Of a stretch of 63,253 nucleotides of DNA, positions 1-63,253 are shown piece by piece; the stretch's first letter is position 1, and every line of letters starts with the position of its first letter. The DNA lies in assembly GCA_949282745.1 (NCBI GenBank), contig CASDQM010000025.1, positions 1 through 63,253 on the forward strand, written 5' to 3'. The notes below the pieces were generated by a model, which saw nothing but the letters and a program-made list of their open reading frames with translations, made no database searches and was not told the origin of the DNA. The stretch comes from an uncultured Sutterella sp. (lineage in GTDB: Bacteria; Pseudomonadota; Gammaproteobacteria; Burkholderiales; Burkholderiaceae_F). The position numbers and the translations under genes are program-made.

Positions 1-50
1 CAACAAAACTTGGTGGCGAATTTCTGCTGAAATCTTCTTGCCCATAAAAG

Positions 51-83
51 TGTCCCCAGAAAGTGTCTCGCTTTCTGGGGACA
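51..83. repeat. Perfect 13-bp inverted repeat (hairpin)
   Basis: Arms TGTCCCCAGAAAG (51-63) and CTTTCTGGGGACA (71-83) are exact reverse complements around a 7-nt loop. No T-run follows on either strand, so it is not a standard intrinsic terminator. It could be a REP-like element, a mobile-element end or an RNA hairpin for a gene lying left of the window. Its role cannot be decided here. Confidence 0.6.
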
Positions 84-154
84 GTTCAAATTCGGTTCGC
101 CCGGTTCGGGCTTTTTCTTGCGCCGTCCTTTCGCAGCGGCGGGGCGGAAGCTCC

Positions 155-196
155 AAAAACGAATCGCCCCGGCGGGCGTTTCGGCTCGTCGGGGCG
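155..196 (-). terminator. Probable intrinsic terminator of the M20 amidohydrolase gene
   Basis: On the minus strand, a GC-rich stem (165-174 pairing with 187-196, one mismatch) is followed by a T-run, seen as AAAAAC at 155-160 on the plus strand. It lies 36 bp beyond the stop codon of the gene at 232-1506. Confidence 0.55.
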
Positions 197-231
197 GTTG
201 CGGTCGTCGATCCGCTTTCGGTTTTCAGTGA

Positions 232-1506
232 TCAGCGGCGGCCGTTGAGGCGTTCGATGATCTTCGCGGCGACGCCGAGTCCCACGGGGAGCGACTTTTC
301 GTCGACGATGTCGAAGTCCGCCCGATGGTGACCGTTCTGGTCTGCGCCGATGAGAAGGTAGGCGGCGCGCCCGCCGTGCGCCACCACGCGGCGCATGAGA
401 ATCGTGCAGTCTTCGCTTCCCGCCTTCTTCGTGATCGGCATCACCTTTTCGACGCCGGGCACGTCCTTGGCGCAATCGCCCGCGATCTCGAGGAGATCCT
501 CGCAAAGCGGAAGCGTCGTCGCCTCGCCCGCGAGTTCCACTTCAGCCTTCACTTCGTAGGAGCGCGCGACGCCGTCGACGATGCGGAAGACCGAGTCGCG
601 CATGTAGTCGTTTACTTCAGCCGTTTCGCCGCGCACTTCAAGTTCCATGTCCGCATGCACGGGCGTGACGTTGCGGCCTTCGCCCGCATGGAGCGTTCCG
701 ACCGCGACGCGCGTGTCGCCTTCGCCGTTGCGGGGAATGCCCTGAATCATCATCGCGGCGGCGCAGGCGGCCATCAGGGCGCTGCGGCCCTTCTGCGGAT
801 CGGCCCCGGCGTGGGAGGGAATCCCGTGGAAATGCACGTCAAGCTTCGAGGAAGCAAGGAACCCTTCGCGGCAAAGCCCCACTTCGCCCTGACGGCAAAA
901 CGTCCCGAGATGCGCGCCGATCAGGTTGTCGACGTCGTCCACGACGCCCGCCGCGGCCATGGCGGCGGCTCCGCGAACGCCCTCTTCCGCGGGCTGAAAG
1001 AGAATCTTGATCGTACCGCAGAGTTCGTCCTTGTGTTCCATCACCCAGCGAGCAAGCGCAAGCCCCATGGCGGCGTGACCGTCATGACCGCAGGCGTGCA
1101 TGAGGCCCGGGTATTCCGAGGCGAAGCCTTCCTTGGCGGGGAGGTGCGAAGCGTCGCAGGATTCCGTCACGAGCACGCAGTCGATGTCGCAGCGCCAGGC
1201 CGTGACGGGCCCCGGACGTCCCGTTTCGAGGACGGCGACGGCGCCCGTATAACCTTCCATCTGAGCGAGAAGCGCTTCCGAGACGCCCGCTTCCCGAGCG
1301 CGGGCAATCGCCGCTTCAACCTTCTTCGTGCTGCGGCCCATCACGGCCTTCGGGTCGATCACGCGCGTGCCGCAAAGCGGTTCGTAGCCCAGAGCGCGAA
1401 GACGCTCGAGAATCAGAGCGGTCGTCTGAAATTCGCACCAGCCCTCTTCGGGGTGACGGTGAAGGGTGCGGCGCGTTTCGATCATTTCGCGGACGATGTC
1501 GGTCAT
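232..1506 (-). CDS. M20 family amidohydrolase, AbgA-like
   Basis: A 424-residue cytoplasmic metallohydrolase of the M20 family. The motif HACGHDGHAAMGL in the middle third is the metal-binding signature of the aminoacylase / p-aminobenzoyl-glutamate hydrolase branch, and the length is close to AbgA (about 436 aa). The N-terminus (RRTLHRHPEEGWCEF) also matches that branch. There is no signal peptide. The likely role is hydrolysis of an N-acyl amino acid or aminobenzoyl-glutamate-type amide, but the substrate cannot be read from sequence. No abgB or abgT partner is visible, so it appears to be a single-gene unit, divergent from the reductase gene at 1700 and ended by the hairpin at 155-196. Confidence 0.85.
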   Translation of the reverse strand: MTDIVREMIETRRTLHRHPEEGWCEFQTTALILERLRALGYEPLCGTRVIDPKAVMGRSTKKVEAAIARAREAGVSEALLAQMEGYTGAVAVLETGRPGPVTAWRCDIDCVLVTESCDASHLPAKEGFASEYPGLMHACGHDGHAAMGLALARWVMEHKDELCGTIKILFQPAEEGVRGAAAMAAAGVVDDVDNLIGAHLGTFCRQGEVGLCREGFLASSKLDVHFHGIPSHAGADPQKGRSALMAACAAAMMIQGIPRNGEGDTRVAVGTLHAGEGRNVTPVHADMELEVRGETAEVNDYMRDSVFRIVDGVARSYEVKAEVELAGEATTLPLCEDLLEIAGDCAKDVPGVEKVMPITKKAGSEDCTILMRRVVAHGGRAAYLLIGADQNGHHRADFDIVDEKSLPVGLGVAAKIIERLNGRR

Positions 1507-1699
1507 GAGAGTTCCTCAATGTTGCTAAAAACGTACCCGCATTTTCGCACGAACCCGCCGCCCCGAGAGAGCCCCGCGCAATGAGGCGGCGCTTCGGGAT
1601 CGGAGCATTCGAAAAGCTTTTGAGAGGATCCGGCAAGGTTGGACGCAACGGCAGGTCGATAATCGACTCACGCAATGCATTCTCACGCAAGAAGGACGA

Positions 1700-2389
1700 A
1701 TGAAAATGACGAAACCGCATTTGATCTGCCACATGATGACGTCGCTTGACGGTCGCATCGACTGCGCCATGACCGCGAAGCTTCGCGGCGTCGACGACTA
1801 CTATGCGACGCTTGACGCCCTCGACGCCCCCACCCGCATTTCGGGCCGCGTGACGGCGGAGCTCGAACTCGCGCTTCCCGGCAAATTCGAAGCGCCCGCC
1901 AATGACGAAGCGCTCGGTCACGAAGCCTTCTCGAAGAAGGTCGACGCCGACGGCTACGACGTCGTGATCGACACGCACGGGACGCTTCTTTGGAAGAAGA
2001 CGGAGGAAAACGAACCGCCCCGCCTGATCCTCACGAGCGAATCGGCGGGCAAGGCCTACCTCGCCTATCTCGACGGTCTCGGCATTTCCTGGATCGCCTG
2101 CGGCAAGGACCGCGTCGACCTCGCCCGCGCGCTCAAAATCCTCGCGGAAGAATTCGGCGTGAAGCGCGCCGCGGTGGTGGGCGGCGGCCGCATCAACCGC
2201 GGCTTCCTCGATGCGGGCCTCATTGACGAGGTGAGCATGCTGATCGGCCCGGGCATTGACGGCCGTACGGGCCAGAACGCCCTCTTTGACGGACGCGCCG
2301 AAGATTCGGACCCCGTCGCCGTGCGCTTCAAGGAAGTGAAGACTTTCCCGAGCGGCGCCGTGCAGCTTCGCTACGAAGTTCTGAAGTAA
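1700..2389 (+). CDS. RibD C-terminal-domain reductase (stand-alone)
   Basis: A 229-residue protein consisting of a single RibD_C / dihydrofolate-reductase-like domain. The start PHLICHMMTSLDGRID is the usual N-terminal strand of this fold, and AAVVGGGRINRGFLDAGLIDEV is the dinucleotide-binding region. The deaminase domain of true RibD is absent, so this is an NAD(P)H-dependent reductase of unknown substrate and need not belong to riboflavin synthesis. A paralogue of similar length lies at 26595-27305 on the other strand. It is monocistronic, with a strong terminator just downstream. Confidence 0.82.
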   Translation: MKMTKPHLICHMMTSLDGRIDCAMTAKLRGVDDYYATLDALDAPTRISGRVTAELELALPGKFEAPANDEALGHEAFSKKVDADGYDVVIDTHGTLLWKKTEENEPPRLILTSESAGKAYLAYLDGLGISWIACGKDRVDLARALKILAEEFGVKRAAVVGGGRINRGFLDAGLIDEVSMLIGPGIDGRTGQNALFDGRAEDSDPVAVRFKEVKTFPSGAVQLRYEVLK

Positions 2390-2405
2390 CCTCGCACCGC
2401 ATGGA

Positions 2406-2443
2406 CGACAACGCCGCCTTCTTTCGGGCGGCGTTGTCGTTTT
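2406..2443 (+). terminator. Intrinsic terminator after the RibD_C gene
   Basis: A perfect 13-bp stem (2406-2418 with 2427-2439) with an 8-nt loop is followed by TTTT. It lies 16 bp after the stop of the reductase gene and separates it from the convergent hemolysin III gene. Confidence 0.8.
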
Positions 2444-2464
2444 CGGGAAAAAGTTTCGTTTCGC

Positions 2465-3136
2465 TCAGACGGGCGGCAGGACGTAGAAGAAGACGGAGAA
2501 GAACTGAAGCGCCGTTCCTGCGAGTACGAAGACGTGCCAAATCGCGTGGTTGTACGGAATGCGGTCAATGAGGTAAAAGATGACGCCGAGACTGTAGACG
2601 ACGCCTCCGGCGGCGAGCAGCCATACGCCGCCCGTCGGGAGCGAATCCACGAGGTCGCCCAAGAGCGGCGTGATCGCCCAGCCGAGACAGAGATAGAGAA
2701 CGCAGTTGAGCCAGTCTGCGCGCTTCAGAAGGAAAGGCTGCAGCACGACGCCTAGCGTCGCGACGCTCCAGACGACGGCGCAGAGGACGGTTCCCGCCGT
2801 CCCGCCGATCGTGAGAAGCGAAAACGGCGTGTAGGAGCCCGCGATCAGGATGTAGATCGCCGAATGGTCGCAGACCTGCAGCCAGCGCTTCGCCTTTTGG
2901 TTCGGGATCGCGTGATAGAGAGTCGAAGCAAGGTACAGCACCACCATGGCCGAACCGAAGACGGCGACGCTTGCGGTCGTCTTCGCGTCGGCGTCGGCCA
3001 GAACCGAAAAGGTAACGAGCAGGACCAGGCCGGCGATCGCCAGAACCAGCGCCACGCCGTGGGTCACGGCGTTGGCGATTTCCTCTCTTTTGGTGTAGCC
3101 GCCGAGTGCGGCGAGCGGCGAATTGTCTGCGGGCAT
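2465..3136 (-). CDS. Hemolysin III / PAQR family membrane protein (TrhA-like)
   Basis: A 223-residue integral membrane protein with about seven hydrophobic segments. It carries the conserved PAQR/hemolysin III pattern: E-x-x-N-x-x-T-H-G near residue 20 (REEIANAVTHG), YHAIPNQKAKRW, DHSAIYILIAGSYTP mid-protein, and HAIWHVFVLAG close to the C-terminus. In the PAQR superfamily these Asp and His residues form an intramembrane metal site. Bacterial members have been linked to membrane-lipid homeostasis and, historically, to haemolysis. The ATG at 3136 is preceded by a purine-rich stretch (AAAAAGGAGGAGACACC), a good ribosome-binding site. Confidence 0.88.
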   Translation of the reverse strand: MPADNSPLAALGGYTKREEIANAVTHGVALVLAIAGLVLLVTFSVLADADAKTTASVAVFGSAMVVLYLASTLYHAIPNQKAKRWLQVCDHSAIYILIAGSYTPFSLLTIGGTAGTVLCAVVWSVATLGVVLQPFLLKRADWLNCVLYLCLGWAITPLLGDLVDSLPTGGVWLLAAGGVVYSLGVIFYLIDRIPYNHAIWHVFVLAGTALQFFSVFFYVLPPV

Positions 3137-3250
3137 TTGGTGTCTCCTCCTTTTTGCATTATCGAAGCGAAAGGAGAGCCCGAACGTTGCGCAAAAATGC
3201 CAAATGTTAGCGAATTGTTTCCGGGAAATCGAGGAGCCCCCGGGGATCCA

Positions 3251-3775
3251 TCACCGTTTGATCTCGATCGCGTGTCCGCGGTGCTTTTGCCAGTCTTCGA
3301 CGTACTTCCGGGCGAATTCAGGCGAGCGAAGGCGAAGCAGATTCTCGGCGTTCGACGTCTCGGCATCCGCCTTGAAGTTGAAACTGCCCGTGAGGACCAC
3401 GTTGCGGTCGATGATCATCACCTTGTTGTGGTAGAGAAAGTGTGCGCCGTCGGCGTAGACGGGTATGCCTCTCTCGACGAGCCGGCTTCTCTGGCTCTTC
3501 TTGTAGCGGCTCTTCTTTTTGTCCATGAGAACCGAAACGGCGACGCCGCGCTCCTTCGCCCGGACGAGCGCGCCGGCGACGATCCCGTCTTCGAGCTTGT
3601 AGGCGCCGACGAGAATTTCCTTCTTCGCGCCCGCAATGCTTTCGAGAATCGCGTCGCGCGCGCCGCCCGCAGGCGAAAACCAAACCTGCGCCTCGACCGT
3701 CGCCGCCGGGGGTTCCGAAGCGAACGAAAGGCCGGCCGCGAAAAGGGCCGACAGAAGGACGAGCGTTTCCCGCAT
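3251..3775 (-). CDS. Secreted phospholipase D-family nuclease (Nuc-like)
   Basis: A 174-residue protein with one HKD motif, HNKVMIIDRNVVLTGSFNF, in the second half, typical of the Nuc endonuclease branch of the PLD superfamily, which dimerises to complete the active site. The start at 3775 gives a clear signal peptide (RETLVLLSALFAAGLSFASE), so the protein is probably periplasmic or secreted. The open frame continues upstream, but that extension runs through the tRNA-Ser gene and is not real. The likely activity is non-specific nucleic-acid or phosphodiester hydrolysis in the envelope. Confidence 0.85.
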   Translation of the reverse strand: MRETLVLLSALFAAGLSFASEPPAATVEAQVWFSPAGGARDAILESIAGAKKEILVGAYKLEDGIVAGALVRAKERGVAVSVLMDKKKSRYKKSQRSRLVERGIPVYADGAHFLYHNKVMIIDRNVVLTGSFNFKADAETSNAENLLRLRSPEFARKYVEDWQKHRGHAIEIKR

Positions 3776-3892
3776 GGCGAGTCTCCGAAGAAGGGGCGGC
3801 CACGAGAAATTCGCGCCGTCCTTCGATCTTAGCGAAAGCGGGCGTCCCCTGTCTTTTCCTGCAGCGGATGGGAAGTCTTCCCTGCGGATACG

Positions 3893-3933
3893 AAAAAACC
3901 GCAGTCCGAAGCGTATCGGCGTCCTGCGGTTTT
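3893..3933 (-). terminator. Intrinsic terminator of tRNA-Ser
   Basis: On the minus strand, a 10-bp stem (3924-3933 with 3895-3904) is followed by six T residues (AAAAAA at 3893-3898 on the plus strand). It sits about 20 bp beyond the CCA end of the tRNA. Confidence 0.8.
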
Positions 3934-3951
3934 CTGCGGGTTTGTGCGGCT

Positions 3952-4039
3952 TGGCGGAAGGAGAGGGATTCGAACCCTCGATCGGTTTCCCGACGCCGGT
4001 TTTCAAGACCGGTGCATTCAACCACTCTGCCACCCTTCC
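3952..4039 (-). tRNA. tRNA-Ser (anticodon TGA)
   Basis: An 88-nt class II tRNA read from 4039 down to 3952. The acceptor GGAAGGG pairs with TCCTTCC (one G-T pair). The anticodon loop is CTTGAAA, giving anticodon TGA, flanked by CCGGT/ACCGG. A long variable arm precedes the T loop GGTTCGAATCC. The terminal CCA is encoded. The long variable arm and the anticodon agree on serine. Confidence 0.97.
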
Positions 4040-4057
4040 GCGGCACAAGAATGGTAG

Positions 4058-4086
4058 ATTTTATCGGAGAATTCCTTTTTTCGCAA
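4058..4086 (-). promoter_or_regulatory. Promoter of tRNA-Ser
   Basis: On the minus strand, TTGCGA (-35, 4081-4086) and TAAAAT (-10, 4058-4063) are separated by exactly 17 bp and lie about 19 bp upstream of the mature tRNA 5' end. This is one of the best sigma-70 matches in the window. Confidence 0.7.
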
Positions 4087-4104
4087 ATATTCTTCCTCTC
4101 ATCC

Positions 4105-4695
4105 ATGGCATCCATCGATTTCGACCGCGCCCTCTCCACGATTCTGTCCGAAGACGATCCGCTTCGCGTTCGCTTTGAGCGCTGGCGCCGCTTTCTCCTG
4201 CGCGAAGTCACCTTCTCGCATTCCGAGAGCGTCTGCCACACGACCGAACACGTCGAGCGCGTCCTGCTCTTCGCGCTTCTTCTCGGGCGAGAACTTGAGG
4301 TTCCTTCCGAAGACCTCGACGCGCTCGCGCTCTGCGCCGTCTTTCACGACACGCGCCGCCATGACGACGACCTTGACGTGGGGCACGGAGACCGGGCCGC
4401 GGCCTATTACCGCGAATACGAAACCGAACGCGGACGCACGCCCGACGACCGGGTCGCCCGCATCATTGCGCGCCACGACCGCCGGGATGAAGTTTCGGAA
4501 GAGAAATTCCGTGAAGAAGGCGCCGACGACGAGACCCTTCTTCTCTACCGCATCTTCAAGGACGCCGACGCGATCGACCGATACCGCTTCGGCCCCAAGG
4601 CCCTGAACGAGCGGTATCTTCGCACCTCCGCCGCACGAAGCCTCCTTCCCGTTCTTCGCCCCTTCGTTCTGCGGCTCACGGGCTACGAAGCCTGA
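4105..4695 (+). CDS. HD-domain phosphohydrolase
   Basis: A 196-residue soluble protein of the HD superfamily. An upstream His (HTTEHVERVL), the HD pair in CAVFHDTRRHDDD, and a later Asp (FKDADAIDRYR) supply the metal-binding residues of this fold. HD proteins hydrolyse phosphomonoester or phosphodiester bonds in nucleotides; nothing here fixes the substrate. The start at 4105 is chosen because the frame upstream overlaps the tRNA promoter and the tRNA. No strong ribosome-binding site is visible, and an alternative ATG at 4051 would add 18 residues. Confidence 0.8.
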   Translation: MASIDFDRALSTILSEDDPLRVRFERWRRFLLREVTFSHSESVCHTTEHVERVLLFALLLGRELEVPSEDLDALALCAVFHDTRRHDDDLDVGHGDRAAAYYREYETERGRTPDDRVARIIARHDRRDEVSEEKFREEGADDETLLLYRIFKDADAIDRYRFGPKALNERYLRTSAARSLLPVLRPFVLRLTGYEA

Positions 4696-4750
4696 CGCCT
4701 CCCGCCCGCGTCGAAGCCTTACGCACGGCGCCGATCGAGGAGTATTCTTA

Positions 4751-4799
4751 AAGAGAACGGTCGTTCCGAATGTCACGCATTCGTCACGACCTCTTTCTT
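4751..4799 (+). terminator. Hairpin and T-rich tail after the HD gene
   Basis: Nested inverted repeat: GGTCGT (4759-4764) pairs with ACGACC (4786-4791), with an inner stem GAATG/CATTC. CTCTTTCTTC follows, and AAAGAG on the left can pair with CTCTTT on the right. This fits an intrinsic terminator, though an operator for the following MFS gene is possible. Confidence 0.5.
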
Positions 4800-4851
4800 C
4801 AAACTGCGGGGCGTCCGAGGATCATTTTTCCGGACGCGACGGGACTTTTTC

Positions 4852-6066
4852 ATGAACGCGGCGCTCGCTAAAGTACTCTTCATCCTGCTCGTGCTGCACA
4901 GCTGTACGACCGGGATGCGCTTCACCGTGACGCTCGACGCGCTGCGCCACGGCGGCACTCCCTTGGAAATCGGCCTGATGCTCTCGACCGTCGCGCTCTT
5001 TCCCGCCTTTTTCGCCGTGAAGGCGGGGCGGTGGCTCGACGACAAGGGGCCGAAGGGGCCGCTCACGCTCTCCATCGCCTGCACGCTCTTTGCGGGGATC
5101 GAGACGCTCCTTCTTCCCGTCGACCGCGTGGGTCTCGCTCCGCTCTTTGCCGCCTGCCTTTCGGTCGGCTTCGGCTTCCTTCTCGTCAACACCGTCACGC
5201 AGCGTCTCGTGGGCGACGTCGTGCGCCCTGAATTCCGCTCGAACGCCTTCACCTTCCTTTCGATGACGACGGCGGCAAGCGGCCTCGTGACGCCGGTCTT
5301 CGCGGGACACCTCATCGAGTCGCTCGGCTTTTCAAGCTTCTACCTCTGGTGCTCGGTCCTGCCGGTTCTCCTCTTCCTCCTTTTGCTCACGCCCTGGTTC
5401 AAGGTTCTTCTTCGCCCGCTCAAGAAGCGCCGCGCCGCTTCGACGGCCCGGGGCAAGGCCTCGGAACTTCTCGGCGACAAGGCGCTTCGCGCGGTGCTCA
5501 TCGCCTCGGTGCTCGTCTCGGTCGGCTGGGAAGTCGGCAACCTCCTGATTCCGGTCTACTGCACCTCCGTCAAGCTCTCGCCCTCGGACATCGGCTGGGT
5601 GCTCGGCAGCTTCTCGACGGCGAGCTTCGTCGTTCGGCTGTTGACGCCGCTCCTTCTCAAGGTGCTGCGCGAGTGGTACATGATTGCGCTTACCTTCTTC
5701 CTGAGCGCCACGGCCTTCGCGCTCTTTCCCCTCTTTGAGAACTTCTGGCTTCTCACCGCCACGAGCTTTCTCCTGGGGCTCGGCCTCGGCGCGGCGCTCC
5801 CCAACATGATGTCGCTCGTCTACCGGTTGTCGCCCGCGGGCCGCATCGGCGAAGCGATCGGTCTTCGCCTCATGATGATGAACATGAGCAAGGCCACCTT
5901 CCCGGTCGCCATGGGCGCGCTCGGGAGCGTCATCGGCGCGGGCTCCTCCCTTCTCGGCCTCGGGATTCTGCTTTACGGAGGCTTCGCCTACGTGCTCGGG
6001 AGCGCCAAGGCCGTGATCGGCGGCTGCGACGAGGCGGCGCGCCGCGAAGCCGAAAAGCACGACTGA
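4852..6066 (+). CDS. MFS transporter
   Basis: A 404-residue protein with about twelve hydrophobic segments in two six-helix halves. The loop after helix 2-3 contains GRWLDDKGPKGPL, matching the MFS signature (G-x-x-x-D-x-x-G-R/K type). The second half begins after a basic linker (KKRRAASTARGKASELLG). Drug/sugar efflux branches of the MFS have this size and topology, but the substrate is not predictable. It stands alone, with the hairpin at 4751-4799 upstream. Confidence 0.88.
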   Translation: MNAALAKVLFILLVLHSCTTGMRFTVTLDALRHGGTPLEIGLMLSTVALFPAFFAVKAGRWLDDKGPKGPLTLSIACTLFAGIETLLLPVDRVGLAPLFAACLSVGFGFLLVNTVTQRLVGDVVRPEFRSNAFTFLSMTTAASGLVTPVFAGHLIESLGFSSFYLWCSVLPVLLFLLLLTPWFKVLLRPLKKRRAASTARGKASELLGDKALRAVLIASVLVSVGWEVGNLLIPVYCTSVKLSPSDIGWVLGSFSTASFVVRLLTPLLLKVLREWYMIALTFFLSATAFALFPLFENFWLLTATSFLLGLGLGAALPNMMSLVYRLSPAGRIGEAIGLRLMMMNMSKATFPVAMGALGSVIGAGSSLLGLGILLYGGFAYVLGSAKAVIGGCDEAARREAEKHD

Positions 6067-6310
6067 ATCCCGACGTCGCCCCTTTTTTCGGCAACATTCG
6101 TTTACGGGACGCAACACGCTCCGCCGGAACAAATCGGAGATTTCGCTCGGGCGTTTCACCCAAGCAAACGTGTCGAATTGTTACCGATTTCCCCATTTGT
6201 CGACCCCGATCTTTACAATGTCGTCAATTTGGCCGCAGGAAGGGATTGCTTTTCAGCGGCCTTTTTTCGAGTCTGTTTTCTTTAAGCCTTACCATCCCAA
6301 GGAGTTTCGG

Positions 6311-7303
6311 ATGTCCATGGAAAACGCGCCCCTCACGATTCGCGACATGATTGAGCCCGCCATCATGGCCGCCGGCGGCTGGGTCAACACCCACGCCCAC
6401 GCCGACCGCGCCTACACGCTGAGCCCGGACGTTCTCGAACTGCGCCGCACCTGCACCCTTCAGCAGAAGTGGGACGCTCTCGACCGCCTCAAGCGCGAAT
6501 CGACCGAAGAAATCTTCTACCGCCGTTTCTGCACGTTCTTTGAAAACCAAATCGCGCAGGGCGTCACGGCGCTCGCCACCTTCGTCGACATCGACCCCCA
6601 GAGTGAAGACCGCGCGATCAAGGCGGGTCTGCGCGCCCGCGAACACTACAAGGACCAGCTCACGGTCAAGTTCGCCAACCAGACGCTCAAGGGCGTGATC
6701 GACCCCGAAGCCCGCCGCTGGTTCGACATCGGCGCCGAACTCGTCGACATCATCGGCGCGCTCCCGAAGCGTGACGAACGCGACTTCGGCAAGGGCTCCG
6801 AAGCCTTCGACATCATCATGGAAACGGCCAAGCGCCTCGACAAGATGGTGCACGTGCACGTCGACCAGTTCAACGAATCGCTCGAATACGAAACCGAAGA
6901 ACTCTGCGACAAGACGATTCAGCACGGCATGCAGGGCAAGGTCGTCGCCATTCACGGCATCTCGATCGCCGCGCACTCCAAGAAGTACCGCGAACGCCTC
7001 TACGCCCGCATGCGCGAAGCCGAAGTCATGATGATCGCCTGCCCGACCGCCTGGATCGACACGCCGCGCTCCGAAAAGATCGGCCCGATGCACAACTCCA
7101 TGACCCCGGTCGACGAACTCATTCCCGCCGGGATCACCGTCGCGCTCGGCACGGACAACGTCTGCGACGCCATGGTGCCGTGGAACGCCGGCGACATGTG
7201 GCATGAAATGACCACGCTCGCTACGGGCTGCCGCTTCGACTACTTCGACGAACTCGTCAAGATCGCCACGATCAACGGCCGCAAGGCCATCGGCATCGCC
7301 TGA
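6311..7303 (+). CDS. Amidohydrolase superfamily protein, cytosine-deaminase (CodA)-like
   Basis: A 330-residue metal-dependent amidohydrolase. The sequence shows HAHADRAYT near residue 34 (first metal-binding HxH), HVHVDQFNES and VAIHGIS in the middle, and LGTDNVCD near residue 280 with the catalytic Asp. This pattern is nearest the cytosine deaminase / CodA-like branch. The ATG at 6311 is preceded by AAGGAG at a good distance; the frame upstream has no support. It is 37 bp ahead of a PyrE-like phosphoribosyltransferase in the same orientation, suggesting a two-step unit for deaminating a base and attaching it to PRPP. The actual base is unknown. Confidence 0.8.
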   Translation: MSMENAPLTIRDMIEPAIMAAGGWVNTHAHADRAYTLSPDVLELRRTCTLQQKWDALDRLKRESTEEIFYRRFCTFFENQIAQGVTALATFVDIDPQSEDRAIKAGLRAREHYKDQLTVKFANQTLKGVIDPEARRWFDIGAELVDIIGALPKRDERDFGKGSEAFDIIMETAKRLDKMVHVHVDQFNESLEYETEELCDKTIQHGMQGKVVAIHGISIAAHSKKYRERLYARMREAEVMMIACPTAWIDTPRSEKIGPMHNSMTPVDELIPAGITVALGTDNVCDAMVPWNAGDMWHEMTTLATGCRFDYFDELVKIATINGRKAIGIA

Positions 7304-7340
7304 TAAGCCGCACGCAACGCAACAGACACGGGAGTTACTC

Positions 7341-8015
7341 ATGTACATTTCGAAGATTGCCGAAGACATCCTCGCCGAACGTCTTCTTTCCTACGGTGCG
7401 GTCACCTTCTACAAGGACGCCCCCCTTCGCCTCAAGTCCGGCCTCGTCACGCCGATCTACGTCGACAACCGCAAGCTCACGGCTTGGCCCGACGCCTGGC
7501 ACGACGTGATCGAAACGATGGCCTCGCGCATCGACCAGTTGAAGCTCGACTTCGACGTCGTCGCGGGCGTTGAAGGCGCCGGCGTTTCGCACTCGGCCGC
7601 CCTCGCCTACCGTCTCTACAAGCCCTCGATCTTCGTGCGCGAATCCGCCAAGACCTACGGCAACAAGAGCCGCGTTGAAGGCGGCGACGTGCAGGGCAAG
7701 CGCGTCCTCATCATCGAAGACCACATCTCGACGGGTCTTTCGCTCCTCTCCGCCGTCGAAGCCCTCAAGGCCGAAGGCGCCTGCGTGACCGACTGCCTCG
7801 CCGTCACGAGCTTCGGCATGGAAGAAACGAAGAACCTCTTCCAGAAGCAGAACGTCGTCTGCCATGAAATGCTGCCCTTCTCGAAGGTGCTCGACAAGGC
7901 GATCGAACTCGGTCAGATCACCGAAGAAGACCGCGCCCGCCTCGACGACTGGCTCGCCAATCCGTGGACCTGGGCCGCTCGTCACGGTCTCGTTCCGCAG
8001 ACGAACGAAAACTGA
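7341..8015 (+). CDS. Orotate-phosphoribosyltransferase-like protein (PyrE family)
   Basis: A 224-residue type I phosphoribosyltransferase. The PRPP-binding motif VLIIEDHISTGLSLLSAV near residue 130 corresponds to the family pattern VVxDDxxTTG. The N-terminal LRLKSGLVTPIYVDNRKL and VAGVEGAGV match orotate phosphoribosyltransferases. The loop has E-D-H-I-S-T-G in place of the usual D-D, and the pairing with a CodA-like amidohydrolase rather than pyrimidine-synthesis genes suggests a salvage role. A strong terminator follows, closing a two-gene operon that begins at 6311. Confidence 0.82.
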   Translation: MYISKIAEDILAERLLSYGAVTFYKDAPLRLKSGLVTPIYVDNRKLTAWPDAWHDVIETMASRIDQLKLDFDVVAGVEGAGVSHSAALAYRLYKPSIFVRESAKTYGNKSRVEGGDVQGKRVLIIEDHISTGLSLLSAVEALKAEGACVTDCLAVTSFGMEETKNLFQKQNVVCHEMLPFSKVLDKAIELGQITEEDRARLDDWLANPWTWAARHGLVPQTNEN

Positions 8016-8037
8016 TCCCGAATTCCTTCGGAATCCG

Positions 8038-8070
8038 AACCCCGCGCGTTTTCGAACCCGCGGGGTTTTT
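8038..8070 (+). terminator. Intrinsic terminator of the amidohydrolase-PRT operon
   Basis: AACCCCGCG (8038-8046) pairs exactly with CGCGGGGTT (8059-8067), and the T-run continues to 8070. Confidence 0.85.
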
Positions 8071-8199
8071 GTTGCCCGGCGCTTTCGATTTCGCCTTTTC
8101 CGACGGGTGATCTTTCGGGTACGAAACGCCCTCGGCCCAAAAGCAAAGCCGCCGCCCGATGAAGAGCGACGGCTTCGAAGTGTTTGCGCCGGCCGAACC

Positions 8200-8799
8200 T
8201 TACTTGTTGAAGGCGGGCGAGGCGGCGCGCAGATAGACGTACATCGAATAGATCGTGAGGACCGCGGCGATCCAGATGAGGATCGTGCCGATGAAGGAGA
8301 CGGAGATCTTCACGCCTTCGACCGTGATCGGATCCCACCAGAGAAGCATCGGGATCGCGGTCATCTGGGCGATCGTCTTGATCTTGCCGAACCAGTTCAC
8401 CTTGACGCGTCCGGATTCGCCCACCTTCGCCATCCATTCGCGAAGGGCCGAAACCGTGATTTCGCGGCCGATGATGATGAAGGCGACGAGCATGTCGAGT
8501 CGTTCCAACCCCACGAGCGCGATGAGCGCCATCGAGACGATGAGCTTGTCCGCGACCGGATCGAGGAAGGCCCCCATGTCGGTCGCCCAACCTTCGTAGC
8601 GTCGGGCGAGATAGCCGTCGAGCGCGTCGGTGGTCGCCGCCACGACGAAGGTGATGCAGGCGATGACGTTGATCCAGTGCGCGTCGATGATTTTCGTCGG
8701 GACGTAGAAGACGCCGACGGCGATGGGAATCATGGCGATTCGGGCCCAAGTGAGAACCATCGGAACGTTGATGGAGACGGGCGGTTTCAAGCGGGGCAT
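8200..8799 (-). CDS. pgsA: CDP-diacylglycerol-glycerol-3-phosphate 3-phosphatidyltransferase
   Basis: A 199-residue inner-membrane enzyme that makes phosphatidylglycerol phosphate, the committed step to phosphatidylglycerol and cardiolipin. The CDP-alcohol phosphotransferase signature D-x2-D-G-x2-A-R-x8-G-x3-D-x3-D is complete: DALDGYLARRYEGWATDMG, then AFLDPVADKL (about residues 53-82). Several hydrophobic helices follow. It lies 39 bp downstream of uvrC on the same strand, the usual proteobacterial order uvrC-pgsA, so the two are probably cotranscribed. Confidence 0.93.
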   Translation of the reverse strand: MPRLKPPVSINVPMVLTWARIAMIPIAVGVFYVPTKIIDAHWINVIACITFVVAATTDALDGYLARRYEGWATDMGAFLDPVADKLIVSMALIALVGLERLDMLVAFIIIGREITVSALREWMAKVGESGRVKVNWFGKIKTIAQMTAIPMLLWWDPITVEGVKISVSFIGTILIWIAAVLTIYSMYVYLRAASPAFNK

Positions 8800-8838
8800 G
8801 ATGGATGAAAAAAGTTTGTGGGACGGGGTTTTGTAAGA

Positions 8839-10833
8839 TTACTCGATTTTCGGGGCCGCACCCTCGTGCAACTGGGCATAAATTCGTTCCGCGAGACTCC
8901 GGCTGATGCCTTCGCACTTGGCGATGTCTTCGGCGGAAGCGTTTTTGAGCTGCCGCATGCCGCCGAAGTGCGTCAAAAGCTTCGCACGGCGCTTGGGTCC
9001 GATCCCCTCGAGATCCTCGAGGCGCGAGGTGTTGCGGGTCTTCGCGCGTTTGGCGCGCATCCCCGTGATCGCGAATCGGTGCGCTTCGTCGCGGATTTCG
9101 GCGATGAGCATGAGAGCCTTCGAGAGGGACCCGAGAACGAGGGGTTCGCGCGCGACGCCGTCGATCTTCGGAAAGATCAGGGTTTCAAGCCCGGTCTTTC
9201 GGCCTTCGCCCTTGGCGACGCCGACGATCACGGACAAATCGAGTCCGAGTTCGGTGAAGACCTGACGGGCCATTTCGACCTGGCCACGTCCGCCGTCGAC
9301 GAGAACGACGTCGGGCAATTCCGCCTCTCCGCGCGTGACGGGGAGATAGCGGCGCTCGAGAACCTGCCGCATGGCGGCGTAGTCGTCGCCCGGCGTCACG
9401 TCGCGGATCGTAAAGCGCCGATAGAGGTTCGACTGCATGCGCCCTTCAAGGTAGACGACACAGCTCGCCTGCGTGGCTTCGCCCGCCGTGTGCGAAATGT
9501 CGAAGCATTCGACCCGGAACTTCATCGGATCGCCGTCCTTGGGTTCGATTTCGAGAACTTCGAGAAGATCCTTGAGGCGCGCCTCGCGGCTTCCCTCTTC
9601 CGAAATGTGGCGCGCAAGCGCAATCGACGCCCCCTGCACGCACATCTCCAACCAGCGCCTGCGCGTTTCGCGCGGCTCCGTGACGACGCTCACGCGCCGT
9701 CCGGCGCGCTCGGAAAGAAGCGCCGAGAGGCGTTCGGCCCAGTCCTTTTCGCCTTCAAAAGGCTCGGTGATGAGGACCGTCGGAATTTCCTGATCGCAGT
9801 AGTGCTGCGCGACGAAGGCTTCGAGGATTTCACCCTTTTCGGGCATGAGTTGCTCGCGAACGACGCCCTTCGGGAAGATCGGACGGTCGCCCAGGTGACG
9901 GCCCCCGCGCACCATGGCGAGGTTCACGCAGATCGTTCCGCCCGAGACCGCGACCGCCACGATGTCGGCATTCGTGTCGCCGCCCGTCGTTTCGATCGCC
10001 TGGCTCTGCTGCAGGGTCGTGAGCGCCGCGATGCGGTCGCGAAAGACGGCCGCGCGCTCGAACTCCCACTTTTCCGACGCCTGCCACATCTGCCGCTCGT
10101 ACTCTTCGACGACTTCGCGGGTGCGGCCTTCCAAAAAGGCGGCCGCGCGCTCGCAGTCGCGCGCGTAGTCTTCGCGCGAGATGAGTCCCACGCAGGGGGC
10201 CGTGCAGCGCCCGATCTGTCCCAAAAGACAGGCGCGGGTGCGGTTTTGGAAGACGGCGTTTTCGCAGGTCCGAAGCCCGAAGACCTTCTGCATGATCTGA
10301 ATCGCGTCGCGCACGGCGCCCGAGTTCGGATAGGGCCCGAAAAAGCGCGAGCGCCGGTCGACGCCGCCCCGGTAGTAGGAAAGACGCGGGAAGTCTTCGG
10401 GACCGAGCTTCACGTAGGGGTAGCTCTTGTCGTCGCGAAAGAGAATGTTGTACTTCGGGTGAAGCGACTTGATGAGATTGTTTTCGAGAAGCAGCGCTTC
10501 GGCTTCCGAGCGCGTCACGGTGGTTTCGAGCCTGGCGATCTGGCTCACCATGATGCGGATGCGCGGCGACAGATCCGACTTCTGAAAGTAGGAGCTCACG
10601 CGCTTTTTGAGGTCGCGCGCCTTCCCGACGTAGAGACAGCGTCCCTCCGCGTCGAAATAGCGGTAGCATCCCGGCAGATTCGGGAGCGTCCTCAGTTCCG
10701 CCTTCGCGTCGAAGGCCTTGACTTCGGGTTCGTTAGCCAACCCTTCTCCCGCCTCGTCTTCCGTTCGGTCGGGAGCGGGGCCGGAGGCCTCGGCCGTTTC
10801 GATTTTCTGTTCGTCGGTCTCAGTCATGCGCAT
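8839..10833 (-). CDS. uvrC: Excinuclease ABC subunit C
   Basis: A 664-residue nuclease subunit that makes both incisions in nucleotide excision repair. After an acidic, low-complexity N-terminal extension of about 45 residues comes the GIY-YIG domain ([11 protein letters not shown], then [18 protein letters not shown]), the zinc-type Cys cluster region, a UVR motif mid-protein ([20 protein letters not shown]), the RNase H-like second nuclease domain, and a C-terminal helix-hairpin-helix pair ([20 protein letters not shown]). All parts expected of UvrC are present. The start could also be the ATG at 10827; the difference is two residues. It is divergent from earP. Confidence 0.96.
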
Positions 10834-10909
10834 CTGGAAAGGACGGCGTCCCTGCGCGGACGCCCGAAACTCGGGTATTGTAGCGGCTCAAACTTCCAAA
10901 AGGACCGCC

Positions 10910-12010
10910 ATGCAGCCCCGATCCGTACAGATTTTCTGCCGCATCATCGACAATTTCGGCGATGCGGGCGTCACCCTGCGCGTTGCGCGCCGTTTTCTCT
11001 CGGAAGGCGTCGAGCCGCTTCTCATTTCGGACCACCTTGAAGTCCTCGCGAAACTTCTGCCGGGACTCGATTCCTCGGCGCCGCGCTCCGTGGTCGACGG
11101 CATCGGCGTCGCCGACTGGGACGCCTTCGCGGCCGACCCCGACGCCCCCGCGGACCTGGTCTTGGAAACCTTCGGCTGCCGCCTTCCCGAGAAATTCGAG
11201 GAGCGCATGGCCGAGACGCCCCCTAAGCTCACGATGAACCTCGACTATCTGAGCGCTGAAGACTGGGTGGAATCCTGCCACGGCGTCTGGGGCCTGCACC
11301 CGACGCTCCCCATCCGAAAGCTCTGGTACTTCCCGGGCTTCACCGACCGCACGGGCGGGCTCACGATCGAGCCCGACAACGAAGACCGCCGCGCGGCCTT
11401 CGATCGGGAAGCGTTTCTGCGCTCGCTCGGGGTTGAACACCCTGAGCGCCCGACGCTCTACTTCTTCCTCTATCCCACGAACGACGTGGCCGCCTGGGCG
11501 CGGGCGCTCCTTTCTATCGAAACGCCTTTGAACGTTCTCCTTGCGCCGGGCGCGGGCACGGATGCGCTCCGAGATGCCCTGTCCGCCGCACCGCACCCGC
11601 ACCGGGTGATTGCGACGCCCTTTGTCGAGCAGCCGCTCTTTGACCGCTATCTCTGGGCCGCGGACGGCGTCATCATCCGCGGTGAAGACAGCTTCGTGCG
11701 CGCCCAGCTCTCGGGGACGCCCCTTTTCTGGGCCACCTATCCGACCGAAGACAAGGCGCACGAAATCAAGTTCGAGGCCTGGGCCGCGCGCGTGAACGCG
11801 GTCTTGGAAAACAAGGACGTGGCCGAAAGCCTGGCCTTGAACCGCGCCTGGCTCGAAGGCAAGGCCGCGGACCGGGATCTTGCGGCCTGGGTCGGAAAGC
11901 TTCCCGATCTTCGCCGGGCCTGGGCGCCCTGGCGTGCGTCCCTTTTCGCCCGCAAAGAGCTCGTGCGCGGCATGCTCGAGCGCTATGAAGTAGAGACGAA
12001 GGGAGCGTGA
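10910..12010 (+). CDS. earP: EF-P arginine rhamnosyltransferase
   Basis: A 366-residue GT-B type glycosyltransferase that transfers rhamnose from dTDP-rhamnose to Arg32 of elongation factor P. This is inferred from family features (N-terminal IFCRIIDNFGDAGVTLRVAR, central LYFFLYPTND, C-terminal GEDSFVRAQLSGTPLFW) and from the efp gene 2.1 kb downstream, which encodes Arg at residue 32. The start at 10910 follows AAAAGGACC and is preferred over the longer frame that overlaps uvrC. In most genomes earP and efp are adjacent; here two genes separate them. An inverted repeat at 12012-12085 follows the stop. Confidence 0.93.
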   Translation: MQPRSVQIFCRIIDNFGDAGVTLRVARRFLSEGVEPLLISDHLEVLAKLLPGLDSSAPRSVVDGIGVADWDAFAADPDAPADLVLETFGCRLPEKFEERMAETPPKLTMNLDYLSAEDWVESCHGVWGLHPTLPIRKLWYFPGFTDRTGGLTIEPDNEDRRAAFDREAFLRSLGVEHPERPTLYFFLYPTNDVAAWARALLSIETPLNVLLAPGAGTDALRDALSAAPHPHRVIATPFVEQPLFDRYLWAADGVIIRGEDSFVRAQLSGTPLFWATYPTEDKAHEIKFEAWAARVNAVLENKDVAESLALNRAWLEGKAADRDLAAWVGKLPDLRRAWAPWRASLFARKELVRGMLERYEVETKGA

Positions 12011-12011
12011 A

Positions 12012-12085
12012 AAGGTAAAGCGTTCGTAAAGCTTTGCCGGCAAAATGTTTCCTTTTCGGCCTCATCTTTACCCTCGCTTTACCTT
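12012..12085. promoter_or_regulatory. Widely spaced 11-bp inverted repeat between earP and the reductase gene
   Basis: AAGGTAAAGCG (12012-12022) recurs as its exact reverse complement CGCTTTACCTT (12075-12085), with an extra CTTTACC copy at 12066-12072. The spacing is too wide for a simple terminator. A pair of operator half-sites or a long-range RNA stem ahead of the reductase gene is possible. Confidence 0.35.
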
Positions 12086-12109
12086 CCATAGGGCCCCCTA
12101 ATTTTCGCC

Positions 12110-12118
12110 TGCTACATT
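12110..12118 (+). promoter_or_regulatory. Extended -10 promoter element for the ferric-reductase-like gene
   Basis: TGCTACATT (12110-12118) matches an extended -10 element (TGn plus TACATT) 33 bp before the ATG at 12151. No clear -35 is seen. The same TGCTA-type core recurs upstream of efp and metQ and between cas12c and cas1. Confidence 0.4.
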
Positions 12119-12150
12119 CTCTTGCAAGACATAACACAAAGGAGAATGTC

Positions 12151-13476
12151 ATGAGAATGCGGCGCATCGTTTGGGGTTTTGCCGCGGCAACGACCGCGGC
12201 CTGGCTCTTCGGTCTTTGGGCGGATCCGCCCGCCATGAACGGGCGGGGCATTTCGCACGAGGTCTTCTATTGGAACGGCGTTCTCGCCTGGGGGTTCATG
12301 GCGATGACGATCGTCATCGCCGCTCGTCCCGCATGGCTCGAGCGCGTGACGAAGACGCCGCTTGACGAACTCTACCGCTGGCACCGCACGCTCGGCTTCT
12401 GGGCGCTCGGCCTCTCGGTCGTGCACTGGGTGACGAAGACCCTCATGCAGCCGATCCTTTCGCTCATGACACTCGAGCCCGTCCCCAAGATTGTGCGCGG
12501 CGAGCTCGCCGGGTTCGATCTCTTCTGGTCGCAACTGCGGGGCTTTTCGGTCGAATCGTCGATCTGGGCGACGGCCGTCGCGCTTCTCTTGGGTGCCATG
12601 GTCTTCGCGAAGGCGATCCGCTACACGAAGTGGCTTCTCTGGCACAAGCTCTTCTCGGTCCTCTTCATTGTTCTTTCCGTTCACTCGATCCGACTCATGG
12701 ATCCGGCCGACGCCTTCCTGCCCTTGGGTTGGATCAACATCGCCATGACGCTCGTCGGGCTCTGGTATTCCGTCGTACTGCTCGTGCGCGGCGCCGGACG
12801 CGAAAAGACCTTGAAGGCGGCCGTCACCGACGTGCGAGTCGACCGCGACGTCACGCTGCTCACCGTCCGTCCGGAAAAACCGCTTGCCGTTCGACCGGGC
12901 GAATTCGCCTTCCTCGCAACGGAGGGCGAGGAAAAGCATCCGTTTTCGGTCGCGTCGGTGCGTCCCGACGGCACGCTCCTCTTTGCCGTGAAGGCTTTGG
13001 GCGACTACACGGCGAACACCGTCCCGACGATCGCGCCGGGCGACGAAGTGACCGTCGAAGGACCCTGGGGCGCCTTCACGCCCGCCTTCCTCGAGGCAAA
13101 TGAAAAGGACGGAGCCCGGCACGAAGTCTGGGTGGCGGGCGGCGTCGGCATCGCGCCCTTCTGCGCCTGGCTCGAGTCGGCCGCGAAACGGGAAGGCGCC
13201 GCGCCCTGCGCGAAGCTTGTCTGGTGCATCCGCGACCGAGCGGCGGAGCCGCTCATCGGCAGAATCGAGTGGCTCGCCAAGCAGACGGGCGTCGACCTCG
13301 AGGTGGTGGAGTCGAAAGTCTCGCGGCTCGACGCGACGACCCTCTTCCGGGATCGTCTCCCCGAAAGCCTCTCGCTCTGCGCGGGCGCGGGACTCTCGGA
13401 GAGCGTGATCGACGCCTACCTGAAGGCCGGAGGCAAGCGCTCCGCCGTGCGGCGCGAACACTTCGACTGGCGCTAG
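12151..13476 (+). CDS. Ferric-reductase-like transmembrane flavoprotein (FRD/FNR fusion)
   Basis: A 441-residue protein with two parts. Residues about 1-225 form a six-helix membrane domain with paired His residues likely to bind haem (LYRWHRTLGF, LSVVHW, WLLWHKLFSVLF, LSVHS). Residues about 230-441 form a ferredoxin-reductase-type FAD/NAD(P) module (RPGEFAFLAT, HPFSVASVRPDG, EGPWGAF, then VAGGVGIAPFCAWL for the nucleotide-binding loop). Such proteins pass electrons from NAD(P)H across the membrane to iron or another acceptor. The start at 12151 follows AAAGGAGAATGTC. It lies between earP and efp with no obvious functional link. Confidence 0.85.
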   Translation: MRMRRIVWGFAAATTAAWLFGLWADPPAMNGRGISHEVFYWNGVLAWGFMAMTIVIAARPAWLERVTKTPLDELYRWHRTLGFWALGLSVVHWVTKTLMQPILSLMTLEPVPKIVRGELAGFDLFWSQLRGFSVESSIWATAVALLLGAMVFAKAIRYTKWLLWHKLFSVLFIVLSVHSIRLMDPADAFLPLGWINIAMTLVGLWYSVVLLVRGAGREKTLKAAVTDVRVDRDVTLLTVRPEKPLAVRPGEFAFLATEGEEKHPFSVASVRPDGTLLFAVKALGDYTANTVPTIAPGDEVTVEGPWGAFTPAFLEANEKDGARHEVWVAGGVGIAPFCAWLESAAKREGAAPCAKLVWCIRDRAAEPLIGRIEWLAKQTGVDLEVVESKVSRLDATTLFRDRLPESLSLCAGAGLSESVIDAYLKAGGKRSAVRREHFDWR

Positions 13477-13485
13477 CGGACTCGA

Positions 13486-13523
13486 AAGAGCCGTCCCGAA
13501 GGGTTACCTGACGGACGGCCTTT
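13486..13523 (+). terminator. Intrinsic terminator after the reductase gene
   Basis: GCCGTCC (13490-13496) pairs with GGACGGC (13513-13519) and the downstream CTTTC completes a short T-tract; flanking AAAG/CTTT can extend the stem. Confidence 0.6.
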
Positions 13524-13591
13524 CGCGTACCTTCGGACAGCTTGCTCGGTTCCGTCGGTCAGGCGACAATGGCGGTGCAGGAGATTGAAGC

Positions 13592-13993
13592 ATGTTCCAA
13601 AAAATCGCGGTCGGCACCCTCGCCTTTGTTCTCTCGATCGTTTTCATCGTGACGGCCGCGGGCCGCGTCGCCGCCCAAGGCTGGGAAAAAGCGTTGCCCG
13701 AACTTGCAGCCGTGACCGTCGCGGCGGTCGCCTACGCGTTCGGACTGCGGCTTTTGGGAGGCTTGTGCTTTGCCCAGCTTCGGAACGCCCGCCTGCGGCG
13801 CATCGTCTCGCTAGCCCTGCAGTACTCGGTCTCCGTCGCGGCCTGCGTCGGGCTCATCGACCTGGCGCTTCAGCCGGAATGGACGGACAGCGCTATGCTC
13901 TTGAGCGACCTCTCCACTTTCCTTGCCGCCCACGCCTTCGCGTGCTTCTTCCTCTTGGTCTGGCGCGTCGTCGACCTCCTCGTCGAGCGGTGA
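13592..13993 (+). CDS. Small integral membrane protein of unknown function
   Basis: A 133-residue hydrophobic protein with about four predicted membrane helices (approximately residues 5-26, 38-58, 71-93 and 107-127) and no recognised domain. It is preceded by a weak ribosome-binding site (AGGAGATTGAAGC) and lies between the reductase gene and efp on the same strand. I do not recognise a family; its position in the earP-efp interval is the only clue. Confidence 0.6.
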   Translation: MFQKIAVGTLAFVLSIVFIVTAAGRVAAQGWEKALPELAAVTVAAVAYAFGLRLLGGLCFAQLRNARLRRIVSLALQYSVSVAACVGLIDLALQPEWTDSAMLLSDLSTFLAAHAFACFFLLVWRVVDLLVER

Positions 13994-14050
13994 GGCAAAC
14001 CACCCGAAATGCCGCGCGTTTTCGGGCTCGAGCAAGGCGCGCCGCTTTTT

Positions 14051-14058
14051 GCTAGAAT
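14051..14058 (+). promoter_or_regulatory. efp: Extended -10 promoter element of efp
   Basis: TGCTAGAAT (14050-14058, TAGAAT core at 14053-14058) lies about 93 bp before the efp ATG, implying a leader of about 85 nt. The leader contains a self-complementary GTCCGGAC (14091-14098) and an A/T-rich stretch before the start codon. No good -35 is seen. Confidence 0.45.
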
Positions 14059-14151
14059 AGCGCGTTGCTCTGACACCCTGCGGACGGACTGTCCGGACGC
14101 ACGGTCCTCCTTTCCCCTAAGCAATTTTTTGCACAAACAGGATTTACTCGA

Positions 14152-14709
14152 ATGAAAACCGCACAGGAACTGCGCCTTGGCAACGTCTTCATGGTTGGCA
14201 AGGATCCGATGGTCGTTGTGAAGTCGGAATACTCGAAGGGCGGCCGCGGCGCCTCCGTCGTGAAGATGAAGATGAAGAACCTTCTCACGAACGCCACGAC
14301 CGAAACGGTCTTCCGCGCCGACGACAAGTTTGAAGACCTCATCCTCGAACGCAAGGAAGTCACGTACTCCTACTTCGCCGATCCGCACTACGTCTGGATG
14401 GACGAAGAGTACAACCAGTACGAAGTCGAAGCCGACGTCATGTCCGAAGCCCTCAAGTACCTTGAGGACGGCATGCAGGCCGAATGCGTCTTCTACGAAG
14501 GCCGCGCCATCTCGATCGAACTCCCGACGATTCTCGTTCGCGAAATCACCTACACGGAACCCGCCGTCAAGGGCGACACCTCCGGCAAGGTCATGAAGCC
14601 CGCCAAGATCGCCACGGGTTACGAACTCGCCGTTCCGGCCTTCGTCGAAACGGGCGACAAGATCGAAATCGACACGCGCACGGGCGAATACCGCAACCGC
14701 GTGAAGTAA
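14152..14709 (+). CDS. efp: Elongation factor P
   Basis: A 185-residue translation factor that relieves ribosome stalling at polyproline. It has the KOW-like N-domain followed by two OB domains; the C-terminal signature ([18 protein letters not shown]) is intact. The modified residue in the loop SKGGRGAS is Arg at position 32, the type glycosylated by EarP, rather than the Lys used by the EpmA route. This agrees with earP upstream. The start fits the usual N-terminus of the family, and a strong terminator follows. Confidence 0.97.
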
Positions 14710-14746
14710 TTTCGACGGAATGACTCCCCTCCGGGAGTTTCCGCAC

Positions 14747-14788
14747 AAGCGAAGACCCCGCGAATTGTTCCGCGGGGTTTCGCTTTTT
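14747..14788 (+). terminator. Intrinsic terminator of efp
   Basis: A long stem, AAGCGAAGACCCCGCG (14747-14762) with the complementary CGCGGGGTTTCGCTT from 14771, ends in TTTTT (to 14788). Confidence 0.9.
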
Positions 14789-14828
14789 CGGGCACAATGT
14801 TCTCTCCTCTCCGTATTCCCGACACGCC

Positions 14829-15245
14829 ATGAACATCCAGAAAGACAACGAAATGTACATGCGCATCGCGCTCATCACGGCCGAGCGCAGCTACGCGCGC
14901 CGCCTCAAGGTGGGCTGCGTCATCGTGAAGAACCACTCGATCATTTCCTTCGGCTGGAACGGCATGCCCACGGGCTACGACAACTGCTGCGAAATGGAGG
15001 TGAACGGCGAACTCGTCACGCGCCCTGAAGTGCAGCACGCGGAATTGAACGCCATCGCGAAGCTCGCGGAAAACGGATACTCCTCGAAGGGCGCGTCGAT
15101 CTTCATCACGCACAGCCCCTGCATTCACTGCGCGCTTCTCATTCAGAAGTGCGGGATCACCGACGTCTACTATCACGAGCTCTACCGCTCCGGGGACGGC
15201 CTCGAATTCCTGCGCCGCGCCGGCATCGGCGTGCATCAGCTGTGA
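14829..15245 (+). CDS. dCMP deaminase family protein (ComEB-like)
   Basis: A 138-residue zinc-dependent deaminase. The catalytic motif HAELNAIAKL (H-A-E, about residue 76) and the zinc ligands in HSPCIHCALLI (P-C-x-x-C, about residue 98) are both intact. N-terminal RRLKVGCVIVKN and GWNGMPTGYDNCCE match dCMP deaminases, which convert dCMP to dUMP for thymidylate synthesis. It is flanked by terminators on both sides, so it is probably a single-gene transcript. Confidence 0.9.
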   Translation: MNIQKDNEMYMRIALITAERSYARRLKVGCVIVKNHSIISFGWNGMPTGYDNCCEMEVNGELVTRPEVQHAELNAIAKLAENGYSSKGASIFITHSPCIHCALLIQKCGITDVYYHELYRSGDGLEFLRRAGIGVHQL

Positions 15246-15265
15246 TCGGCCCGAATCCCGCGAAG

Positions 15266-15297
15266 GCCCGTTCCGAAAACGAAGGAACGGGCTTTTT
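15266..15297 (+). terminator. Intrinsic terminator after the dCMP deaminase gene
   Basis: GCCCGTTCC (15266-15274) pairs exactly with GGAACGGGC (15284-15292), followed by TTTTTC. Confidence 0.9.
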
Positions 15298-15458
15298 CGT
15301 CTTCCCCGCCCCCTCTTCCCTCCGACAAAACCCTCCCCTCGCCTGCAACCGCGCAGTTTTTCTAGGCAAAGAGCCTTAGCCGAAGTTTTCGGGCGCTCCG
15401 CTATGATGGATTTTGTGTGTGCCGACGCCACAGTCGGCCGCACTTCTCCACCCTCACC

Positions 15459-15502
15459 CTTTTCATCGACATGTCCGGTCGAGCGGCCATGTCGACGAAA
15501 AG
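15459..15502 (+). promoter_or_regulatory. Long imperfect hairpin in the leader of the carrier-GGT operon
   Basis: CTTTTCATCGACATG (15459-15473) is the reverse complement of CATGTCGACGAAAAG (15488-15502) with one mismatch, around a 14-nt loop. It ends 29 bp before the ATG at 15532. There is no T-run, so it is more likely a leader RNA structure or a protein-binding palindrome than a terminator. Confidence 0.5.
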
Positions 15503-15531
15503 GCTCTTCCACCCTTCAGAGCGGAGTTCGT

Positions 15532-16707
15532 ATGTTCGAGAATACGTACTTTTTCCTCTTTATCTGTCTCCTTTTCTTCGGAATCGGCGACGTGCTGGGC
15601 GTGGCGACCAAAGCCAAGCTCTCCTCGGTCTTCGTGAGCCTCTTTCTCTTTTTGATCGGCTTCGTGACGGGCATCATCCCGCCCGACATCATCAAGGTCG
15701 CCGGTCTCTCGGAAATGGGCAAGTGGGCCACCTGCTTCATCGTCTTCAGCATGGGGACGACCATCAACCTGCGCGAACTTCTCGCCGAGTGGCGCACCGT
15801 CGCGACCGCCGTCCTCTCGATGCTCTCGCTCACCGTCGCGGGCTTCGCCCTCGTGCCCCTGATCGGGTATGAAGAAACGATCGTCGCGATCCCGATTCTG
15901 AACGGCGGCATCGTGGCGACCCAGATGATGACGACCGCGGCCATGGAACAGGGCTTCCAGATCGCCGCCGCCTTGGGCGCGATTCTCTACGCCGTGCAAA
16001 AGTTCGTCGGCACCCCGATCGCCTCCTACTTCGGTCTTCGCGAAGCGAACGCTCTGATCGAGGAATACCGTCGCACGGGCGTGCGTCCGCACTTCCCGGG
16101 TCAGGCCGTGCAGGAAGGCGAAAAGAAGCCCACCTTCTTTGAACGCCACAAGAAGTACTACGGCGCCTTCACGTCGCTTGCCCTCACGGCCACCTTTGCT
16201 TGGATCTCCTACCTGATCCAGCTCGGCACGGGTCTCTCCGCCACGATCTGGGCCCTCATCCTCGGCGCCGTCGTCTCCTACCTCGGCATCGTTCCGCCGA
16301 ACATCCTGAAGCACGCCAACTCCTCGGGGATCTTCAACATCGCCGTCTTCGCGTCGATCATCCCGTCGCTTGCGCTCATCAAGGTCGACGACCTCATCAC
16401 GCTCTCCTACGCCACGGTCGTCGTCTTCGTGCTCTCCGTCGCCGTGCTCTTCATCTTCTTCTACGTCCTTCCCTTCTGGAAGCTCATCGGCTCGCGCAAC
16501 CTCGCCATGGGCGTTGCGAGCTGCCAGCTCCTCGGCTTCCCGGCGACCTATCTGATCGCCAACGAAGTCGCGCAGGCCGCCGCCGAAACGGACGAAGAAA
16601 AGCAGATCATTCTCGACCGTCTGATGCCGAAGTACCTCGTGGGCGGCTTCTCCACCGTCACGACCTTCTCGGTCATCATCGCGGGCTTCTTTGTGCCGCT
16701 TCTCTGA
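15532..16707 (+). CDS. Multi-pass membrane carrier, possibly a sodium:glutamate symporter (GltS/ESS-like)
   Basis: A 391-residue protein with about ten hydrophobic helices and two Gly/Asn-rich re-entrant-like stretches (NGGIVATQMMTTAAMEQG in the first half, NSSGIFNIAVFASIIPS in the second). This two-fold arrangement resembles glutamate:Na+ symporters, but I cannot assign the family firmly. The start at 15532 follows GCGGAG. The next gene, 44 bp downstream, encodes gamma-glutamyltransferase, which releases glutamate from glutathione and gamma-glutamyl peptides; this supports a glutamate or gamma-glutamyl substrate. Confidence 0.6.
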   Translation: MFENTYFFLFICLLFFGIGDVLGVATKAKLSSVFVSLFLFLIGFVTGIIPPDIIKVAGLSEMGKWATCFIVFSMGTTINLRELLAEWRTVATAVLSMLSLTVAGFALVPLIGYEETIVAIPILNGGIVATQMMTTAAMEQGFQIAAALGAILYAVQKFVGTPIASYFGLREANALIEEYRRTGVRPHFPGQAVQEGEKKPTFFERHKKYYGAFTSLALTATFAWISYLIQLGTGLSATIWALILGAVVSYLGIVPPNILKHANSSGIFNIAVFASIIPSLALIKVDDLITLSYATVVVFVLSVAVLFIFFYVLPFWKLIGSRNLAMGVASCQLLGFPATYLIANEVAQAAAETDEEKQIILDRLMPKYLVGGFSTVTTFSVIIAGFFVPLL

Positions 16708-16751
16708 CGCACGCCATGACACAGGCAACGATTTTGTAAGGAACACGCATC

Positions 16752-18359
16752 ATGCAATTTGACGCTCAAGACTATCCGTACGCTTCCAAGCGCCACGTCG
16801 TTTACGCCCGCAACGGTATGGTTTGCGCCGGCAACCCCACGGCCACGGCCGCGGGTCTCAAGACTCTTCTGAAGGGCGGCAACGCCGTCGACGCGGCCGT
16901 CACGGTCGCCTCGACCCTTCCCGTCGTCGAACCGACGGGCAACGGCCTCGGCGCCGACTGCTTCGCCATCATCTGGTACAAGGGCAAGATGTACGGCCTC
17001 AACGCCTCGGGTCCCGCCCCGAAGGCGAACTCCATCGCCGCCCTCAAGGCCCGCGGCTACGACAAGATTCCGAGCTACGGCGTGGAACCCATCAACGTCC
17101 CGGGCGCCGTCGCGGGCTGGATGGCCATGCACGAACGCTTCGGCTCGCTCGATCTGGAAGAGGTGATGAAGCCCGCGATCGAATACGCGGAAAACGGCTT
17201 CCCCGTTTCGCCCAACATCTCCCGCCTCTGGGAAGAAGCCTGGGGCATCTACTCGAAGTACCGCGACCGTCCGGAATTCGCCGGCTGGTTCGAAACCTTT
17301 GCCCCGAAGAACACCTGGCTTCGTCCGGGCGAAATGTTCCGCAACCCCGACATCGCGAAGTCGCTTCGCCTCATCGCGAAGACGAAGGGCGAAGCCTTCT
17401 ACCGCGGCGAACTCGCCGAAAAGATGGACGCCTTCTTCAAGAAGTACAACGGGTTCCTCACGGCCGAAGACCTCGCCGCCTACAAGCCCGAGTGGGTCGA
17501 TCCGATTTCCGTCAATTATCACGGCTACGACGTTTGGGAACTCCCGCCCAACGGCCACGGCATCACGGTCCTCATGGCGCTTCAGATCCTGAAGGGCTTT
17601 GAATTGGGCGAACGCGACTGCGTCGACACGATGCACAAGCAGATCGAAGCCATGAAGCTCGCCATGATGGACACGGCCGCCCACGTGGCCGATCCGCGCA
17701 CGATGCGCGTCACGGTGGACGAGCTCCTCTCCGAGCGCTACGCCGCCGACCGCCGCGCCCTCATCGGCGAAGAGGCGATCATGCCGACCGCGGGCGATCC
17801 GCGCTACCACTCGACCGTCTACTTCTGCTGCGCCGACGGCGAAGGGAACATGGTCTCGCTCATTCAGAGCAACTTCCGCGGATTCGGTTCCGGCATCGTC
17901 ATTCCGGGCACCTCGATCTCGCTCAACGACCGCGCCGAAAACTTCAAGTTCGACGAAAACCACCCGAACGCCCTCGAAGGCGGCAAGCGTCCCTACCACA
18001 CCATCATCCCAGGCTTCCTCACGAAGGACGGCGAAGCCGTCGGTCCCTTCGGGATCATGGGCGGCTTCATGCAGCCGCAGGCGCACGTGCAGGTCGTCAT
18101 GAACATGATCGACTGGCACCTCAACCCGCAGCAGGCCTTGGACGCCCCGCGCTGGCAGTGGGTGGGCGGCAAGAACGTCGAGGTTGAGCAGGACACGCCC
18201 AACCACATCATCCGCCTCCTGCAGCGCCGCGGTCACAACATCATCGTGCAACCCGACCCGTATCACATGGGCCGCGGCCAGATGATTCTGCGCGACAAGG
18301 ACGGCGTTCTCTGCGGCGCCACCGAAAAGCGCACCGACGGTCAGATCGCCTCGTTCTGA
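16752..18359 (+). CDS. ggt: Gamma-glutamyltransferase family protein (Ntn hydrolase), apparently cytoplasmic
   Basis: A 535-residue N-terminal-nucleophile hydrolase. Thr355 in the stretch DPRYHSTVYF is the expected autoprocessing and nucleophile residue; the small-subunit part downstream contains FRGFGSGIVIPGTSISLNDR and GIMGGFMQPQAHVQV, typical of the family. The N-terminus (VYARNGMVCAGNPTATAAGL) also matches. It lacks the signal peptide of periplasmic GGTs such as that of E. coli, so it resembles cytoplasmic YwrD-like forms and would act on imported substrate. The gsiABCD glutathione importer 2.4 kb downstream on the other strand fits this. A strong terminator follows. Confidence 0.88.
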   Translation: MQFDAQDYPYASKRHVVYARNGMVCAGNPTATAAGLKTLLKGGNAVDAAVTVASTLPVVEPTGNGLGADCFAIIWYKGKMYGLNASGPAPKANSIAALKARGYDKIPSYGVEPINVPGAVAGWMAMHERFGSLDLEEVMKPAIEYAENGFPVSPNISRLWEEAWGIYSKYRDRPEFAGWFETFAPKNTWLRPGEMFRNPDIAKSLRLIAKTKGEAFYRGELAEKMDAFFKKYNGFLTAEDLAAYKPEWVDPISVNYHGYDVWELPPNGHGITVLMALQILKGFELGERDCVDTMHKQIEAMKLAMMDTAAHVADPRTMRVTVDELLSERYAADRRALIGEEAIMPTAGDPRYHSTVYFCCADGEGNMVSLIQSNFRGFGSGIVIPGTSISLNDRAENFKFDENHPNALEGGKRPYHTIIPGFLTKDGEAVGPFGIMGGFMQPQAHVQVVMNMIDWHLNPQQALDAPRWQWVGGKNVEVEQDTPNHIIRLLQRRGHNIIVQPDPYHMGRGQMILRDKDGVLCGATEKRTDGQIASF

Positions 18360-18385
18360 CGAGCGTCCGCTTCCGTTGAGATCCA

Positions 18386-18419
18386 CCCCGCACGGTTCTC
18401 CCCGTGCGGGGTTTCGTTT
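18386..18419 (+). terminator. Intrinsic terminator of the carrier-GGT operon
   Basis: CCCCGCACGG (18386-18395) pairs with CCGTGCGGGG (18402-18411), followed by TTTCGTTT. Confidence 0.85.
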
Positions 18420-18473
18420 CCGCGCGGTTTGCACCGCGTTCGACCGGAACGAACGGAGCAGACTTCTCCGCGT

Positions 18474-19637
18474 TTAGAAACGTATTTTCCCGTTCGACAA
18501 CGCCCACAGGGCCTGCCGGGACGCCCCCACCGACGCCTCCTGGTTCGGAAACCACAGCTTGACGTTTTCCCTTTCGGGCGTCTCCAGGATCGAAAGATAG
18601 CCGGCTTGCATGAGAAGAATCACAAGATCCACTTCCTCGGGGTCACCGCCCGCCTCCAAGTCCTTCAGCCTCACGATTTTGTCCGTCAAGAACACGTCCG
18701 GCCGCAGTTGCGGATGCCGAACGAACCGCCTCATTTGCAAAATGGGATGCGTGTCGCTTTGGAGCCAGGGAAACGCAAACTTCGTTTTCGGACGATCGAG
18801 AAAAGAGAGAACCGACCACGGACACAGGACGGATTGCGAAACCGTCGGTTCGAAGTGGTAACCGCCGTATTGCTCAGCGAGTTTCTTGAGGAGTTCCTCC
18901 TTCGAGCACCCTGCAACCTCTGCGGCACGATCGAGGTACGGTCCGAAGTTGTCGAGCAGTTCGTCTTCGGTGAAGCCGAGAAGCGTTCCGAATTCTTCGT
19001 CGAACGAAACGTCCCGCAGGCCGTCGAATTCGGCGAAAAGTCCCGTACTGCAGATTTTCGTGGCGCCCGTCATGAAGAAAAAGCGCAGGCATCCGTCGTT
19101 CGCCTTGATCACCTGCAGGAATTCGTTCAGCACCGAGCGGATGCCTTCGAAGGCCAGCGGATCGTCGAGCCACCGCGTAAGCGGCGCGTCGTACGCGTCG
19201 ACGAGGACGACGAGGCTCATGGGCGGCAGGTCGGCGAGCCACGCAGAGAGGCGAATCATCACGTCCGCATTCTCCGGGGCGCCGGGGAAGCCGACGGCGC
19301 CGAAGACCGCCGTCAGTTTTTCGCAAAGCTTCGCACGGAAGACCTCCCCTCGCCCGAACTCCTTGAGCTCAGTGAAATCGAGCCTTACGACCGAATAGGT
19401 GCGGTCGTCCCATTCCTTTTCGATCGCGAGACCGTGAAAATCGCGCAGACCGTATCGAAAGAGCGATTCGAAGGTGGAAAGAAGGAGCGTCTTTCCGAAG
19501 CGCCTCGGGCGGATCAAGAGAATCTTCCCGCGCCGGCGGGCAAGCTTCTCCACCATTGCCGTCTTGTCGACGTAAATCTCGTCGGCCGCCCGAAGTGCGG
19601 CGAAACTGGAAGTCCCCAAGGATAGAATCTGCTGCAT
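18474..19637 (-). CDS. AAA-ATPase-like protein (PF09820 type), apparently C-terminally shortened
   Basis: A 387-residue protein. The N-terminus YVDKTAMVEKL, followed by LLIRPRRFGKTLLLST (Walker A-like), and VVLVDAYDAPLT (Walker B-like) are characteristic of the AAA-ATPase-like family abundant in gut bacteria. Relatives are usually 500-550 residues and end with a PD-(D/E)XK nuclease-like domain. Here only the start of that region is present, so the gene is either a short form or truncated. These genes are often accessory and multi-copy; their function is not established. It is monocistronic on the minus strand. Confidence 0.8.
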   Translation of the reverse strand: MQQILSLGTSSFAALRAADEIYVDKTAMVEKLARRRGKILLIRPRRFGKTLLLSTFESLFRYGLRDFHGLAIEKEWDDRTYSVVRLDFTELKEFGRGEVFRAKLCEKLTAVFGAVGFPGAPENADVMIRLSAWLADLPPMSLVVLVDAYDAPLTRWLDDPLAFEGIRSVLNEFLQVIKANDGCLRFFFMTGATKICSTGLFAEFDGLRDVSFDEEFGTLLGFTEDELLDNFGPYLDRAAEVAGCSKEELLKKLAEQYGGYHFEPTVSQSVLCPWSVLSFLDRPKTKFAFPWLQSDTHPILQMRRFVRHPQLRPDVFLTDKIVRLKDLEAGGDPEEVDLVILLMQAGYLSILETPERENVKLWFPNQEASVGASRQALWALSNGKIRF

Positions 19638-19711
19638 GATCGTCTCTGAAACACCGTAACGATGGGGATTTTAGAAACGAACTCTGCCGCAGGGAAGAAA
19701 AAAGAAAGAAA

Positions 19712-19726
19712 CGACATGTCATGTCG
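19712..19726. repeat. 15-bp palindrome
   Basis: CGACAT (19712-19717) and ATGTCG (19721-19726) flank GTC. It lies between the AAA-like gene and the terminator of the Sel1 gene and could be an operator for the former gene, or incidental. Confidence 0.3.
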
Positions 19727-19727
19727 C

Positions 19728-19756
19728 AAAAAAGGGCGCCCGTTCCCGGACGCCCC
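19728..19756 (-). terminator. Intrinsic terminator of the Sel1-repeat gene
   Basis: On the minus strand an imperfect GC stem (about 19742-19755 with 19734-19741) is followed by six T residues (AAAAAA at 19728-19733 on the plus strand), about 30 bp after the stop codon at 19786. Confidence 0.65.
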
Positions 19757-19785
19757 GTCGGCTGATTTCCCTTGTCGTCAGAGAA

Positions 19786-20526
19786 TCAGTACTGCGGCTC
19801 GTGCTTTTCGAGTCCTTCGAGTTCCTTCAGGATCTTCTCGGCGGAGAGCGACTGCGCGTACTTGAGGTCGTCCGCGTTCATGTGCGAGCGGATCACCTTC
19901 GCGCTTTCGGCGGCCGTGTAGACGCTGTCGAACTTGTCGGAGGGCTTCGAAGCGGCTTCGAAGAGGACGTAGGCGGCGAAGACGTCGCGCTCCACGCCGT
20001 CGCCCATGTTGAGCTGACGGGCAAGCGCATCGAGCGCGGCGGGATTCCCCTGCAGGGCCGAGCGGCGGAACCACTTCGCGGCTTCCGTCAGATCCTTCGG
20101 CACGGACGTGCCGTAGAGCCAGTAGGTCCCGACGTTGTACTGCGCGAGGGGATTGCCCTGACGGGCGGCCGTGAGGTCCCAGACGTAGGCCTGACGCGGT
20201 TCGGCCTTGACGCCGAGACCCTTGTTGAAGACTTCGGAGAGGGCGAGCATCGCGCGTTCGTTGCCGAGATAGGCGGCCTTTTCCCACCAGTAGATGCCCG
20301 TGAGGCGCTGCGGATTCATGCCGAGGCCGCGGTGGAAAATTTCGCCGATGTAGTACATGGCTTCGGCGTTGTCCTTGGCGGCTTCCGCTTCGAATTCCTT
20401 CATGGCGGCCTTGTAGTCCTGCTTGTTGAGGAGGGCTACGCCTTCGGGAACGCCCGCCGAGGCGGGAAGCGCCACGGCCGCGGCGAGGGCCGCAAGAAGC
20501 GCGGTCTGACGAATACGCTTGAACAT
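19786..20526 (-). CDS. Exported Sel1-repeat (TPR-like) protein
   Basis: A 246-residue protein with an N-terminal signal peptide (RQTALLAALAAAVALPASAG) followed by about five Sel1-like repeats, for example AEAMYYIGEIFHRGLGM, ERAMLALSEVFNKGLGV and PLAQYNVGTYWLYGTSVPKD. Sel1 repeats form alpha-solenoids that mediate protein-protein contact, often in periplasmic or virulence-associated proteins. No catalytic motif is present. It is a single-gene unit with its own terminator; partners are unknown. Confidence 0.85.
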   Translation of the reverse strand: MFKRIRQTALLAALAAAVALPASAGVPEGVALLNKQDYKAAMKEFEAEAAKDNAEAMYYIGEIFHRGLGMNPQRLTGIYWWEKAAYLGNERAMLALSEVFNKGLGVKAEPRQAYVWDLTAARQGNPLAQYNVGTYWLYGTSVPKDLTEAAKWFRRSALQGNPAALDALARQLNMGDGVERDVFAAYVLFEAASKPSDKFDSVYTAAESAKVIRSHMNADDLKYAQSLSAEKILKELEGLEKHEPQY

Positions 20527-20725
20527 TCGTTTTTCTCCAAATGGTGTGGGGTCTCATCCGGACGCAGGTTCGAAAAAACACGGCGTCCATGGTTGCCGAA
20601 AGTCTAGCCTCGCATTCTTAAGAGAAACTAAACGCCGCTCCCCTCCCCTCCCCCGTGCGGCGGATCAGGCGCTGTCGCAAGCGCACCGCACGGGAATGAG
20701 TCGAAAATCCGGTTCACGCTTGGAC

Positions 20726-20754
20726 TGTCGGGGTTCCTTCGGGGAACCCCGACA
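20726..20754 (-). terminator. Perfect hairpin downstream of gsiD
   Basis: TGTCGGGGTTCC (20726-20737) pairs exactly with GGAACCCCGACA (20743-20754) over a 5-nt TTCGG loop. It lies 26 bp beyond the gsiD stop. The T-tract is weak on either strand, so termination or 3'-end protection are both possible. Confidence 0.6.
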
Positions 20755-20779
20755 CGTTTGTTCGGACCGTACGAAGACC

Positions 20780-21733
20780 TTACGAGGCGTCGATTTCCGA
20801 CTTCGGGTCGAAGGCGTCGCGAAGCGCGTCGCCGAGGAGATTGAAGGCGAGCACCGTAAGGAAGATCGCGAGCACGGCGAAGATCGCCGTGTGCGGCGCC
20901 GTCATCAGGTCGGCGCGCGCTTCGTTCAGCATCGCACCCCACTCGGGCGTGGGCGGCTGCGCTCCCAGACCGAGGAAGGAAAGCGACGCCGCCGTGATGA
21001 TGGCCGTGCCGATTCTCATCGAGAGGTAGACGAGAATCACCGAAACGGTCCCGGGGAAGATGTGCCGAAAGAGAATCGCGAAGTCGGACGCCCCGATGCT
21101 TCGGGCCGCCTCCACGTAGGTTTCGTGCTTGAGGTAGAGCACGTTTGCGCGCACGAGTCGCGCAAAGGCGGGAACCGAAAAGATCGCCACGGCCGCCACG
21201 ACGTTCAGCATCCCTCCCCCGAGCACGGCGACGATGCCGATCGCAAGCAGAATCCCCGGAAAGGCGAAGAGCACGTCGGAGAGGCGCGAGACGATGCGGT
21301 CGATCCAACCTTCGTAGAACCCGGCCAAGAGACCCAATACCGCGCCGATCAGCGCACCCGCGAGCACCGAGAAGAACCCGCAGAAAAGCGAAATCCGCGT
21401 CCCCGCGAGAATGCGGCTGAAGACGTCTCGTCCGAGCGCGTCGACGCCGAACCAGTAGGCGGCCGACGGACTTTCGTTCAGGTGATCGTAGTCATAGTAG
21501 TTTTCGGGATCAAAGGGCGCGATATAGGGCCCGAAGATCGCGAGCACAAAGAGCGCCGCCACCAAGACGGCCGACGCTACGCCTACGGGATTGCGGCGAA
21601 ACCGCGCGCAGGCGTCCGTCCAGGGCGTGCGGATGCGCTCGGGAACCGGCATCGTCTCGGCGGCGTCCGGGAGGCGCTCCGCCGTTTCGGCGGTTTCGGG
21701 CGCTTTCGTTTCTTTTTTGTCGTTCATCGACAT
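20780..21733 (-). CDS. gsiD: Glutathione ABC importer, permease GsiD
   Basis: A 317-residue inner-membrane permease of the oligopeptide/dipeptide class. It has an N-terminal cytoplasmic stretch rich in Glu and Pro, six hydrophobic helices, and the EAA loop ([20 protein letters not shown]) that contacts the ATPase. The ATG at 21733 has GGGGAGAG in front; the in-frame GTG at 21748, which overlaps the gsiC stop, is less likely. As last gene of the gsiA-B-C-D order it fits GsiD (303 aa in E. coli). It ends in a strong hairpin. Confidence 0.88.
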
Positions 21734-21744
21734 GATCTCTCCCC

Positions 21745-22671
21745 TCACTTGTTGCCGTATCGGATGCTGGGATTGAGCCAGCCGTAGAGCAGATCAACCG
21801 CGAGGTTGATGAGCAGGAATTCCACGGAGAAAAGCAGAACGCAGGTCTGCATGACGGGGTAGTCGCGCATTTCGACCGCGTCCACGAGAAGCCGCCCCAT
21901 CCCCGGCCAGTTGAAGACCTTCTCCACGACGATCGAGCCACCGAGAAGAAATCCGAACTGCAGTCCCATCATCGTGACGACCGGAATCAGGGCGTTGCGA
22001 AGCGCGTGGCGCGAGAGCACCTGACGGGCGGGCAGTCCCTTGGCGCGCGCCGTGCGGACGTAGTCTTCCGAGAGAACCTCGATCAGGGCCGAGCGCGTGA
22101 AGCGCGCCATCACGGCGGCGAGGCCCGCACCGAGCGTGATCGAAGGGAGTACGTAGTGGCGCCAGCTCTCCGCCCCCACGGTCGGGAACCATCCGAGCCA
22201 GACGGAAAAGACTTCCATCAGAAGGATCCCGAGCGCAAAGGGCGGCATGGAAATGCCGGAAACGGCGAAGGCCATTCCGAGCCGGTCGGGCCAGCGGCCG
22301 CGCTTTACGGCCGAGACCACGCCGATCAGGAGTCCGAACACCACGGCCCACCCCATGGCGGCGACGGTGAGGAGCAGCGTCGGGCCGAAGCGGTCCGCCA
22401 CCTCGTCGATCACCGGACGCTGCGAGCGGATCGAAATCCCGAAGTCGCCCGTCACGGTCTTTTTCACGAAGAGCACGAACTGCTCAGGCAGCGGCCGGTC
22501 GAGTCCCAGACGTTCGCGCACCATCTGCACTGTTTCCTCGTCGGCTTCGGGCCCCGCCGCCAACTGCGCGGGGTCGCCCGGCAACAGGTGCACGAAGAAG
22601 AAAACGCACACCGTCACAAGGAGCATGGTCGGCACGAGCCCCAGGAGCCTCAACACGAAATAGCGAAACAT
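21745..22671 (-). CDS. gsiC: Glutathione ABC importer, permease GsiC
   Basis: A 308-residue DppB-type permease with six helices; E. coli GsiC has 306. The start [21 protein letters not shown] and [12 protein letters not shown] are typical of this subunit. The EAA loop is [20 protein letters not shown]. It lies between gsiB (58 bp upstream) and gsiD (11 bp downstream), all on the minus strand, so one operon. The role is the glutathione-specific channel half, inferred from the operon and from the GsiB match. Confidence 0.88.
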
Positions 22672-22729
22672 CGTTCTTATCCTTCTCTCATTGCGTCGGA
22701 AGGCCCGGGGGCCCTCCGACGCCGCGGCG

Positions 22730-24262
22730 TCACTTCACGATTTCGGCCTCGTAGAAGTCATAGCTGCTGTCCGGCCGCAAACGGAAGTTCTTCAGGGTCT
22801 TCACGCTCGCGCCCGTCACGTCTTCGGTGACGAGGAAGGCCCAGGGCGCGTCGTTCCAGATCGTCGTCTGAACCTCTTCGTAGAGTTTCGCGCGCTTGGC
22901 CTTGTCGGGCTCGGCGATCGCTTCGTCGAGAAGGCGGTCCACCTTTTCGTTCTTGTAGAACCCTTCGTTCGCAAGCGCCGGCGCCCAGCTTTCCGAGTGG
23001 AAAAGCGGCCGCATCGCAAGGTCGATCTCGCCGGTCGAATTTGACCAACCAATGTAGTAGAGCCGCATCCCGGCCTTCATCGGGTCCTTCACGCTTTCCA
23101 CAAGCGACACGCGCTGACCGGCTTCGAGACTGCGAAGCGTCGTGCGGATGCCGACCTGACGGAGCTGCTGCTGGATGAACTGAATCACCTTCTGGCCGGT
23201 GGTGTTGTTGTAGCCCGACCAAAGGACCGTCTCGAAGCCCTGCGGATAGCCCGCCTCCTTCAGGAGTTCGCGGGCCTTCTTCGGGTCGTAGGGCCAGGGG
23301 CCGAGCTTCGTCGCGAATTCGAAGACCTCCGGCACCACGCCCGTCACCGGACGGGCGTAACCCGAGAAGGCCACCTTGGCGAGCGCCTCCTTGTTGATGG
23401 CGTAGTTGATCGCCTGACGCACGCGCACGTCGGTGAAGGGCTTCTGCAGGTTGTTGATGAAGAGGTAGCGAATGATGACGGAGGGCTGCACGAGGATGGC
23501 GATCTTCGGGTCGTTTTGCAGAACCTTGATCTGTTCCGCAGGCATCGGGTGCGCAAACTGCGCTTCGCCCGTGCGGACCATGGCCGCGCGCGTGCTGTTT
23601 TCCACGACCGGACGCCAGAGGATGCCGTCCAACTTCGGAAGGCCCGCGACGCGATAGTCGGGATTCTTCACCACGTAGAGGCGTTCGCTCGGGTTGTAAT
23701 CCTTGAGAACGTAGGGACCCGTGCCGCAGGCGTTGAAGGCGACGTCCTTGCCGCTCTTCAGAAGACTCGGGCAGACCATCTGCACCGTACCGTTCGCCAG
23801 ACGCGAGAGGAAAGTGCCGAGCGGGTGCTTGAGCGTGATGCGCACCGTCAGGGGATCGGCGACCTCGACCTTTGCAATCGGAGTGAAATAGGTGCGGCGC
23901 GAGAGGTGATTGGCGGGATCGAGCAGTCGGTCGATGTTGAGCTTCACCGCTTCGGCGTCGAGCGTCGTGCCGTCGTGGAACTTCACGTTCGGACGAAGCC
24001 TGATCGTGTATACGAGTCCGTCGGGGCTCGTTTCATAGCTTTCGGCCAACTGGGGAACGGGCTTCATGTTCTGGGCGAACGTGAAGAGCCCTTCGTAGAA
24101 GGACTTCACGACGGTGCGCGAAAGCATGTCGGTCGCATCGTAGGGGTCGAGCGTCGTAAAGCCCGAGCCCACGGCCACCGTGATTTCTTCGGCCGAGGCG
24201 GGTTGAGAGAGAAGACCGGCTGCGGCGAGGCAAAGCGCCAAAAACGTTGCACGCGGTTTCAT
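22730..24262 (-). CDS. gsiB: Glutathione-binding periplasmic protein GsiB
   Basis: A 510-residue solute-binding protein of the SBP_bac_5 family; E. coli GsiB has 512. A signal peptide ([21 protein letters not shown]) precedes [19 protein letters not shown], which recalls the GsiB N-terminus closely, as do [36 protein letters not shown], and [20 protein letters not shown]. This recalled similarity and the gene order gsiA-B-C-D support glutathione as the ligand, rather than dipeptides in general. It lies 102 bp after gsiA and 58 bp before gsiC. Confidence 0.9.
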
Positions 24263-24364
24263 GAGGGTTTCCTTTTTGCTGAGTGGAGAGTGGGGAACTC
24301 TCGGCGGACCTTGGGCCGCACTGCGGCCCGGGATCCGCGCGGGAGAGATTCTTGGGGATTGCGG

Positions 24365-26221
24365 TTATGCGGCGGGCGAGACCCAATGGCCGGGTTCGAC
24401 TTCGACCATGGGCGGCACGTTCGGGCGCGAACCGACCGGGCGCAGAGGCGTCACCACCTCGTGCGCGCCCGCGTCGCGCTTTTCGTTGCGGCGCGAAGGA
24501 TCGGCCACGGGCACCGCGGCGAGGAGCCGTTTCGTGTATTCATGACGCGGACGCTCGAAGACGTCGCGTCGCGACCCAGTCTCGACGATGCGGCCCGCCC
24601 GCATCACCGCCACGCGGTGGCTGATGCGTTCGACGACGCCCATGTCGTGGGAAATGAAGAGGTAGGAAAGGCCGAGTTCGCTCTGCAGACGCATGAGAAG
24701 GTTCGCGATCTGCGCGCGGATCGACACGTCGAGCGCCGCCACCGACTCGTCGGCCACGATGAGGCTCGGCTTGAGCGCGAGCGCCCGGGCGATCGAAATG
24801 CGCTGACGCTGGCCGCCCGAGAATTCGAAGGGATAGCGGTTCGTCATGTCGGCGCGAAGTCCGACGCGCTCAAAGAGTTCCGCGACTTCGCGGTCGATTT
24901 CGCGCGAGGAGAGGTTCGTGAAGAGCCGCAGGGGTTCGCCCACGGCGCGCCCCACCGTCATGCGGGGGTCGAGCGACGCATAGGGATCCTGAAAGATCAT
25001 CTGCATCGAGCGGCGCATTTCGCGAAGCGCGGCGCCTTCGAGCGAGCGGATCGAGCGGCCTTCAAAGAGAATCTCGCCCGCGTCGGCTTCAAGGAGACGA
25101 AGGAGAAGACGCCCGGTCGTCGACTTGCCGCAGCCCGACTCGCCCACCAGAGCGAGCGTCTCGCCCTTGCGGATAGTGAAGTTCACGTCGTCGCAGGCGC
25201 AGACTTCGTGCGTAACGCGGCCCCAGAAGCGGCGGCGCGCGGGGAAGGCCTTCATGAGGCCCCGCACTTCAACGAGGGGTTCGCCCGGCGTCGAGATTTC
25301 CGCCGCGGGCGGCGTCACGCTTCGGCCGGTGTCCGCGGAAAGAAGGCGGAAGTACCGAGGCTTTTCGACGCCCTGCAGTTCACCCAACACGGGAACGGCC
25401 GAAAGGAGCGCCCTCGTGTAGGCGTTTTGCGGCGCGCGGAAGATGTCCGTCACCGCGCCCGTTTCGAGCACTTCGCCCGAACGCATCACGACCACGCGGT
25501 CGGCGATTTCGGCGACGACGCCCATGTCGTGCGTGATGAAGAGGACGCCCATGCCGTTTTCTCCCTGAAGCGAGCGGATGAGCGCGAGGATTTCAGCCTG
25601 CACCGTCACGTCGAGCGCCGTGGTCGGTTCGTCGGCGATGAGAAGCGAGGGACGGGCCGCCAAAGCCATCGCGATCATCACGCGCTGACGCATGCCGCCC
25701 GAGAGCATGTGGGGATAGCGCTTCGCGCAGAGCGCCGCATCGGGAATCTTCACCCGCTCGAGAAGCGCGACGGTTTCGGCACGAACGCGTTCGGCGTCGT
25801 TCATGCCGTCCTTGCGGAGCGCCTCGGCGATCTGTTCGCCCACCGTCATGACGGGATTGAGCGAACGCATCGGTTCCTGGAAGATCATCGCCACGTCGCG
25901 GCCGCGCACGCTGCGGCGCGTTTTCTCGCCCGCAGTGCGCATGTCGACGACGGCGCCCGTTTTCGTGCGAAGGAGGATTTCGCCCGCTTCGACCTTGCCG
26001 CCTTCGGCTTCGAGAAGCCCCATGACGGCAAGAGAAGTGACGGATTTGCCCGAGCCCGATTCACCCACGAGGGCGACGGTTTCACCGGGACGGACGGTCA
26101 GGGAAACGTTTTGGACGGCGGGTGCCGCGCCCGAGAAAGCGACCTGAAGGTTCTTGAGATCCAGTAGGAAGGAAGGGGATTGCGGATCGAATCGCGAACC
26201 GGTTTCGTTCGAAGTCGCCAT
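24365..26221 (-). CDS. gsiA: Glutathione ABC importer, fused double ATPase GsiA
   Basis: A 618-residue fusion of two ABC ATPase domains; E. coli GsiA has 623. Walker A motifs are [12 protein letters not shown] (first half) and [12 protein letters not shown] (second half); ABC signatures are [12 protein letters not shown] and [12 protein letters not shown]; both Walker B segments ([12 protein letters not shown] and [12 protein letters not shown]) are present. Each half ends in an oligopeptide-transporter C-terminal extension. The ATG at 26221 is preferred because GAGG lies upstream; a TTG four codons earlier is the only alternative. First gene of gsiABCD. Confidence 0.92.
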
Positions 26222-26513
26222 GATGCACCTCAATCAGAAGAAGGATCCCGACACACAGCTTCCGGGCTCCAAAATCATCCACGACCCCCACCCCGTCCGG
26301 CGCTTTTCCGTCTTAGGGACGCAAACCGAATCGGTTGATGATGGACATCGTTCAGAATCAGGCTAACACCACTTTCCCGGAGAAAGCTATGAGAAATACC
26401 CTAGCCTCCTTGCGCGGCGACACGGAAAACCAAAAGAAATTGGAAAATTTTTCGGTTCGGCTCTCCACTTCCCTTACGGAAAGTGGCTTCCCTCTTCCTC
26501 CAAAAACGGATGC
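26222..26513. other. Intergenic region upstream of gsiA
   Basis: It presumably carries the gsi promoter and the end of the RibD_C gene transcript. It is more A/T-rich than its surroundings around 26380-26460. I see no confident promoter, coding sequence or known riboswitch. Confidence 0.4.
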
Positions 26514-26536
26514 AAAAAAGGCTCCGCGAGGAGCCC
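26514..26536 (-). terminator. Intrinsic terminator of the second RibD_C gene
   Basis: On the minus strand GGCTCC (26530-26535) pairs with GGAGCC (26520-26525) over a 4-nt loop, followed by six T residues (AAAAAA at 26514-26519 on the plus strand). Confidence 0.8.
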
Positions 26537-26594
26537 GAAAAGCTTCGGGGAAGCCGATTTTCAGGACTTCCCCGCATGGAGACGAGAAATTCGA

Positions 26595-27305
26595 TCAGGA
26601 CTTCTTGACCGCGTAACGCAGCCACACGACGCCGCCCGGGAAGGTTTCGGTGGCGAGGTGTTCGAGGCGCTGTCCTTCGGCCGGACGTTCGCCCGGGGCG
26701 CCCGGATAACCGATCACGGACGAAACGCCCGCGAGGCCGTCGATCGCGGGATAGATGAGAAAGCTCAGTTCATTGATGAGGCCCGCCTTCAGGAAGGCGC
26801 CGTTGATGATGCCGCCCCCTTCGAGAAGGAGCGTATGGGCGTCGAAGCGCCGTTCGATTTCTGCCAAGGCGGTCGAGAAGGCGTCGTCGCCCTTCCCTTC
26901 AAAGACGTAGGAGACGCCGCAGTCGCGCAGTTCCGCAAGATATTCGTCGCCCACTTCGGGCGAGAGGACAGCGACAAGGTGTTCGCCCGTGGGAAGGGTC
27001 GAATCCGGATAATGGAGCTTTCCCTTCGGGTCGAAGACGACAGCGATGGGACGGCCTTCGCGCTTGCCCGTATGGGGTTCGGGGACGCTTCCGTCCGTGC
27101 GCAGAGCGGCGGGTTCCTTTTCGACGATGCCGTCGGCGTATTCAGCCATCGTCGTGCGGCCCACCATCCAGCCCGCGGCGTTGAACTGCGAGGCGGCGGT
27201 CTCGTAGACCGTCGTGATGTTCGCGCCTTCGGGACCCGGCGTCCAACGGCTCGGGTAGAGACGTCCGTCAACCGAGGCGATCATGTGGCAGATGATCTTG
27301 GGCAT
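26595..27305 (-). CDS. RibD C-terminal-domain reductase (second copy)
   Basis: A 236-residue single-domain RibD_C / DHFR-like protein. It begins PKIICHMIASVDGRLYPSRW and contains HTLLLEGGGIINGAFLKAGLINEL, the same landmarks as the protein encoded at 1700-2389, although the two are clearly diverged. The deaminase half of RibD is absent, so it is an NAD(P)H reductase of unknown substrate. The ATG at 27305 follows AAGGAGAG. It borders the CRISPR locus: the remnant of the helicase 3' end begins about 100 bp upstream. Confidence 0.82.
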   Translation of the reverse strand: MPKIICHMIASVDGRLYPSRWTPGPEGANITTVYETAASQFNAAGWMVGRTTMAEYADGIVEKEPAALRTDGSVPEPHTGKREGRPIAVVFDPKGKLHYPDSTLPTGEHLVAVLSPEVGDEYLAELRDCGVSYVFEGKGDDAFSTALAEIERRFDAHTLLLEGGGIINGAFLKAGLINELSFLIYPAIDGLAGVSSVIGYPGAPGERPAEGQRLEHLATETFPGGVVWLRYAVKKS

Positions 27306-27407
27306 GTTCTCTCCTTGGGAAAAAAGTGGTTCCTGCCAATCCTACAGCGGCACGGAAGAAACGGGCCGCCGAATTCCACGGAAAGATTGCCCGATCCTGC
27401 CGATCCC

Positions 27408-27500
27408 TCAGCGGGTGAAGCAGTCGAGCCACCGCGCGGGAATCGGCGTTTCGAGTTCCCGCACGATCGACATCGGGTATCCGCCCGTGTCCGGGACACG
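27408..27500 (-). pseudogene. Remnant of the 3' end of the DUF3427 helicase gene
   Basis: Read on the minus strand, about 29 codons and a stop encode [17 protein letters not shown] and flanking residues. 24 of 29 residues match the C-terminus of the intact helicase at 34425. The similarity stops abruptly at the stop codon. It lies only about 27 bp beyond the cas12c stop, so it marks the downstream border of the cas module. Confidence 0.8.
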
Positions 27501-27505
27501 GGCGG
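27481..27505 (-). terminator. Perfect 12-bp palindrome just after cas12c
   Basis: CCGCCCGTGTCC (27481-27492) and GGACACGGGCGG (27494-27505) are exact reverse complements with one base between. It lies inside the upstream part of the helicase remnant, 22 bp past the cas12c stop. It may stop or protect the cas12c transcript; there is no T-run. Confidence 0.45.
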
Positions 27506-27526
27506 ATTGTCCATGCGGAACCTCCC

Positions 27527-30500
27527 TCACTTGCGGATCAGGCTCTCCAGAAACCGACGTCCGATGTTGACCGCCGCATTGATGTCCGCGTGCTGCTCCT
27601 TGTTGAGGCAAGGGCAATCGGTGAAGACGCAGAAATAGCGGCTCTGTGACGTATCCCTGCTCTGAAGGCTCTTGGGTTGACGACGCATGTTTTCGGCGAC
27701 GGCCCGACGGAAATCGTCGAGCGAAAGCTTGACGCCGGCGCGCGACTCCGTCCACGGAGCCCGCTCGTTGCGGCGTCGGGCCTTTTTGCTTTGCTCTTCC
27801 GAGGGCCGCTTGTAGAGGCGCAGCGTCTTGCCGAAGAGCGTGACTTCGCCGTTCTCGTCGAGCGTCACACTCTTGATCTTTTCGTCTCGAGCCTTTTCGA
27901 TGAGTTCCATCGCGTTGCCGCCGCACTGCGAGCAGATGCGGCTCGTCCACTTGGCGTTCACGGCCGCCCCTGGCGTCACCCGCAGCGTTCGGTAGAACTT
28001 TCCGTCGTTCTCCAGGATCTCGCCCTTCTTTGCCTTGGCGGCATAGCTTTCCGGAACCTCAACCCAAAGATCGGGGAGAACCCAGTCGGAGGTTCCGCAC
28101 CACCAGGAAGTCCGTTCGAGACTGTGCGTCGGAATGCGGTCGTCCAGGAATCGGGCGTTGACCATCTTGTAGACGAGTTCCAGCTGCTTGCCGCCGTTTG
28201 CGAGATTGCTCACCTGACGCTCGAGCACCGGGATGGCGCGGTAGCGGCACATGAGCCCGGCGATGGCGCCGCACACGTCGCCTGCCACGTTTTCACGCAG
28301 AGTGAACATAGTGGAGTCAAAGCGCTGACTGAACTTTTGCACGGACTGCTTGCCCTTTCGGTAGGAGTGCACGCGGGCGATGAGCCGGCGAATGGACGGA
28401 ATGTTCACGAACCCCTGAGCAATCGGCTGCGCTCCCGCTTTCCCGGCGTCTTCCAATCGGAACACGGCGAAGGCGAATCCCTTTTCCCCTTGGTCGATGG
28501 CAACGATTCTTCGGAAGAGTGAAGATTTTCTCTCGGATTTTTCTTCATCCCCGGTTGTTTCCGTCGGCGTCGTAATCGGAACGGAAAGTGAAAACTGCAA
28601 TCTTGTGGGAATGAAGTTCGCACGACCGTCTTTCATTTCCTGAAGCACTTCCTGATCGGCGAGCAAAGTCATGTCGCCCACCACCTCACCGGGGTCGAGC
28701 AACAGACGGTTGAGTCGTTCCTTGTGCGTGCTCGGCCCCACAAGGCGCGCCAAACGCAGGGCCTCCACCTTGCCCAAAGCGATCTCAGTGCCGTACTTGC
28801 CGTTCTTTTCCAGGATCAGAACGTCCCGGCTTTCCACTTTCCGTCCTTCCTGCGTCGCGCCGTCGGGATTTCGCACGGAAACCCGATAGCACCAGTCGTG
28901 CGGCAACTGATGAAAGAGTTCCCGCAAGGCTTTCTGCAAGATCGGATCCGTCATTCGTCCCCAGAGCGCGGCAGCGCGGCGGAAGGTTTCGGCAACCTCC
29001 ACCTCCCCGGCCGAAAGCCGCACCAACACGTCGTTCTCGAAAATCGGCGTCCAAGCGGGAGAAACTTCGTATCGCGCAGGCATCGACCAGCTCGTTTCCT
29101 TCGGAACGTAAACGAGCGCCGTGTTGCCGACAAAGGAGAACTTGGTGCGAAGGAAAAAGCGCTCGCGCCGCAACGTGATCAGGCAGCCGCTCAACAGACT
29201 GACGTAGACGTTGAAAGCCTTGGCAAGTACAGAAGGCGGCACTTCGGCTTGCCGGAGCTGCAGCTTCAGACCTTCGGAGACGCTTTCGCGCGCGGTCTCG
29301 TCGTCGAGACGGAGAGCGGCGACTGCCGAAGGTACGTTCTTGGCGAGCGCACCGATCCGCATGATCATCAGGAGGTTTTCGAGACGCATGAACGTCTCGC
29401 CCGCTTCCGAGAGCGGCGCATAGGCCCCCTTCTTTTCCTTCACAAAGGCGAGCAGTTCGTTCCAAACGGCGTCCGCTCGCTCCGTCAACCCGTCGGTCAA
29501 TTTGTAACCTTCATGACGACGGTTGCTGAAGGGCGAAACGTAGAGGCTCCCAAGGCGATTGCTGAAGAACTTGTTGAAGTCCTTGCGCTCGGCAAAGACG
29601 TTTTCCTTGGCGAACCACTGTCGGACATCCTCGGCGCAGGCGTCGGAACGGTCACGCACGACACGTGCGACTCGTTGCAACACAAGACGCAAAGCGAGTT
29701 CCCGACCGTTGTACTTGCCGGGAGCGCGCCGGTCGGCGCGCTGTTGCTCCGTTTCGGCGAGCTTCTCAAGAACCTTGCCTTCGGCGCCCGTTTTGGTCGC
29801 CCACTCCATCAGATCGTCAAAATGCGTCGCTTCGCCCCGGGCCACGCTCTCATAACGGTCAAGAATCGCGTCGAGTTCCTCTTGAGCGGGCGGCACGCCG
29901 CCCGACATGCCATTGAGTTTCGGAAGGCGAATAAGCTTCTCCCACGGAGCAAACTCACCCTTGACATCGGACCACAGAGTATTCCATCGGGAGGCTTTGT
30001 CATCCTCGGCTTGTCGGAGTGCATTGACGATTTGCTCCTTGATGGCGAAGAGGCGGTTGACGATTCGACTGCATTCCTCGATCGCCGCAACGTCGCTCGC
30101 CACTTGAGAGGGATCGGCACCAAGGAGATGTTCCACGGCCGTCTTCGCGCGATCACGTTCCCGAGCGAAACTTCGGCACAAAATTTCCGCTTCTTCCCGA
30201 CGGCAGTCGGTCGTCGCGAGAAAATCCTCGCTATCTCGAACGAGGTCGGGCAAACGAAGTTCGTCCGTCAAATCGCCAAGAAGTCCCTGCAGCTCTTCAA
30301 GACGGTTGAGGTAGTTTGCCGTCCAGCTGTTGATGCGGCCGGCAAAGGCGCTTCGGAAATCGTGGTATCCGAGGGGAGTCCCGCCTTTCTTCAGGAAAAA
30401 ACTTTGCTTCGGGGTAGTCCGAGCCGCATTTTGAATTTGGACTACGCGGAATGCTTGGTCTTCCGGCACGTGAAAGAGACGGCACAGTTCTTCGGCACCG

Positions 30501-31414
30501 GTTTCCGCAAAGAGTTCCAATCCCCGATTGAAAAGCCAGCTCAATCCCGAAGCGTTGGTCGTCGTGAGGTGTTGTTCGACAAACGGGCGTCTTTCTTCTC
30601 CGACGCTTTCAGGGTAAGAGAGCAGCGTCGACACCACGGCGTACGGTGCGGCCTCGGTTCCGATTTTCCGGACGTCAACAAAAGGCACCAGAGGATCGAA
30701 AGCGACGGTCGACCCTTTGGGGAGTTTCACCGAAGCCTTCCTCGCCATGTCCGCCAAGGAAGGAAACTCACCGAACCCACGAAGCGCCTCGTCCACCGCC
30801 TCGCTCGAGCCGAGCAGATCGCTCGTGAGCTCGTTCCAGGAGCGGTAGCGCGAAGTCAGTTCACGGGCCATCTCCTCAAACAACTGATCCACAAAGGTTT
30901 CGTTTGCCCCTTTGGGGAGACTTTTTCCGACAAGCGTCTGTCTGTATTCCTTAACCATGACTTCCGGAACGAAGCGATTGTCCTTGTTCCCTCGGGCGCG
31001 CACCTCCGTTTGCAATCGCTTGAAGAGCGTCTTGACCGTGAAGTTCGGCAAGGGAGCACCCGCGGCCTCGGTCAGGGCTTGTTGGAAAGCGTCTTCGTCG
31101 TAGGCGGAGCGGTTCGCGAAAATCTCCGCCTTCGCGCCGTCCGGAAAGATCCGAAAACCCGAAAGAACGACGGCAAAGAGAAAACCGGTGAGCGTACCGT
31201 TTCCGCAACCTTCCACCACGTCATAGAGTTTCCGACACTCGTCAAACGTGGCAGCATCCTCGCGAAGCGGACAACCCGCGGGAAGGTCGAGCTTGAACTT
31301 AGTCGTCAGCATGGTGTCCGCCGGTTTCGTTCCCACCGAAGCAAGACGTCGACGGAAATTCTTTAGAACTTGGCCCGAGGGCAAATCACGCAGTTTCAGG
31401 ACTTGATGGGACAT
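27527..31414 (-). CDS. cas12c: Type V-C CRISPR effector Cas12c
   Basis: A 1295-residue RNA-guided effector, within the usual 1200-1300-residue range for Cas12c. The split RuvC domain is complete: D974 in RRIVAIDQGEKGFAFAVF, E1065 in IPVLERQVSNL and D1277 in HADINAAVNIGRRF. A zinc-ribbon pair (CSQCGG near residue 1160 and CVFTDCPC near 1265) lies between motifs II and III. Landmarks SGLSWLFNRGLELF, INSWTANYLNRL, GMSGGVPPAQEE, LGSLYVSPFSNRRH and RENVAGDVCG match my recollection of the Oleiphilus Cas12c2 sequence at equivalent positions. Published Cas12c enzymes process their own pre-crRNA with the RuvC site and bind, rather than cut, DNA; this is inferred here. It is 137 bp downstream of cas1 on the same strand. 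No strong ribosome-binding site precedes the ATG. Type V-D (Cas12d) is much less likely. Confidence 0.95.
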   Translation of the reverse strand: MSHQVLKLRDLPSGQVLKNFRRRLASVGTKPADTMLTTKFKLDLPAGCPLREDAATFDECRKLYDVVEGCGNGTLTGFLFAVVLSGFRIFPDGAKAEIFANRSAYDEDAFQQALTEAAGAPLPNFTVKTLFKRLQTEVRARGNKDNRFVPEVMVKEYRQTLVGKSLPKGANETFVDQLFEEMARELTSRYRSWNELTSDLLGSSEAVDEALRGFGEFPSLADMARKASVKLPKGSTVAFDPLVPFVDVRKIGTEAAPYAVVSTLLSYPESVGEERRPFVEQHLTTTNASGLSWLFNRGLELFAETGAEELCRLFHVPEDQAFRVVQIQNAARTTPKQSFFLKKGGTPLGYHDFRSAFAGRINSWTANYLNRLEELQGLLGDLTDELRLPDLVRDSEDFLATTDCRREEAEILCRSFARERDRAKTAVEHLLGADPSQVASDVAAIEECSRIVNRLFAIKEQIVNALRQAEDDKASRWNTLWSDVKGEFAPWEKLIRLPKLNGMSGGVPPAQEELDAILDRYESVARGEATHFDDLMEWATKTGAEGKVLEKLAETEQQRADRRAPGKYNGRELALRLVLQRVARVVRDRSDACAEDVRQWFAKENVFAERKDFNKFFSNRLGSLYVSPFSNRRHEGYKLTDGLTERADAVWNELLAFVKEKKGAYAPLSEAGETFMRLENLLMIMRIGALAKNVPSAVAALRLDDETARESVSEGLKLQLRQAEVPPSVLAKAFNVYVSLLSGCLITLRRERFFLRTKFSFVGNTALVYVPKETSWSMPARYEVSPAWTPIFENDVLVRLSAGEVEVAETFRRAAALWGRMTDPILQKALRELFHQLPHDWCYRVSVRNPDGATQEGRKVESRDVLILEKNGKYGTEIALGKVEALRLARLVGPSTHKERLNRLLLDPGEVVGDMTLLADQEVLQEMKDGRANFIPTRLQFSLSVPITTPTETTGDEEKSERKSSLFRRIVAIDQGEKGFAFAVFRLEDAGKAGAQPIAQGFVNIPSIRRLIARVHSYRKGKQSVQKFSQRFDSTMFTLRENVAGDVCGAIAGLMCRYRAIPVLERQVSNLANGGKQLELVYKMVNARFLDDRIPTHSLERTSWWCGTSDWVLPDLWVEVPESYAAKAKKGEILENDGKFYRTLRVTPGAAVNAKWTSRICSQCGGNAMELIEKARDEKIKSVTLDENGEVTLFGKTLRLYKRPSEEQSKKARRRNERAPWTESRAGVKLSLDDFRRAVAENMRRQPKSLQSRDTSQSRYFCVFTDCPCLNKEQHADINAAVNIGRRFLESLIRK

Positions 31415-31441
31415 TTTCGGAAAACGATTGAGGTTGAATTT

Positions 31442-31553
31442 GCTACACTACGTTCAAACTCCTTCCGGCTTTCGGACCGTCTGCTTGCAGACCTCCTTAC
31501 CTTGGCCGGAGGGACATCGCCGGGGGTCGATGCCTGTCATGTACCCCCATTTC
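31442..31553 (+). ncRNA. Candidate scoutRNA between cas12c and cas1
   Basis: The 137-bp interval between the two cas genes has an extended -10 element on the plus strand, TGCTACACT (31441-31449). Downstream are a stem closing a branched structure (31461-31469 with 31505-31512), a hairpin GTCTGC/GCAGAC (31479-31492), and an 11-pair stem with a 2x2 internal loop (31522-31532 with 31538-31548). The terminal loop of that stem is CCTGT (31533-31537), complementary to ACAGG in the CRISPR repeat; pairing can extend to CCTGTCA. TTCAAA (31453-31458) is also complementary to the repeat end. Cas12c systems need a scoutRNA with a short, about five-base complementarity to the repeat. Boundaries and expression are inferred; the 5' end could start a few bases after 31453. 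Confidence 0.55.
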
Positions 31554-32595
31554 ACACACTTCTCGGCTTGGTTTCCCCGGGTAGACGGTACCCGACTTTC
31601 GGCGGTCTTCCGCCTTTTTTTGCGCCCTCCGTCGGGATCACCAAGCGCACGCTTTCGTCAAGAAGGTACGCGCGCAAGGCGAGCACCACGCCGTGAAGCA
31701 GGTTCTTGCGCCGTACGTATTGACGAGTTTCCGGCACGTAGACCACGACGTCAAGCGCTTCCTTGAGCGTATTGAGTGTCGCCGACACAAGCTTCTTCTC
31801 GCTCTCCTTGTCGTCGACGGAGGCATAGGCCGCGGCCGCGCTCTCCTCAATGATGTAGCGGTAAGGCTCCATCAGGTCGTACACCAGAGACGGATACCCC
31901 GTGGGCTCATGAAGGTAGCCGTGACAGGCCGAGAGCTTGTGAAAGAGAATCCAGCGCAGGATGACGCCGTAGAGAAACTTGGAGCCCGCGTCGAGCGCAG
32001 CCGACAATGGACTGTTGTCGCGTCGGGACGCCTCCACCTCAAGCTTGTCGAACCATGCTGCCCAATAGCGGGCGGAGGTTTTCGCCTCGATCTGTCGCAC
32101 GGCATCCACGGTCTTCGCTCGGGCGAGTTCCTTGTAGAACATATCGGGCACCGAAATCAACGATTCAAATTTGCGGAGACGGTACCGAATCAGCGTCTTG
32201 GCGACGTACGTCTTCTTTTGCGCGTGCTCTCGCACCAGAATCTGCCGCGTCAGGACATTCTCGTTGTCTGAATGAACGGAGGGGAAGAAAACATAGGGAT
32301 CCGTCAGGTTGCGCCGATGGATCATGAAGGGGATCTTGTTCTGCGCAAGCGCGTCCAGAAACTCCAACGGCAATTCCCCGCAGGCGCCGTAGAACATGAT
32401 GAAGTCCACCTTCTTCAGGTCGATACTCAACTCGCCCCCGTTGTACGCGATGGTCCAGGTCTTCGTGCGGGACACCTTTTCGACCGCGGAGAAGTACGGA
32501 ATCCAGAGACTCACCTTCGCGTTGCGGGCATTGCTCTTCCAGGTCCAGATAAAATCGGGATGTTGGTTCGGGTCGACGATCATGGGATTCTCCAT
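31552..32595 (-). CDS. cas1: CRISPR integrase Cas1 (type V-C, without Cas2)
   Basis: A 347-residue Cas1. The catalytic triad is visible as E170 (QIEAKTSARYW), H229 (LHEPTGYPS) and E243 (VYDLMEPYR), so the integrase should be active. No cas2 or cas4 is found within the locus, which is the arrangement of two-protein type V-C systems, where Cas1 alone has been reported to act as a mini-integrase for short spacers. The very short spacers here (17-19 nt) agree. It is oriented away from the array leader and followed by cas12c. A second, truncated copy of its first 65 codons lies at 33687-33890. Confidence 0.93.
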   Translation of the reverse strand: MENPMIVDPNQHPDFIWTWKSNARNAKVSLWIPYFSAVEKVSRTKTWTIAYNGGELSIDLKKVDFIMFYGACGELPLEFLDALAQNKIPFMIHRRNLTDPYVFFPSVHSDNENVLTRQILVREHAQKKTYVAKTLIRYRLRKFESLISVPDMFYKELARAKTVDAVRQIEAKTSARYWAAWFDKLEVEASRRDNSPLSAALDAGSKFLYGVILRWILFHKLSACHGYLHEPTGYPSLVYDLMEPYRYIIEESAAAAYASVDDKESEKKLVSATLNTLKEALDVVVYVPETRQYVRRKNLLHGVVLALRAYLLDESVRLVIPTEGAKKGGRPPKVGYRLPGETKPRSV

Positions 32596-32697
32596 GTCGA
32601 AATGGGAAACTTCCTGAAGAAAGACTAATTTTCCTCACTAGTTTACAAGCATTTCACTCCGATTTTTGATTGCACCACAAATGATTTGTGGTAATCA
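32596..32697 (+). promoter_or_regulatory. Leader of CRISPR array 1 with a conserved 19-bp palindrome
   Basis: An A/T-rich sequence between cas1 and repeat 1. The last 57 bp strongly resemble the leader of array 2, and the 28 bp ending just before the repeat are nearly identical. ACCACAAATGATTTGTGGT (32674-32692), a perfect 9+1+9 palindrome, ends five bases before the first repeat. It could be the Cas1 integration site or part of the array promoter; it also serves as the cas1 upstream region. Confidence 0.65.
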
Positions 32698-32931
32698 CCC
32701 AGAAGTGACAGGGTTTTGAAGGTTGGGGCGAGATTCACGGTCCCAGAAGTGACAGGGTTTTGAAGGTAAGCATATGGCGGATGCCCAGAAGTGACAGGGT
32801 TTTGAAGGATCGGAAACTGTCGCTTTCCCAGAAGTGACAGGGTTTTGAAGGTCGAAGCTGTAACCGCCATCCCAGAAGTGACAGGGTTTTGAAGGCCCCG
32901 CGCTGATTCAATGCCCAAAGGTGACAGAAGG
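32698..32931 (+). CRISPR. CRISPR array 1 (five repeats plus one degenerate)
   Basis: A 25-nt repeat beginning CCCAGAAGTGACAGG and ending TGAAGG occurs at 32698, 32742, 32784, 32827 and 32871. A degenerate copy at 32914-32931 (CCCAAAGGTGACAG then AAGG, with an internal deletion) follows. Spacers are 19, 17, 18, 19 and 18 nt. The leader lies on the cas1 side and the degenerate repeat at the far end, so the array is read on the plus strand with spacers 3' of the repeats, divergent from cas1. Spacer lengths of 17-19 nt are typical of type V-C. Confidence 0.97.
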
Positions 32932-33006
32932 CCGCGAGGATTCAAAAGAACATCCCATACTGCCTCTTGCCATCTCACCTTTTCGCCAAACAACCACGCG
33001 GAGGTT

Positions 33007-33606
33007 CTACCGCATGAATCGATCGAGCCACCGCGCGGGAATCGGCGTTTCGAGTTCCCACACGATCGACATCGGGCACTCGCCCGTGTCCGAGACGTGA
33101 GCCAAGCGTCCGAGGTAGACAAAAGGCTGCGTCACCCCCTTTTCGTTCTTCTTTTCGCGAACGAACAAATGCGCCTGCGGGGCGTCTTCCTTTCGAAAGT
33201 CCACCGCACGGTAGCGGCGAACCCTAGCACTCCCCGAACGGGTCGTCGACTGCGTCTGCCAGTGAAAGCGGGTCGCGTTCATGGCGTAATCGTCGTAGCG
33301 GCGGCTTAGCGCAAAGTGTCGCTCCTCCTTGTCGATCGTGACGAAAAAAGAGGTCCGCGTGCCGATCCTTCAGGTACATGACGCCCCCGCGGAAATTGGC
33401 GGCCTGTTCATAGCCGAAGGCGGCCAAGGTTTCGCGCGCCGAATAGGAGGCGTGCAATTCCAACGGCACGTCATCGGGCACGGAGGCGGGCGGACTCAGG
33501 AAGTCGACGTCTTTGAGCAGCGCTTCGAGAAGTCCCGTCACGGCCTTTCGCCACCCTGCATTGGCAAGAAGTACCTCGTAGAAGGCCTTCGCAACAGGGA
33601 GATTGC
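33007..33606 (-). pseudogene. Fragment of the DUF3427 helicase gene (C-terminal 200 codons, frameshifted)
   Basis: The minus strand encodes a close copy of the last 200 residues of the helicase at 34425-37661, including its normal stop (TAG at 33007-33009). The reading frame is broken by a six-A run (33344-33349) where the intact gene has five. The homology begins abruptly near 33606. There is no start or promoter, so it is a relic of the tandem duplication. Confidence 0.9.
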
Positions 33607-33697
33607 CGCTGCCGCTCGATCTAGGCAAAAGAGAAGAGAAATCAATTGACTCGTTGCTTGACGAGAAAACCCACAAGGATGTCTTGTTACTTGATGC
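33607..33697. other. Junction sequence between the two duplicated units
   Basis: About 90 bp that match neither the helicase nor cas1. It contains CTCGT..ACGAG, a short inverted repeat, and is A-rich. It is the join between the helicase fragment of copy 1 and the cas1 fragment of copy 2; its origin is unknown. Confidence 0.5.
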
Positions 33698-33890
33698 CTT
33701 CCACCTTCGTCAAGTCAACGCTCAGCTCGCCCCCGTTGTACGCGATGGTCCAGGTCTTCGTGCGGGGCAACTTTTCGACCGCAAAGAAGTATGGGATCCA
33801 CAGGCTCACCTTCGCGTTGCGGGCATTGCCCTTCCTAGCCAAGATAAAATCAAGATATTGGTTCGGTTTGACGATCATGGGGTTTACCAT
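33687..33890 (-). pseudogene. Truncated copy of cas1 (first 65 codons)
   Basis: The minus strand encodes MVNPMIVKPNQYLDFI and WIPYFFAVEKLPRTKTWTIA, matching the N-terminus of the intact Cas1 with scattered substitutions. Similarity ends near 33698 and the frame stops at 33687. None of the catalytic residues (E170, H229, E243 in the full protein) is included, so it cannot be a working integrase. Confidence 0.9.
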
Positions 33891-33992
33891 GTCGAAATGA
33901 GAAACTTCATGAAGAAAGGCTGACTTTCCTCACCCATTTACAGGCTTCTCAGTCCGAATTTTTATTGCACCACAAATGATTTGTGGTAATCT
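33891..33992 (+). promoter_or_regulatory. Leader of CRISPR array 2 with the same palindrome
   Basis: Matches the leader of array 1. ACCACAAATGATTTGTGGT occurs at 33969-33987, again ending five bases before the first repeat. Retention of this palindrome while the sequence further upstream has drifted suggests that it is under selection. Confidence 0.65.
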
Positions 33993-34316
33993 CCCAGAAG
34001 TGACAGGGTTTTGAAGGAAACCACCCATACCTAACCCAGAAGTGACAGGGTTTTGAAGGCAGACTGAAAGACAAAGACCCAGAAGTGACAGGGTTTTGAA
34101 GGGCCCGGTAGCGTCTCCCACCCAGAAGTGACAGGGTTTTGAAGGACAACCTGAACCTAGGAGCCCAGAAGTGACAGGGTTTTGAAGGAAGAATGGCGGA
34201 TGCAAGCCCAGAAGTGACAGGGTATTGAAGGTGAGTGATCGAGACTATGCCCAGAAGTGACAGGGTTTTGAAGGTGAAGCCGAAGATTGAACCCAGAAGT
34301 GACAGGGTTTTGAAGG
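33993..34316 (+). CRISPR. CRISPR array 2 (eight repeats)
   Basis: The same 25-nt repeat as array 1 occurs at 33993, 34035, 34078, 34121, 34164, 34207, 34250 and 34292; the copy at 34207 has one T-to-A change. The seven spacers are 17, 18, 18, 18, 18, 18 and 17 nt, all different from those of array 1. After the last repeat, a vestige (ACAGGAGGTCAC near 34348) corresponds to the degenerate repeat of array 1. The leader is on the low-coordinate side, so reading is on the plus strand, toward the helicase 3' end. Confidence 0.97.
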
Positions 34317-34424
34317 CTACGTGGGGCGGTCTAAATCAGAACAAACAGGAGGTCACAAGGATTCAAAAGAACATCCTTCACGGCCTCTTGTCATATCAGT
34401 CGTTCCACCAACCGCGCAACGCTT

Positions 34425-37400
34425 CTACCGCGTGAATCGGTCGAGCCACCGCGCCGGAATCGGCGTTTCGAGTTCCCACACGATCGACATCGGGCACTCG
34501 CCCGTGTCTGACACGTGCGCCAGTCGTCCCAAGTACACGAAGGGCTGCGTCACGCCCTTTTCGTTCTTCTTTTCGCGAACGAACAGATGCGCCTGCGGCG
34601 CGTCTTCCTTTCGAAAGTCCACCGCGCGGTAGCGCCGTCCCTTGTCGCTCTCCGAGCGGGTGGTCGACTGCGTCTGCCAGTGAAAGCGGGTCGCGTTCAT
34701 GGCGTAGTCGTCGTACCGGCGGCTGAGCGCAAAGTGTCGCTCCTCCTTGTCGATCGTGACGAAAAAGAGGTCCGCGCGACGGTCCTTCAGAAACATGACG
34801 CCTTCGCGGAAATTGGCGGCCTGCTCGTAGCCGAAGGCGGCCAAGGCTTCGCGCGCCGAATAGGACGCGTGAAGTTCGAGCGGCACGTCTTTCGGGACCG
34901 ATGCGGGCGGGCTCAGGAAGTCGACGTCTTCAAGCAGCGCTTCCAGGAGCCCCGTCACGGCCTTCCGCCACCCCGCATTTTGGAGAAGCACCTCGTAGAA
35001 GGCCTTCGCGGCCGGAAGATTCCCGCCGAACTTTCGCACCTCCGCCTCGATCCAGGCGAAGGTGAAGAGCACCCAGTTGGCCCGTTGTCTCGAAGAGAAG
35101 GTCTCAAAGGGCGCCCCTTCGCGCAGATCAGTCAGAAGCTCCGCAATCGACGCGTAGCCGTTTTTGCGGCAGACTCGCAAAAACGCCTTCTGCGAAAGAC
35201 GGAAGGCTTGCGGAACCTCCACGGCGGCCCCGCGGCCGGTACCGAGCTTGGCGAGAACGTCTTCGAAAAAGAGGTCGTCCCTCCCCTTTTCGATGCCGGA
35301 CACCCAAAGCGGCCAGTCCCGCACGCGCAGATTCTGCGAGCGCAGAAAGTCCGCGAACTTCGGTTCACCCTGCTGATGCGAAAGCCACTCGCCCGCCACT
35401 TCGAGCTCCCGCCCCTTGAGCCGACGGTGCGCCTTGATATTGGCGAGAACGTCCTCCATGGCCTGCTTTTCCAGGGTCAACGTGCAGCCGAGCGGGAGGA
35501 GCGTCGAATCGGTTCCCTCCACGAGATCCACGACGTTCGCGGTCGCCGCCCGCGTGAGGGCGCGAAGGCGCGCTTCAAACGAGAATTCCTTTCTCGCCGA
35601 CCCCACGAAGTCGAGGACTGTTAGTCGCAGTTTGTTCGTGCACTTTCGCAGGCCGCGCCCCAACTGCTGCAGGAAGATCGTCACCGACTCGGTAGGGCGC
35701 AGGAAGAGAACCGTGTTCACTTCGGGGATGTCGACGCCCTCGTTGTAGACGTCCACGGTGCAGAGGAAACGAAGTTCCCCGCTCACGAGTTTTCTCGGGG
35801 CGTTGCGGCGTTCTTCCGCGGGCGTTTCCCCGTCGATCGCCGCTGCGGGGATGCCCGCTTCGCGCATCACCTTCGCGACGTGCGCCGCGTGGCGGCGCCC
35901 CGCACAGAAGACGATGCCCCGCACGTCGGAGAGGTCCGGCAGATACCGCTTCACGGCCGAGAGCACCGCGCGGTCGCGGTCCCGAGCCGAGCTTCCCTCC
36001 GTGTAGAGGTCTTCGAGTTCGGAGGCAAGGTAACTTCCGCGCGTCCACTTGAGGCCCGCCAGTGACACCGGGTCCGTCACCATCAGGTAGTCAAAGGGCA
36101 CCAGAAGCTGCCGGTCGATCGCGTCGCCCAAGCCGAGTTCGGCCGTGATGCGTCCGCCGAAGCGCTCGAGCACGTCCCGGCCGTCTCCGCGCCAGGGCGT
36201 GGCGGTGAGACCGAGAAGGACCTTCGGGTCAAGCGTGTCGAGCAACGCGCGGTAGCTCTGTGCCGCCGCATGGTGGAATTCGTCGACGACCACGTATTCG
36301 AAATGTTCCGGCGGATAGAAATGCGCGAGATCACGGCTTGCGGCCGTCTGCACCGAGAGAAAGACGTGGCGGTGCTCCTTCGGGGTTTCGCGCCCCGTGA
36401 AGAGCTCGCCGAAATTCATGTCGTTGAGCACATAGCGGAAGGCGTTTCTCGCCTGAATGAGGATTTCCTCGCGGTGCGCGACGAAAAGGAGGTTCTCGCG
36501 GCGTCCGAGCTTTCTCGCCCGCTCCCGATAGTCGAAGGCCGCGATCATGGTCTTTCCCGTCCCCGTCGCCGCGACGACGAGCGATCGGGTTTCCCCGTGC
36601 AGGGTTCTCGCGGCGTCAAGCCGTTCGAGAATGGCCTTCTGGAAGGGATAGGGTTCGAGCTCGATCCCGAAGGTCGAGAGAGGCGTAGCCGTCGAGAGGG
36701 ACGCACCCGACTCACCGCGCCTCGCCTCTTGGATCGCTTCGCGAAGCTGCGTTTCGTCCCTTACCGGGTCGAACCGCTTGAAGCGCTCCGCATCGGTCAC
36801 GTAGGCGTCGAAAATCGTCTTCATGCGCTCGAGAAGCGCCGCGTCGGACGTTTCCGTCACCTTGACGGTCCACTCGAGACCGTAGCTCAGCGCCGCCTTC
36901 GAGAGATTCGCGCTTCCCGCATAGGCGGTCGAGAGTCCGTTCGGACGGTGAAAGAGATAGGACTTGGCGTGGTGACGCGTCGCGCCCGTGTCGTAGGCGA
37001 CGTAGATTTCGGCGTTCGGCAGGTTCGAGAGCCAGAGCACCGCTTCCGGATCGGTCGCACCCACGTAGGTGGTCGTGACGACGCGCAGTCGCCCGCCGCG
37101 TTCGGCAAAGCGCTCGAGCACCGACATCATGGGCCGAAGCCCCGACATCTTCACGAAGGACACCAGCCAGTCGACGCTTTCTGCCGTCTCGGTTTCGCGC
37201 CGCAGTTCGTCAAGGAGCGCGGGCTCCCCGCGGGCACCCGTGAGAAGCGTCGTTTGCGAGAAGGACGTCTCGGGACGCACCGCGTCGGCCCATCGGGGTT
37301 CGCCCGGGGCGGGATTCATGCGGTCGGCGGCGAGGAGCACGGAAAGGGGATCCGCAAAGAGAGACGCGCCGCCGGAGTTTCGGTCGATTTCTCCGAGCAC

Positions 37401-37661
37401 CCGCTCGACGATGGCCCGGGCCTTCCCGACGCTTTCCTTGTCCTCTTCCTTTTCGAGGGCGTCGCCGATCGCGCGGCGAAGCGCCGTCGCCGCATGGCGG
37501 TATAGGAGCGCAAAAAGCAGATCCCGATCCTCGTCCGCGGCCTGCGTTGTAAGGAGTCGCCCCGCAAGCGCCGACTGCATTCCTCGCGTCAAAAGGCACT
37601 CAAACAGTCCGGTGCCGTCCTTTTTCCACTCCCGCATGCTCTTTCTTTTTTCTTGAGACAT
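34425..37661 (-). CDS. PLD nuclease - superfamily II helicase - DUF3427 protein
   Basis: A protein of 1078 residues with three parts. An N-terminal PLD-like domain has one HKD-type motif near residue 230 (HHAKSYLFH, then [10 protein letters not shown]). A DEAD/DEAH-type helicase core follows, with Walker [15 protein letters not shown] near 369, DEFHH near 460, [11 protein letters not shown], and motif [11 protein letters not shown]. The C-terminal DUF3427 module includes [11 protein letters not shown] and [11 protein letters not shown]. Relatives of this three-part architecture are common in accessory and defence-rich regions; the function is not established. The start at 37661 is uncertain (37637 is possible); the longer frame upstream is unsupported. 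Its 3' end has been copied twice within the CRISPR locus. Confidence 0.88.
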
Positions 37662-37909
37662 TCTTGCAGCGTAGCCGGAGTGCCGGCGCACCGTCAACGC
37701 GGAAGACCGCACGGCGAGATCCGGAAAAACCAGGACGGACGTCGCCGCTGGGCCAATGCGGTCACAACCTTTCACCTTTTTCGCGGGATCAGCCTTTCGG
37801 ACGAGTCCGAAATGTGCAACAATGCGGAACCCGCTTCGGACGCGGGCGCTTCGCCGTCCCCGTCCGCCATCCGTTTTCACCGGCCTCGGGCCGGTTTCTG
37901 GAGAAACAA

Positions 37910-38404
37910 ATGATTCGCTTCACCACCAACATGGGCGTCATCGACATCGAGCTCGACCATGAACGCGCCCCGCTCACGTCCGCCAACTTCGAAACCTATG
38001 TCAAGGAAGGGTTTTACGACGGCGTGATCTTCCACCGCGTCATCCCGGGCTTCATGATCCAGGGCGGCGGCTTCCTCCCCGGCATGCACCAGAAGGAAAC
38101 GCACGCGCCGATCCAGAACGAGGCCGCCAACGGTCTCAAGAACGACCGCTACACGATCGCCATGGCCCGCACGATGGATCCGCACTCCGCCACGGCGCAG
38201 TTCTTCATCAACGTGGTGGACAACGACTTCCTCAACCACACCTCCCCCACGCCGCAGGGCTGGGGCTACGCCGTCTTCGGCAAGGTCGTGGCCGGCACGG
38301 ACGTGGTCGACGCGATCGCCAAGGTGAAGACCGGCACGCGCGGCTTCCACGGCGACGTTCCCCGTGAAGACGTCATCATTGAAAAGGCCGAAATCGTCGA
38401 CTGA
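37910..38404 (+). CDS. ppiB: Cytoplasmic peptidyl-prolyl cis-trans isomerase (cyclophilin)
   Basis: A 164-residue cyclophilin. The active-site motif [15 protein letters not shown] is intact, with [15 protein letters not shown] and [12 protein letters not shown] following, as in PpiB. There is no signal peptide, which argues for the cytoplasmic PpiB rather than periplasmic PpiA. The ATG at 37910 follows TGGAGAAACAA. A small GC-rich hairpin, CCGGCCTCGGGCCGG (37880-37894), sits just before the ribosome-binding site. A strong terminator follows. Confidence 0.95.
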
Positions 38405-38427
38405 TTCCGACCCAATCGGCACTTTGC

Positions 38428-38460
38428 AACCCCGCGCCGCTTTCGAGCACGCGGGGTTTT
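38428..38460 (+). terminator. Intrinsic terminator of ppiB
   Basis: AACCCCGCG (38428-38436) pairs exactly with CGCGGGGTT (38450-38458), followed by TT. The same stem sequence is used after the phosphoribosyltransferase at 8038. Confidence 0.85.
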
Positions 38461-38734
38461 GCTTGTCCGCAAAGCCGACGAGATCTCAACAAAACACCTC
38501 CGACGACACCGGCACACCGATAGATACTGTCCACCCGACGCATAGATTCCGCACATTGGCGAAATCCCGATTGATCCCGTAAGATATTTCCTCGTCTCTC
38601 TTTGACGCCCCATCCACGGTGGTTTGCAAAAAAGAAAACACAAGATTTTGTGAACCGCCATCCTCTCCTTTGACGTGCCTTCTACGCCTTAAGCGGCAGG
38701 GAGGCCTCCGTCTACCGCAATCAGGATCCCCGTC
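38461..38734. other. nrdAB upstream region
   Basis: About 270 bp without a gene, more A/T-rich than its neighbours. It holds a single NrdR-box-like site (38638-38653) and presumably the nrd promoter; I see no clear -35/-10 pair. Confidence 0.4.
38638..38653. promoter_or_regulatory. Possible NrdR box
   Basis: ACACAAGATTTTGTGA agrees with the 16-bp NrdR consensus (acaCwAtATaTwGtgt) at 13 positions and lies 82 bp before nrdA. NrdR normally binds two such boxes about three helical turns apart; no convincing partner is visible, which lowers confidence. Confidence 0.35.
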
Positions 38735-40510
38735 ATGACCGTGAAAATCGATTTTTCCCGCGACGCGCTCTTTGACGAGCTCGGCCTCATTCGACTTCGA
38801 GAAAGCTATATGCGTCCCGACGAACAGAACCCGCAGGAGCGTCTCGCCTTCGTCGCCCAACAGTTCGCCTCGAACGACGCCCACGCGCAGCGCATCTACG
38901 ACTACGCCTCGCGCCACTGGCTCTCCTTTTCGACGCCCATTCTCTCCTTCGGACGCTCGAAAAACGGCCTTCCCGTCTCGTGCTACCTCACCTATATGCC
39001 CGACAGCGCCGACGGCCTCGTCGAGACGCTGAGCGAAGTGAACCGCCTCTCCATGGCGGGCGGAGGCGTCGGCATTCACGTCGGCATCCGCAACGCCGAC
39101 GACAAGAGCGTGGGCGTGATGCCCCACCTCAAGGTCTACGACGCGGCCTGCCTCGCCTACCGTCAAGGCTCGACCCGTCGCGGCTCCTACGCGGCGTTTC
39201 TTGACGCCGACCACCCCGACATCATTCCCTTCGTCGAGATGCGAAAGCCCACGGGCGACCAGAACCTCAAGGCCCTGAACCTTCACCACGGCGTGAACCT
39301 CACGGACGCCTTCATGGAGAAAATCGAGGCCTCGATGCGGGACGAAAACGCGGACGACTCGTGGCCGCTCAAGAATCCCGCCACGGGCGAGGTGGTCGAA
39401 ACGATCTCGGCGCGCGACCTCTGGCAGCGCATTCTCGAGATGCGCATGCACACGGGCGAGCCCTATCTCGTCTTCCTCGACACGGCGAACCGCGCGTTGC
39501 CCTCGTGGCTCAAGGAGCGTGGCCTTCGCATCCGCGGCTCCAACCTGTGCACGGAAATCTTCCTGCCCACGTCGGAAACCCGCACGGCGGTCTGCTGCCT
39601 CTCGTCCCTCAATCTCGAATATTTCGACGACTGGAAGGACCATCCCGACTTCATCGCCGACACGATGGAATTCTTGGACAACGTCCTGCAGTACTTCATC
39701 GATCACGCCCCAAAGCCCCTTGCGAAGGCCCGTCACTCGGCCGAGCGCGAACGCTCCGTGGGACTCGGTGCGCTCGGCTTTCACGCCTACCTGCAGAAAA
39801 AGGGCATTCCGCTCGAATCGGCCCTCGCAAAGTCCGTGAACCTCAAGATCTTCCGTCACATTCACGACGCGGCGCACGCCGCCGACGCGAAGCTCTGCGA
39901 AGAGCGCGGTCCCTGCCCCGACGCCGCGGACGCGGGCGTGATGCGCCGCTTCTCGCACCACACGGCGGTCGCGCCCAACGCGACGTCGTCCCTCATCATG
40001 GGCGGCACGAGCCCCTCGATCGAGCCCTACCGCGCAAACATCTATCGTCAGGACACGATCTCGGGCGCCTACATCGTGAAGAACCGCTTCCTCAAGGCGG
40101 AACTCGCGAAGCGCGGCCTCGACACGGACGAAGTCTGGGCGGACTTGATCGCCCACGACGGCTCGGTCGCGCACCGCGAAGACCTGCCCGAATCCGTGCG
40201 GATGGTCTTCAAGACCGCCTTTGAAATCGATCAGCGCTGGCTCGTGGACCTCGCGGGCGACCGTCAGGCCTACATCGATCAGGGACAGAGCGTCAACCTC
40301 TTCTTCCCGCCCGACGTGTCGATTTCCTACCTGCACGCCTGCCACTTCCTCGCGTGGAAGAAGGGTCTGAAGTCCCTCTACTACAACCGCTCCGACAAAC
40401 TCCGCAAGGCCGACCGCGTGGGCGTTCGGATGGATCGCAAGCGAATCGAAGACGAAATCGACATGCGCGCCGTCGCCGACGACACGACCTGCCTCGCCTG
40501 CGAAGGCTGA
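38735..40510 (+). CDS. nrdA: Ribonucleoside-diphosphate reductase, alpha subunit (short form)
   Basis: A 591-residue class I ribonucleotide reductase large subunit. Catalytic residues are in place: C83 (PVSCYLTYMPD), N270/C272/E274 in SNLCTEIFL, and a Cys pair C287/C288 (TAVCCLSSLN). The C-terminal CLAC pair is the redox-active swing-arm motif. It is about 170 residues shorter than E. coli NrdA (761) because the N-terminal ATP-cone is missing; the open frame does not extend upstream to supply one. The enzyme would therefore lack the standard dATP on/off switch. nrdB follows after 19 bp. Confidence 0.93.
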   Translation: MTVKIDFSRDALFDELGLIRLRESYMRPDEQNPQERLAFVAQQFASNDAHAQRIYDYASRHWLSFSTPILSFGRSKNGLPVSCYLTYMPDSADGLVETLSEVNRLSMAGGGVGIHVGIRNADDKSVGVMPHLKVYDAACLAYRQGSTRRGSYAAFLDADHPDIIPFVEMRKPTGDQNLKALNLHHGVNLTDAFMEKIEASMRDENADDSWPLKNPATGEVVETISARDLWQRILEMRMHTGEPYLVFLDTANRALPSWLKERGLRIRGSNLCTEIFLPTSETRTAVCCLSSLNLEYFDDWKDHPDFIADTMEFLDNVLQYFIDHAPKPLAKARHSAERERSVGLGALGFHAYLQKKGIPLESALAKSVNLKIFRHIHDAAHAADAKLCEERGPCPDAADAGVMRRFSHHTAVAPNATSSLIMGGTSPSIEPYRANIYRQDTISGAYIVKNRFLKAELAKRGLDTDEVWADLIAHDGSVAHREDLPESVRMVFKTAFEIDQRWLVDLAGDRQAYIDQGQSVNLFFPPDVSISYLHACHFLAWKKGLKSLYYNRSDKLRKADRVGVRMDRKRIEDEIDMRAVADDTTCLACEG

Positions 40511-40529
40511 TTTCCGGGAGAACGAAAAA

Positions 40530-41522
40530 ATGACCGAACAGAAGAAGACCGCGCCCCGCTCGGGGCTTCTCGCCGAACGCACCGCCTTCAAGCCCTTTGC
40601 CTATCCCTGGGCGTACGAGGCCTTCATGCAGTCGGAACAGATGCACTGGCTCTGGACGGAAGTCCCGATGATGGAGGACGTCAAGGACTACCGATCGAAA
40701 CTCACGGACGACGAGCGCGAGTTTCTGACGAAGATCCTGCGCTTTTTCACCCAGGGCGACATCGACGTTTCGGGCGCCTACGTGAACGTCTATCTCCCGC
40801 GCTTTCGACAGCCCGAAATCCGGATGATGCTCTCGTCGTTTGCCGCGCGCGAGGCCGTGCACATCGCCGCCTACTCGCACCTGATCGAAACGCTGGGGCT
40901 CCCCGAATCGATCTACAACGAATTCATGGAGTACGAGGCGATGGCCGCCAAGCACGACTTCTTCCGGGAAGTCGAAAAGGACGACCGCGACCTCCCCGCC
41001 CAGATCGCCGCTTTCTCGGCCTTCACCGAAGGCATGCAACTCTTCTCGAGCTTCGTGATGCTCTTGAACTTCACCCGCAACGGCATGATGAAGGGGATGG
41101 GGCAGATCATCGCCTGGTCGATCGCGGACGAGACGCTCCACACGGAATCCATGACGAAGATCTTCCGCGAATACGTGAAGGAAAATCCGGAAGTCTGGAC
41201 GGATGAGCTCAAGCGCAAGATCTACGAGATCGCCGAAACCATGGTGACGCTCGAAGACCGCTTCATCGAACTCGCCTTCGGCGTCACCGACATGAAGCGC
41301 CTCACCAAGGACGAAGTCCGCAACTACATCCGCTACATCGCGGACCGCCGCCTCACGGGGCTCGGTCTCAAGGCGATCTTCGGCTCGGGCGACAATCCCC
41401 TCCCCTGGGTCGACGCCATGCTCGGCGTCTCGCACACGAACTTCTTTGAAAACCGCGTCGTCGACTACGCCAAGGGCGCGCTCACGGGCGACTGGGCGGA
41501 CGTTTGGGGACAGGCCAAATGA
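40530..41522 (+). CDS. nrdB: Ribonucleoside-diphosphate reductase, beta subunit
   Basis: A 330-residue radical-generating subunit. Residues expected to bind the diiron site and hold the radical are visible: Asp in TQGDIDVSG (about 77), E108 and H111 in REAVHIAAYSH with the radical Tyr at 115, Glu in FTEGMQLFSSF, and Glu/His in ADETLHTES. The presence of Tyr115 indicates a tyrosyl-radical enzyme. It is cotranscribed with nrdA, and its stop overlaps the start of the next gene (ATGA). Confidence 0.95.
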   Translation: MTEQKKTAPRSGLLAERTAFKPFAYPWAYEAFMQSEQMHWLWTEVPMMEDVKDYRSKLTDDEREFLTKILRFFTQGDIDVSGAYVNVYLPRFRQPEIRMMLSSFAAREAVHIAAYSHLIETLGLPESIYNEFMEYEAMAAKHDFFREVEKDDRDLPAQIAAFSAFTEGMQLFSSFVMLLNFTRNGMMKGMGQIIAWSIADETLHTESMTKIFREYVKENPEVWTDELKRKIYEIAETMVTLEDRFIELAFGVTDMKRLTKDEVRNYIRYIADRRLTGLGLKAIFGSGDNPLPWVDAMLGVSHTNFFENRVVDYAKGALTGDWADVWGQAK

Positions 41523-42706
41523 GCGTCACGACGAATCTCTTCGAGATGGCGCTTCCCACCCGCATCGTCTTCGGGGCGGGAGCGCTCGAGCGCCTTGCCA
41601 AACTCCCGATGCCGGGGAAGAAGACGCTTCTCGTCACGACTTCGGGCGGGTCGCTCGTGCGCTCGGGTCTGCTCGATCGCGTGAAGACGCATTTCGCCCT
41701 CCGCGGCGTTGAAGTCGTGCTTTTCAACCGGGTCTTTCCGAACCCGACCGACACGCTCGTCATGGAAGCCGCGGCTCTTGCGCGGCGCGAAGGCGTCGAC
41801 TTCGTGACGGGACTCGGGGGCGGCTCGGCGCTGGACGTCGCCAAGGCGATCGCCATGATGGCGACGAACGAGGGCGACGTCTGGGACTACGTGCGCGGCG
41901 GCACGGGCGGTGGGAAGAGCCCCGCGAACCCGTCGCTCCCCACGATTCTCATCCCCACCACCGCGGGAACGGGGTCGGAAGCGGATCCCTGGATCGTGCT
42001 AGGCAAACTCGAAACGGACGAAAAGATCGCCTTCGGAAACCGCGGGACCTACCCGACGATCTCGGTGGTCGACCCGGAACTCACGCTCACGGTGCCGCCT
42101 TTCTACACCGCGGCGCAAGGCTTCGACGCCTTCTGCCATGCGACCGAGGGCTACCTCAACCGGAGGGCCTCGGTCGTTTCCGACCTCTTTGCGCTCGAAG
42201 CCGTGCGGCTTCTCGGCAACTCGCTCGCCCAGGCCGTGGAAAATGGTGACGATCTCGCGGCCCGCTCGGACGTGTCGCTCGCCGCGACGCTTGCGGGCGT
42301 AAACGAGTCACTTGCGGGATGCATTTCGCTTCACGCCCTGGAGCACGCCTTGAGCGCCAAAAACCCCGCCCTCACCCACGGCAAGGGGCTCGCCATGCTG
42401 GCCTTCGCCTACTTCGAACGTCTCGTCGACAAGGCTGCCTCGCCCGAGCGCTTTGTCTCTCTGGCCCGTGCGCTCGGCTACCCGAGTGCGGTGGCGCCCG
42501 CCGACTTCCTCATGGCGCTCGACAGGCTCCTCGCGGGCTGCGGCCTCAAAAATCTCTCCTGGCGGGAAGAAGGCTTCACGAAGGAGGATTTCCCTTCACT
42601 CATTGCGAACGCCCGAAGCGCCATGGGAGCGCTCTTCCGGTGCGACCCAGAGGAACTCTCGGACGAAGATCTCCTCGAAATCCTCGAGCGCTCTTGGCGG
42701 GATTGA
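41519..42706 (+). CDS. Iron-containing alcohol dehydrogenase
   Basis: A 395-residue group III (iron-dependent) alcohol dehydrogenase. The nucleotide-binding region has GLGGGSALDVAKAIA and PTTAGTGSEADPW. Metal ligands are the Asp and His in GFDAFCHATEGYL and the two His in LHALEHALSAKNPALTHGKG. The ATG at 41519 overlaps the nrdB stop by four bases, so translation is probably coupled, although a role in nucleotide reduction is not expected. The substrate is unknown; small alcohols or aldehydes are typical. A strong terminator closes the nrdA-nrdB-adh operon. Confidence 0.92.
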   Translation: MSVTTNLFEMALPTRIVFGAGALERLAKLPMPGKKTLLVTTSGGSLVRSGLLDRVKTHFALRGVEVVLFNRVFPNPTDTLVMEAAALARREGVDFVTGLGGGSALDVAKAIAMMATNEGDVWDYVRGGTGGGKSPANPSLPTILIPTTAGTGSEADPWIVLGKLETDEKIAFGNRGTYPTISVVDPELTLTVPPFYTAAQGFDAFCHATEGYLNRRASVVSDLFALEAVRLLGNSLAQAVENGDDLAARSDVSLAATLAGVNESLAGCISLHALEHALSAKNPALTHGKGLAMLAFAYFERLVDKAASPERFVSLARALGYPSAVAPADFLMALDRLLAGCGLKNLSWREEGFTKEDFPSLIANARSAMGALFRCDPEELSDEDLLEILERSWRD

Positions 42707-42734
42707 CGGTTCTTCCCGCACCCCAAAAACGACG

Positions 42735-42767
42735 CGACCCCGGCCGTTTCGAACCGGGGTCGTTTCG
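42735..42767 (+). terminator. Intrinsic terminator of the nrdA-nrdB-adh operon
   Basis: CGACCCCGG (42735-42743) pairs exactly with CCGGGGTCG (42754-42762), followed by TTTCGTT. Confidence 0.85.
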
Positions 42768-42790
42768 TTCAGAGGACTGTGCTTCCCGTC

Positions 42791-43624
42791 TTAGAAGGCG
42801 GGCACCACGGCGCCCTTGTACTGTTCTTCAAGGAACTTCTTGAGTTCGGGCGACGAGAGCGCGGCCTTCAACTTCTGGAATTCGGCGCGGTTTTCTTCAC
42901 CCGTGCGCACGGCCACGACGTTCGCATAGGGCGAATCCTTGGCTTCGATCGCGATGGCGTCCTTCAAGGGATTCAGGTTGGCGCCGAGCGCGTAGTTGGA
43001 GTTGATGACGGCGAGGTCGACGTCGTCGAGGGCGCGCGGGAGCTGAGCAGATTCGATTTCGATGAACTTCACCTTCTTCGGATTTTCCGCAACGTCGCCC
43101 ACCGTGGCGAGGATGCCGGCTTCGGGCTTCAGCTTGATGAGGCCGGCCGTTTCGAGAACCTTGAGCGCGCGGCCGCCGTTCGTGGGGTCGTTCGGGATCG
43201 CGACCTGAGCGCCTTCGGCGACGTCGGCGATGCCCTTCACCTTACGGGAATAGACGCCCATCGGTTCGATGTGCACGGCCGTGAGGCTCGAGAGCTTCAG
43301 GCCGCGGTCGGCGCAGAATTCGTCGAGATAGGGCTTGTGCTGGAAGAAGTTCGCGTCGATTTCCTTGTCGGCGAGCGAAAGGTTCGGCTTGATGTAGTCG
43401 GTGAATTCCATCACCTTGAGCGTCACGCCTTCCTTGGCGAGCTGCGGGGTGATGAACTTCAGAATGTCGGCGTGCGGCACGGGGCTCGCACCGACGGTGA
43501 TCGTGACGGCGGCGTCCTTGGCGGCGGCCGCAGGTTGGGCGGGTTCGGTCTTTTCACCGCAGCCGGCAAGGGTGAGCGTGAGGCCGCAGGCGACGAGGAC
43601 GGAGGCAAGCGCGTTGATTCTCAT
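42791..43624 (-). CDS. metQ: D-methionine-binding lipoprotein MetQ
   Basis: A 277-residue solute-binding protein of the NlpA/MetQ family. The signal peptide ends in a lipobox (LTLTLAGCGEK), so Cys21 is probably lipidated. TVGASPVPHADIL, DYIKPNLSLADKEIDANFFQ and AIPNDPTNGGRALKVLE are family hallmarks. The start at 43624 is preferred over a longer unsupported frame. Partner genes metN (ATPase) and metI (permease) are not adjacent, so it is an orphan here and must work with a transporter encoded elsewhere. It is preceded by a leader of about 220 nt. Confidence 0.92.
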   Translation of the reverse strand: MRINALASVLVACGLTLTLAGCGEKTEPAQPAAAAKDAAVTITVGASPVPHADILKFITPQLAKEGVTLKVMEFTDYIKPNLSLADKEIDANFFQHKPYLDEFCADRGLKLSSLTAVHIEPMGVYSRKVKGIADVAEGAQVAIPNDPTNGGRALKVLETAGLIKLKPEAGILATVGDVAENPKKVKFIEIESAQLPRALDDVDLAVINSNYALGANLNPLKDAIAIEAKDSPYANVVAVRTGEENRAEFQKLKAALSSPELKKFLEEQYKGAVVPAF

Positions 43625-43880
43625 GATGTTTTGTCCTGTTGTGGAGCCTTCGGATCGGGGGAACGAGGCCCTGCAGTGCTTGTGAGGAGGAGGTCCCGAA
43701 ATCCGAAGGCGTTTTGTTGTGTCGAGATATCGGGATTCCGACGAAGATCGGCCGAGAATTGGGGGAGAGCGGAGAGGATCCGTCCGGCCGCCGCGTCTTT
43801 TCTGGCGGGAATCCACGCTTGGGGCCCCGCGGGCCCTGGCGATTGGGTAAGTGTAGCAAGCCAAGCCCTCCGTGGAGGGC
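43625..43880 (-). promoter_or_regulatory. metQ upstream region: promoter and structured leader
   Basis: On the minus strand an extended -10, TGCTACACT (43850-43858, TACACT core at 43850-43855), lies under a GCCCTCC/GGAGGGC palindrome (43865-43880) at the -35 position. The transcript would have a leader of about 220 nt containing perfect 10-bp arms GCCTTCGGAT/ATCCGAAGGC (43701-43710 and 43646-43655). I recognise no known SAM or methionine riboswitch class. Confidence 0.4.
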
Positions 43881-43926
43881 GGGGCGCAAGAGATTTTCGT
43901 CTTGTTTGAGGTATTACCTCGACCAA

Positions 43927-44556
43927 TCAGACTTTTCCCTCTCCTTCGGCCGTGAGTGCGGCGGCCTTGGCGGCCGTCTCCACCGAGGCGGGAACGCCCT
44001 GGAGCTTCGCGTCGCGCGAAGACGACGGACGGCGCTTCCCCGAGCGGCGGCGCGCGGGTTTCGCCGATTTCGCGGGTTCCGCGGGAACGGGCGCGGCCTT
44101 CTTCTCTTCGAGCTTGCGGCAGCGTTCTTCAAGCGCTTCGATTTTCTCGCCCTGCGCGCGGATGAGAAGGAGCGCTTCGGAAAGCGCCTCTTCGACACGT
44201 TTCAGGCGCGCTCCTTCGCTTTCGGTTCCCGGTGCGGGGAGAAGCGCCGGTCCTTCGGGGAAGACTTCCGCTCCGTCGGGCACGACCGCGTCGGGCCCGA
44301 GCCAGACGCCCGGCGCCAGATACACGTTCTCGCCCACGCGGGCGTCGGCGTGAATGCGCACACCCGTCATCTGGGCGGAGAGCGCCGCGATGCCGTCGGC
44401 GAGCCCCCGCCAGCCCTGCAGGGCGCAGAAGTGGGCGGCGCGGTGCGCGAGGACCGCATGAAAGCCCGGTGCGCGAAAGAGCGTGTCGGCCGCGGTGAGG
44501 CCTCTGGGGTCGCGCGCGCGGTAGACGGCAAGGAGCGTACGGGTTTTCTCAAACAT
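43927..44556 (-). CDS. Degenerate serine acetyltransferase-like protein with coiled-coil tail
   Basis: A 209-residue protein. Residues about 8-85 resemble the N-terminal part of CysE/EpsC serine acetyltransferases (RDPRGLTAADTLF, PGFHAVLAHRAAHF, TGVRIHADARVGENVYL). The following catalytic segment, normally DH..G.V.GET with the essential His and the remaining left-handed beta-helix coils, is replaced by APGVWLGPDAVVPDGAEVF. The second half is an acidic/basic coiled coil (about 115-150) and a Lys/Arg/Pro-rich tail. It overlaps trmJ by 8 bp, the position of cysE in many relatives, so it looks like a cysE descendant that has lost catalysis. A regulatory or structural role is possible. Confidence 0.65.
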   Translation of the reverse strand: MFEKTRTLLAVYRARDPRGLTAADTLFRAPGFHAVLAHRAAHFCALQGWRGLADGIAALSAQMTGVRIHADARVGENVYLAPGVWLGPDAVVPDGAEVFPEGPALLPAPGTESEGARLKRVEEALSEALLLIRAQGEKIEALEERCRKLEEKKAAPVPAEPAKSAKPARRRSGKRRPSSSRDAKLQGVPASVETAAKAAALTAEGEGKV

Positions 44557-45364
44557 CGGTTCCTCCGGAAGGTTTCTTCGATCCGGCCCGGTCTCGCTTC
44601 GGGCGAATGACGGCGGCGCAGATGCCGCGCAGAAGATCGATTTCGGTTTGCGTGAGATTCGCGCGCGAGAAAAGCCGCCGCGTAATCGACATGAGGTTCT
44701 TGGGCTTTTTCGGGTCGTGCACGCCGCAGGCCGTCATGGCCTCTTCCCAGTGGCGGTAGAAGCCTTCGACGGCTTCGTTCGTGGCGGGCGCCTCCCCTTC
44801 GAAGCGGCGCTGCCAGTCGTAGAGAGCCCCCTCGTGCCCTTCGCGCGAGAGACCGGCCATGTGCATTTCATAGGCGGTAAGCTGCACGGCCTGCGCGAGG
44901 TTGAGGGACGGACTTTCCGGGTCCGCCGCGATCGCGGCCTGGCCCTGACAGAGAAGGACCTCTTCGTTTGTGAGGCCGCTTCGTTCGCACCCGAAGACGA
45001 AGGCGACGTCCCCTTCGGGGAAGCTCTCGAGCCAGTCGTAAGTCTTGCCGCAGGCTTCGCGCAAGGGCGACATCGGCGGACCGAACTCGCGGTCGTAGCC
45101 CGTGAGCGCCCAGGCGAAGGTCACGCCCTCGAGCGCTTCGGCCAGGGTCGCGTGCGCGCGGCAGGCTTCGAGGACGTCGACGGAACTCGTCGCAAAGGCG
45201 ATCGCCTCCTCGTCCGTGCGGAAGTCCGCTTCGCGAGGCGCCACGACGCGCAGGTCGCGAAATCCCATGGTCTTGAGGGCGCGCGCCGCCGATCCGATGT
45301 TTCCCGGATGGCTCGGCTCACACAAAATGAAGCGTACGCGCCGCGATTGTCGTGGTGTCTGCAT
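44549..45364 (-). CDS. trmJ: tRNA (cytidine/uridine-32-2'-O-)-methyltransferase TrmJ
   Basis: A 271-residue SPOUT-class methyltransferase that methylates the 2'-OH of residue 32 in tRNAs. The N-terminus RRVRFILCEPSHPGNIGSAA and the SAM-binding knot motifs (FVFGCERSGLTNEEV and PSLNLAQAVQLTAYEM) are intact, and the C-terminal extension with LMSITRRLFSRANLTQTEI is typical of TrmJ. The start at 45364 matches the usual N-terminus. It is followed, with an 8-bp overlap, by the CysE-like gene. Confidence 0.93.
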   Translation of the reverse strand: MQTPRQSRRVRFILCEPSHPGNIGSAARALKTMGFRDLRVVAPREADFRTDEEAIAFATSSVDVLEACRAHATLAEALEGVTFAWALTGYDREFGPPMSPLREACGKTYDWLESFPEGDVAFVFGCERSGLTNEEVLLCQGQAAIAADPESPSLNLAQAVQLTAYEMHMAGLSREGHEGALYDWQRRFEGEAPATNEAVEGFYRHWEEAMTACGVHDPKKPKNLMSITRRLFSRANLTQTEIDLLRGICAAVIRPKRDRAGSKKPSGGTDV

Positions 45365-45454
45365 GAAAATCTGGCTCAGTGAATCTAAAGAGTCGAATTG
45401 TAGCAAACGGCGCCCGTTTTCCCAAAGGGAGAGAGGCAGCTTCCCGCCGCGGCC

Positions 45455-46330
45455 TCAGGATTTCCCCGCGGGCTTCTTCTTTTTGCGGGTCTCTAGGGTC
45501 GCCGTGACGCCCGCGATGATGATGACGCCGATCCCCGTCGCCGTCAGAAGCGAGATGGGCTCGTCAAAGGAAATCCACCCGATGAGCGAAGCGAAGATGA
45601 TGGCGGAGAATTGAAAGCAGCTCGTCACAAGGACGTTCCCGCCGTTCCAGGCGCGCGTCATCGCCAGCTGCGCGATGACGCCGGAAATCGCCATGCCGGC
45701 CAACGCCCAGATGTTTTCCGTCGTGATCGGGGTCATGCCGCCTTCCCAGAGGAAGTGGCCGATCAGCCCCGCCACGGCGCCCGTAAGCGTGAAGTAGAAG
45801 ACGATGCGCCACTCGGGTTCGCGCATTTTGGCGAGCTGGCGCACCTGAAACTGCGCGAGCGCCGCGAAGAACCCCGAGGTCGCGCCGATGAGACTCGGCA
45901 TCAGGTCGCTCGCCCCGACGTCGGGACGAAGGATGAGCGTGATCCCGAAAAAACCGAAGAGGACGCAGCCGATGAGCTTCTTTTCGAGGGGCTCGCCCGC
46001 GCGCACCGCCAGATACGAAACGATCGCCGCCATGAAAAGCGGATTCGTGTAGTTGAGCGTCATGGCCGTGCCGAGCGGAAGCCGCCCGATCGCGTAGACC
46101 CAGATGAGAAGCGCAAGCGTCCCGAGAAGACTGCGCTTCAAATGCGAGGGAACGAGATGCGTCACAACCGTGCGATGCGTCGCGACCACCCAAATGAAGA
46201 TGAGGCTGCAGCCGACGATCTGACGATAAAAGACCAGTTCAAAGGTGCCGAAATCCGTGGCGCCGAGCTTCGTGAATGCCGCCATCAGGGAAAAGAAAAA
46301 GGATGAGATGAGCATCCAGACGCTCTGCAT
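45455..46330 (-). CDS. EamA/RhaT-family (DMT) permease
   Basis: A 291-residue membrane protein with ten predicted helices formed by two EamA repeats. The first repeat contains NYTNPLFMAAIVSYLAVRAGEP and the second SCFQFSAIIFASLIGWISFDEP, the characteristic end-of-repeat segments. The C-terminus is basic (TRKKKKPAGKS). Members export or import amino acids, nucleosides or other metabolites; the substrate is unknown. It is separated from trmJ by 90 bp. Confidence 0.9.
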   Translation of the reverse strand: MQSVWMLISSFFFSLMAAFTKLGATDFGTFELVFYRQIVGCSLIFIWVVATHRTVVTHLVPSHLKRSLLGTLALLIWVYAIGRLPLGTAMTLNYTNPLFMAAIVSYLAVRAGEPLEKKLIGCVLFGFFGITLILRPDVGASDLMPSLIGATSGFFAALAQFQVRQLAKMREPEWRIVFYFTLTGAVAGLIGHFLWEGGMTPITTENIWALAGMAISGVIAQLAMTRAWNGGNVLVTSCFQFSAIIFASLIGWISFDEPISLLTATGIGVIIIAGVTATLETRKKKKPAGKS

Positions 46331-46478
46331 ACGGCACTCCGAGGGGAAGAGAAAAAAGAAAAATTGTACACCGTCGAAGCCTGAAGTCTCGCGAAACCCT
46401 GCGTTGAGCTGCGCTTAACGACCTTCCTTTCCGCGAAACGCTTTATTCCGAGGCATCTCACACGAAAGGACCGACACC

Positions 46479-46865
46479 ATGTTCATCGATCTCACGCAGG
46501 AAATCACGAAAGAAATGTGAACCGCCGCGACGACGAACCTCCTGCGAAGTTTCAACGGCCACATCGGCACCCACTTCGACGTGGAAAATCAAACCTTCCC
46601 GTTGGAGTACTGTCGGCGAAAAGGCTGGATCTTCGACGTGCGCAGCGTGCCCATGGACCGCGAGATCGGCGTCGACTTCTCCGGGATGCGCCTTGGCGCC
46701 GAGCACAATCCCATGGACCGTCACTGCGCGGAGCACGGCATGTACGCGGTCGAAAACATGACGAACCTCGGCGCTGCGGCGGAGCGCCCCTTGACGGTCT
46801 ACGTCTTCCCGATGCGCTTTGCCGGCATGACGGGGCTTCCCTGCCGCGTGCTCGCGGAAGTCTGA
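46479..46865 (+). pseudogene. Broken cyclase-family (kynurenine formamidase-like) gene
   Basis: One frame from the ATG at 46479 (ribosome-binding site CGAAAGGA) to 46865 encodes FIDLTQEITKEM, an in-frame TGA (46518-46520), then GHIGTHFDVEN. This is the metal-binding HxGTHxD motif of the cyclase / formamidase family (PF04199). The later part, VDFSGMRLGAEHNPMDRHC, is also family-like, but the central roughly 80 residues are absent. An early stop and an internal deletion together point to a pseudogene. Confidence 0.75.
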
Positions 46866-46911
46866 CGAATTCTTCCAGAGAAGGGTCCCGCCTCGCCGGG
46901 ACCGTGACCGG

Positions 46912-46946
46912 AACGGGCGCTTTCAAGCGCCCGTTTGCGTATTGTT
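46912..46946 (+). terminator. Intrinsic terminator after the broken cyclase gene
   Basis: AACGGGCGCTT (46912-46922) pairs exactly with AAGCGCCCGTT (46925-46935). The sequence after it is T-rich (ATTGTTTTCTTTT). Confidence 0.75.
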
Positions 46947-47050
46947 TTCTTTTCTCTTCTCCCCTCCCGGCTCTTTTTCGTGCGGTACAATTTCGTGCCG
47001 AACACGATGTTGCGGCACCGCTACCCACCCAACGAAAAGTTTTTCATACG

Positions 47051-47410
47051 ATGAAGAAAATTCTTTTGCTCGCTCCCCTTTTTGCCCTGCTCGCGGGCTG
47101 CGGATCGATCCCGAAGGGCGCCGAACGCCTCAACATGATTACGGCCGCGGAAGCCGAAGCGAACGGCTGCAAGCTCCTCGACAAGGCGGGTTCCGTCTCC
47201 GCGATCATGATCAACGGTTCCAAGCGCAACACGCAGGTTGCGGTGCGCAAGGCCCTCAGGGTTCCGGGCGCCACGCACGTGGGCTACACGAAGGGAAAAC
47301 CCGGCACCACGAACGTTCGCATGTTCATCTGGGCCTGCCCGAATCCCGACCTCAAGACCAACGACCCTCAGGTCGCGGCCTGGCAGAAGGAATACCTCGG
47401 TCACGACTAA
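47051..47410 (+). CDS. Small lipoprotein of unknown function (DUF4156-like)
   Basis: A 119-residue protein with a lipoprotein signal peptide (MKKILLLAPLFALLAGCGS), so Cys17 is probably lipidated. The mature part has two further Cys residues (ANGCKLL and IWACPNP), a pair common in small envelope lipoproteins of the DUF4156 type; I assign that family only tentatively. It is single, between the broken cyclase gene and a peptidase gene. Function unknown. Confidence 0.75.
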   Translation: MKKILLLAPLFALLAGCGSIPKGAERLNMITAAEAEANGCKLLDKAGSVSAIMINGSKRNTQVAVRKALRVPGATHVGYTKGKPGTTNVRMFIWACPNPDLKTNDPQVAAWQKEYLGHD

Positions 47411-47543
47411 GCCCATCCGCTGCCGACCGCCGTTGCCCGAAGCGACGGCGCGTCGGTTTCGGAAAACCCTCGCGTTGAGCGGAGATGCTTTTTCCAAAAT
47501 CGGTCGTAGAGTGATGGGAAATCCTGTACATCGGGAGCCCGCC

Positions 47544-48803
47544 ATGCAACGCCGAACCTTCCTCACCTCTTCCGCCGCCCTCGCCCTTTCCACAGGCCTT
47601 CCCGCTTTCGCGGCCTCCGCCGCCGATCCGGCACTCGAAGCCTTCCTCAAAAAATCCTCCTTTGATCTGCGCGCCTTCACGGCCGAAGTGGCCGAACTCG
47701 TCTCGATCGACTCCAAGACCGGACATGAAGAAGGCAACACCCGCATCGCCGAAATCTTCGCCGAGCGCTTCCGCTCGATCGGCTGGTCGGTGGAGACGCC
47801 CTACTGCGAAGGCCGAGGCAAGGCTCTGCTCGCCACGAACCGCCCCGACGCAAAGCGCTTCGACATCGTGCTTTGCGCGCACACCGACACGGTGCAGCCC
47901 GTGGGAAACGCGGCCAAATATCCCTTCCGTCTCGTCGACGGCATCGCCTACGGGGCGGGCGTTGCGGACGACAAAAGTTCGCTCAACGCCGTGTGGTGGA
48001 TCGCCAAGGACCTCCCCGCCTCCGTCACCGACCGACTTGCCGTAGCGGTCGTCCTCAATCCGGGTGAAGAATCGGGTTCGAAGGCGACCTCGGCCTTCCT
48101 TCGCGGCGTCGCGAAAAAGTCCGACACCGTGATGGTCTTCGAGCCCGGGCGCGGAGAAGTGCCCGGAGGCGGCTTCGTCAAGGTCCGCAAAGGCGCGATC
48201 TTCCTCAAGGTTCGCTTCCACGGCAAAGCGGCGCATGCCGGCAACAACCCGCAGGACGGCCGCAACGCCATCACCGCGATGGCGCTCGCAATCCCCAAGA
48301 TTCAGGACGTTGCAAAGAAGTATCCCGGCGTCACCATCAACGGCGACCTCGTTTCGGGCGGCACCGCCGTCAACACGATCGCGGCCGAGGCCGAAGTGAC
48401 CTTCGACCTTCGCTTCGCCGACAACGCTTCGCGCGACACGGTGCTTGCCGACATCGAAGCGCTTTGCCGCCGAGGCTTCCTCGGAGGCGTGCGCGCCGAA
48501 ATGGTCCCGCCCGGCGCTTCGGGCGCCATGGCCGAAACCGACGCCTCGCGCGCCCTCATGGCCTTGGTCGACGGGGCGGCCGCAGACCTGGGGCAACCCG
48601 CTCCGAAATGGCTCACGGTGGGCGGCGCGTCGGACGGCAATCTCTTTGCCGAGTACGGCGCGGGCGTCGTCTGCGCCATGGGCGTCGTGGGGAGCAAACT
48701 GCACGATCCGGAAAAGGAATGGTCCGACCTGCGTACGGCCCGCGACCGCGTCCGCCTTGCGCAAGCGACGCTCCTGCGGATGGCGGCGCAACGCCGCAAC
48801 TGA
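47544..48803 (+). CDS. Exported M20 peptidase (glutamate carboxypeptidase-like)
   Basis: A 419-residue zinc peptidase of the M20/CPG2 branch. The N-terminus MQRRTFLTSSAALALS resembles a Tat or Sec signal peptide (twin Arg), and cleavage is likely after AFAASA. Metal-binding and catalytic landmarks are CAHTDTV (His, Asp), GAGVADDKSS (bridging Asp), NPGEESGSKA (catalytic Glu), VFEPGRGE and the late SKLHDPEKEW (His). The dimerisation domain contains HGKAAHAGNNPQDGRNA. It probably removes C-terminal Glu or a similar residue in the periplasm. The start at 47544 was chosen for the signal peptide. Confidence 0.88.
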   Translation: MQRRTFLTSSAALALSTGLPAFAASAADPALEAFLKKSSFDLRAFTAEVAELVSIDSKTGHEEGNTRIAEIFAERFRSIGWSVETPYCEGRGKALLATNRPDAKRFDIVLCAHTDTVQPVGNAAKYPFRLVDGIAYGAGVADDKSSLNAVWWIAKDLPASVTDRLAVAVVLNPGEESGSKATSAFLRGVAKKSDTVMVFEPGRGEVPGGGFVKVRKGAIFLKVRFHGKAAHAGNNPQDGRNAITAMALAIPKIQDVAKKYPGVTINGDLVSGGTAVNTIAAEAEVTFDLRFADNASRDTVLADIEALCRRGFLGGVRAEMVPPGASGAMAETDASRALMALVDGAAADLGQPAPKWLTVGGASDGNLFAEYGAGVVCAMGVVGSKLHDPEKEWSDLRTARDRVRLAQATLLRMAAQRRN

Positions 48804-48852
48804 CGCCTGAATCCGGTTTTGCGGCGGGTCCCGGTTCGGGACCTGCCGAAGG

Positions 48853-49776
48853 TCAGTCAGTGTCGAGGAAGCGCGTAACCTCGTCGAGAAACGCCTGAGG
48901 GCACTCCTCATGCGGCGAATGGCCGCAGTCGAGCGCCTTGCCGGAAGGCCGGAGCGCCTTGTCGCGCCAGGTGTCCACCACGTCGTAGAGCTTTCCGACC
49001 GTGCCTCGTCCTCCCCAGAGCAAAAGGAGCGGCGCTTCGATGCGCTTTTCGGCGTCCGCCGCGTCGTCCTCGAGGTCGATCGTGGCGGCCGCGCGGTAGT
49101 CTTCGCAGATCGCGTGGATCGTGGCGGGATTTCGATAGCAGCGCAGATACTCTTGGAACACCTCTTCCTCAAGGGATCCCGGAATCTTGAGTTGTCCGCC
49201 GATGTGATGACGAAGGAAATATTCCGGATCGAAATTGATCAGTTTCTCGGGGAAGGGTTCGGGCTGGATGAGGAAGAACCACCAGAAGTAGCGCGTGGCG
49301 AATTCCTTCTCGGTCCTTTCGTACATGGTCTTGGTCGGCGCAATGTCGACGAAGACCGCCTTTCGCAGGAGATTCGGCCAATCGAGCGCGAAGCGGTGGC
49401 CGACGCGCCCTCCCCGATCGTGTCCGACAAAGTCGCAGCGATCGATTTGGAGAGTCTCGAGGAGCTCTGCCAAATCCTCGGCCATCACGCGCTTGCTGTA
49501 GGGACGGTGGTCGGGCGTGCTTGCGGGTTTGCTTGAGTCGCCGTAGCCGCGCAGGTCGACGAGAATCACCCTGCGGTCTCGGGCGAGCGTCGGCGCGACC
49601 TTGCGCCAGATCACGTGGTTGTGCGGATGTCCGTGCACCATGAGAAGCGGCGTTTTTCCTTCCTTTCCGCCCGAAGCCACCCGCAGGGTAAGCCCGTTCG
49701 GGATCTTTACGTCGAAGAGTTCGAACCCGGGCACGAAGGGAGAGGGTCCTCGGGAAACGATCGTCGCGTCGGTCAT
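48853..49776 (-). CDS. Alpha/beta-hydrolase, haloacetate (fluoroacetate) dehalogenase-like
   Basis: A 307-residue alpha/beta-hydrolase. The nucleophile is D120 in FVGHDRGGRVGHRFALD, an Asp rather than the Ser of esterases, as in haloalkane and haloacetate dehalogenases. DLRGYGDSSKP, CEDYRAAATIDLEDDAAD and the late His in DCGHSPHEECP match my recollection of fluoroacetate dehalogenases closely. The likely reaction is hydrolysis of a small halo-acid, but members with other ester or epoxide substrates exist. The ATG at 49776 follows AAAAGGAGACC. Single-gene unit. Confidence 0.82.
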   Translation of the reverse strand: MTDATIVSRGPSPFVPGFELFDVKIPNGLTLRVASGGKEGKTPLLMVHGHPHNHVIWRKVAPTLARDRRVILVDLRGYGDSSKPASTPDHRPYSKRVMAEDLAELLETLQIDRCDFVGHDRGGRVGHRFALDWPNLLRKAVFVDIAPTKTMYERTEKEFATRYFWWFFLIQPEPFPEKLINFDPEYFLRHHIGGQLKIPGSLEEEVFQEYLRCYRNPATIHAICEDYRAAATIDLEDDAADAEKRIEAPLLLLWGGRGTVGKLYDVVDTWRDKALRPSGKALDCGHSPHEECPQAFLDEVTRFLDTD

Positions 49777-50079
49777 GATTGGTCTCCTTTTCATTCGGAC
49801 GGAAAGCCGCGTGTGTTCGCCGAAGAAGCTCTCCCAAACGGTCCGGGGGCGGGCCGAGTACGCCGCGGCGGGAGTTTCGCATGGTTTGAGTGTAGTGCCG
49901 GCGATTCGTCCTGAAAACGACCTTTTTCTCACAACACCGTTGAGTCATCGGCAAAGAAGGCGTTTCTCCCACCCTCCTCCCTCGCCCCGTCGTCCGCACT
50001 CCGATTTCCTGCGACGACTTTTCCCCGCACATCCCGCATTCTTCCCCGCGTTTTTCCTAACGCCTGATCCTCGATCTGT
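49777..50079. other. Intergenic region between the dehalogenase-like gene and suhB
   Basis: No gene is supported. It should hold the promoter of the minus-strand dehalogenase-like gene: on that strand CACTACACTCAAACC lies near 49885-49899, a possible -10 region. Otherwise I see nothing distinctive. Confidence 0.4.
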
Positions 50080-50140
50080 TACAATACGCCCACTTTTGAG
50101 AGGAGCGCGCCCTACAGTCAGGCGCGCTTCTTGCTTTCTT
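50079..50140 (+). promoter_or_regulatory. suhB promoter and leader hairpin
   Basis: TGTTACAAT (50077-50085, TACAAT core at 50080-50085) is an extended -10. Forty bases downstream is a perfect hairpin, AGCGCGCC (50104-50111) with GGCGCGCT (50121-50128), followed by TCTTGCTTTCTTCTTT. The stem and T-rich tail look like an intrinsic terminator placed 30 bp before the suhB start, so premature termination or attenuation is plausible. Confidence 0.5.
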
Positions 50141-50169
50141 CTTTAAAAATTTCATCCATTCGCACCGCC

Positions 50170-51018
50170 ATGGCTTCGCCTTACATTGCCACCGCCGTCA
50201 AGGCCGCGCGCCGCGCCGCTCAAGAAATCACCGCCGCCGCTCAGCAACTCGACCGTCTCGCGATCGACAACAAGTCGGAAAACGACTTTGTGACCGCCGC
50301 GGACCGAGCCGCCGAAGACGCCATCCTCAACGTTCTGCAGAGCGCCTATCCGCGCCACGCGATCCTCACGGAAGAACGCGGTCTCATCGGCAACCCGAAG
50401 AGCGAATGGATGTGGATCGTCGACCCGATCGACGGCACGACCAACTTCATTCACGGCGTTCCGCAGTACGCCGTCTCGATCGCGCTTTGCCGCCGCGGCG
50501 AACCCGTGGTCGCCGTCGTCTACGACGTCGCCAAGAACGAACTCTTCACCGCCGTCAAGGGCGAAGGCGCCTTCCTCGACAACCGCCGCATCCGCGTCTC
50601 GGAAAATTCCGAAATGCGCCGCGCCCTGATCGGCACGGGCTTCCCCTTCCGCAAGGGCGACAACTTCAAGGACTACATGCAGAGCTTCATGTGCGTGACG
50701 CAGGCCACGGCCGGCGTTCGCCGTCCGGGCGCCGCCTCGCTCGACCTCGCCTGGGTCGCCGCGGGCCGCTACGACGGTTTCTGGGAGTCCAACCTCTCGA
50801 AGTGGGACATCGCCGCGGGCGGTCTTCTCGTCTTTGAAGCGGGCGGTCTTCTCACCGACCTCGAAGGCGGCGAAGAATGGCTCGAAAAGGGTTCGGTCTG
50901 CTGCGGCAATCCGAAGATCTTCGGCCAACTCCTCCCGCTCGTGGGCAAGCTCCCGGCTCCGGAAGCCAAGTCCGCCGAAGCGGCGGAAGACCCCGCGGCC
51001 GAAGGCGAAGCGAAGTAA
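50170..51018 (+). CDS. suhB: Inositol monophosphatase family protein SuhB
   Basis: A 282-residue Mg-dependent phosphatase. Motifs are complete: DFVTAADRAAEDAI with the upstream Asp, HAILTEERGL (Glu), WIVDPIDGTTNFIHGVP (the metal-binding DPxDGT), and NLSKWDIAAGGLLVFEAGG (the WDxAAG motif). Orthologues act on inositol phosphate and, in E. coli, also help assemble rRNA antitermination complexes. The start at 50170 is preferred by homology over an upstream ATG at 50131. An Ala/Glu-rich C-terminal tail of about 20 residues is extra. A terminator follows. Confidence 0.93.
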   Translation: MASPYIATAVKAARRAAQEITAAAQQLDRLAIDNKSENDFVTAADRAAEDAILNVLQSAYPRHAILTEERGLIGNPKSEWMWIVDPIDGTTNFIHGVPQYAVSIALCRRGEPVVAVVYDVAKNELFTAVKGEGAFLDNRRIRVSENSEMRRALIGTGFPFRKGDNFKDYMQSFMCVTQATAGVRRPGAASLDLAWVAAGRYDGFWESNLSKWDIAAGGLLVFEAGGLLTDLEGGEEWLEKGSVCCGNPKIFGQLLPLVGKLPAPEAKSAEAAEDPAAEGEAK

Positions 51019-51038
51019 TTTCGCCCCTTCGCATTGCC

Positions 51039-51064
51039 AAGCCCGCCCCTGTGCGGGCTTTTCT
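51039..51064 (+). terminator. Intrinsic terminator of suhB
   Basis: AAGCCCGC (51039-51046) pairs with GCGGGCTT (51053-51060), followed by TTCTTT. Confidence 0.85.
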
Positions 51065-51114
51065 TTGGGGGTGTACGCCCCCGCCCGTCTCCCAACCGCG
51101 ACCCTGTGGAACCC

Positions 51115-53748
51115 GTGACCGTGACCACTTACGATTCGGATCAACTCGCCCGCTTTACGCCGGCCATGCGGCAGTTTCTCGAGATCAAGGCCCGCTACCC
51201 GAACACGCTCGTCCTCTTTCGCATGGGGGACTTCTACGAGACCTTCTTCGAGGACGCCGTTCTCGCCAACCGCCTGATCGGCATCACGCTCACGAAGCGC
51301 GGCAAGGACCCCGACGGCAATCCCATCCCGATGGCGGGCGTTCCCTTCATGACGCTCGATCAGTACATCGCGCGTCTCGTGCGCCTCGGCGAATCGGTCG
51401 TGGTGGTCGAGCAGCAGGGCACGCCCGGCAAAGGCATGCTCGAGCGCAAGATCTCCCGCATCGTCACGCCCGGAACGCTCACCGACACGGCGCTTCTCCC
51501 GCAAAAGAGCGACTCGGTTCTCCTTTCCGTCGCCCCGCCCGCGCGCCGCGGCCAGCCCTGGGGCTTTGCGTGGCTGACGCTCAGCAGCGGGGAATTCCGC
51601 GGCGCAAGCCTCAAGGACGCCGATTTCGAGACGGCGCTCTCGCGCATCGCCCCTTCCGAAGTCCTCATTCCCGAAGGGGAAAAGGCGACGCTTCGCGATC
51701 GTTTTCCCTGCGCCGTCACCAACGTTCCCGACTGGCATTTCGACGGCGAACGCGGCGCCGAAACGCTCAAGGCGAAGTTCGAGCTCGACAACCTCGACGC
51801 CTGGGGCGTCGCGGACCGGCCCGAGATTCTCCGCGCCGTCAACGCGCTGCTTGACTACACCTCGGAAACCCAGGTCGATTTGCTCCCCTTCATCCTCCCT
51901 CTTCAGATCGAAGAGGAGTCCGACACGATCGTGATCGACGCGGCCTCGCGGCGAAACCTCGAGATCACCGATCCGCTCCGCGCCGACTCGAGCGGCCCCA
52001 CGCTCTTTACGGTCCTCGACGGCTGCCGCACGTCGATGGGAAGCCGCACGCTTAAGAAGTGGCTCAACAATCCCCTTCGCTCCCGCGAACGGGCGCTCGC
52101 GCGTCAGGCGGCGATTTCGGCCTTCTTCGAGGACGAGGCCCTGCGCGAAGCGGTGCTCGACCTTCTCAAGACCCTCCCCGACCTCGAGCGCATCACGACG
52201 CGCACGGCGATGAAGAGCGTCCGCCCGAAGGAACTCGCATCGCTGCGCGACGCGCTGCCCGTGCTCGACAAGCTCGCCGCGCGTCTCGCGAACCTTGCGG
52301 CTTTCTCGGCCCTCACGCCGAAACTGAAGCTCGACACGGCGCTCTTTCAGAAGCTCGACGCCGCGATTCTCGAGGAACCCGCGACGCTTCTGCGCGACGG
52401 CGACGTGATCAAGAGCGAATACCACCCCGAACTCATGGATCTGCGCCGTCTGCGCGACCATACGGGGAACTTCCTGATCGATCTCGAAGAGCGCGAAAGG
52501 AAGGCGACGGGCATCGCGACCCTTCGCGTCGAATACAACCGCGTGCAGGGCTTCTACATCGAAGTCTCGAAGGCGCAGTCGGCGAACGTTCCCGCGCGCT
52601 ACACGCGCAGACAAACCCTCAAGAACACCGAACGCTACATCACGGAGGAACTCAAGGCCTTCGAAGACAAGGCGATCTCGGCGAGGGAACGAAGCGCCGC
52701 TTTGGAAAAGGCCCTCTACGACCACCTCGTCGCGGAACTTGCCGTCTACGTCGACGCCCTGATGGAAGCCGCCCACGCGGTGGCGGCGCTCGACGTCTTC
52801 GCGGCGCTCGCCGATCACGCCCAGCGCTTCCACTGGGCCGCCCCGGTACTCTCGGAGCGTCCGATCGTCAAAATCGGCAGGGGCCGCCACCCGGTCGTCG
52901 AGACGGTGATCGAAACCTACGTGCCGGCCGACTGCGTGATGGGAGACGGACGGCGCTGCCTCATCATTACCGGCCCGAACATGGGCGGTAAGTCGACCTA
53001 CATGCGAAGCGTCGCGCTCATCACGCTCCTTGCGTGGATGGGAAGCTTCGTTCCGGCGGAGAGCGCCGAGATCGGCCCGATCGACCGCATTCACACCCGC
53101 ATCGGCGCCTCGGACGACCTCGCCCGCGGGCGCTCGACCTTCATGGTCGAAATGACGGAGGCGGCCGCCATTCTTCATCAGGCGACCGACCGAAGCCTCG
53201 TTCTGATGGACGAAATCGGCCGCGGGACGTCGACCTTCGACGGGCTCTCGCTTGCGAGCGCCATCTGTCACGAGCTCGTGCAGCCGATCCGCGCCTTCAC
53301 GCTCTTTGCGACCCACTACTTCGAAGTGACGCAGCTCGCGGGCCTTCTGAAGGAGGCCGTAAACGTGCACGTGAGCGCCGCGCAGGACCGCGACAAGATC
53401 GTCTTCCTCCACGAAATCGGCGAGGGTCCGGCAAACCAGAGCTACGGGATCGCCGTCGCGAAGCTCGCGGGCGTGCCCGCGCGCGTCGTGCAGCGCGCCA
53501 AGAACTACATGAAGGAATTGGAGCGTCGCGACTCGATGAATGCGGGCGACATGCCCGATCTCTTCACGTCGGTCCGCATGGCCGAAGAAGCCCGCAAGCC
53601 CGCGGAACTCACCGACCGGCAAAAGGCCCTCATCGCCGCTGCCGAATCGATCCTCGCGGTCGACGTCGACAGCCTGACGCCCCGCGAAGCGCTCGAGCGG
53701 CTCTACGACCTCCATCAGCGGGCGCTCGATGCCTCGAGCCTGCGGTAA
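51115..53748 (+). CDS. mutS: DNA mismatch repair protein MutS
   Basis: An 877-residue mismatch recognition protein. The mismatch-binding Phe-x-Glu motif is in FRMGDFYETFFEDA near the N-terminus. The ATPase has Walker A ITGPNMGGKSTYMRS, Walker B VLMDEIGRGTSTFDG and the downstream FATHYFEVTQLA. All lever, clamp and dimer regions are present. The start is probably a GTG at 51115 (VTVTTYDSDQ), which matches the usual N-terminus; the in-frame ATG at 51034 would overlap the suhB terminator and is rejected. No mutL is in the window. A LysR gene follows 18 bp later. Confidence 0.96.
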   Translation: MTVTTYDSDQLARFTPAMRQFLEIKARYPNTLVLFRMGDFYETFFEDAVLANRLIGITLTKRGKDPDGNPIPMAGVPFMTLDQYIARLVRLGESVVVVEQQGTPGKGMLERKISRIVTPGTLTDTALLPQKSDSVLLSVAPPARRGQPWGFAWLTLSSGEFRGASLKDADFETALSRIAPSEVLIPEGEKATLRDRFPCAVTNVPDWHFDGERGAETLKAKFELDNLDAWGVADRPEILRAVNALLDYTSETQVDLLPFILPLQIEEESDTIVIDAASRRNLEITDPLRADSSGPTLFTVLDGCRTSMGSRTLKKWLNNPLRSRERALARQAAISAFFEDEALREAVLDLLKTLPDLERITTRTAMKSVRPKELASLRDALPVLDKLAARLANLAAFSALTPKLKLDTALFQKLDAAILEEPATLLRDGDVIKSEYHPELMDLRRLRDHTGNFLIDLEERERKATGIATLRVEYNRVQGFYIEVSKAQSANVPARYTRRQTLKNTERYITEELKAFEDKAISARERSAALEKALYDHLVAELAVYVDALMEAAHAVAALDVFAALADHAQRFHWAAPVLSERPIVKIGRGRHPVVETVIETYVPADCVMGDGRRCLIITGPNMGGKSTYMRSVALITLLAWMGSFVPAESAEIGPIDRIHTRIGASDDLARGRSTFMVEMTEAAAILHQATDRSLVLMDEIGRGTSTFDGLSLASAICHELVQPIRAFTLFATHYFEVTQLAGLLKEAVNVHVSAAQDRDKIVFLHEIGEGPANQSYGIAVAKLAGVPARVVQRAKNYMKELERRDSMNAGDMPDLFTSVRMAEEARKPAELTDRQKALIAAAESILAVDVDSLTPREALERLYDLHQRALDASSLR

Positions 53749-53766
53749 GGACGGGAAAATTCATCG

Positions 53767-54675
53767 ATGACGCGCCCCTCGGACTTCGCCTTCTTTCGAC
53801 TGCTCGCCCGCTCGACGTCGCTCACCGACGCCGCGCGGTCGCTCTCCATGACGCCCTCGGCGGTGAGCCGCCGCCTGGGCGCAATCGAAGCGAGACTGGG
53901 GGTCGAGCTCGTGCTCCGAAACACCCGCAGCATGCGGCTTACGCCCGAAGGCGAGCGCTACCTCGAAGCGGCGGAGACGATTCTTCGCGAAACCGAAAGA
54001 CTCGAGGCCGACATCGCTTCGCGCCCTCTCGGGCGCCTTCGCATCTGCGCGTCCTTCGGGTTCGGACGCACCCACATCGCGCCCGTCGTCGCGGAGTTCG
54101 CCAAAGCCAATCCCGACGTGCGGGTCGACCTCACGCTCACCGACCGCCCGGTCTCGATCATCGAAGAGGGCTTTGACGTCGGGATTCATCTGGGCGTTCC
54201 CCACGACTCGCGTCTTCGCGCCCGCAAGCTTCTCGCAAACGAACGGATTCTCTGCGCGGCCCCCGTCTACCTCGAAGCCCACGGACGGTCCGCCCACCCC
54301 GAAGACCTCGCGCGTCACCGGCTCATCGAAATCGCCGAGGACGAAAACACCGTGGGGCGCTGGACACTCACCCACCGAAAGACGAAGAAGATCGTGAACC
54401 TCGCTGCCGTCCCGGTTCTTCGGAGCAACTCCGGCGCGGCTGCGCTCGATTGGTGTCTCGCCGGGCTCGGAATCGTCCTTCGAAGCCGCTGGCACGCGGC
54501 GCCCCTTCTTGCCGAAGGCCGCCTCGAAGAAGTCCTCCCCGACTGGCACATGCCCGCGGACGTCTACGCCTATTTCGCGGCGAAAAAGCCCTCCTCGCAG
54601 CTGCGCGCCTTCCTCGACACGCTCGCGGAACACTTCGCCGCCCGAACCACCGTCGACGAGTCCTCCGATTCTTGA
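53767..54675 (+). CDS. LysR-family transcriptional regulator, upstream of leuCD
   Basis: A 302-residue LTTR. The winged helix-turn-helix is at residues about 5-60 (STSLTDAARSLSMTPSAVSRRL, within the recognition region) and the effector-binding domain follows after RLRICASFGFGRTHI. It lies 114 bp upstream of leuC on the same strand and only 18 bp after mutS, so it may be cotranscribed with mutS and regulate leuCD. The effector is unknown. Confidence 0.9.
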   Translation: MTRPSDFAFFRLLARSTSLTDAARSLSMTPSAVSRRLGAIEARLGVELVLRNTRSMRLTPEGERYLEAAETILRETERLEADIASRPLGRLRICASFGFGRTHIAPVVAEFAKANPDVRVDLTLTDRPVSIIEEGFDVGIHLGVPHDSRLRARKLLANERILCAAPVYLEAHGRSAHPEDLARHRLIEIAEDENTVGRWTLTHRKTKKIVNLAAVPVLRSNSGAAALDWCLAGLGIVLRSRWHAAPLLAEGRLEEVLPDWHMPADVYAYFAAKKPSSQLRAFLDTLAEHFAARTTVDESSDS

Positions 54676-54789
54676 GTTTTTCTCATGAATCCTTCAAGAA
54701 AACCTCAATCTGTTCCGAACGGTTTCGGCACTACACTTTCTCCGAGAACCGCGCTCGAGAGCGCAACCCCATTCTTCGGAGATTCCGTC

Positions 54790-56226
54790 GTGACCCAAGC
54801 CCGAACCCTCTACCGAAAGATCGTCGACGCGCACACCGTGAAGACGATCGACTCGGACACCGTCCTTCTATACTGCGACGCGCACTTCGCCAACGAATAC
54901 ACGTCGCCCCAGGCCTTTGCGGGCGTCGCCGCCCGAGGCCTCGAAGTCGCCTCCCCCGACTCGCACCTCTGCGTCGTGAGCCACATCATTCCCTCCCGCG
55001 ACGAAAGTCCCCGCCGCATCTACGACGCGGCGTCCCTGAAGCAGGCCGAAACGCTTGAAGCCAACTGCCGCCGCTTCGGCATCAAGGCCTTCTTCGGCGC
55101 GGACGACCCCGATCAGGGGCTCGAACACGTCGTCATGGCCGAGCGCGGCCTCGTGCGTCCGGGCATGGTCGTGATCTGCGGCGACAGCCACACGACGTCC
55201 CACGGCGCCTTGGGGGCCTTGGGCTTCGGGATCGGCACGTCCGAAATCGAACACATTCTCGCGACGCAGACGCTCGTTTATCGCCTCGCCTCCCCGATGA
55301 AAATCACGATCCGCGGAAAGCTTCCCGCAGGCGCGACGGCGAAGGACCTCGCCCTCTACGTTCTGCGCAGGATTTCCGCGGGCGGCGCTTTGGGCTCTGT
55401 CGTCGAATACGAAGGTGAAGCGATCGGAGACCTTTCGATCGAAGGCCGCATCACGCTTTGCAACCTCACGGTGGAAGCGGGTGCGCGCGGCGCGCTCGTC
55501 GCCCCCGACCAAAAGACGGTCGACTGGGTGCTCGCCCACGCCCCGGAACTTACGGGCGAAGAAAAGGAAGCGGCCCTCGCCTATTGGAAGACGCTTCGGG
55601 CCGACCCGGGCGCCGAGTACGAACGCACGGTCGAAATCGACGCGTCCGACGTGCGTCCGACCGTCACCTGGGGAACGAGTCCCGATCAGAACGTCTTTCT
55701 CGACGAAGCGGTCCCCTCGCCCGAATCCTTTGCGGATCCGGTCGAGCGCGACGCGGCCGAACGGGGTCTGCGCTATCAGGGAATCGAACCCGGGCACAAG
55801 ATGACGGACGTCTCGATCGACTACGTCTTCATCGGCTCCTGCACGAACGCGCGTCTTCCCGACCTCGTCGCAGCCGCCGAAGTGCTGAAGGGGCGTCGTC
55901 TCGCCCCGGGCGTGAAGGGCATGGTCGTTCCCGGATCCATGCGCACCCGCCGCGACGCCGAAGCGCTCGGCCTTGACCGCATCTTCAGGGACGCGGGATT
56001 TGAGTGGCGCAAGCCCGGCTGCTCCATGTGCCTTGCGATGAACGAAGACGTTCTCGAGAACGGCGTTCGCTGCGCGTCGACCACGAACCGCAACTTTGAA
56101 GGCCGTCAGGGACGAGGCTCCCGCACGCATCTCGTGAGTCCCGAAACGGCCGCGGCCAGCGGCGTTCTCGGGCGCTTCGGCACGGCCGAGGAGCTCGATC
56201 GACTCATGCCCCGCCAGAACGACTGA
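54790..56226 (+). CDS. leuC: 3-isopropylmalate dehydratase, large subunit
   Basis: A 478-residue aconitase-family protein. Cluster-binding Cys residues are in FIGSCTNARLPD and PGCSMCLAMNED, and the substrate-binding GDSHTTSHGALGALGFGIGTSE and the terminal STTNRNFEGRQGRGSRTHLV are intact. With LeuD it isomerises 2-isopropylmalate to 3-isopropylmalate in leucine synthesis. The GTG start at 54790 has GGAG nine bases upstream and matches the normal N-terminus (TQARTLYRKIVDAH); the ATG at 54685 gives an unsupported 35-residue extension. leuA and leuB are not nearby, so a related hydratase of a parallel pathway is possible. Confidence 0.9.
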   Translation: MTQARTLYRKIVDAHTVKTIDSDTVLLYCDAHFANEYTSPQAFAGVAARGLEVASPDSHLCVVSHIIPSRDESPRRIYDAASLKQAETLEANCRRFGIKAFFGADDPDQGLEHVVMAERGLVRPGMVVICGDSHTTSHGALGALGFGIGTSEIEHILATQTLVYRLASPMKITIRGKLPAGATAKDLALYVLRRISAGGALGSVVEYEGEAIGDLSIEGRITLCNLTVEAGARGALVAPDQKTVDWVLAHAPELTGEEKEAALAYWKTLRADPGAEYERTVEIDASDVRPTVTWGTSPDQNVFLDEAVPSPESFADPVERDAAERGLRYQGIEPGHKMTDVSIDYVFIGSCTNARLPDLVAAAEVLKGRRLAPGVKGMVVPGSMRTRRDAEALGLDRIFRDAGFEWRKPGCSMCLAMNEDVLENGVRCASTTNRNFEGRQGRGSRTHLVSPETAAASGVLGRFGTAEELDRLMPRQND

Positions 56227-56240
56227 GAGGAGAGAAAACC

Positions 56241-56882
56241 ATGGAAAAACTCATCACGCTCGAAGCCGTCGCGGCGGCCCTTCCCTTCGACAACCTCGAC
56301 ACCGATCAGCTGATGCCCAAGCAATTCCTGCGCGGGATCGACAAGTCGGGGCTCGCCAAGGGGATGCTCTACAACATGCGCCATCTCGCGGACGGGGCCG
56401 TCAACCCCGAATTCGTCCTGAACCGCCCGGGCTATGAAGAAACGAAGATCCTCGTGGCCGGCCCCAACTTCGGCTGCGGCTCGAGCCGCGAACACGCCGT
56501 CTGGGGGCTGATGCAGTACGGGATCCGCGCCGTGATCGCGCCGAGCTTCGGCGAGATCTTCTATTCGAACTGCTTCAACAACGGGCTTCTCGCCGCGCGC
56601 GTCACGCCCGAAGCGGACGAAAAGCTCCTTGCCCTGCTCTCGGACCCCGCGCCGCAGAAGCTCGCGATCGCGGTCGAGGACCGCACGATCACGACGGCCG
56701 CGGGCGACGTCATTCCCTTCCTGATCGGAGAGCGTCACCGCACGATGCTTCTCGAAGGGCTCGACGCCGTTGAAACCACGATGAAGGACATGGACGAAAT
56801 CCGCCGCTGGAAGGAAGCGCATGAAAAGGCCTTCCCCTGGATGGCGCGTCTTCCGGGCCGCAGCTGCGCCGACCGGAAGTAA
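56241..56882 (+). CDS. leuD: 3-isopropylmalate dehydratase, small subunit
   Basis: A 213-residue swivel-domain partner of LeuC. FDNLDTDQLMPKQFLRGIDK, GPNFGCGSSREHAVWGLMQYG and APSFGEIFYSNCFNNGLL are the family signatures and are complete. It begins 14 bp after leuC with GAGGAGAGAAAACC in front. A double hairpin and terminator follow, ending the leuCD unit. Confidence 0.94.
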   Translation: MEKLITLEAVAAALPFDNLDTDQLMPKQFLRGIDKSGLAKGMLYNMRHLADGAVNPEFVLNRPGYEETKILVAGPNFGCGSSREHAVWGLMQYGIRAVIAPSFGEIFYSNCFNNGLLAARVTPEADEKLLALLSDPAPQKLAIAVEDRTITTAAGDVIPFLIGERHRTMLLEGLDAVETTMKDMDEIRRWKEAHEKAFPWMARLPGRSCADRK

Positions 56883-56896
56883 TCCATTGGGTCCGT

Positions 56897-56974
56897 GGTC
56901 GTCCCTTTTGTGACGACCCGGAACTCCCGGGAAGACGGAGGCCGCCCGAATCGTCGGACGGCCTCCTTCCTTTT
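56897..56974 (+). terminator. Double hairpin and terminator after leuD
   Basis: A first hairpin, GGTCGTC (56897-56903) with GACGACC (56912-56918), is followed by GGAGGCCG (56937-56944) with CGGCCTCC (56959-56966) and TTCCTTTT. Confidence 0.8.
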
Positions 56975-57001
56975 GGGAGGCGCCTTGCGGCGCCGCTTTC
57001 C

Positions 57002-58630
57002 TTATTCGCGAACGAACACCGTACGGCCGTTCACGATCGTGCGGTCGACGCGGATTTTGCGCATGGTCAAAGGATCGCGCGTGAAGATGTCGTCGGAGAG
57101 GAGCACCAGGTCGGCGGCATAACCCGGAAGAAGTCGACCCTTCACGTTTTCCTCAAAGCTCGCAAAGGCGCTTCCCGCCGTGTAGCAGTCGACCGCCTCT
57201 TCGACCGAGAGCTTTTCCTCGGCATAGAAACCGTCCGCCCGGCCTTCGGCGTCGCCCTTGAGATCCCGGCGGTTCACCGCACAGTAGAGGTTGTCGATCG
57301 CGTTGATGTCTTCGACCGGACTGTCGGTTCCGAGGCTCGTCGGAATGCCCAAGTTCAGCATCGTCTTGAAGGCGTAGCTCGTCGACGCGAGCGCTTCGCC
57401 CACGCGGTCGGCGACGACGTGCATGTCGTAGTGGAGGAAAATCGGCTGGATGTGCGCGAGCACGCCCATTGCCGCCATGCGCTCGAGCAACGGACGATCC
57501 GTGATCTGCACGTGCACGATCCCGAGGCGCATCGGATTTTCGCCGTTGCGGCAGAAGGGCTCGTAGGCGTCGAGCACCCGCTCGATCGCGCCGTCTCCGA
57601 TCGCGTGGATCGTCGCCTGCATGCCGCCCTTCACCGCGGTGCCGACAAGGTCCGCGAGCGCGTCGGGTTCGATCGTTCCGATCCCCGAGGTCGAGGGATC
57701 GTCCGCATAGGGCGCGCGAAGAAGCGCCGTGCGCGCGCCGAGACTCCCGTCCACGAAGAGCTTGAGGGGCCCGACCCGGTTCATCGGATGCCCGGCCACC
57801 GTTCCGGTGCGGTTCCCCGCACGGAGGAAGTCCTCGAGCCCCGCCTTTTCCATGAAGCAGCACTGATGATTCACCCGCACGGCCGGACGTTCTTCGAGCA
57901 CCTCGCGATAGAGCGAGAGCACGTCGCGCCAGTTCTCGCCCCGCACGTCCATCGTGTGGACCGACGTGACGCCGCACTCGGCCGCGTGCGCGAAGGCCGC
58001 AAGAAGCGCCTCGCGGTCGGCTTCGCGGTCCGCGGCGGGAAGAATGCGGGTCACCTGCGCCGCGGCGTTTTCTCGGAAGATCCCCGTCGCTCGGCCGTTT
58101 TCGTCCCGGTCGATCGCACCGCCCGGCAAAGCTTCCGTCTCGTCGGTGATTCCCGCCATCTCCATCGCCGCCGTGCTCGCGACGAGGATGTGTCCGCAGG
58201 CGCGCTCGAGGATCAAGGGTACGCCCGGCGCCGCTTCGTCGAGGTCCGCGGCGCAGGGGAGACGGTGCTCGTCCGTAAAGTAGTCCTGATTCCACCCCAT
58301 GCCGTGGATCACGGTCCCCGCCTTCGGGCGGTGCGTCTCGAGATACGCGCGGATGCGCGCCTTGAGGTCCGCAATCCCGGTCGTTTCGTGGAGCTGCACG
58401 TCGCGAAGCGTGTGGCCGAGCATGAGCAGGTGGCAGTGGCTGTCGTTGAAGCCCGGCACCGCGGTGCGGCCTTCGGCGTCGATCACCTCGCAGTCGGCCG
58501 GAGCCGCCGCGGCCACCACCTCGTTCGTTCCAACCGCCCGGATGACGCCGTCGACGGCGAGAAGGGATTGGGCGAACTGTCCGGCACCGAGATAGATGTG
58601 CGCATTTCGAAGAAGAAGATTGTGCGTCAT
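57002..58630 (-). CDS. YtcJ-type amidohydrolase (amidohydrolase family 3)
   Basis: A 542-residue metal-dependent amidohydrolase. The N-terminal metal site is GFNDSHCHLLMLGH (H-x-H), the later metal ligands are in IGDGAIERVLDAY and LGIVHVQITDR, and the catalytic Asp is in LGTDSPVEDINA. This pattern is that of YtcJ/Amidohydro_3 proteins, whose natural substrates are mostly unknown. It lies 58 bp downstream of an APC permease on the same strand, so the pair probably imports and hydrolyses the same compound. There is no signal peptide. Confidence 0.88.
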   Translation of the reverse strand: MTHNLLLRNAHIYLGAGQFAQSLLAVDGVIRAVGTNEVVAAAAPADCEVIDAEGRTAVPGFNDSHCHLLMLGHTLRDVQLHETTGIADLKARIRAYLETHRPKAGTVIHGMGWNQDYFTDEHRLPCAADLDEAAPGVPLILERACGHILVASTAAMEMAGITDETEALPGGAIDRDENGRATGIFRENAAAQVTRILPAADREADREALLAAFAHAAECGVTSVHTMDVRGENWRDVLSLYREVLEERPAVRVNHQCCFMEKAGLEDFLRAGNRTGTVAGHPMNRVGPLKLFVDGSLGARTALLRAPYADDPSTSGIGTIEPDALADLVGTAVKGGMQATIHAIGDGAIERVLDAYEPFCRNGENPMRLGIVHVQITDRPLLERMAAMGVLAHIQPIFLHYDMHVVADRVGEALASTSYAFKTMLNLGIPTSLGTDSPVEDINAIDNLYCAVNRRDLKGDAEGRADGFYAEEKLSVEEAVDCYTAGSAFASFEENVKGRLLPGYAADLVLLSDDIFTRDPLTMRKIRVDRTIVNGRTVFVRE

Positions 58631-58688
58631 GATGGAAAACCTCGAAGAATGGAAAAGCCTGTCGATTTTTGGGGTTCGGTCCGGAGGA

Positions 58689-60071
58689 TCAGGCGGCAGC
58701 TCCTTCCGCGGCCGCGGACGCCGTGCGCGCCGCTTCGACGGCCTCGACGCGCTTTCTGAAGAAGAGCTCGTAGACGACGAGGCTCACCGCCGGAACGATC
58801 ACGTTGAGAAGCGCCGTCACGGGGTCGGCTACGACCGTGCTCGCAAGAAGCGCGACCATCACGAGGATCACGGCCCAGATGAGGTAGGGATAGGCCCAGA
58901 CCTTGTAGGGACGGTCGACCGTCGGCATGCGGCGGCGAAGGATGATCACCGCGTAGAAGGTGAGCGCGTTGAAGATGATGCCCGAGACCGCCACGAGGCT
59001 CGTGAGGCTCGAGAGGTCGCGCAGAAGAACGAGACCGATGGAGATGAGGCCCGAAGCGACGATGGCGTTCACGGGCGTGCGGAAGTCCTCGTGCAGGACG
59101 CCGAGCGAACGGATCATCGCGCCGTCGCGGGCCATCGCGTAGTAGACGCGGGGAAAGACCATCACGCAGCCGTTGAGCGAATTGAAAATCGCAAGGATCA
59201 TCGCCGCCGCGACGAGCGCGCCGCCGTAGGTGCCGAAAAGCGTCTCCGCCGCGGCCGTGCCGAGGTAGAAGTTTCCTTCCGAGACCATCGCGGCGATGAC
59301 TTCGGGCGAGAGCACGCGGAAGATCGAATAGTTGAAGAGGACGTAGAGAAGCGCGACGCCGACGATCGAAAGAATGATGGCGAGCGGAATGTTTCGCTGC
59401 GGGTTGCGGATTTCTTCGGCGATGCTGTTGAGGTTGTGCCAGCCTTCATAGGCCCAGAGCGTCGCGACGACCGCAAAGGCGACGACCGGCAGGAAGCTTG
59501 CGAGGGACAACGTCTCGGCGGGCATGGCGAGAAGGTCGGGCGACTCGGTCCCGAAGACGAGGCCCGCAATCATGATGAGGCCGATCGGAAGGAGCTTCAG
59601 CACCATGAAGACGTTCTGCACGAAGGCGCCCGTGCGGATGCCGCGGATCTGAACGAGGGAAAGCGCCACGATGGTGCCCACCGCCACGACCTTCTGCGCG
59701 ACGGGCCCGAGCGGCAAAACCGTGGCGAGCGCCCCTGCGAAGGCGACGGCGAGCGCCGCGATCGACGCGCTCGAGGAGAGGATGAAACTTGAGAAGCCGC
59801 TCACGAACGCCGTGCGTTCGCCGTAGGCTTCGCAAAGATAGACGTAACTGCCGCCCGCCTTGGGCATCATGGCGCCGAGTTCGGCGTAGCAGACGCCGCT
59901 CATGAGCGTGATGAGGCCGCCCACAAGCCAGACGAGAAGGGAAAGACCGAGGCTCATCTCGCAGCGGGCGAGGACGATGCCGCCGATGTAGAAGATGCCC
60001 GAGCCGATCATGATGCCGGCGAGGACCGAGATGCCGCCGAAAAGACCGATTTCGCGACGCATGGCCTTCAT
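58689..60071 (-). CDS. APC-family amino-acid permease
   Basis: A 460-residue membrane protein with about twelve helices. The first helix carries the APC substrate-binding motif IMIGSGIFYIGG, and MMPKAGGSYVYLCEAYG follows, as in LAT-like and exchanger-type APC members. The ATG at 60071 follows CGGAGAACAAAA and gives the usual N-terminus (RREIGLFGG); an upstream in-frame codon is less likely. First gene of a two-gene unit with the YtcJ-type amidohydrolase. A palindrome 36 bp upstream may be the site of the LysR regulator encoded at 60607. Confidence 0.9.
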   Translation of the reverse strand: MKAMRREIGLFGGISVLAGIMIGSGIFYIGGIVLARCEMSLGLSLLVWLVGGLITLMSGVCYAELGAMMPKAGGSYVYLCEAYGERTAFVSGFSSFILSSSASIAALAVAFAGALATVLPLGPVAQKVVAVGTIVALSLVQIRGIRTGAFVQNVFMVLKLLPIGLIMIAGLVFGTESPDLLAMPAETLSLASFLPVVAFAVVATLWAYEGWHNLNSIAEEIRNPQRNIPLAIILSIVGVALLYVLFNYSIFRVLSPEVIAAMVSEGNFYLGTAAAETLFGTYGGALVAAAMILAIFNSLNGCVMVFPRVYYAMARDGAMIRSLGVLHEDFRTPVNAIVASGLISIGLVLLRDLSSLTSLVAVSGIIFNALTFYAVIILRRRMPTVDRPYKVWAYPYLIWAVILVMVALLASTVVADPVTALLNVIVPAVSLVVYELFFRKRVEAVEAARTASAAAEGAAA

Positions 60072-60106
60072 TTTTGTTCTCCGAAAGAAGTTTTGGATGG
60101 CGCCCA

Positions 60107-60128
60107 GTTGCATCCATATCGATGCAAC
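60107..60128. promoter_or_regulatory. Possible LysR operator upstream of the APC permease
   Basis: GTTGCATC (60107-60114) and GATGCAAC (60121-60128) form a perfect palindrome with a 6-bp spacer, containing the T-N11-A pattern of LysR-type sites. It lies 36-57 bp before the permease start and is the only strong palindrome in the region. Confidence 0.5.
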
Positions 60129-60606
60129 CGATGCGCCGCTTCTTTCGGTCGGGGCCTCCGCGTCTGTGCGGAAGGCGTCCCGAAACGGATTGTCAAGCGA
60201 AACGCGCCGACTGAATCGATAGCGCCTCCGAAGGCTTCGGGCGAAAAGCTTTCCCGCTCTTCTCCCTTGCCGACGGGAGTCGCAGACGTCTTTCGCCTGC
60301 GCCCAACCTGCCGGATCCGCCGATCCGGCCGTTTCGGCGGTTTGACCTTTTGCGAATCCTCTCGGGCCGCCGCCTCCGATTCGCTACTCATTCGCACCGC
60401 GCCTCTATCAACCTAAGGCTCTTTCAATATCGGGCAAAAAATTCCGGGGCGAAGCGATTTCGCGCGACTTTTTTCGCCGTCGAAGACTTTTCTTGACGCG
60501 ATCGCGAAACGGTATGACGAAGTACCTACAAAGAATCTTGTATTTGAAGGGCGGCGACGATTGATCCCCTCTCCTCGCGCTCTTAACGCCACGGAAATGA
60601 AAGGCC
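60129..60606. other. Non-coding stretch between the permease and LysR genes
   Basis: About 480 bp with no supported gene. The segment 60415-60560 is clearly A/T-richer than its surroundings, and the minus strand presumably carries the permease promoter. Several short GC palindromes are present (for example CGGATCCGCCGATCCG near 60311), but none forms a clear terminator. Confidence 0.4.
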
Positions 60607-61506
60607 TTATGACGCGTCGCCCGAGGCGTTCTGAACCATTTCCTTGGCGCGCATCCAGAACATCTCGCAGGCTTCGCCGAGACGCCGGTTGCGGCGTCGC
60701 ACGAGCTTGTGCGACGCGCGCCGTTCGGGCGCAAGCGGCACGAAGACGACGTCGTCCGTCGGACGGATCCGATAGGCCCCTTCAACGCAGAGCATCGCGC
60801 CGAAGCCCCGGCGCACGAATTCGAAACTGTTCGTCGCGAGGTTCTGCACCATCCGAACCTTGAGGTGTACGCGTTCGACGCCAAGCCACGAGGCGACGAC
60901 GTCGAGCACGATCCAGCGGCGCGGGAGAATGAGCGGAATCTCCGTTAGATGAGATACGTGCACCGCTTCGAGCTTCGCTTCGGGTGAATCCTTGCGCACG
61001 ACGATCCCCCAGCGGTCCGCATAGGGAAGCGTGATCGACTCGTACTTCGCCGATTCCACGGGTTCGAGCAGAATGCCGAGGTCGAGCCGATCCTGATCGA
61101 GCCCCGCGCGGATGTCGTCGCCGTCGGCCGAGTAGAGTTCGAACGTCACCTTCGGGTGTTCGGCGTACATGCGCGAAACGACGTCGCAGGCGAATTCCAC
61201 CACGGACGATTCGACGCACCCCAACCGAATCATGCCCGTAAGCGCCTCGGGCGCTTCGGACATGTCGCGCTTCATCCGCTCGTAGGCCTCGAGCATTTCC
61301 CGCGCGTGCGCCTCAAAGCGCATGCCGCGGTCGGTGAGCGTGAGACGCCGTCCCGTGCGGTCGAAAAGCGGCGCGCCGACCTCGTCCTCGAGTTCGGCGA
61401 TCCGCCGGCTCAGCGCCGGCTGCGACATGTGCAGCTGTTCGGCCGCACGCGTGATGTTTCCGGTGCGGCTCACCGCAAGAAAGGCCTGCAGTACGCGAAA
61501 GTTCAT
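60607..61506 (-). CDS. LysR-family transcriptional regulator next to the permease-amidohydrolase unit
   Basis: A 299-residue LTTR. The DNA-binding domain is NFRVLQAFLAVSRTGNITRA followed by AEQLHMSQPALSRRIAELE, and the effector domain starts near LTGMIRLGCVES. The ATG at 61506 gives the standard N-terminus; the longer frame would need a TTG start. It is on the same strand as and upstream of the APC permease gene, with about 500 bp between them. Control of that unit through the palindrome at 60107-60128 is inferred. Confidence 0.9.
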   Translation of the reverse strand: MNFRVLQAFLAVSRTGNITRAAEQLHMSQPALSRRIAELEDEVGAPLFDRTGRRLTLTDRGMRFEAHAREMLEAYERMKRDMSEAPEALTGMIRLGCVESSVVEFACDVVSRMYAEHPKVTFELYSADGDDIRAGLDQDRLDLGILLEPVESAKYESITLPYADRWGIVVRKDSPEAKLEAVHVSHLTEIPLILPRRWIVLDVVASWLGVERVHLKVRMVQNLATNSFEFVRRGFGAMLCVEGAYRIRPTDDVVFVPLAPERRASHKLVRRRNRRLGEACEMFWMRAKEMVQNASGDAS

Positions 61507-61569
61507 CGACTCTTTTCCCAAAAAATGCCAAGGCGGGCACCCCGCAGGGCGCTCCCTCCTTCCCTATTC

Positions 61570-63253
61570 TCAGGCATTTTGGGTTTCGGCGTCGGAAGCG
61601 CTTCGGAATTCCCGCAGTCGGTCGGAGAGTCCCCCTTCGCGAAGCGTCGGCGTCGTCGCCGCCTTGAGAAAGACTTCCTTTCGCCCGAAAATCACCGCTC
61701 CCCGCTTGGCGCGCGTGACGCCCGTGTAGAGAAGTTCGCGCGTTGCCAGGCTCGACTCCGCGTCTTCGGGAAGAATGATCGCGACCTCGTCGAATTCCGA
61801 CCCCTGGGACTGGTGAATCGTCATGGCGTAGGCCGCGTCAAAGCGAGGAAGCAGTCCCGGCGCAAAGGCGCATTCCTTGACCGTCGGCCCCTTGTCTCCG
61901 AACCACACGATGGTCTGCGAGGGATTTTCCGGATCGGGAAGGCACACGCCCGCGTCCCCGTTGAAGAGTCCGATCGTGTCGTCGTTCGTGCGCACGATGA
62001 GCACGAACCCCGCAAACCAGTCGCCCCCGCGCCCGAGGTCGGAGGAAACCGCCTCGGCCGCCCATTCGTTCAAGGCAGTCACGCCCGCGCGGCCCGAACG
62101 CTGCGCGGCGAGCAGTCGAAAGCGCGAGAGCGCGCGCCAGACGGCGTCCGCATACCTGCGGTAGTCGGCTTCATCCTCAAAGGTTTCTTTTTCCAACATC
62201 GTCTGAACCGTGGCGACGAAGTTTCGCAGTTGCTTTCGCATCCACTCGCGAAGCGCCGAGCTGATTTCACCGCCCCGTCCGATCGCGGGGGCGAACCGCA
62301 CGTATTCCCCGACTTCGGACTTCGTCCCCTTTCCTTCTTCCCAAGCCGCCTCGAGCGCTTCGACGGGCGCGTCGGGGTCGTTCACGAGCCTCGCGAGCCG
62401 TCCCACGGGCGAAGCCGCCCCGTAGCGGCGGGAGACCGTCAGAAACGCCCGGCAAAAGCGAAGCGCCCCCGCTTCGTCGGCGAGGTCCGCGTAGACGGCC
62501 CCCGGCCCCACGGCGGCGAGCTGATAGGGGTCGCCCAGAACGATCACGCGGGTTCTCTCCGGATCGACCGCGGCGAAGAACCGCGAAGCGAGTCCAACGT
62601 CGATCATCGAGGCTTCGTCGACGACGAGGACGTCCGTTTCCATCGGGGCCGACGCGCTCGGTCGCGAGGCGCCCGAAACGGGCATCGTGAGCCACTTGTG
62701 AATCGTGTGCTCGCGAATGCGGGCCTTGAGGTCGGCGGAACGAATGACGGCGCCCGCCTCCCCTGCCGCAACGTCGAAGAGCCGCGCATAGCGCGCGATC
62801 CCGTCCGAAACGGACTGCATCATGCGGCTCGTCGCCTTTCCCGTGGGGGCGGCAAGCGACACGCGCAGCATCGGATTTTCAAGGAAAAGCAAGAGGAGCA
62901 TCTTCACGACGCTCGTCGTCTTCCCCGTTCCCGGTCCCCCGCAGACAACCGTGAAGCGCCTCGTCACGGCGGAGAGCACGGCCGCGCGCTGATCGGCTTC
63001 GCTTTGCTTCGCTTCCGCGAGGCGTCGGGCGCGCAGTTCCGGGGCAAGTTCCGGAGCCAGGGTCGACTCGACCCAGGCGCGGTCGGCCGCGGCCATCGCG
63101 TCGAGAAGTCCCGTCTGCGCCTCGGTGGCGGCGACGGCGGGCATCGAGGCGAGTCGAAAGAAGCGCTGCGCGAGCGTGAGTTCCTCGAGGAAGAAGCGCT
63201 GCGGATAAAGTCGTCCGCCTTCGTCGTAGACGAAGGGAACGGAAGCGCTCTCG
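61570..63253 (-). CDS. recD: RecBCD exonuclease V, alpha subunit (5' part outside the window)
   Basis: The 561 C-terminal codons of a superfamily 1B helicase; the frame is open to the right edge. Walker A CGGPGTGKTTSVVKML, Walker B LVVDEASMIDV, VLGDPYQLAAVGPG (motif III), and the C-terminal AYAMTIHQSQGSEFDEVAII with LLYTGVTRAKRGA (motifs V and VI) are complete. The residues visible upstream (GGRLYPQRFFLEELTLAQRF) fit the RecD N-terminal region. With RecB and RecC it processes double-strand breaks and degrades linear foreign DNA; recB is presumably to the right. It ends 63 bp before the LysR start. Confidence 0.94.
   Translation of the reverse strand, partial: ESASVPFVYDEGGRLYPQRFFLEELTLAQRFFRLASMPAVAATEAQTGLLDAMAAADRAWVESTLAPELAPELRARRLAEAKQSEADQRAAVLSAVTRRFTVVCGGPGTGKTTSVVKMLLLLFLENPMLRVSLAAPTGKATSRMMQSVSDGIARYARLFDVAAGEAGAVIRSADLKARIREHTIHKWLTMPVSGASRPSASAPMETDVLVVDEASMIDVGLASRFFAAVDPERTRVIVLGDPYQLAAVGPGAVYADLADEAGALRFCRAFLTVSRRYGAASPVGRLARLVNDPDAPVEALEAAWEEGKGTKSEVGEYVRFAPAIGRGGEISSALREWMRKQLRNFVATVQTMLEKETFEDEADYRRYADAVWRALSRFRLLAAQRSGRAGVTALNEWAAEAVSSDLGRGGDWFAGFVLIVRTNDDTIGLFNGDAGVCLPDPENPSQTIVWFGDKGPTVKECAFAPGLLPRFDAAYAMTIHQSQGSEFDEVAIILPEDAESSLATRELLYTGVTRAKRGAVIFGRKEVFLKAATTPTLREGGLSDRLREFRSASDAETQNA

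Follow-up and report, generated by a model that had tools for sequence, protein, structure and literature searches.

The window, by which we mean the whole stretch of DNA that was analysed (63,253 nucleotides from an uncultured Sutterella sp.), contains a type V-C CRISPR-Cas locus made up of cas12c, cas1 and two arrays with the identical repeat CCCAGAAGTGACAGGGTTTTGAAGG:

27527-31414, minus strand: cas12c, 1295 aa; NCBIfam NF033950 770.9 bits (cut-off 250), PADLOC Cas12c 927.2 bits
31552-32595, minus strand: cas1, 347 aa; TIGR00287 71.9 bits (cut-off 71.7), PADLOC Cas1
32698-32895, plus strand: CRISPR array 1, five repeats CCCAGAAGTGACAGGGTTTTGAAGG, spacers of 17-19 nt; a decayed copy near 32914
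33993-34316, plus strand: CRISPR array 2, eight copies of repeat CCCAGAAGTGACAGGGTTTTGAAGG, with a single change in one copy

The strand of the arrays was deduced from the decayed last repeat and the side of the leader. There are two arrays because of a duplication in window 32394-35026: the 5' end of cas1 and the leader recur (32394-32693 and 33689-33988, 85%), as do the stretches 3' of the arrays (32991-33290 and 34409-34708, 89%). A 101-nt piece is found again at 27412-27512, beyond cas12c. The solved effector nearest to the window protein is Cas12c1 (PDB 7vyx, 698 bits, against 428 bits for Cas12c2, 7v93).

Helper RNAs for such effectors are already known from a few Cas12c systems: the tracrRNA (scoutRNA) of Cas12c2 is present in the cryo-EM structures 7v93 and 7v94 (Kurihara et al. 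2022; PMC9522604), and that of Cas12c1 from Parasutterella muris in PDB 7vyx (Zhang et al. 2022, as cited in PMC11246509). The scoutRNA of Cas12d (Harrington et al. 2020, as named in PMC9067536) is likewise an RNA of short complementarity serving a type V effector, although that effector belongs to another family. Mapping the Cas12c2 scaffold, as given in the described portion of PMC9522604, onto the interval between cas12c and cas1 assigns the following features, together with a putative promoter and a terminator-like hairpin:

31442-31450, plus strand: extended -10-like element TGCTACACT, a promoter predicted from sequence, with an RNA start at about 31453-31458
31456-31459, plus strand: PK1 site AAAC, pairs with repeat 16-19 (GTTT); counterpart of Cas12c2 R:AR-1
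31460-31470, plus strand: stem 1, 5' strand TCCTTCCGGCT, pairs with 31504-31514
31479-31492, plus strand: stem 2, hairpin GTCTGC-TT-GCAGAC, from sequence and fold (the fold closes the loop slightly differently)
31500-31503, plus strand: dock CCTT, pairs with repeat 22-25 (AAGG, its last four bases); counterpart of Cas12c2 R:AR-2 / PK2
31504-31514, plus strand: stem 1, 3' strand GGCCGGAGGGA, pairs with 31460-31470
31515-31519, plus strand: stem 3, 5' strand CATCG, pairs with 31528-31532
31522-31527, plus strand: 3' helix (S2p), 5' strand GGGGGT, the outer stem of a hairpin described in an earlier, sequence-only reading
31528-31532, plus strand: stem 3, 3' strand CGATG, pairs with 31515-31519
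31533-31540, plus strand: anti-repeat 3 CCTGTCAT, pairs with repeat 8-15 and includes CCTGT; counterpart of Cas12c2 R:AR-3 / stem 4
31543-31548, plus strand: 3' helix (S2p), 3' strand ACCCCC, pairs with 31522-31527
31601-31621, plus strand: intrinsic-terminator-like hairpin GGCGG-TCTT-CCGCC followed by seven T, antisense to the 3' end of cas1

The interval adjoins a genuine cas12c and CRISPR arrays, and its RNA can form 4 + 4 + 8 pairs with the repeat at three separate sites, one pair being G-U. Stem 1 encloses stem 2 and the dock, and stem 3 adjoins the third anti-repeat, as in the scaffold that the relevant part of PMC9522604 describes. The order of elements is that of the Cas12c2 tracrRNA in the same portion of that paper (PK1 site, stem 1, stem 2, dock, stem 1, stem 3, third anti-repeat), and so, nearly, are the repeat registers: -4 to -1 in both, -18 to -12 in Cas12c2 and -18 to -11 in the window, -11 to -8 in Cas12c2 and -10 to -7 in the window. 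Both also share a short guide, 17 nt in Cas12c2 and spacers of 17-19 nt in the window.

The sequence-only reading had proposed this interval as a candidate scoutRNA with an extended -10 box and a compact fold on the plus strand. The box is there (TGCTACACT, 31442-31450), without a -35: a sigma-70 scan of 31380-31700 returned no promoter having one. The compact fold also holds, as the minimum-energy structure of 31453-31553 on the plus strand (-41.5 kcal/mol, z = -3.9) is equalled by none of 200 shuffles. Complementarity to the repeat within the window sequence alone is not significant and lies within chance. Of 1000 dinucleotide shuffles of 31442-31553, 139 have a match of at least seven bases, which agrees with the earlier caution that a seven-base match could arise by chance, and 485 have one of at least six; for 31442-31622 the figures are 217 and 654 of 1000. 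A further seven-base match, CACTTCT (31557-31563) with repeat 4-10, is absent from the list of matches of at least six bases in the closest relative, and is probably due to chance. No Rfam family matches the RNA interval at its gathering score; across the window, the matches reaching that score are tRNA and a lysine riboswitch (RF00168, 83.4 bits, 60212-60415, minus strand) only.

The argument is carried by relatives. Searches with NF033950 found genomes over the cut-off in the host family (5 of 67, the window's own genome included), the order (4/399), the class (2/369), the families of G818 (5/56), G819 (1/288) and G675 (2/3), and G818 and G819 themselves (2/2), these genome sets overlapping; a scan of genome contigs for Cas12c gave six loci, and no Cas12c relative was found in viral contigs or plasmids. 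The RNA adjoins cas12c in seven other loci, in one of which Cas12c is 85% identical to that of the window and in six 37-48%. The Cas12c loci gathered come from Sutterella sp. (L012/L013), Mesosutterella porci (L009/L015), Parasutterella (L010/L018), Turicimonas (L011/L016), Succinivibrionaceae (L014), Mailhella (L017) and the family of G818 (L075 to L078), among others, and the main counts rest on eight: the window, L012, L009, L010, L011, L014, L017 and L075. L076-L078 enter only the 11-row alignment and the covariance model and terminator filter built from the same 11 loci, with L077 and L078 also in the count of -10-like elements, while L048-L051, L074 and L079 were left out of the pairing tests. 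In the Cas12c tree the window pairs with L012, and the remaining six lineages of the eight-locus group are long and mutually unresolved; because of this, shared descent should explain little of the covariation, except between the window and L012. The Parasutterella protein (L010) matches Cas12c1 (7vyx) at 920 bits. L076-L078 form a separate branch, roughly equidistant from Cas12c1 and Cas12c2. We considered it as Cas12c2-like and then rejected that name: L078 scores 272 bits against 7vyx (Cas12c1) and 241 bits against 7v93 (Cas12c2). A -10-like hexamer with at least four of six matches lies within the last 18 nt before PK1, at -12 to -15, in 9 of 11 loci, a raw count without a null; the element is weak, with 3/6 matches each, in L017 and L050.

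The helices of the window RNA are conserved as helices. With hand-placed segments in the eight loci, stem 1 pairs in 77 of 88 cells with 7 of its 11 pairs changed on both sides, stem 3 in 40/40 cells with 3 of 5 pairs so changed, and the 3' helix in 48/48 cells with all six pairs changed on both sides, which makes 16 of 22 for these three together. When the 3' letters were redealt, none of 5000 shuffles equalled the observed pairing, and this held for each of the three. The same picture comes from an unguided MAFFT alignment of 11 loci: 79.0% of cells are paired, as against 34.5-49.1% with the partners slid, and 21 of 28 pairs change on both sides. By helix, the paired cells over 11 loci amount to 74.4% in stem 1, 78.8% in stem 2 (6/6 pairs with a both-side change) and 81.8% in the 3' helix. 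None of 500 shuffles of this alignment equals four of the five measures, and seven equal the fifth (further pair types). RNAalifold, run on the eight loci, recovers stems 1, 2 and 3 unaided, the L011 row having ended before the end of the 3' helix.

The sites that pair with the repeat change along with it. We placed them by structure, with segment boundaries chosen after looking: anti-repeat 3 is the 8 nt after stem 3, and the dock and PK1 are the 4 nt that precede the 3' strand and the 5' strand of stem 1, respectively, PK1 being one base further in L011, where it pairs with repeat 17-20. Across the eight loci, anti-repeat 3 is paired in 62 of 64 cells with 4 of 8 pairs changed on both sides (equalled in 0 of 5000 shuffles of the repeat letters), PK1 in 32/32 cells, allowing G-U, with 3 of 4 pairs changed on both sides (1/5000), one of the three depending on the shifted L011 alone, and the dock in 32/32 cells with one of its four pairs varying (85/5000): CCTT occurs with AAGG in three loci and CCTC with GAGG in five. 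The variants of anti-repeat 3 are CCTGTCAT, CCTGTCAC, CCTATCAA (four loci), CACATCAA and CTCATCAC, and each fits its own repeat, the last (that of L017) at six of eight positions, where 6/8 pairs form. The complementarity is thereby kept when the repeat differs, which is the check that the sequence-only reading had named: the site reads CCTGTCA(T/C), CCTATCAA, CACATCAA or CTCATC(AC). That reading had not contained the dock CCTT (31500-31503) with repeat 22-25, a third pairing site. It had matched TTCAAA (31453-31458) to the end of the repeat, and this match to repeat 18-23 does exist, but it was rejected as a conserved pairing: the sites adjoining stem 1 pair with 16-19 elsewhere (17-20 in L011), and upstream it is AAAC (31456-31459) with 16-19 that is conserved.

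To exchange repeats among loci we excluded L012 as a near-duplicate of the window. Among the 5040 assignments of repeats to the remaining seven loci, the true one alone reaches the observed 107 of 112 Watson-Crick pairs; forcing the L011 repeat site into register gives 106/112, still 1/5040, and leaving out L014 gives 91 of 96 pairs, reached by the true assignment alone (1/720). For anti-repeat 3 alone, 24 of 5040 assignments equal the observed value, and each of these only exchanges repeats among the four loci whose sites are identical. As judged from these sequence comparisons, the pairing with the repeat in the eight loci is far beyond chance.

The Succinivibrionaceae locus (L014) allowed a prediction, as no array had been seen beforehand on its contig. 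From the L014 RNA and the RTT common to its relatives we derived the repeat TTGATAGG-RTT-NNN-GAGG, and the predicted core has ten exact copies in that genome: nine on another contig, spaced 43-44 nt, and the tenth at the very end of the cas12c contig. Allowing two mismatches, the pattern has 21 matches against 6 for the reversed control, and the actual repeat is CCCAGACTTGATAGGGTTTATGAGG. The prediction is not fully independent, as the same repeat core had already been seen in three relatives that share the anti-repeat.

Because place and fold are the same in the relatives and the anti-repeat sites co-vary with each locus's repeat, we conclude that 31453 to about 31548 on the plus strand very probably (about 0.95) encodes the tracrRNA (scoutRNA) of this type V-C CRISPR-Cas12c system. 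The proposal of a scoutRNA here, and the covariation of anti-repeat sites and helices in related Cas12c loci on which it was to be judged, are thus both supported by the comparison of sequences.

We considered whether the structure could instead be a cis-acting element of the minus-strand cas1-cas12c messenger, a 5' leader of cas12c, with no separate RNA. The interval does sit between two minus-strand genes, its minus strand folds too (z -2.3, 3 of 200 shuffles as good), and stem pairings alone do not specify a strand. However, G-U cells exceed A-C cells by 14 to 3 in the three helices when read on the plus strand, which is why that strand is favoured, and complementarity to the transcribed repeat exists on the plus strand only, given the array strand deduced above. 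In addition, a similar RNA identified by eye at the L050 locus (genome G280) lies downstream of cas12c and in the same orientation; the cas12c and cas1 matches there end about 27 nt apart. We regard a leader element as very improbable. The same applies to a plus-strand RNA that regulates cas1 or cas12c by antisense action and matches the repeat only as a by-product. Such an RNA would be antisense to the 3' end of cas1 if transcribed through to the terminator-like hairpin at 31601-31621, but pairing with cas1 does not require three sites that co-vary with the repeat, and in the window the conserved part (31456-31548) overlaps neither gene.

The terminator-like hairpin, lying antisense within cas1, bears on the 3' end of the tracrRNA and gives one of two candidates for it: from sequence, the mature RNA possibly ends at about 31548-31555 or at 31621, and a primary transcript may reach to about 31621. 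One such hairpin was found, where shuffles give a mean of 0.5 (sd 0.7). The filter's top hairpin is at this place in cas1 in 6 of 11 loci and elsewhere or absent in 5 of 11, being absent altogether in L010 and L014. On the coding strand, the same DNA (window 31590-31625) specifies the Cas1 C-terminal residues KKGGRPPK, the antisense of which is the terminator-like hairpin with its T run. That this tail doubles as a terminator was a candidate we rejected: L074, with convergent cas1 and cas12c, also encodes a GRPPK tail, and a Cas1 protein motif accounts for the conservation of the tail at least as well.

The 3' helix is where the window RNA and its relatives depart from the Cas12c2 sgRNA as described in PMC9522604: they have a downstream strand that pairs with the stem-3 loop, beyond the point where that sgRNA ends. 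The sequence-only reading had drawn this region as a stem of 11 pairs (31522-31532 with 31538-31548) displaying the loop CCTGT. A hairpin with the 2x2 internal loop is indeed present, but with nine pairs (6 + 3), of which the outer six are the conserved 3' helix; the inner three (31530-31532 with 31538-31540) had to be rejected as a conserved element, as they are complete in the window only and the seven relatives keep one or two each (two in L012, the nearest). CCTGT is complementary to repeat 11-15 as described, and the match extends as CCTGTCA (31533-31539) to repeat 9-15, but it is not a simple loop: it is part of the 8-nt anti-repeat at 31533-31540, which forms the last loop of a likely pseudoknot between interleaved helices.

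Stem 3 and the 3' helix interleave, with 0 nt between the 5' strand of the 3' helix and the 3' strand of stem 3 in 8/8 loci, a first loop of 1-3 nt and a last loop of 10-11 nt in all eight, the latter containing the third anti-repeat. Loops of 1-3, 0 and 10-11 nt are usual lengths for an H-type pseudoknot, and these helix and loop lengths suggest that stem 3 and the 3' helix likely form one. An 8-nt duplex within a 10-11 nt loop may be sterically tight. Shuffling the 3' tail against the stem-3 loop is uninformative in the loci with GGGGG/CCCCC runs, where 10521 (window), 9103 (L009) and 12664 (L014) of 20000 shuffles are as good, and informative in L010 (2050), L011 (1470), L017 (324) and L075 (297 of 20000); it is the covariation that carries the argument for the 3' helix.

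Given that the RNA is a tracrRNA, the 3' helix (31522-31527 with 31543-31548) could still be merely a terminator or a hairpin protecting the 3' end, with no pseudoknot. In the Mailhella locus (L017) it is directly followed by TTTTTTG, which resembles an intrinsic terminator, and L009-L011 are T-rich after it. Its stability also points this way, with -8.8 kcal/mol for the 3' helix alone and -3.4 for stem 3 in the window, as does the 3' domain folded on its own, which gives the 3' helix in seven of eight loci and stem 3 in L075. Yet no T run follows the helix in the window, L012, L014 or L075, and a simple hairpin leaves aside that stem 3 is equally conserved (40/40 cells), that no base separates the interleaved strands in any of the eight loci, and that the loop lengths suit an H-type pseudoknot. 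We therefore consider the simple hairpin possible and rather unlikely, and the pseudoknot the better reading.

A broader form of the pseudoknot reading has, in our estimate, about even odds: that a conserved H-type pseudoknot, built from stem 3 and the 3' helix, is present in full-length Cas12c tracrRNAs and has the anti-repeat for repeat 8-15 as its last loop, and that this could act as a gate, with the third anti-repeat kept ready, or else masked, as long as crRNA and Cas12c are absent. The published Cas12c2 sgRNA, as far as the portion of PMC9522604 used here describes it, has a 71-nt tracr part ending at the third anti-repeat, and its stem-3 loop is not resolved. We infer that this sgRNA ends before the second strand of a 3' helix would come, and the absent strand would explain the disordered loop. 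In the parts of PMC9522604, PMC9067536 and PMC11246509 compared, no description of a 3' helix was found, and the pseudoknot may be new to the literature.

The sequence comparison shows three anti-repeat sites in the RNA, which pair with crRNA repeat 16-19, 22-25 and 8-15; they are framed by stems 1, 2 and 3 and by the additional 3' helix, which joins the stem-3 loop to the 3' tail. By analogy with Cas12c2, as described in PMC9522604, tracrRNA and crRNA would meet at a junction built from three short repeat:anti-repeat duplexes; Cas12c would bind this scaffold, its RuvC site would cut the pre-crRNA at the boundary of spacer and downstream repeat, and the product would then be used by Cas12c for target DNA binding. 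The helix and loop lengths suggest that the pseudoknot would present the third anti-repeat to the crRNA and shield the 3' end.

The comparison thus provides an annotated, comparison-backed partner for guide RNA in the Cas12c of a Sutterella-like bacterium and in its relatives, and the three-duplex scaffold of one cryo-EM study gains evolutionary support. It also yields a rule for deriving the repeat core from the RNA, which succeeded in the single case tried. The part deserving specialist attention is the conserved 3' helix with its likely pseudoknot: this 3' element lies beyond the end of the described Cas12c2 sgRNA and may matter for stability or activity.

The covariance model of the RNA scores 54.6-114.8 bits in 11 loci, all of them loci from which it was built, and finds a single place in the window's own genome. 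It has no match in L048, L050, L051 and L079 and weak ones only in L049 and L074, the latter containing matches to its own repeat. Within the window, a weak match at 43623-43730 on the minus strand (17.8 bits, E 0.001 in the window) is mostly one long hairpin, located in the upstream portion of a reading frame that codes for an NlpA lipoprotein domain; it was not returned by the search of the own genome with the model and is probably a chance match.

In L049, a Cas12c-like protein (6752-10597, genome G329, 410.6 bits to NF033950) has no cas1 match and no CRISPR array in the 18 kb examined, and is possibly a Cas12c functioning without a nearby array. Just downstream of its gene, at 10688-10801, the RNA model has its weak hit (12.8 bits, E 0.26), in a stretch that folds no better than shuffles (z 0.36).

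The L050 RNA identified by eye (4100-4240, minus strand) was left out of the pairing counts and of the unguided-alignment counts. Repeat-like copies adjoin it, and the parts that fit are the dock, CCAA with the repeat end TTGG, PK1 with one G-U, stem 1 at 8/9, a four-pair stem 3 and a five-pair 3' helix; its third anti-repeat, assigned by eye to repeat 7-13, fits poorly in the three registers scored. At L075 (6740-12242, genome G832), a transposase gene (9786-11633, minus strand; Pfam DDE_Tnp_1, 43.3 bits) splits cas12c in two, and cas1, the array and the tracrRNA are still present.
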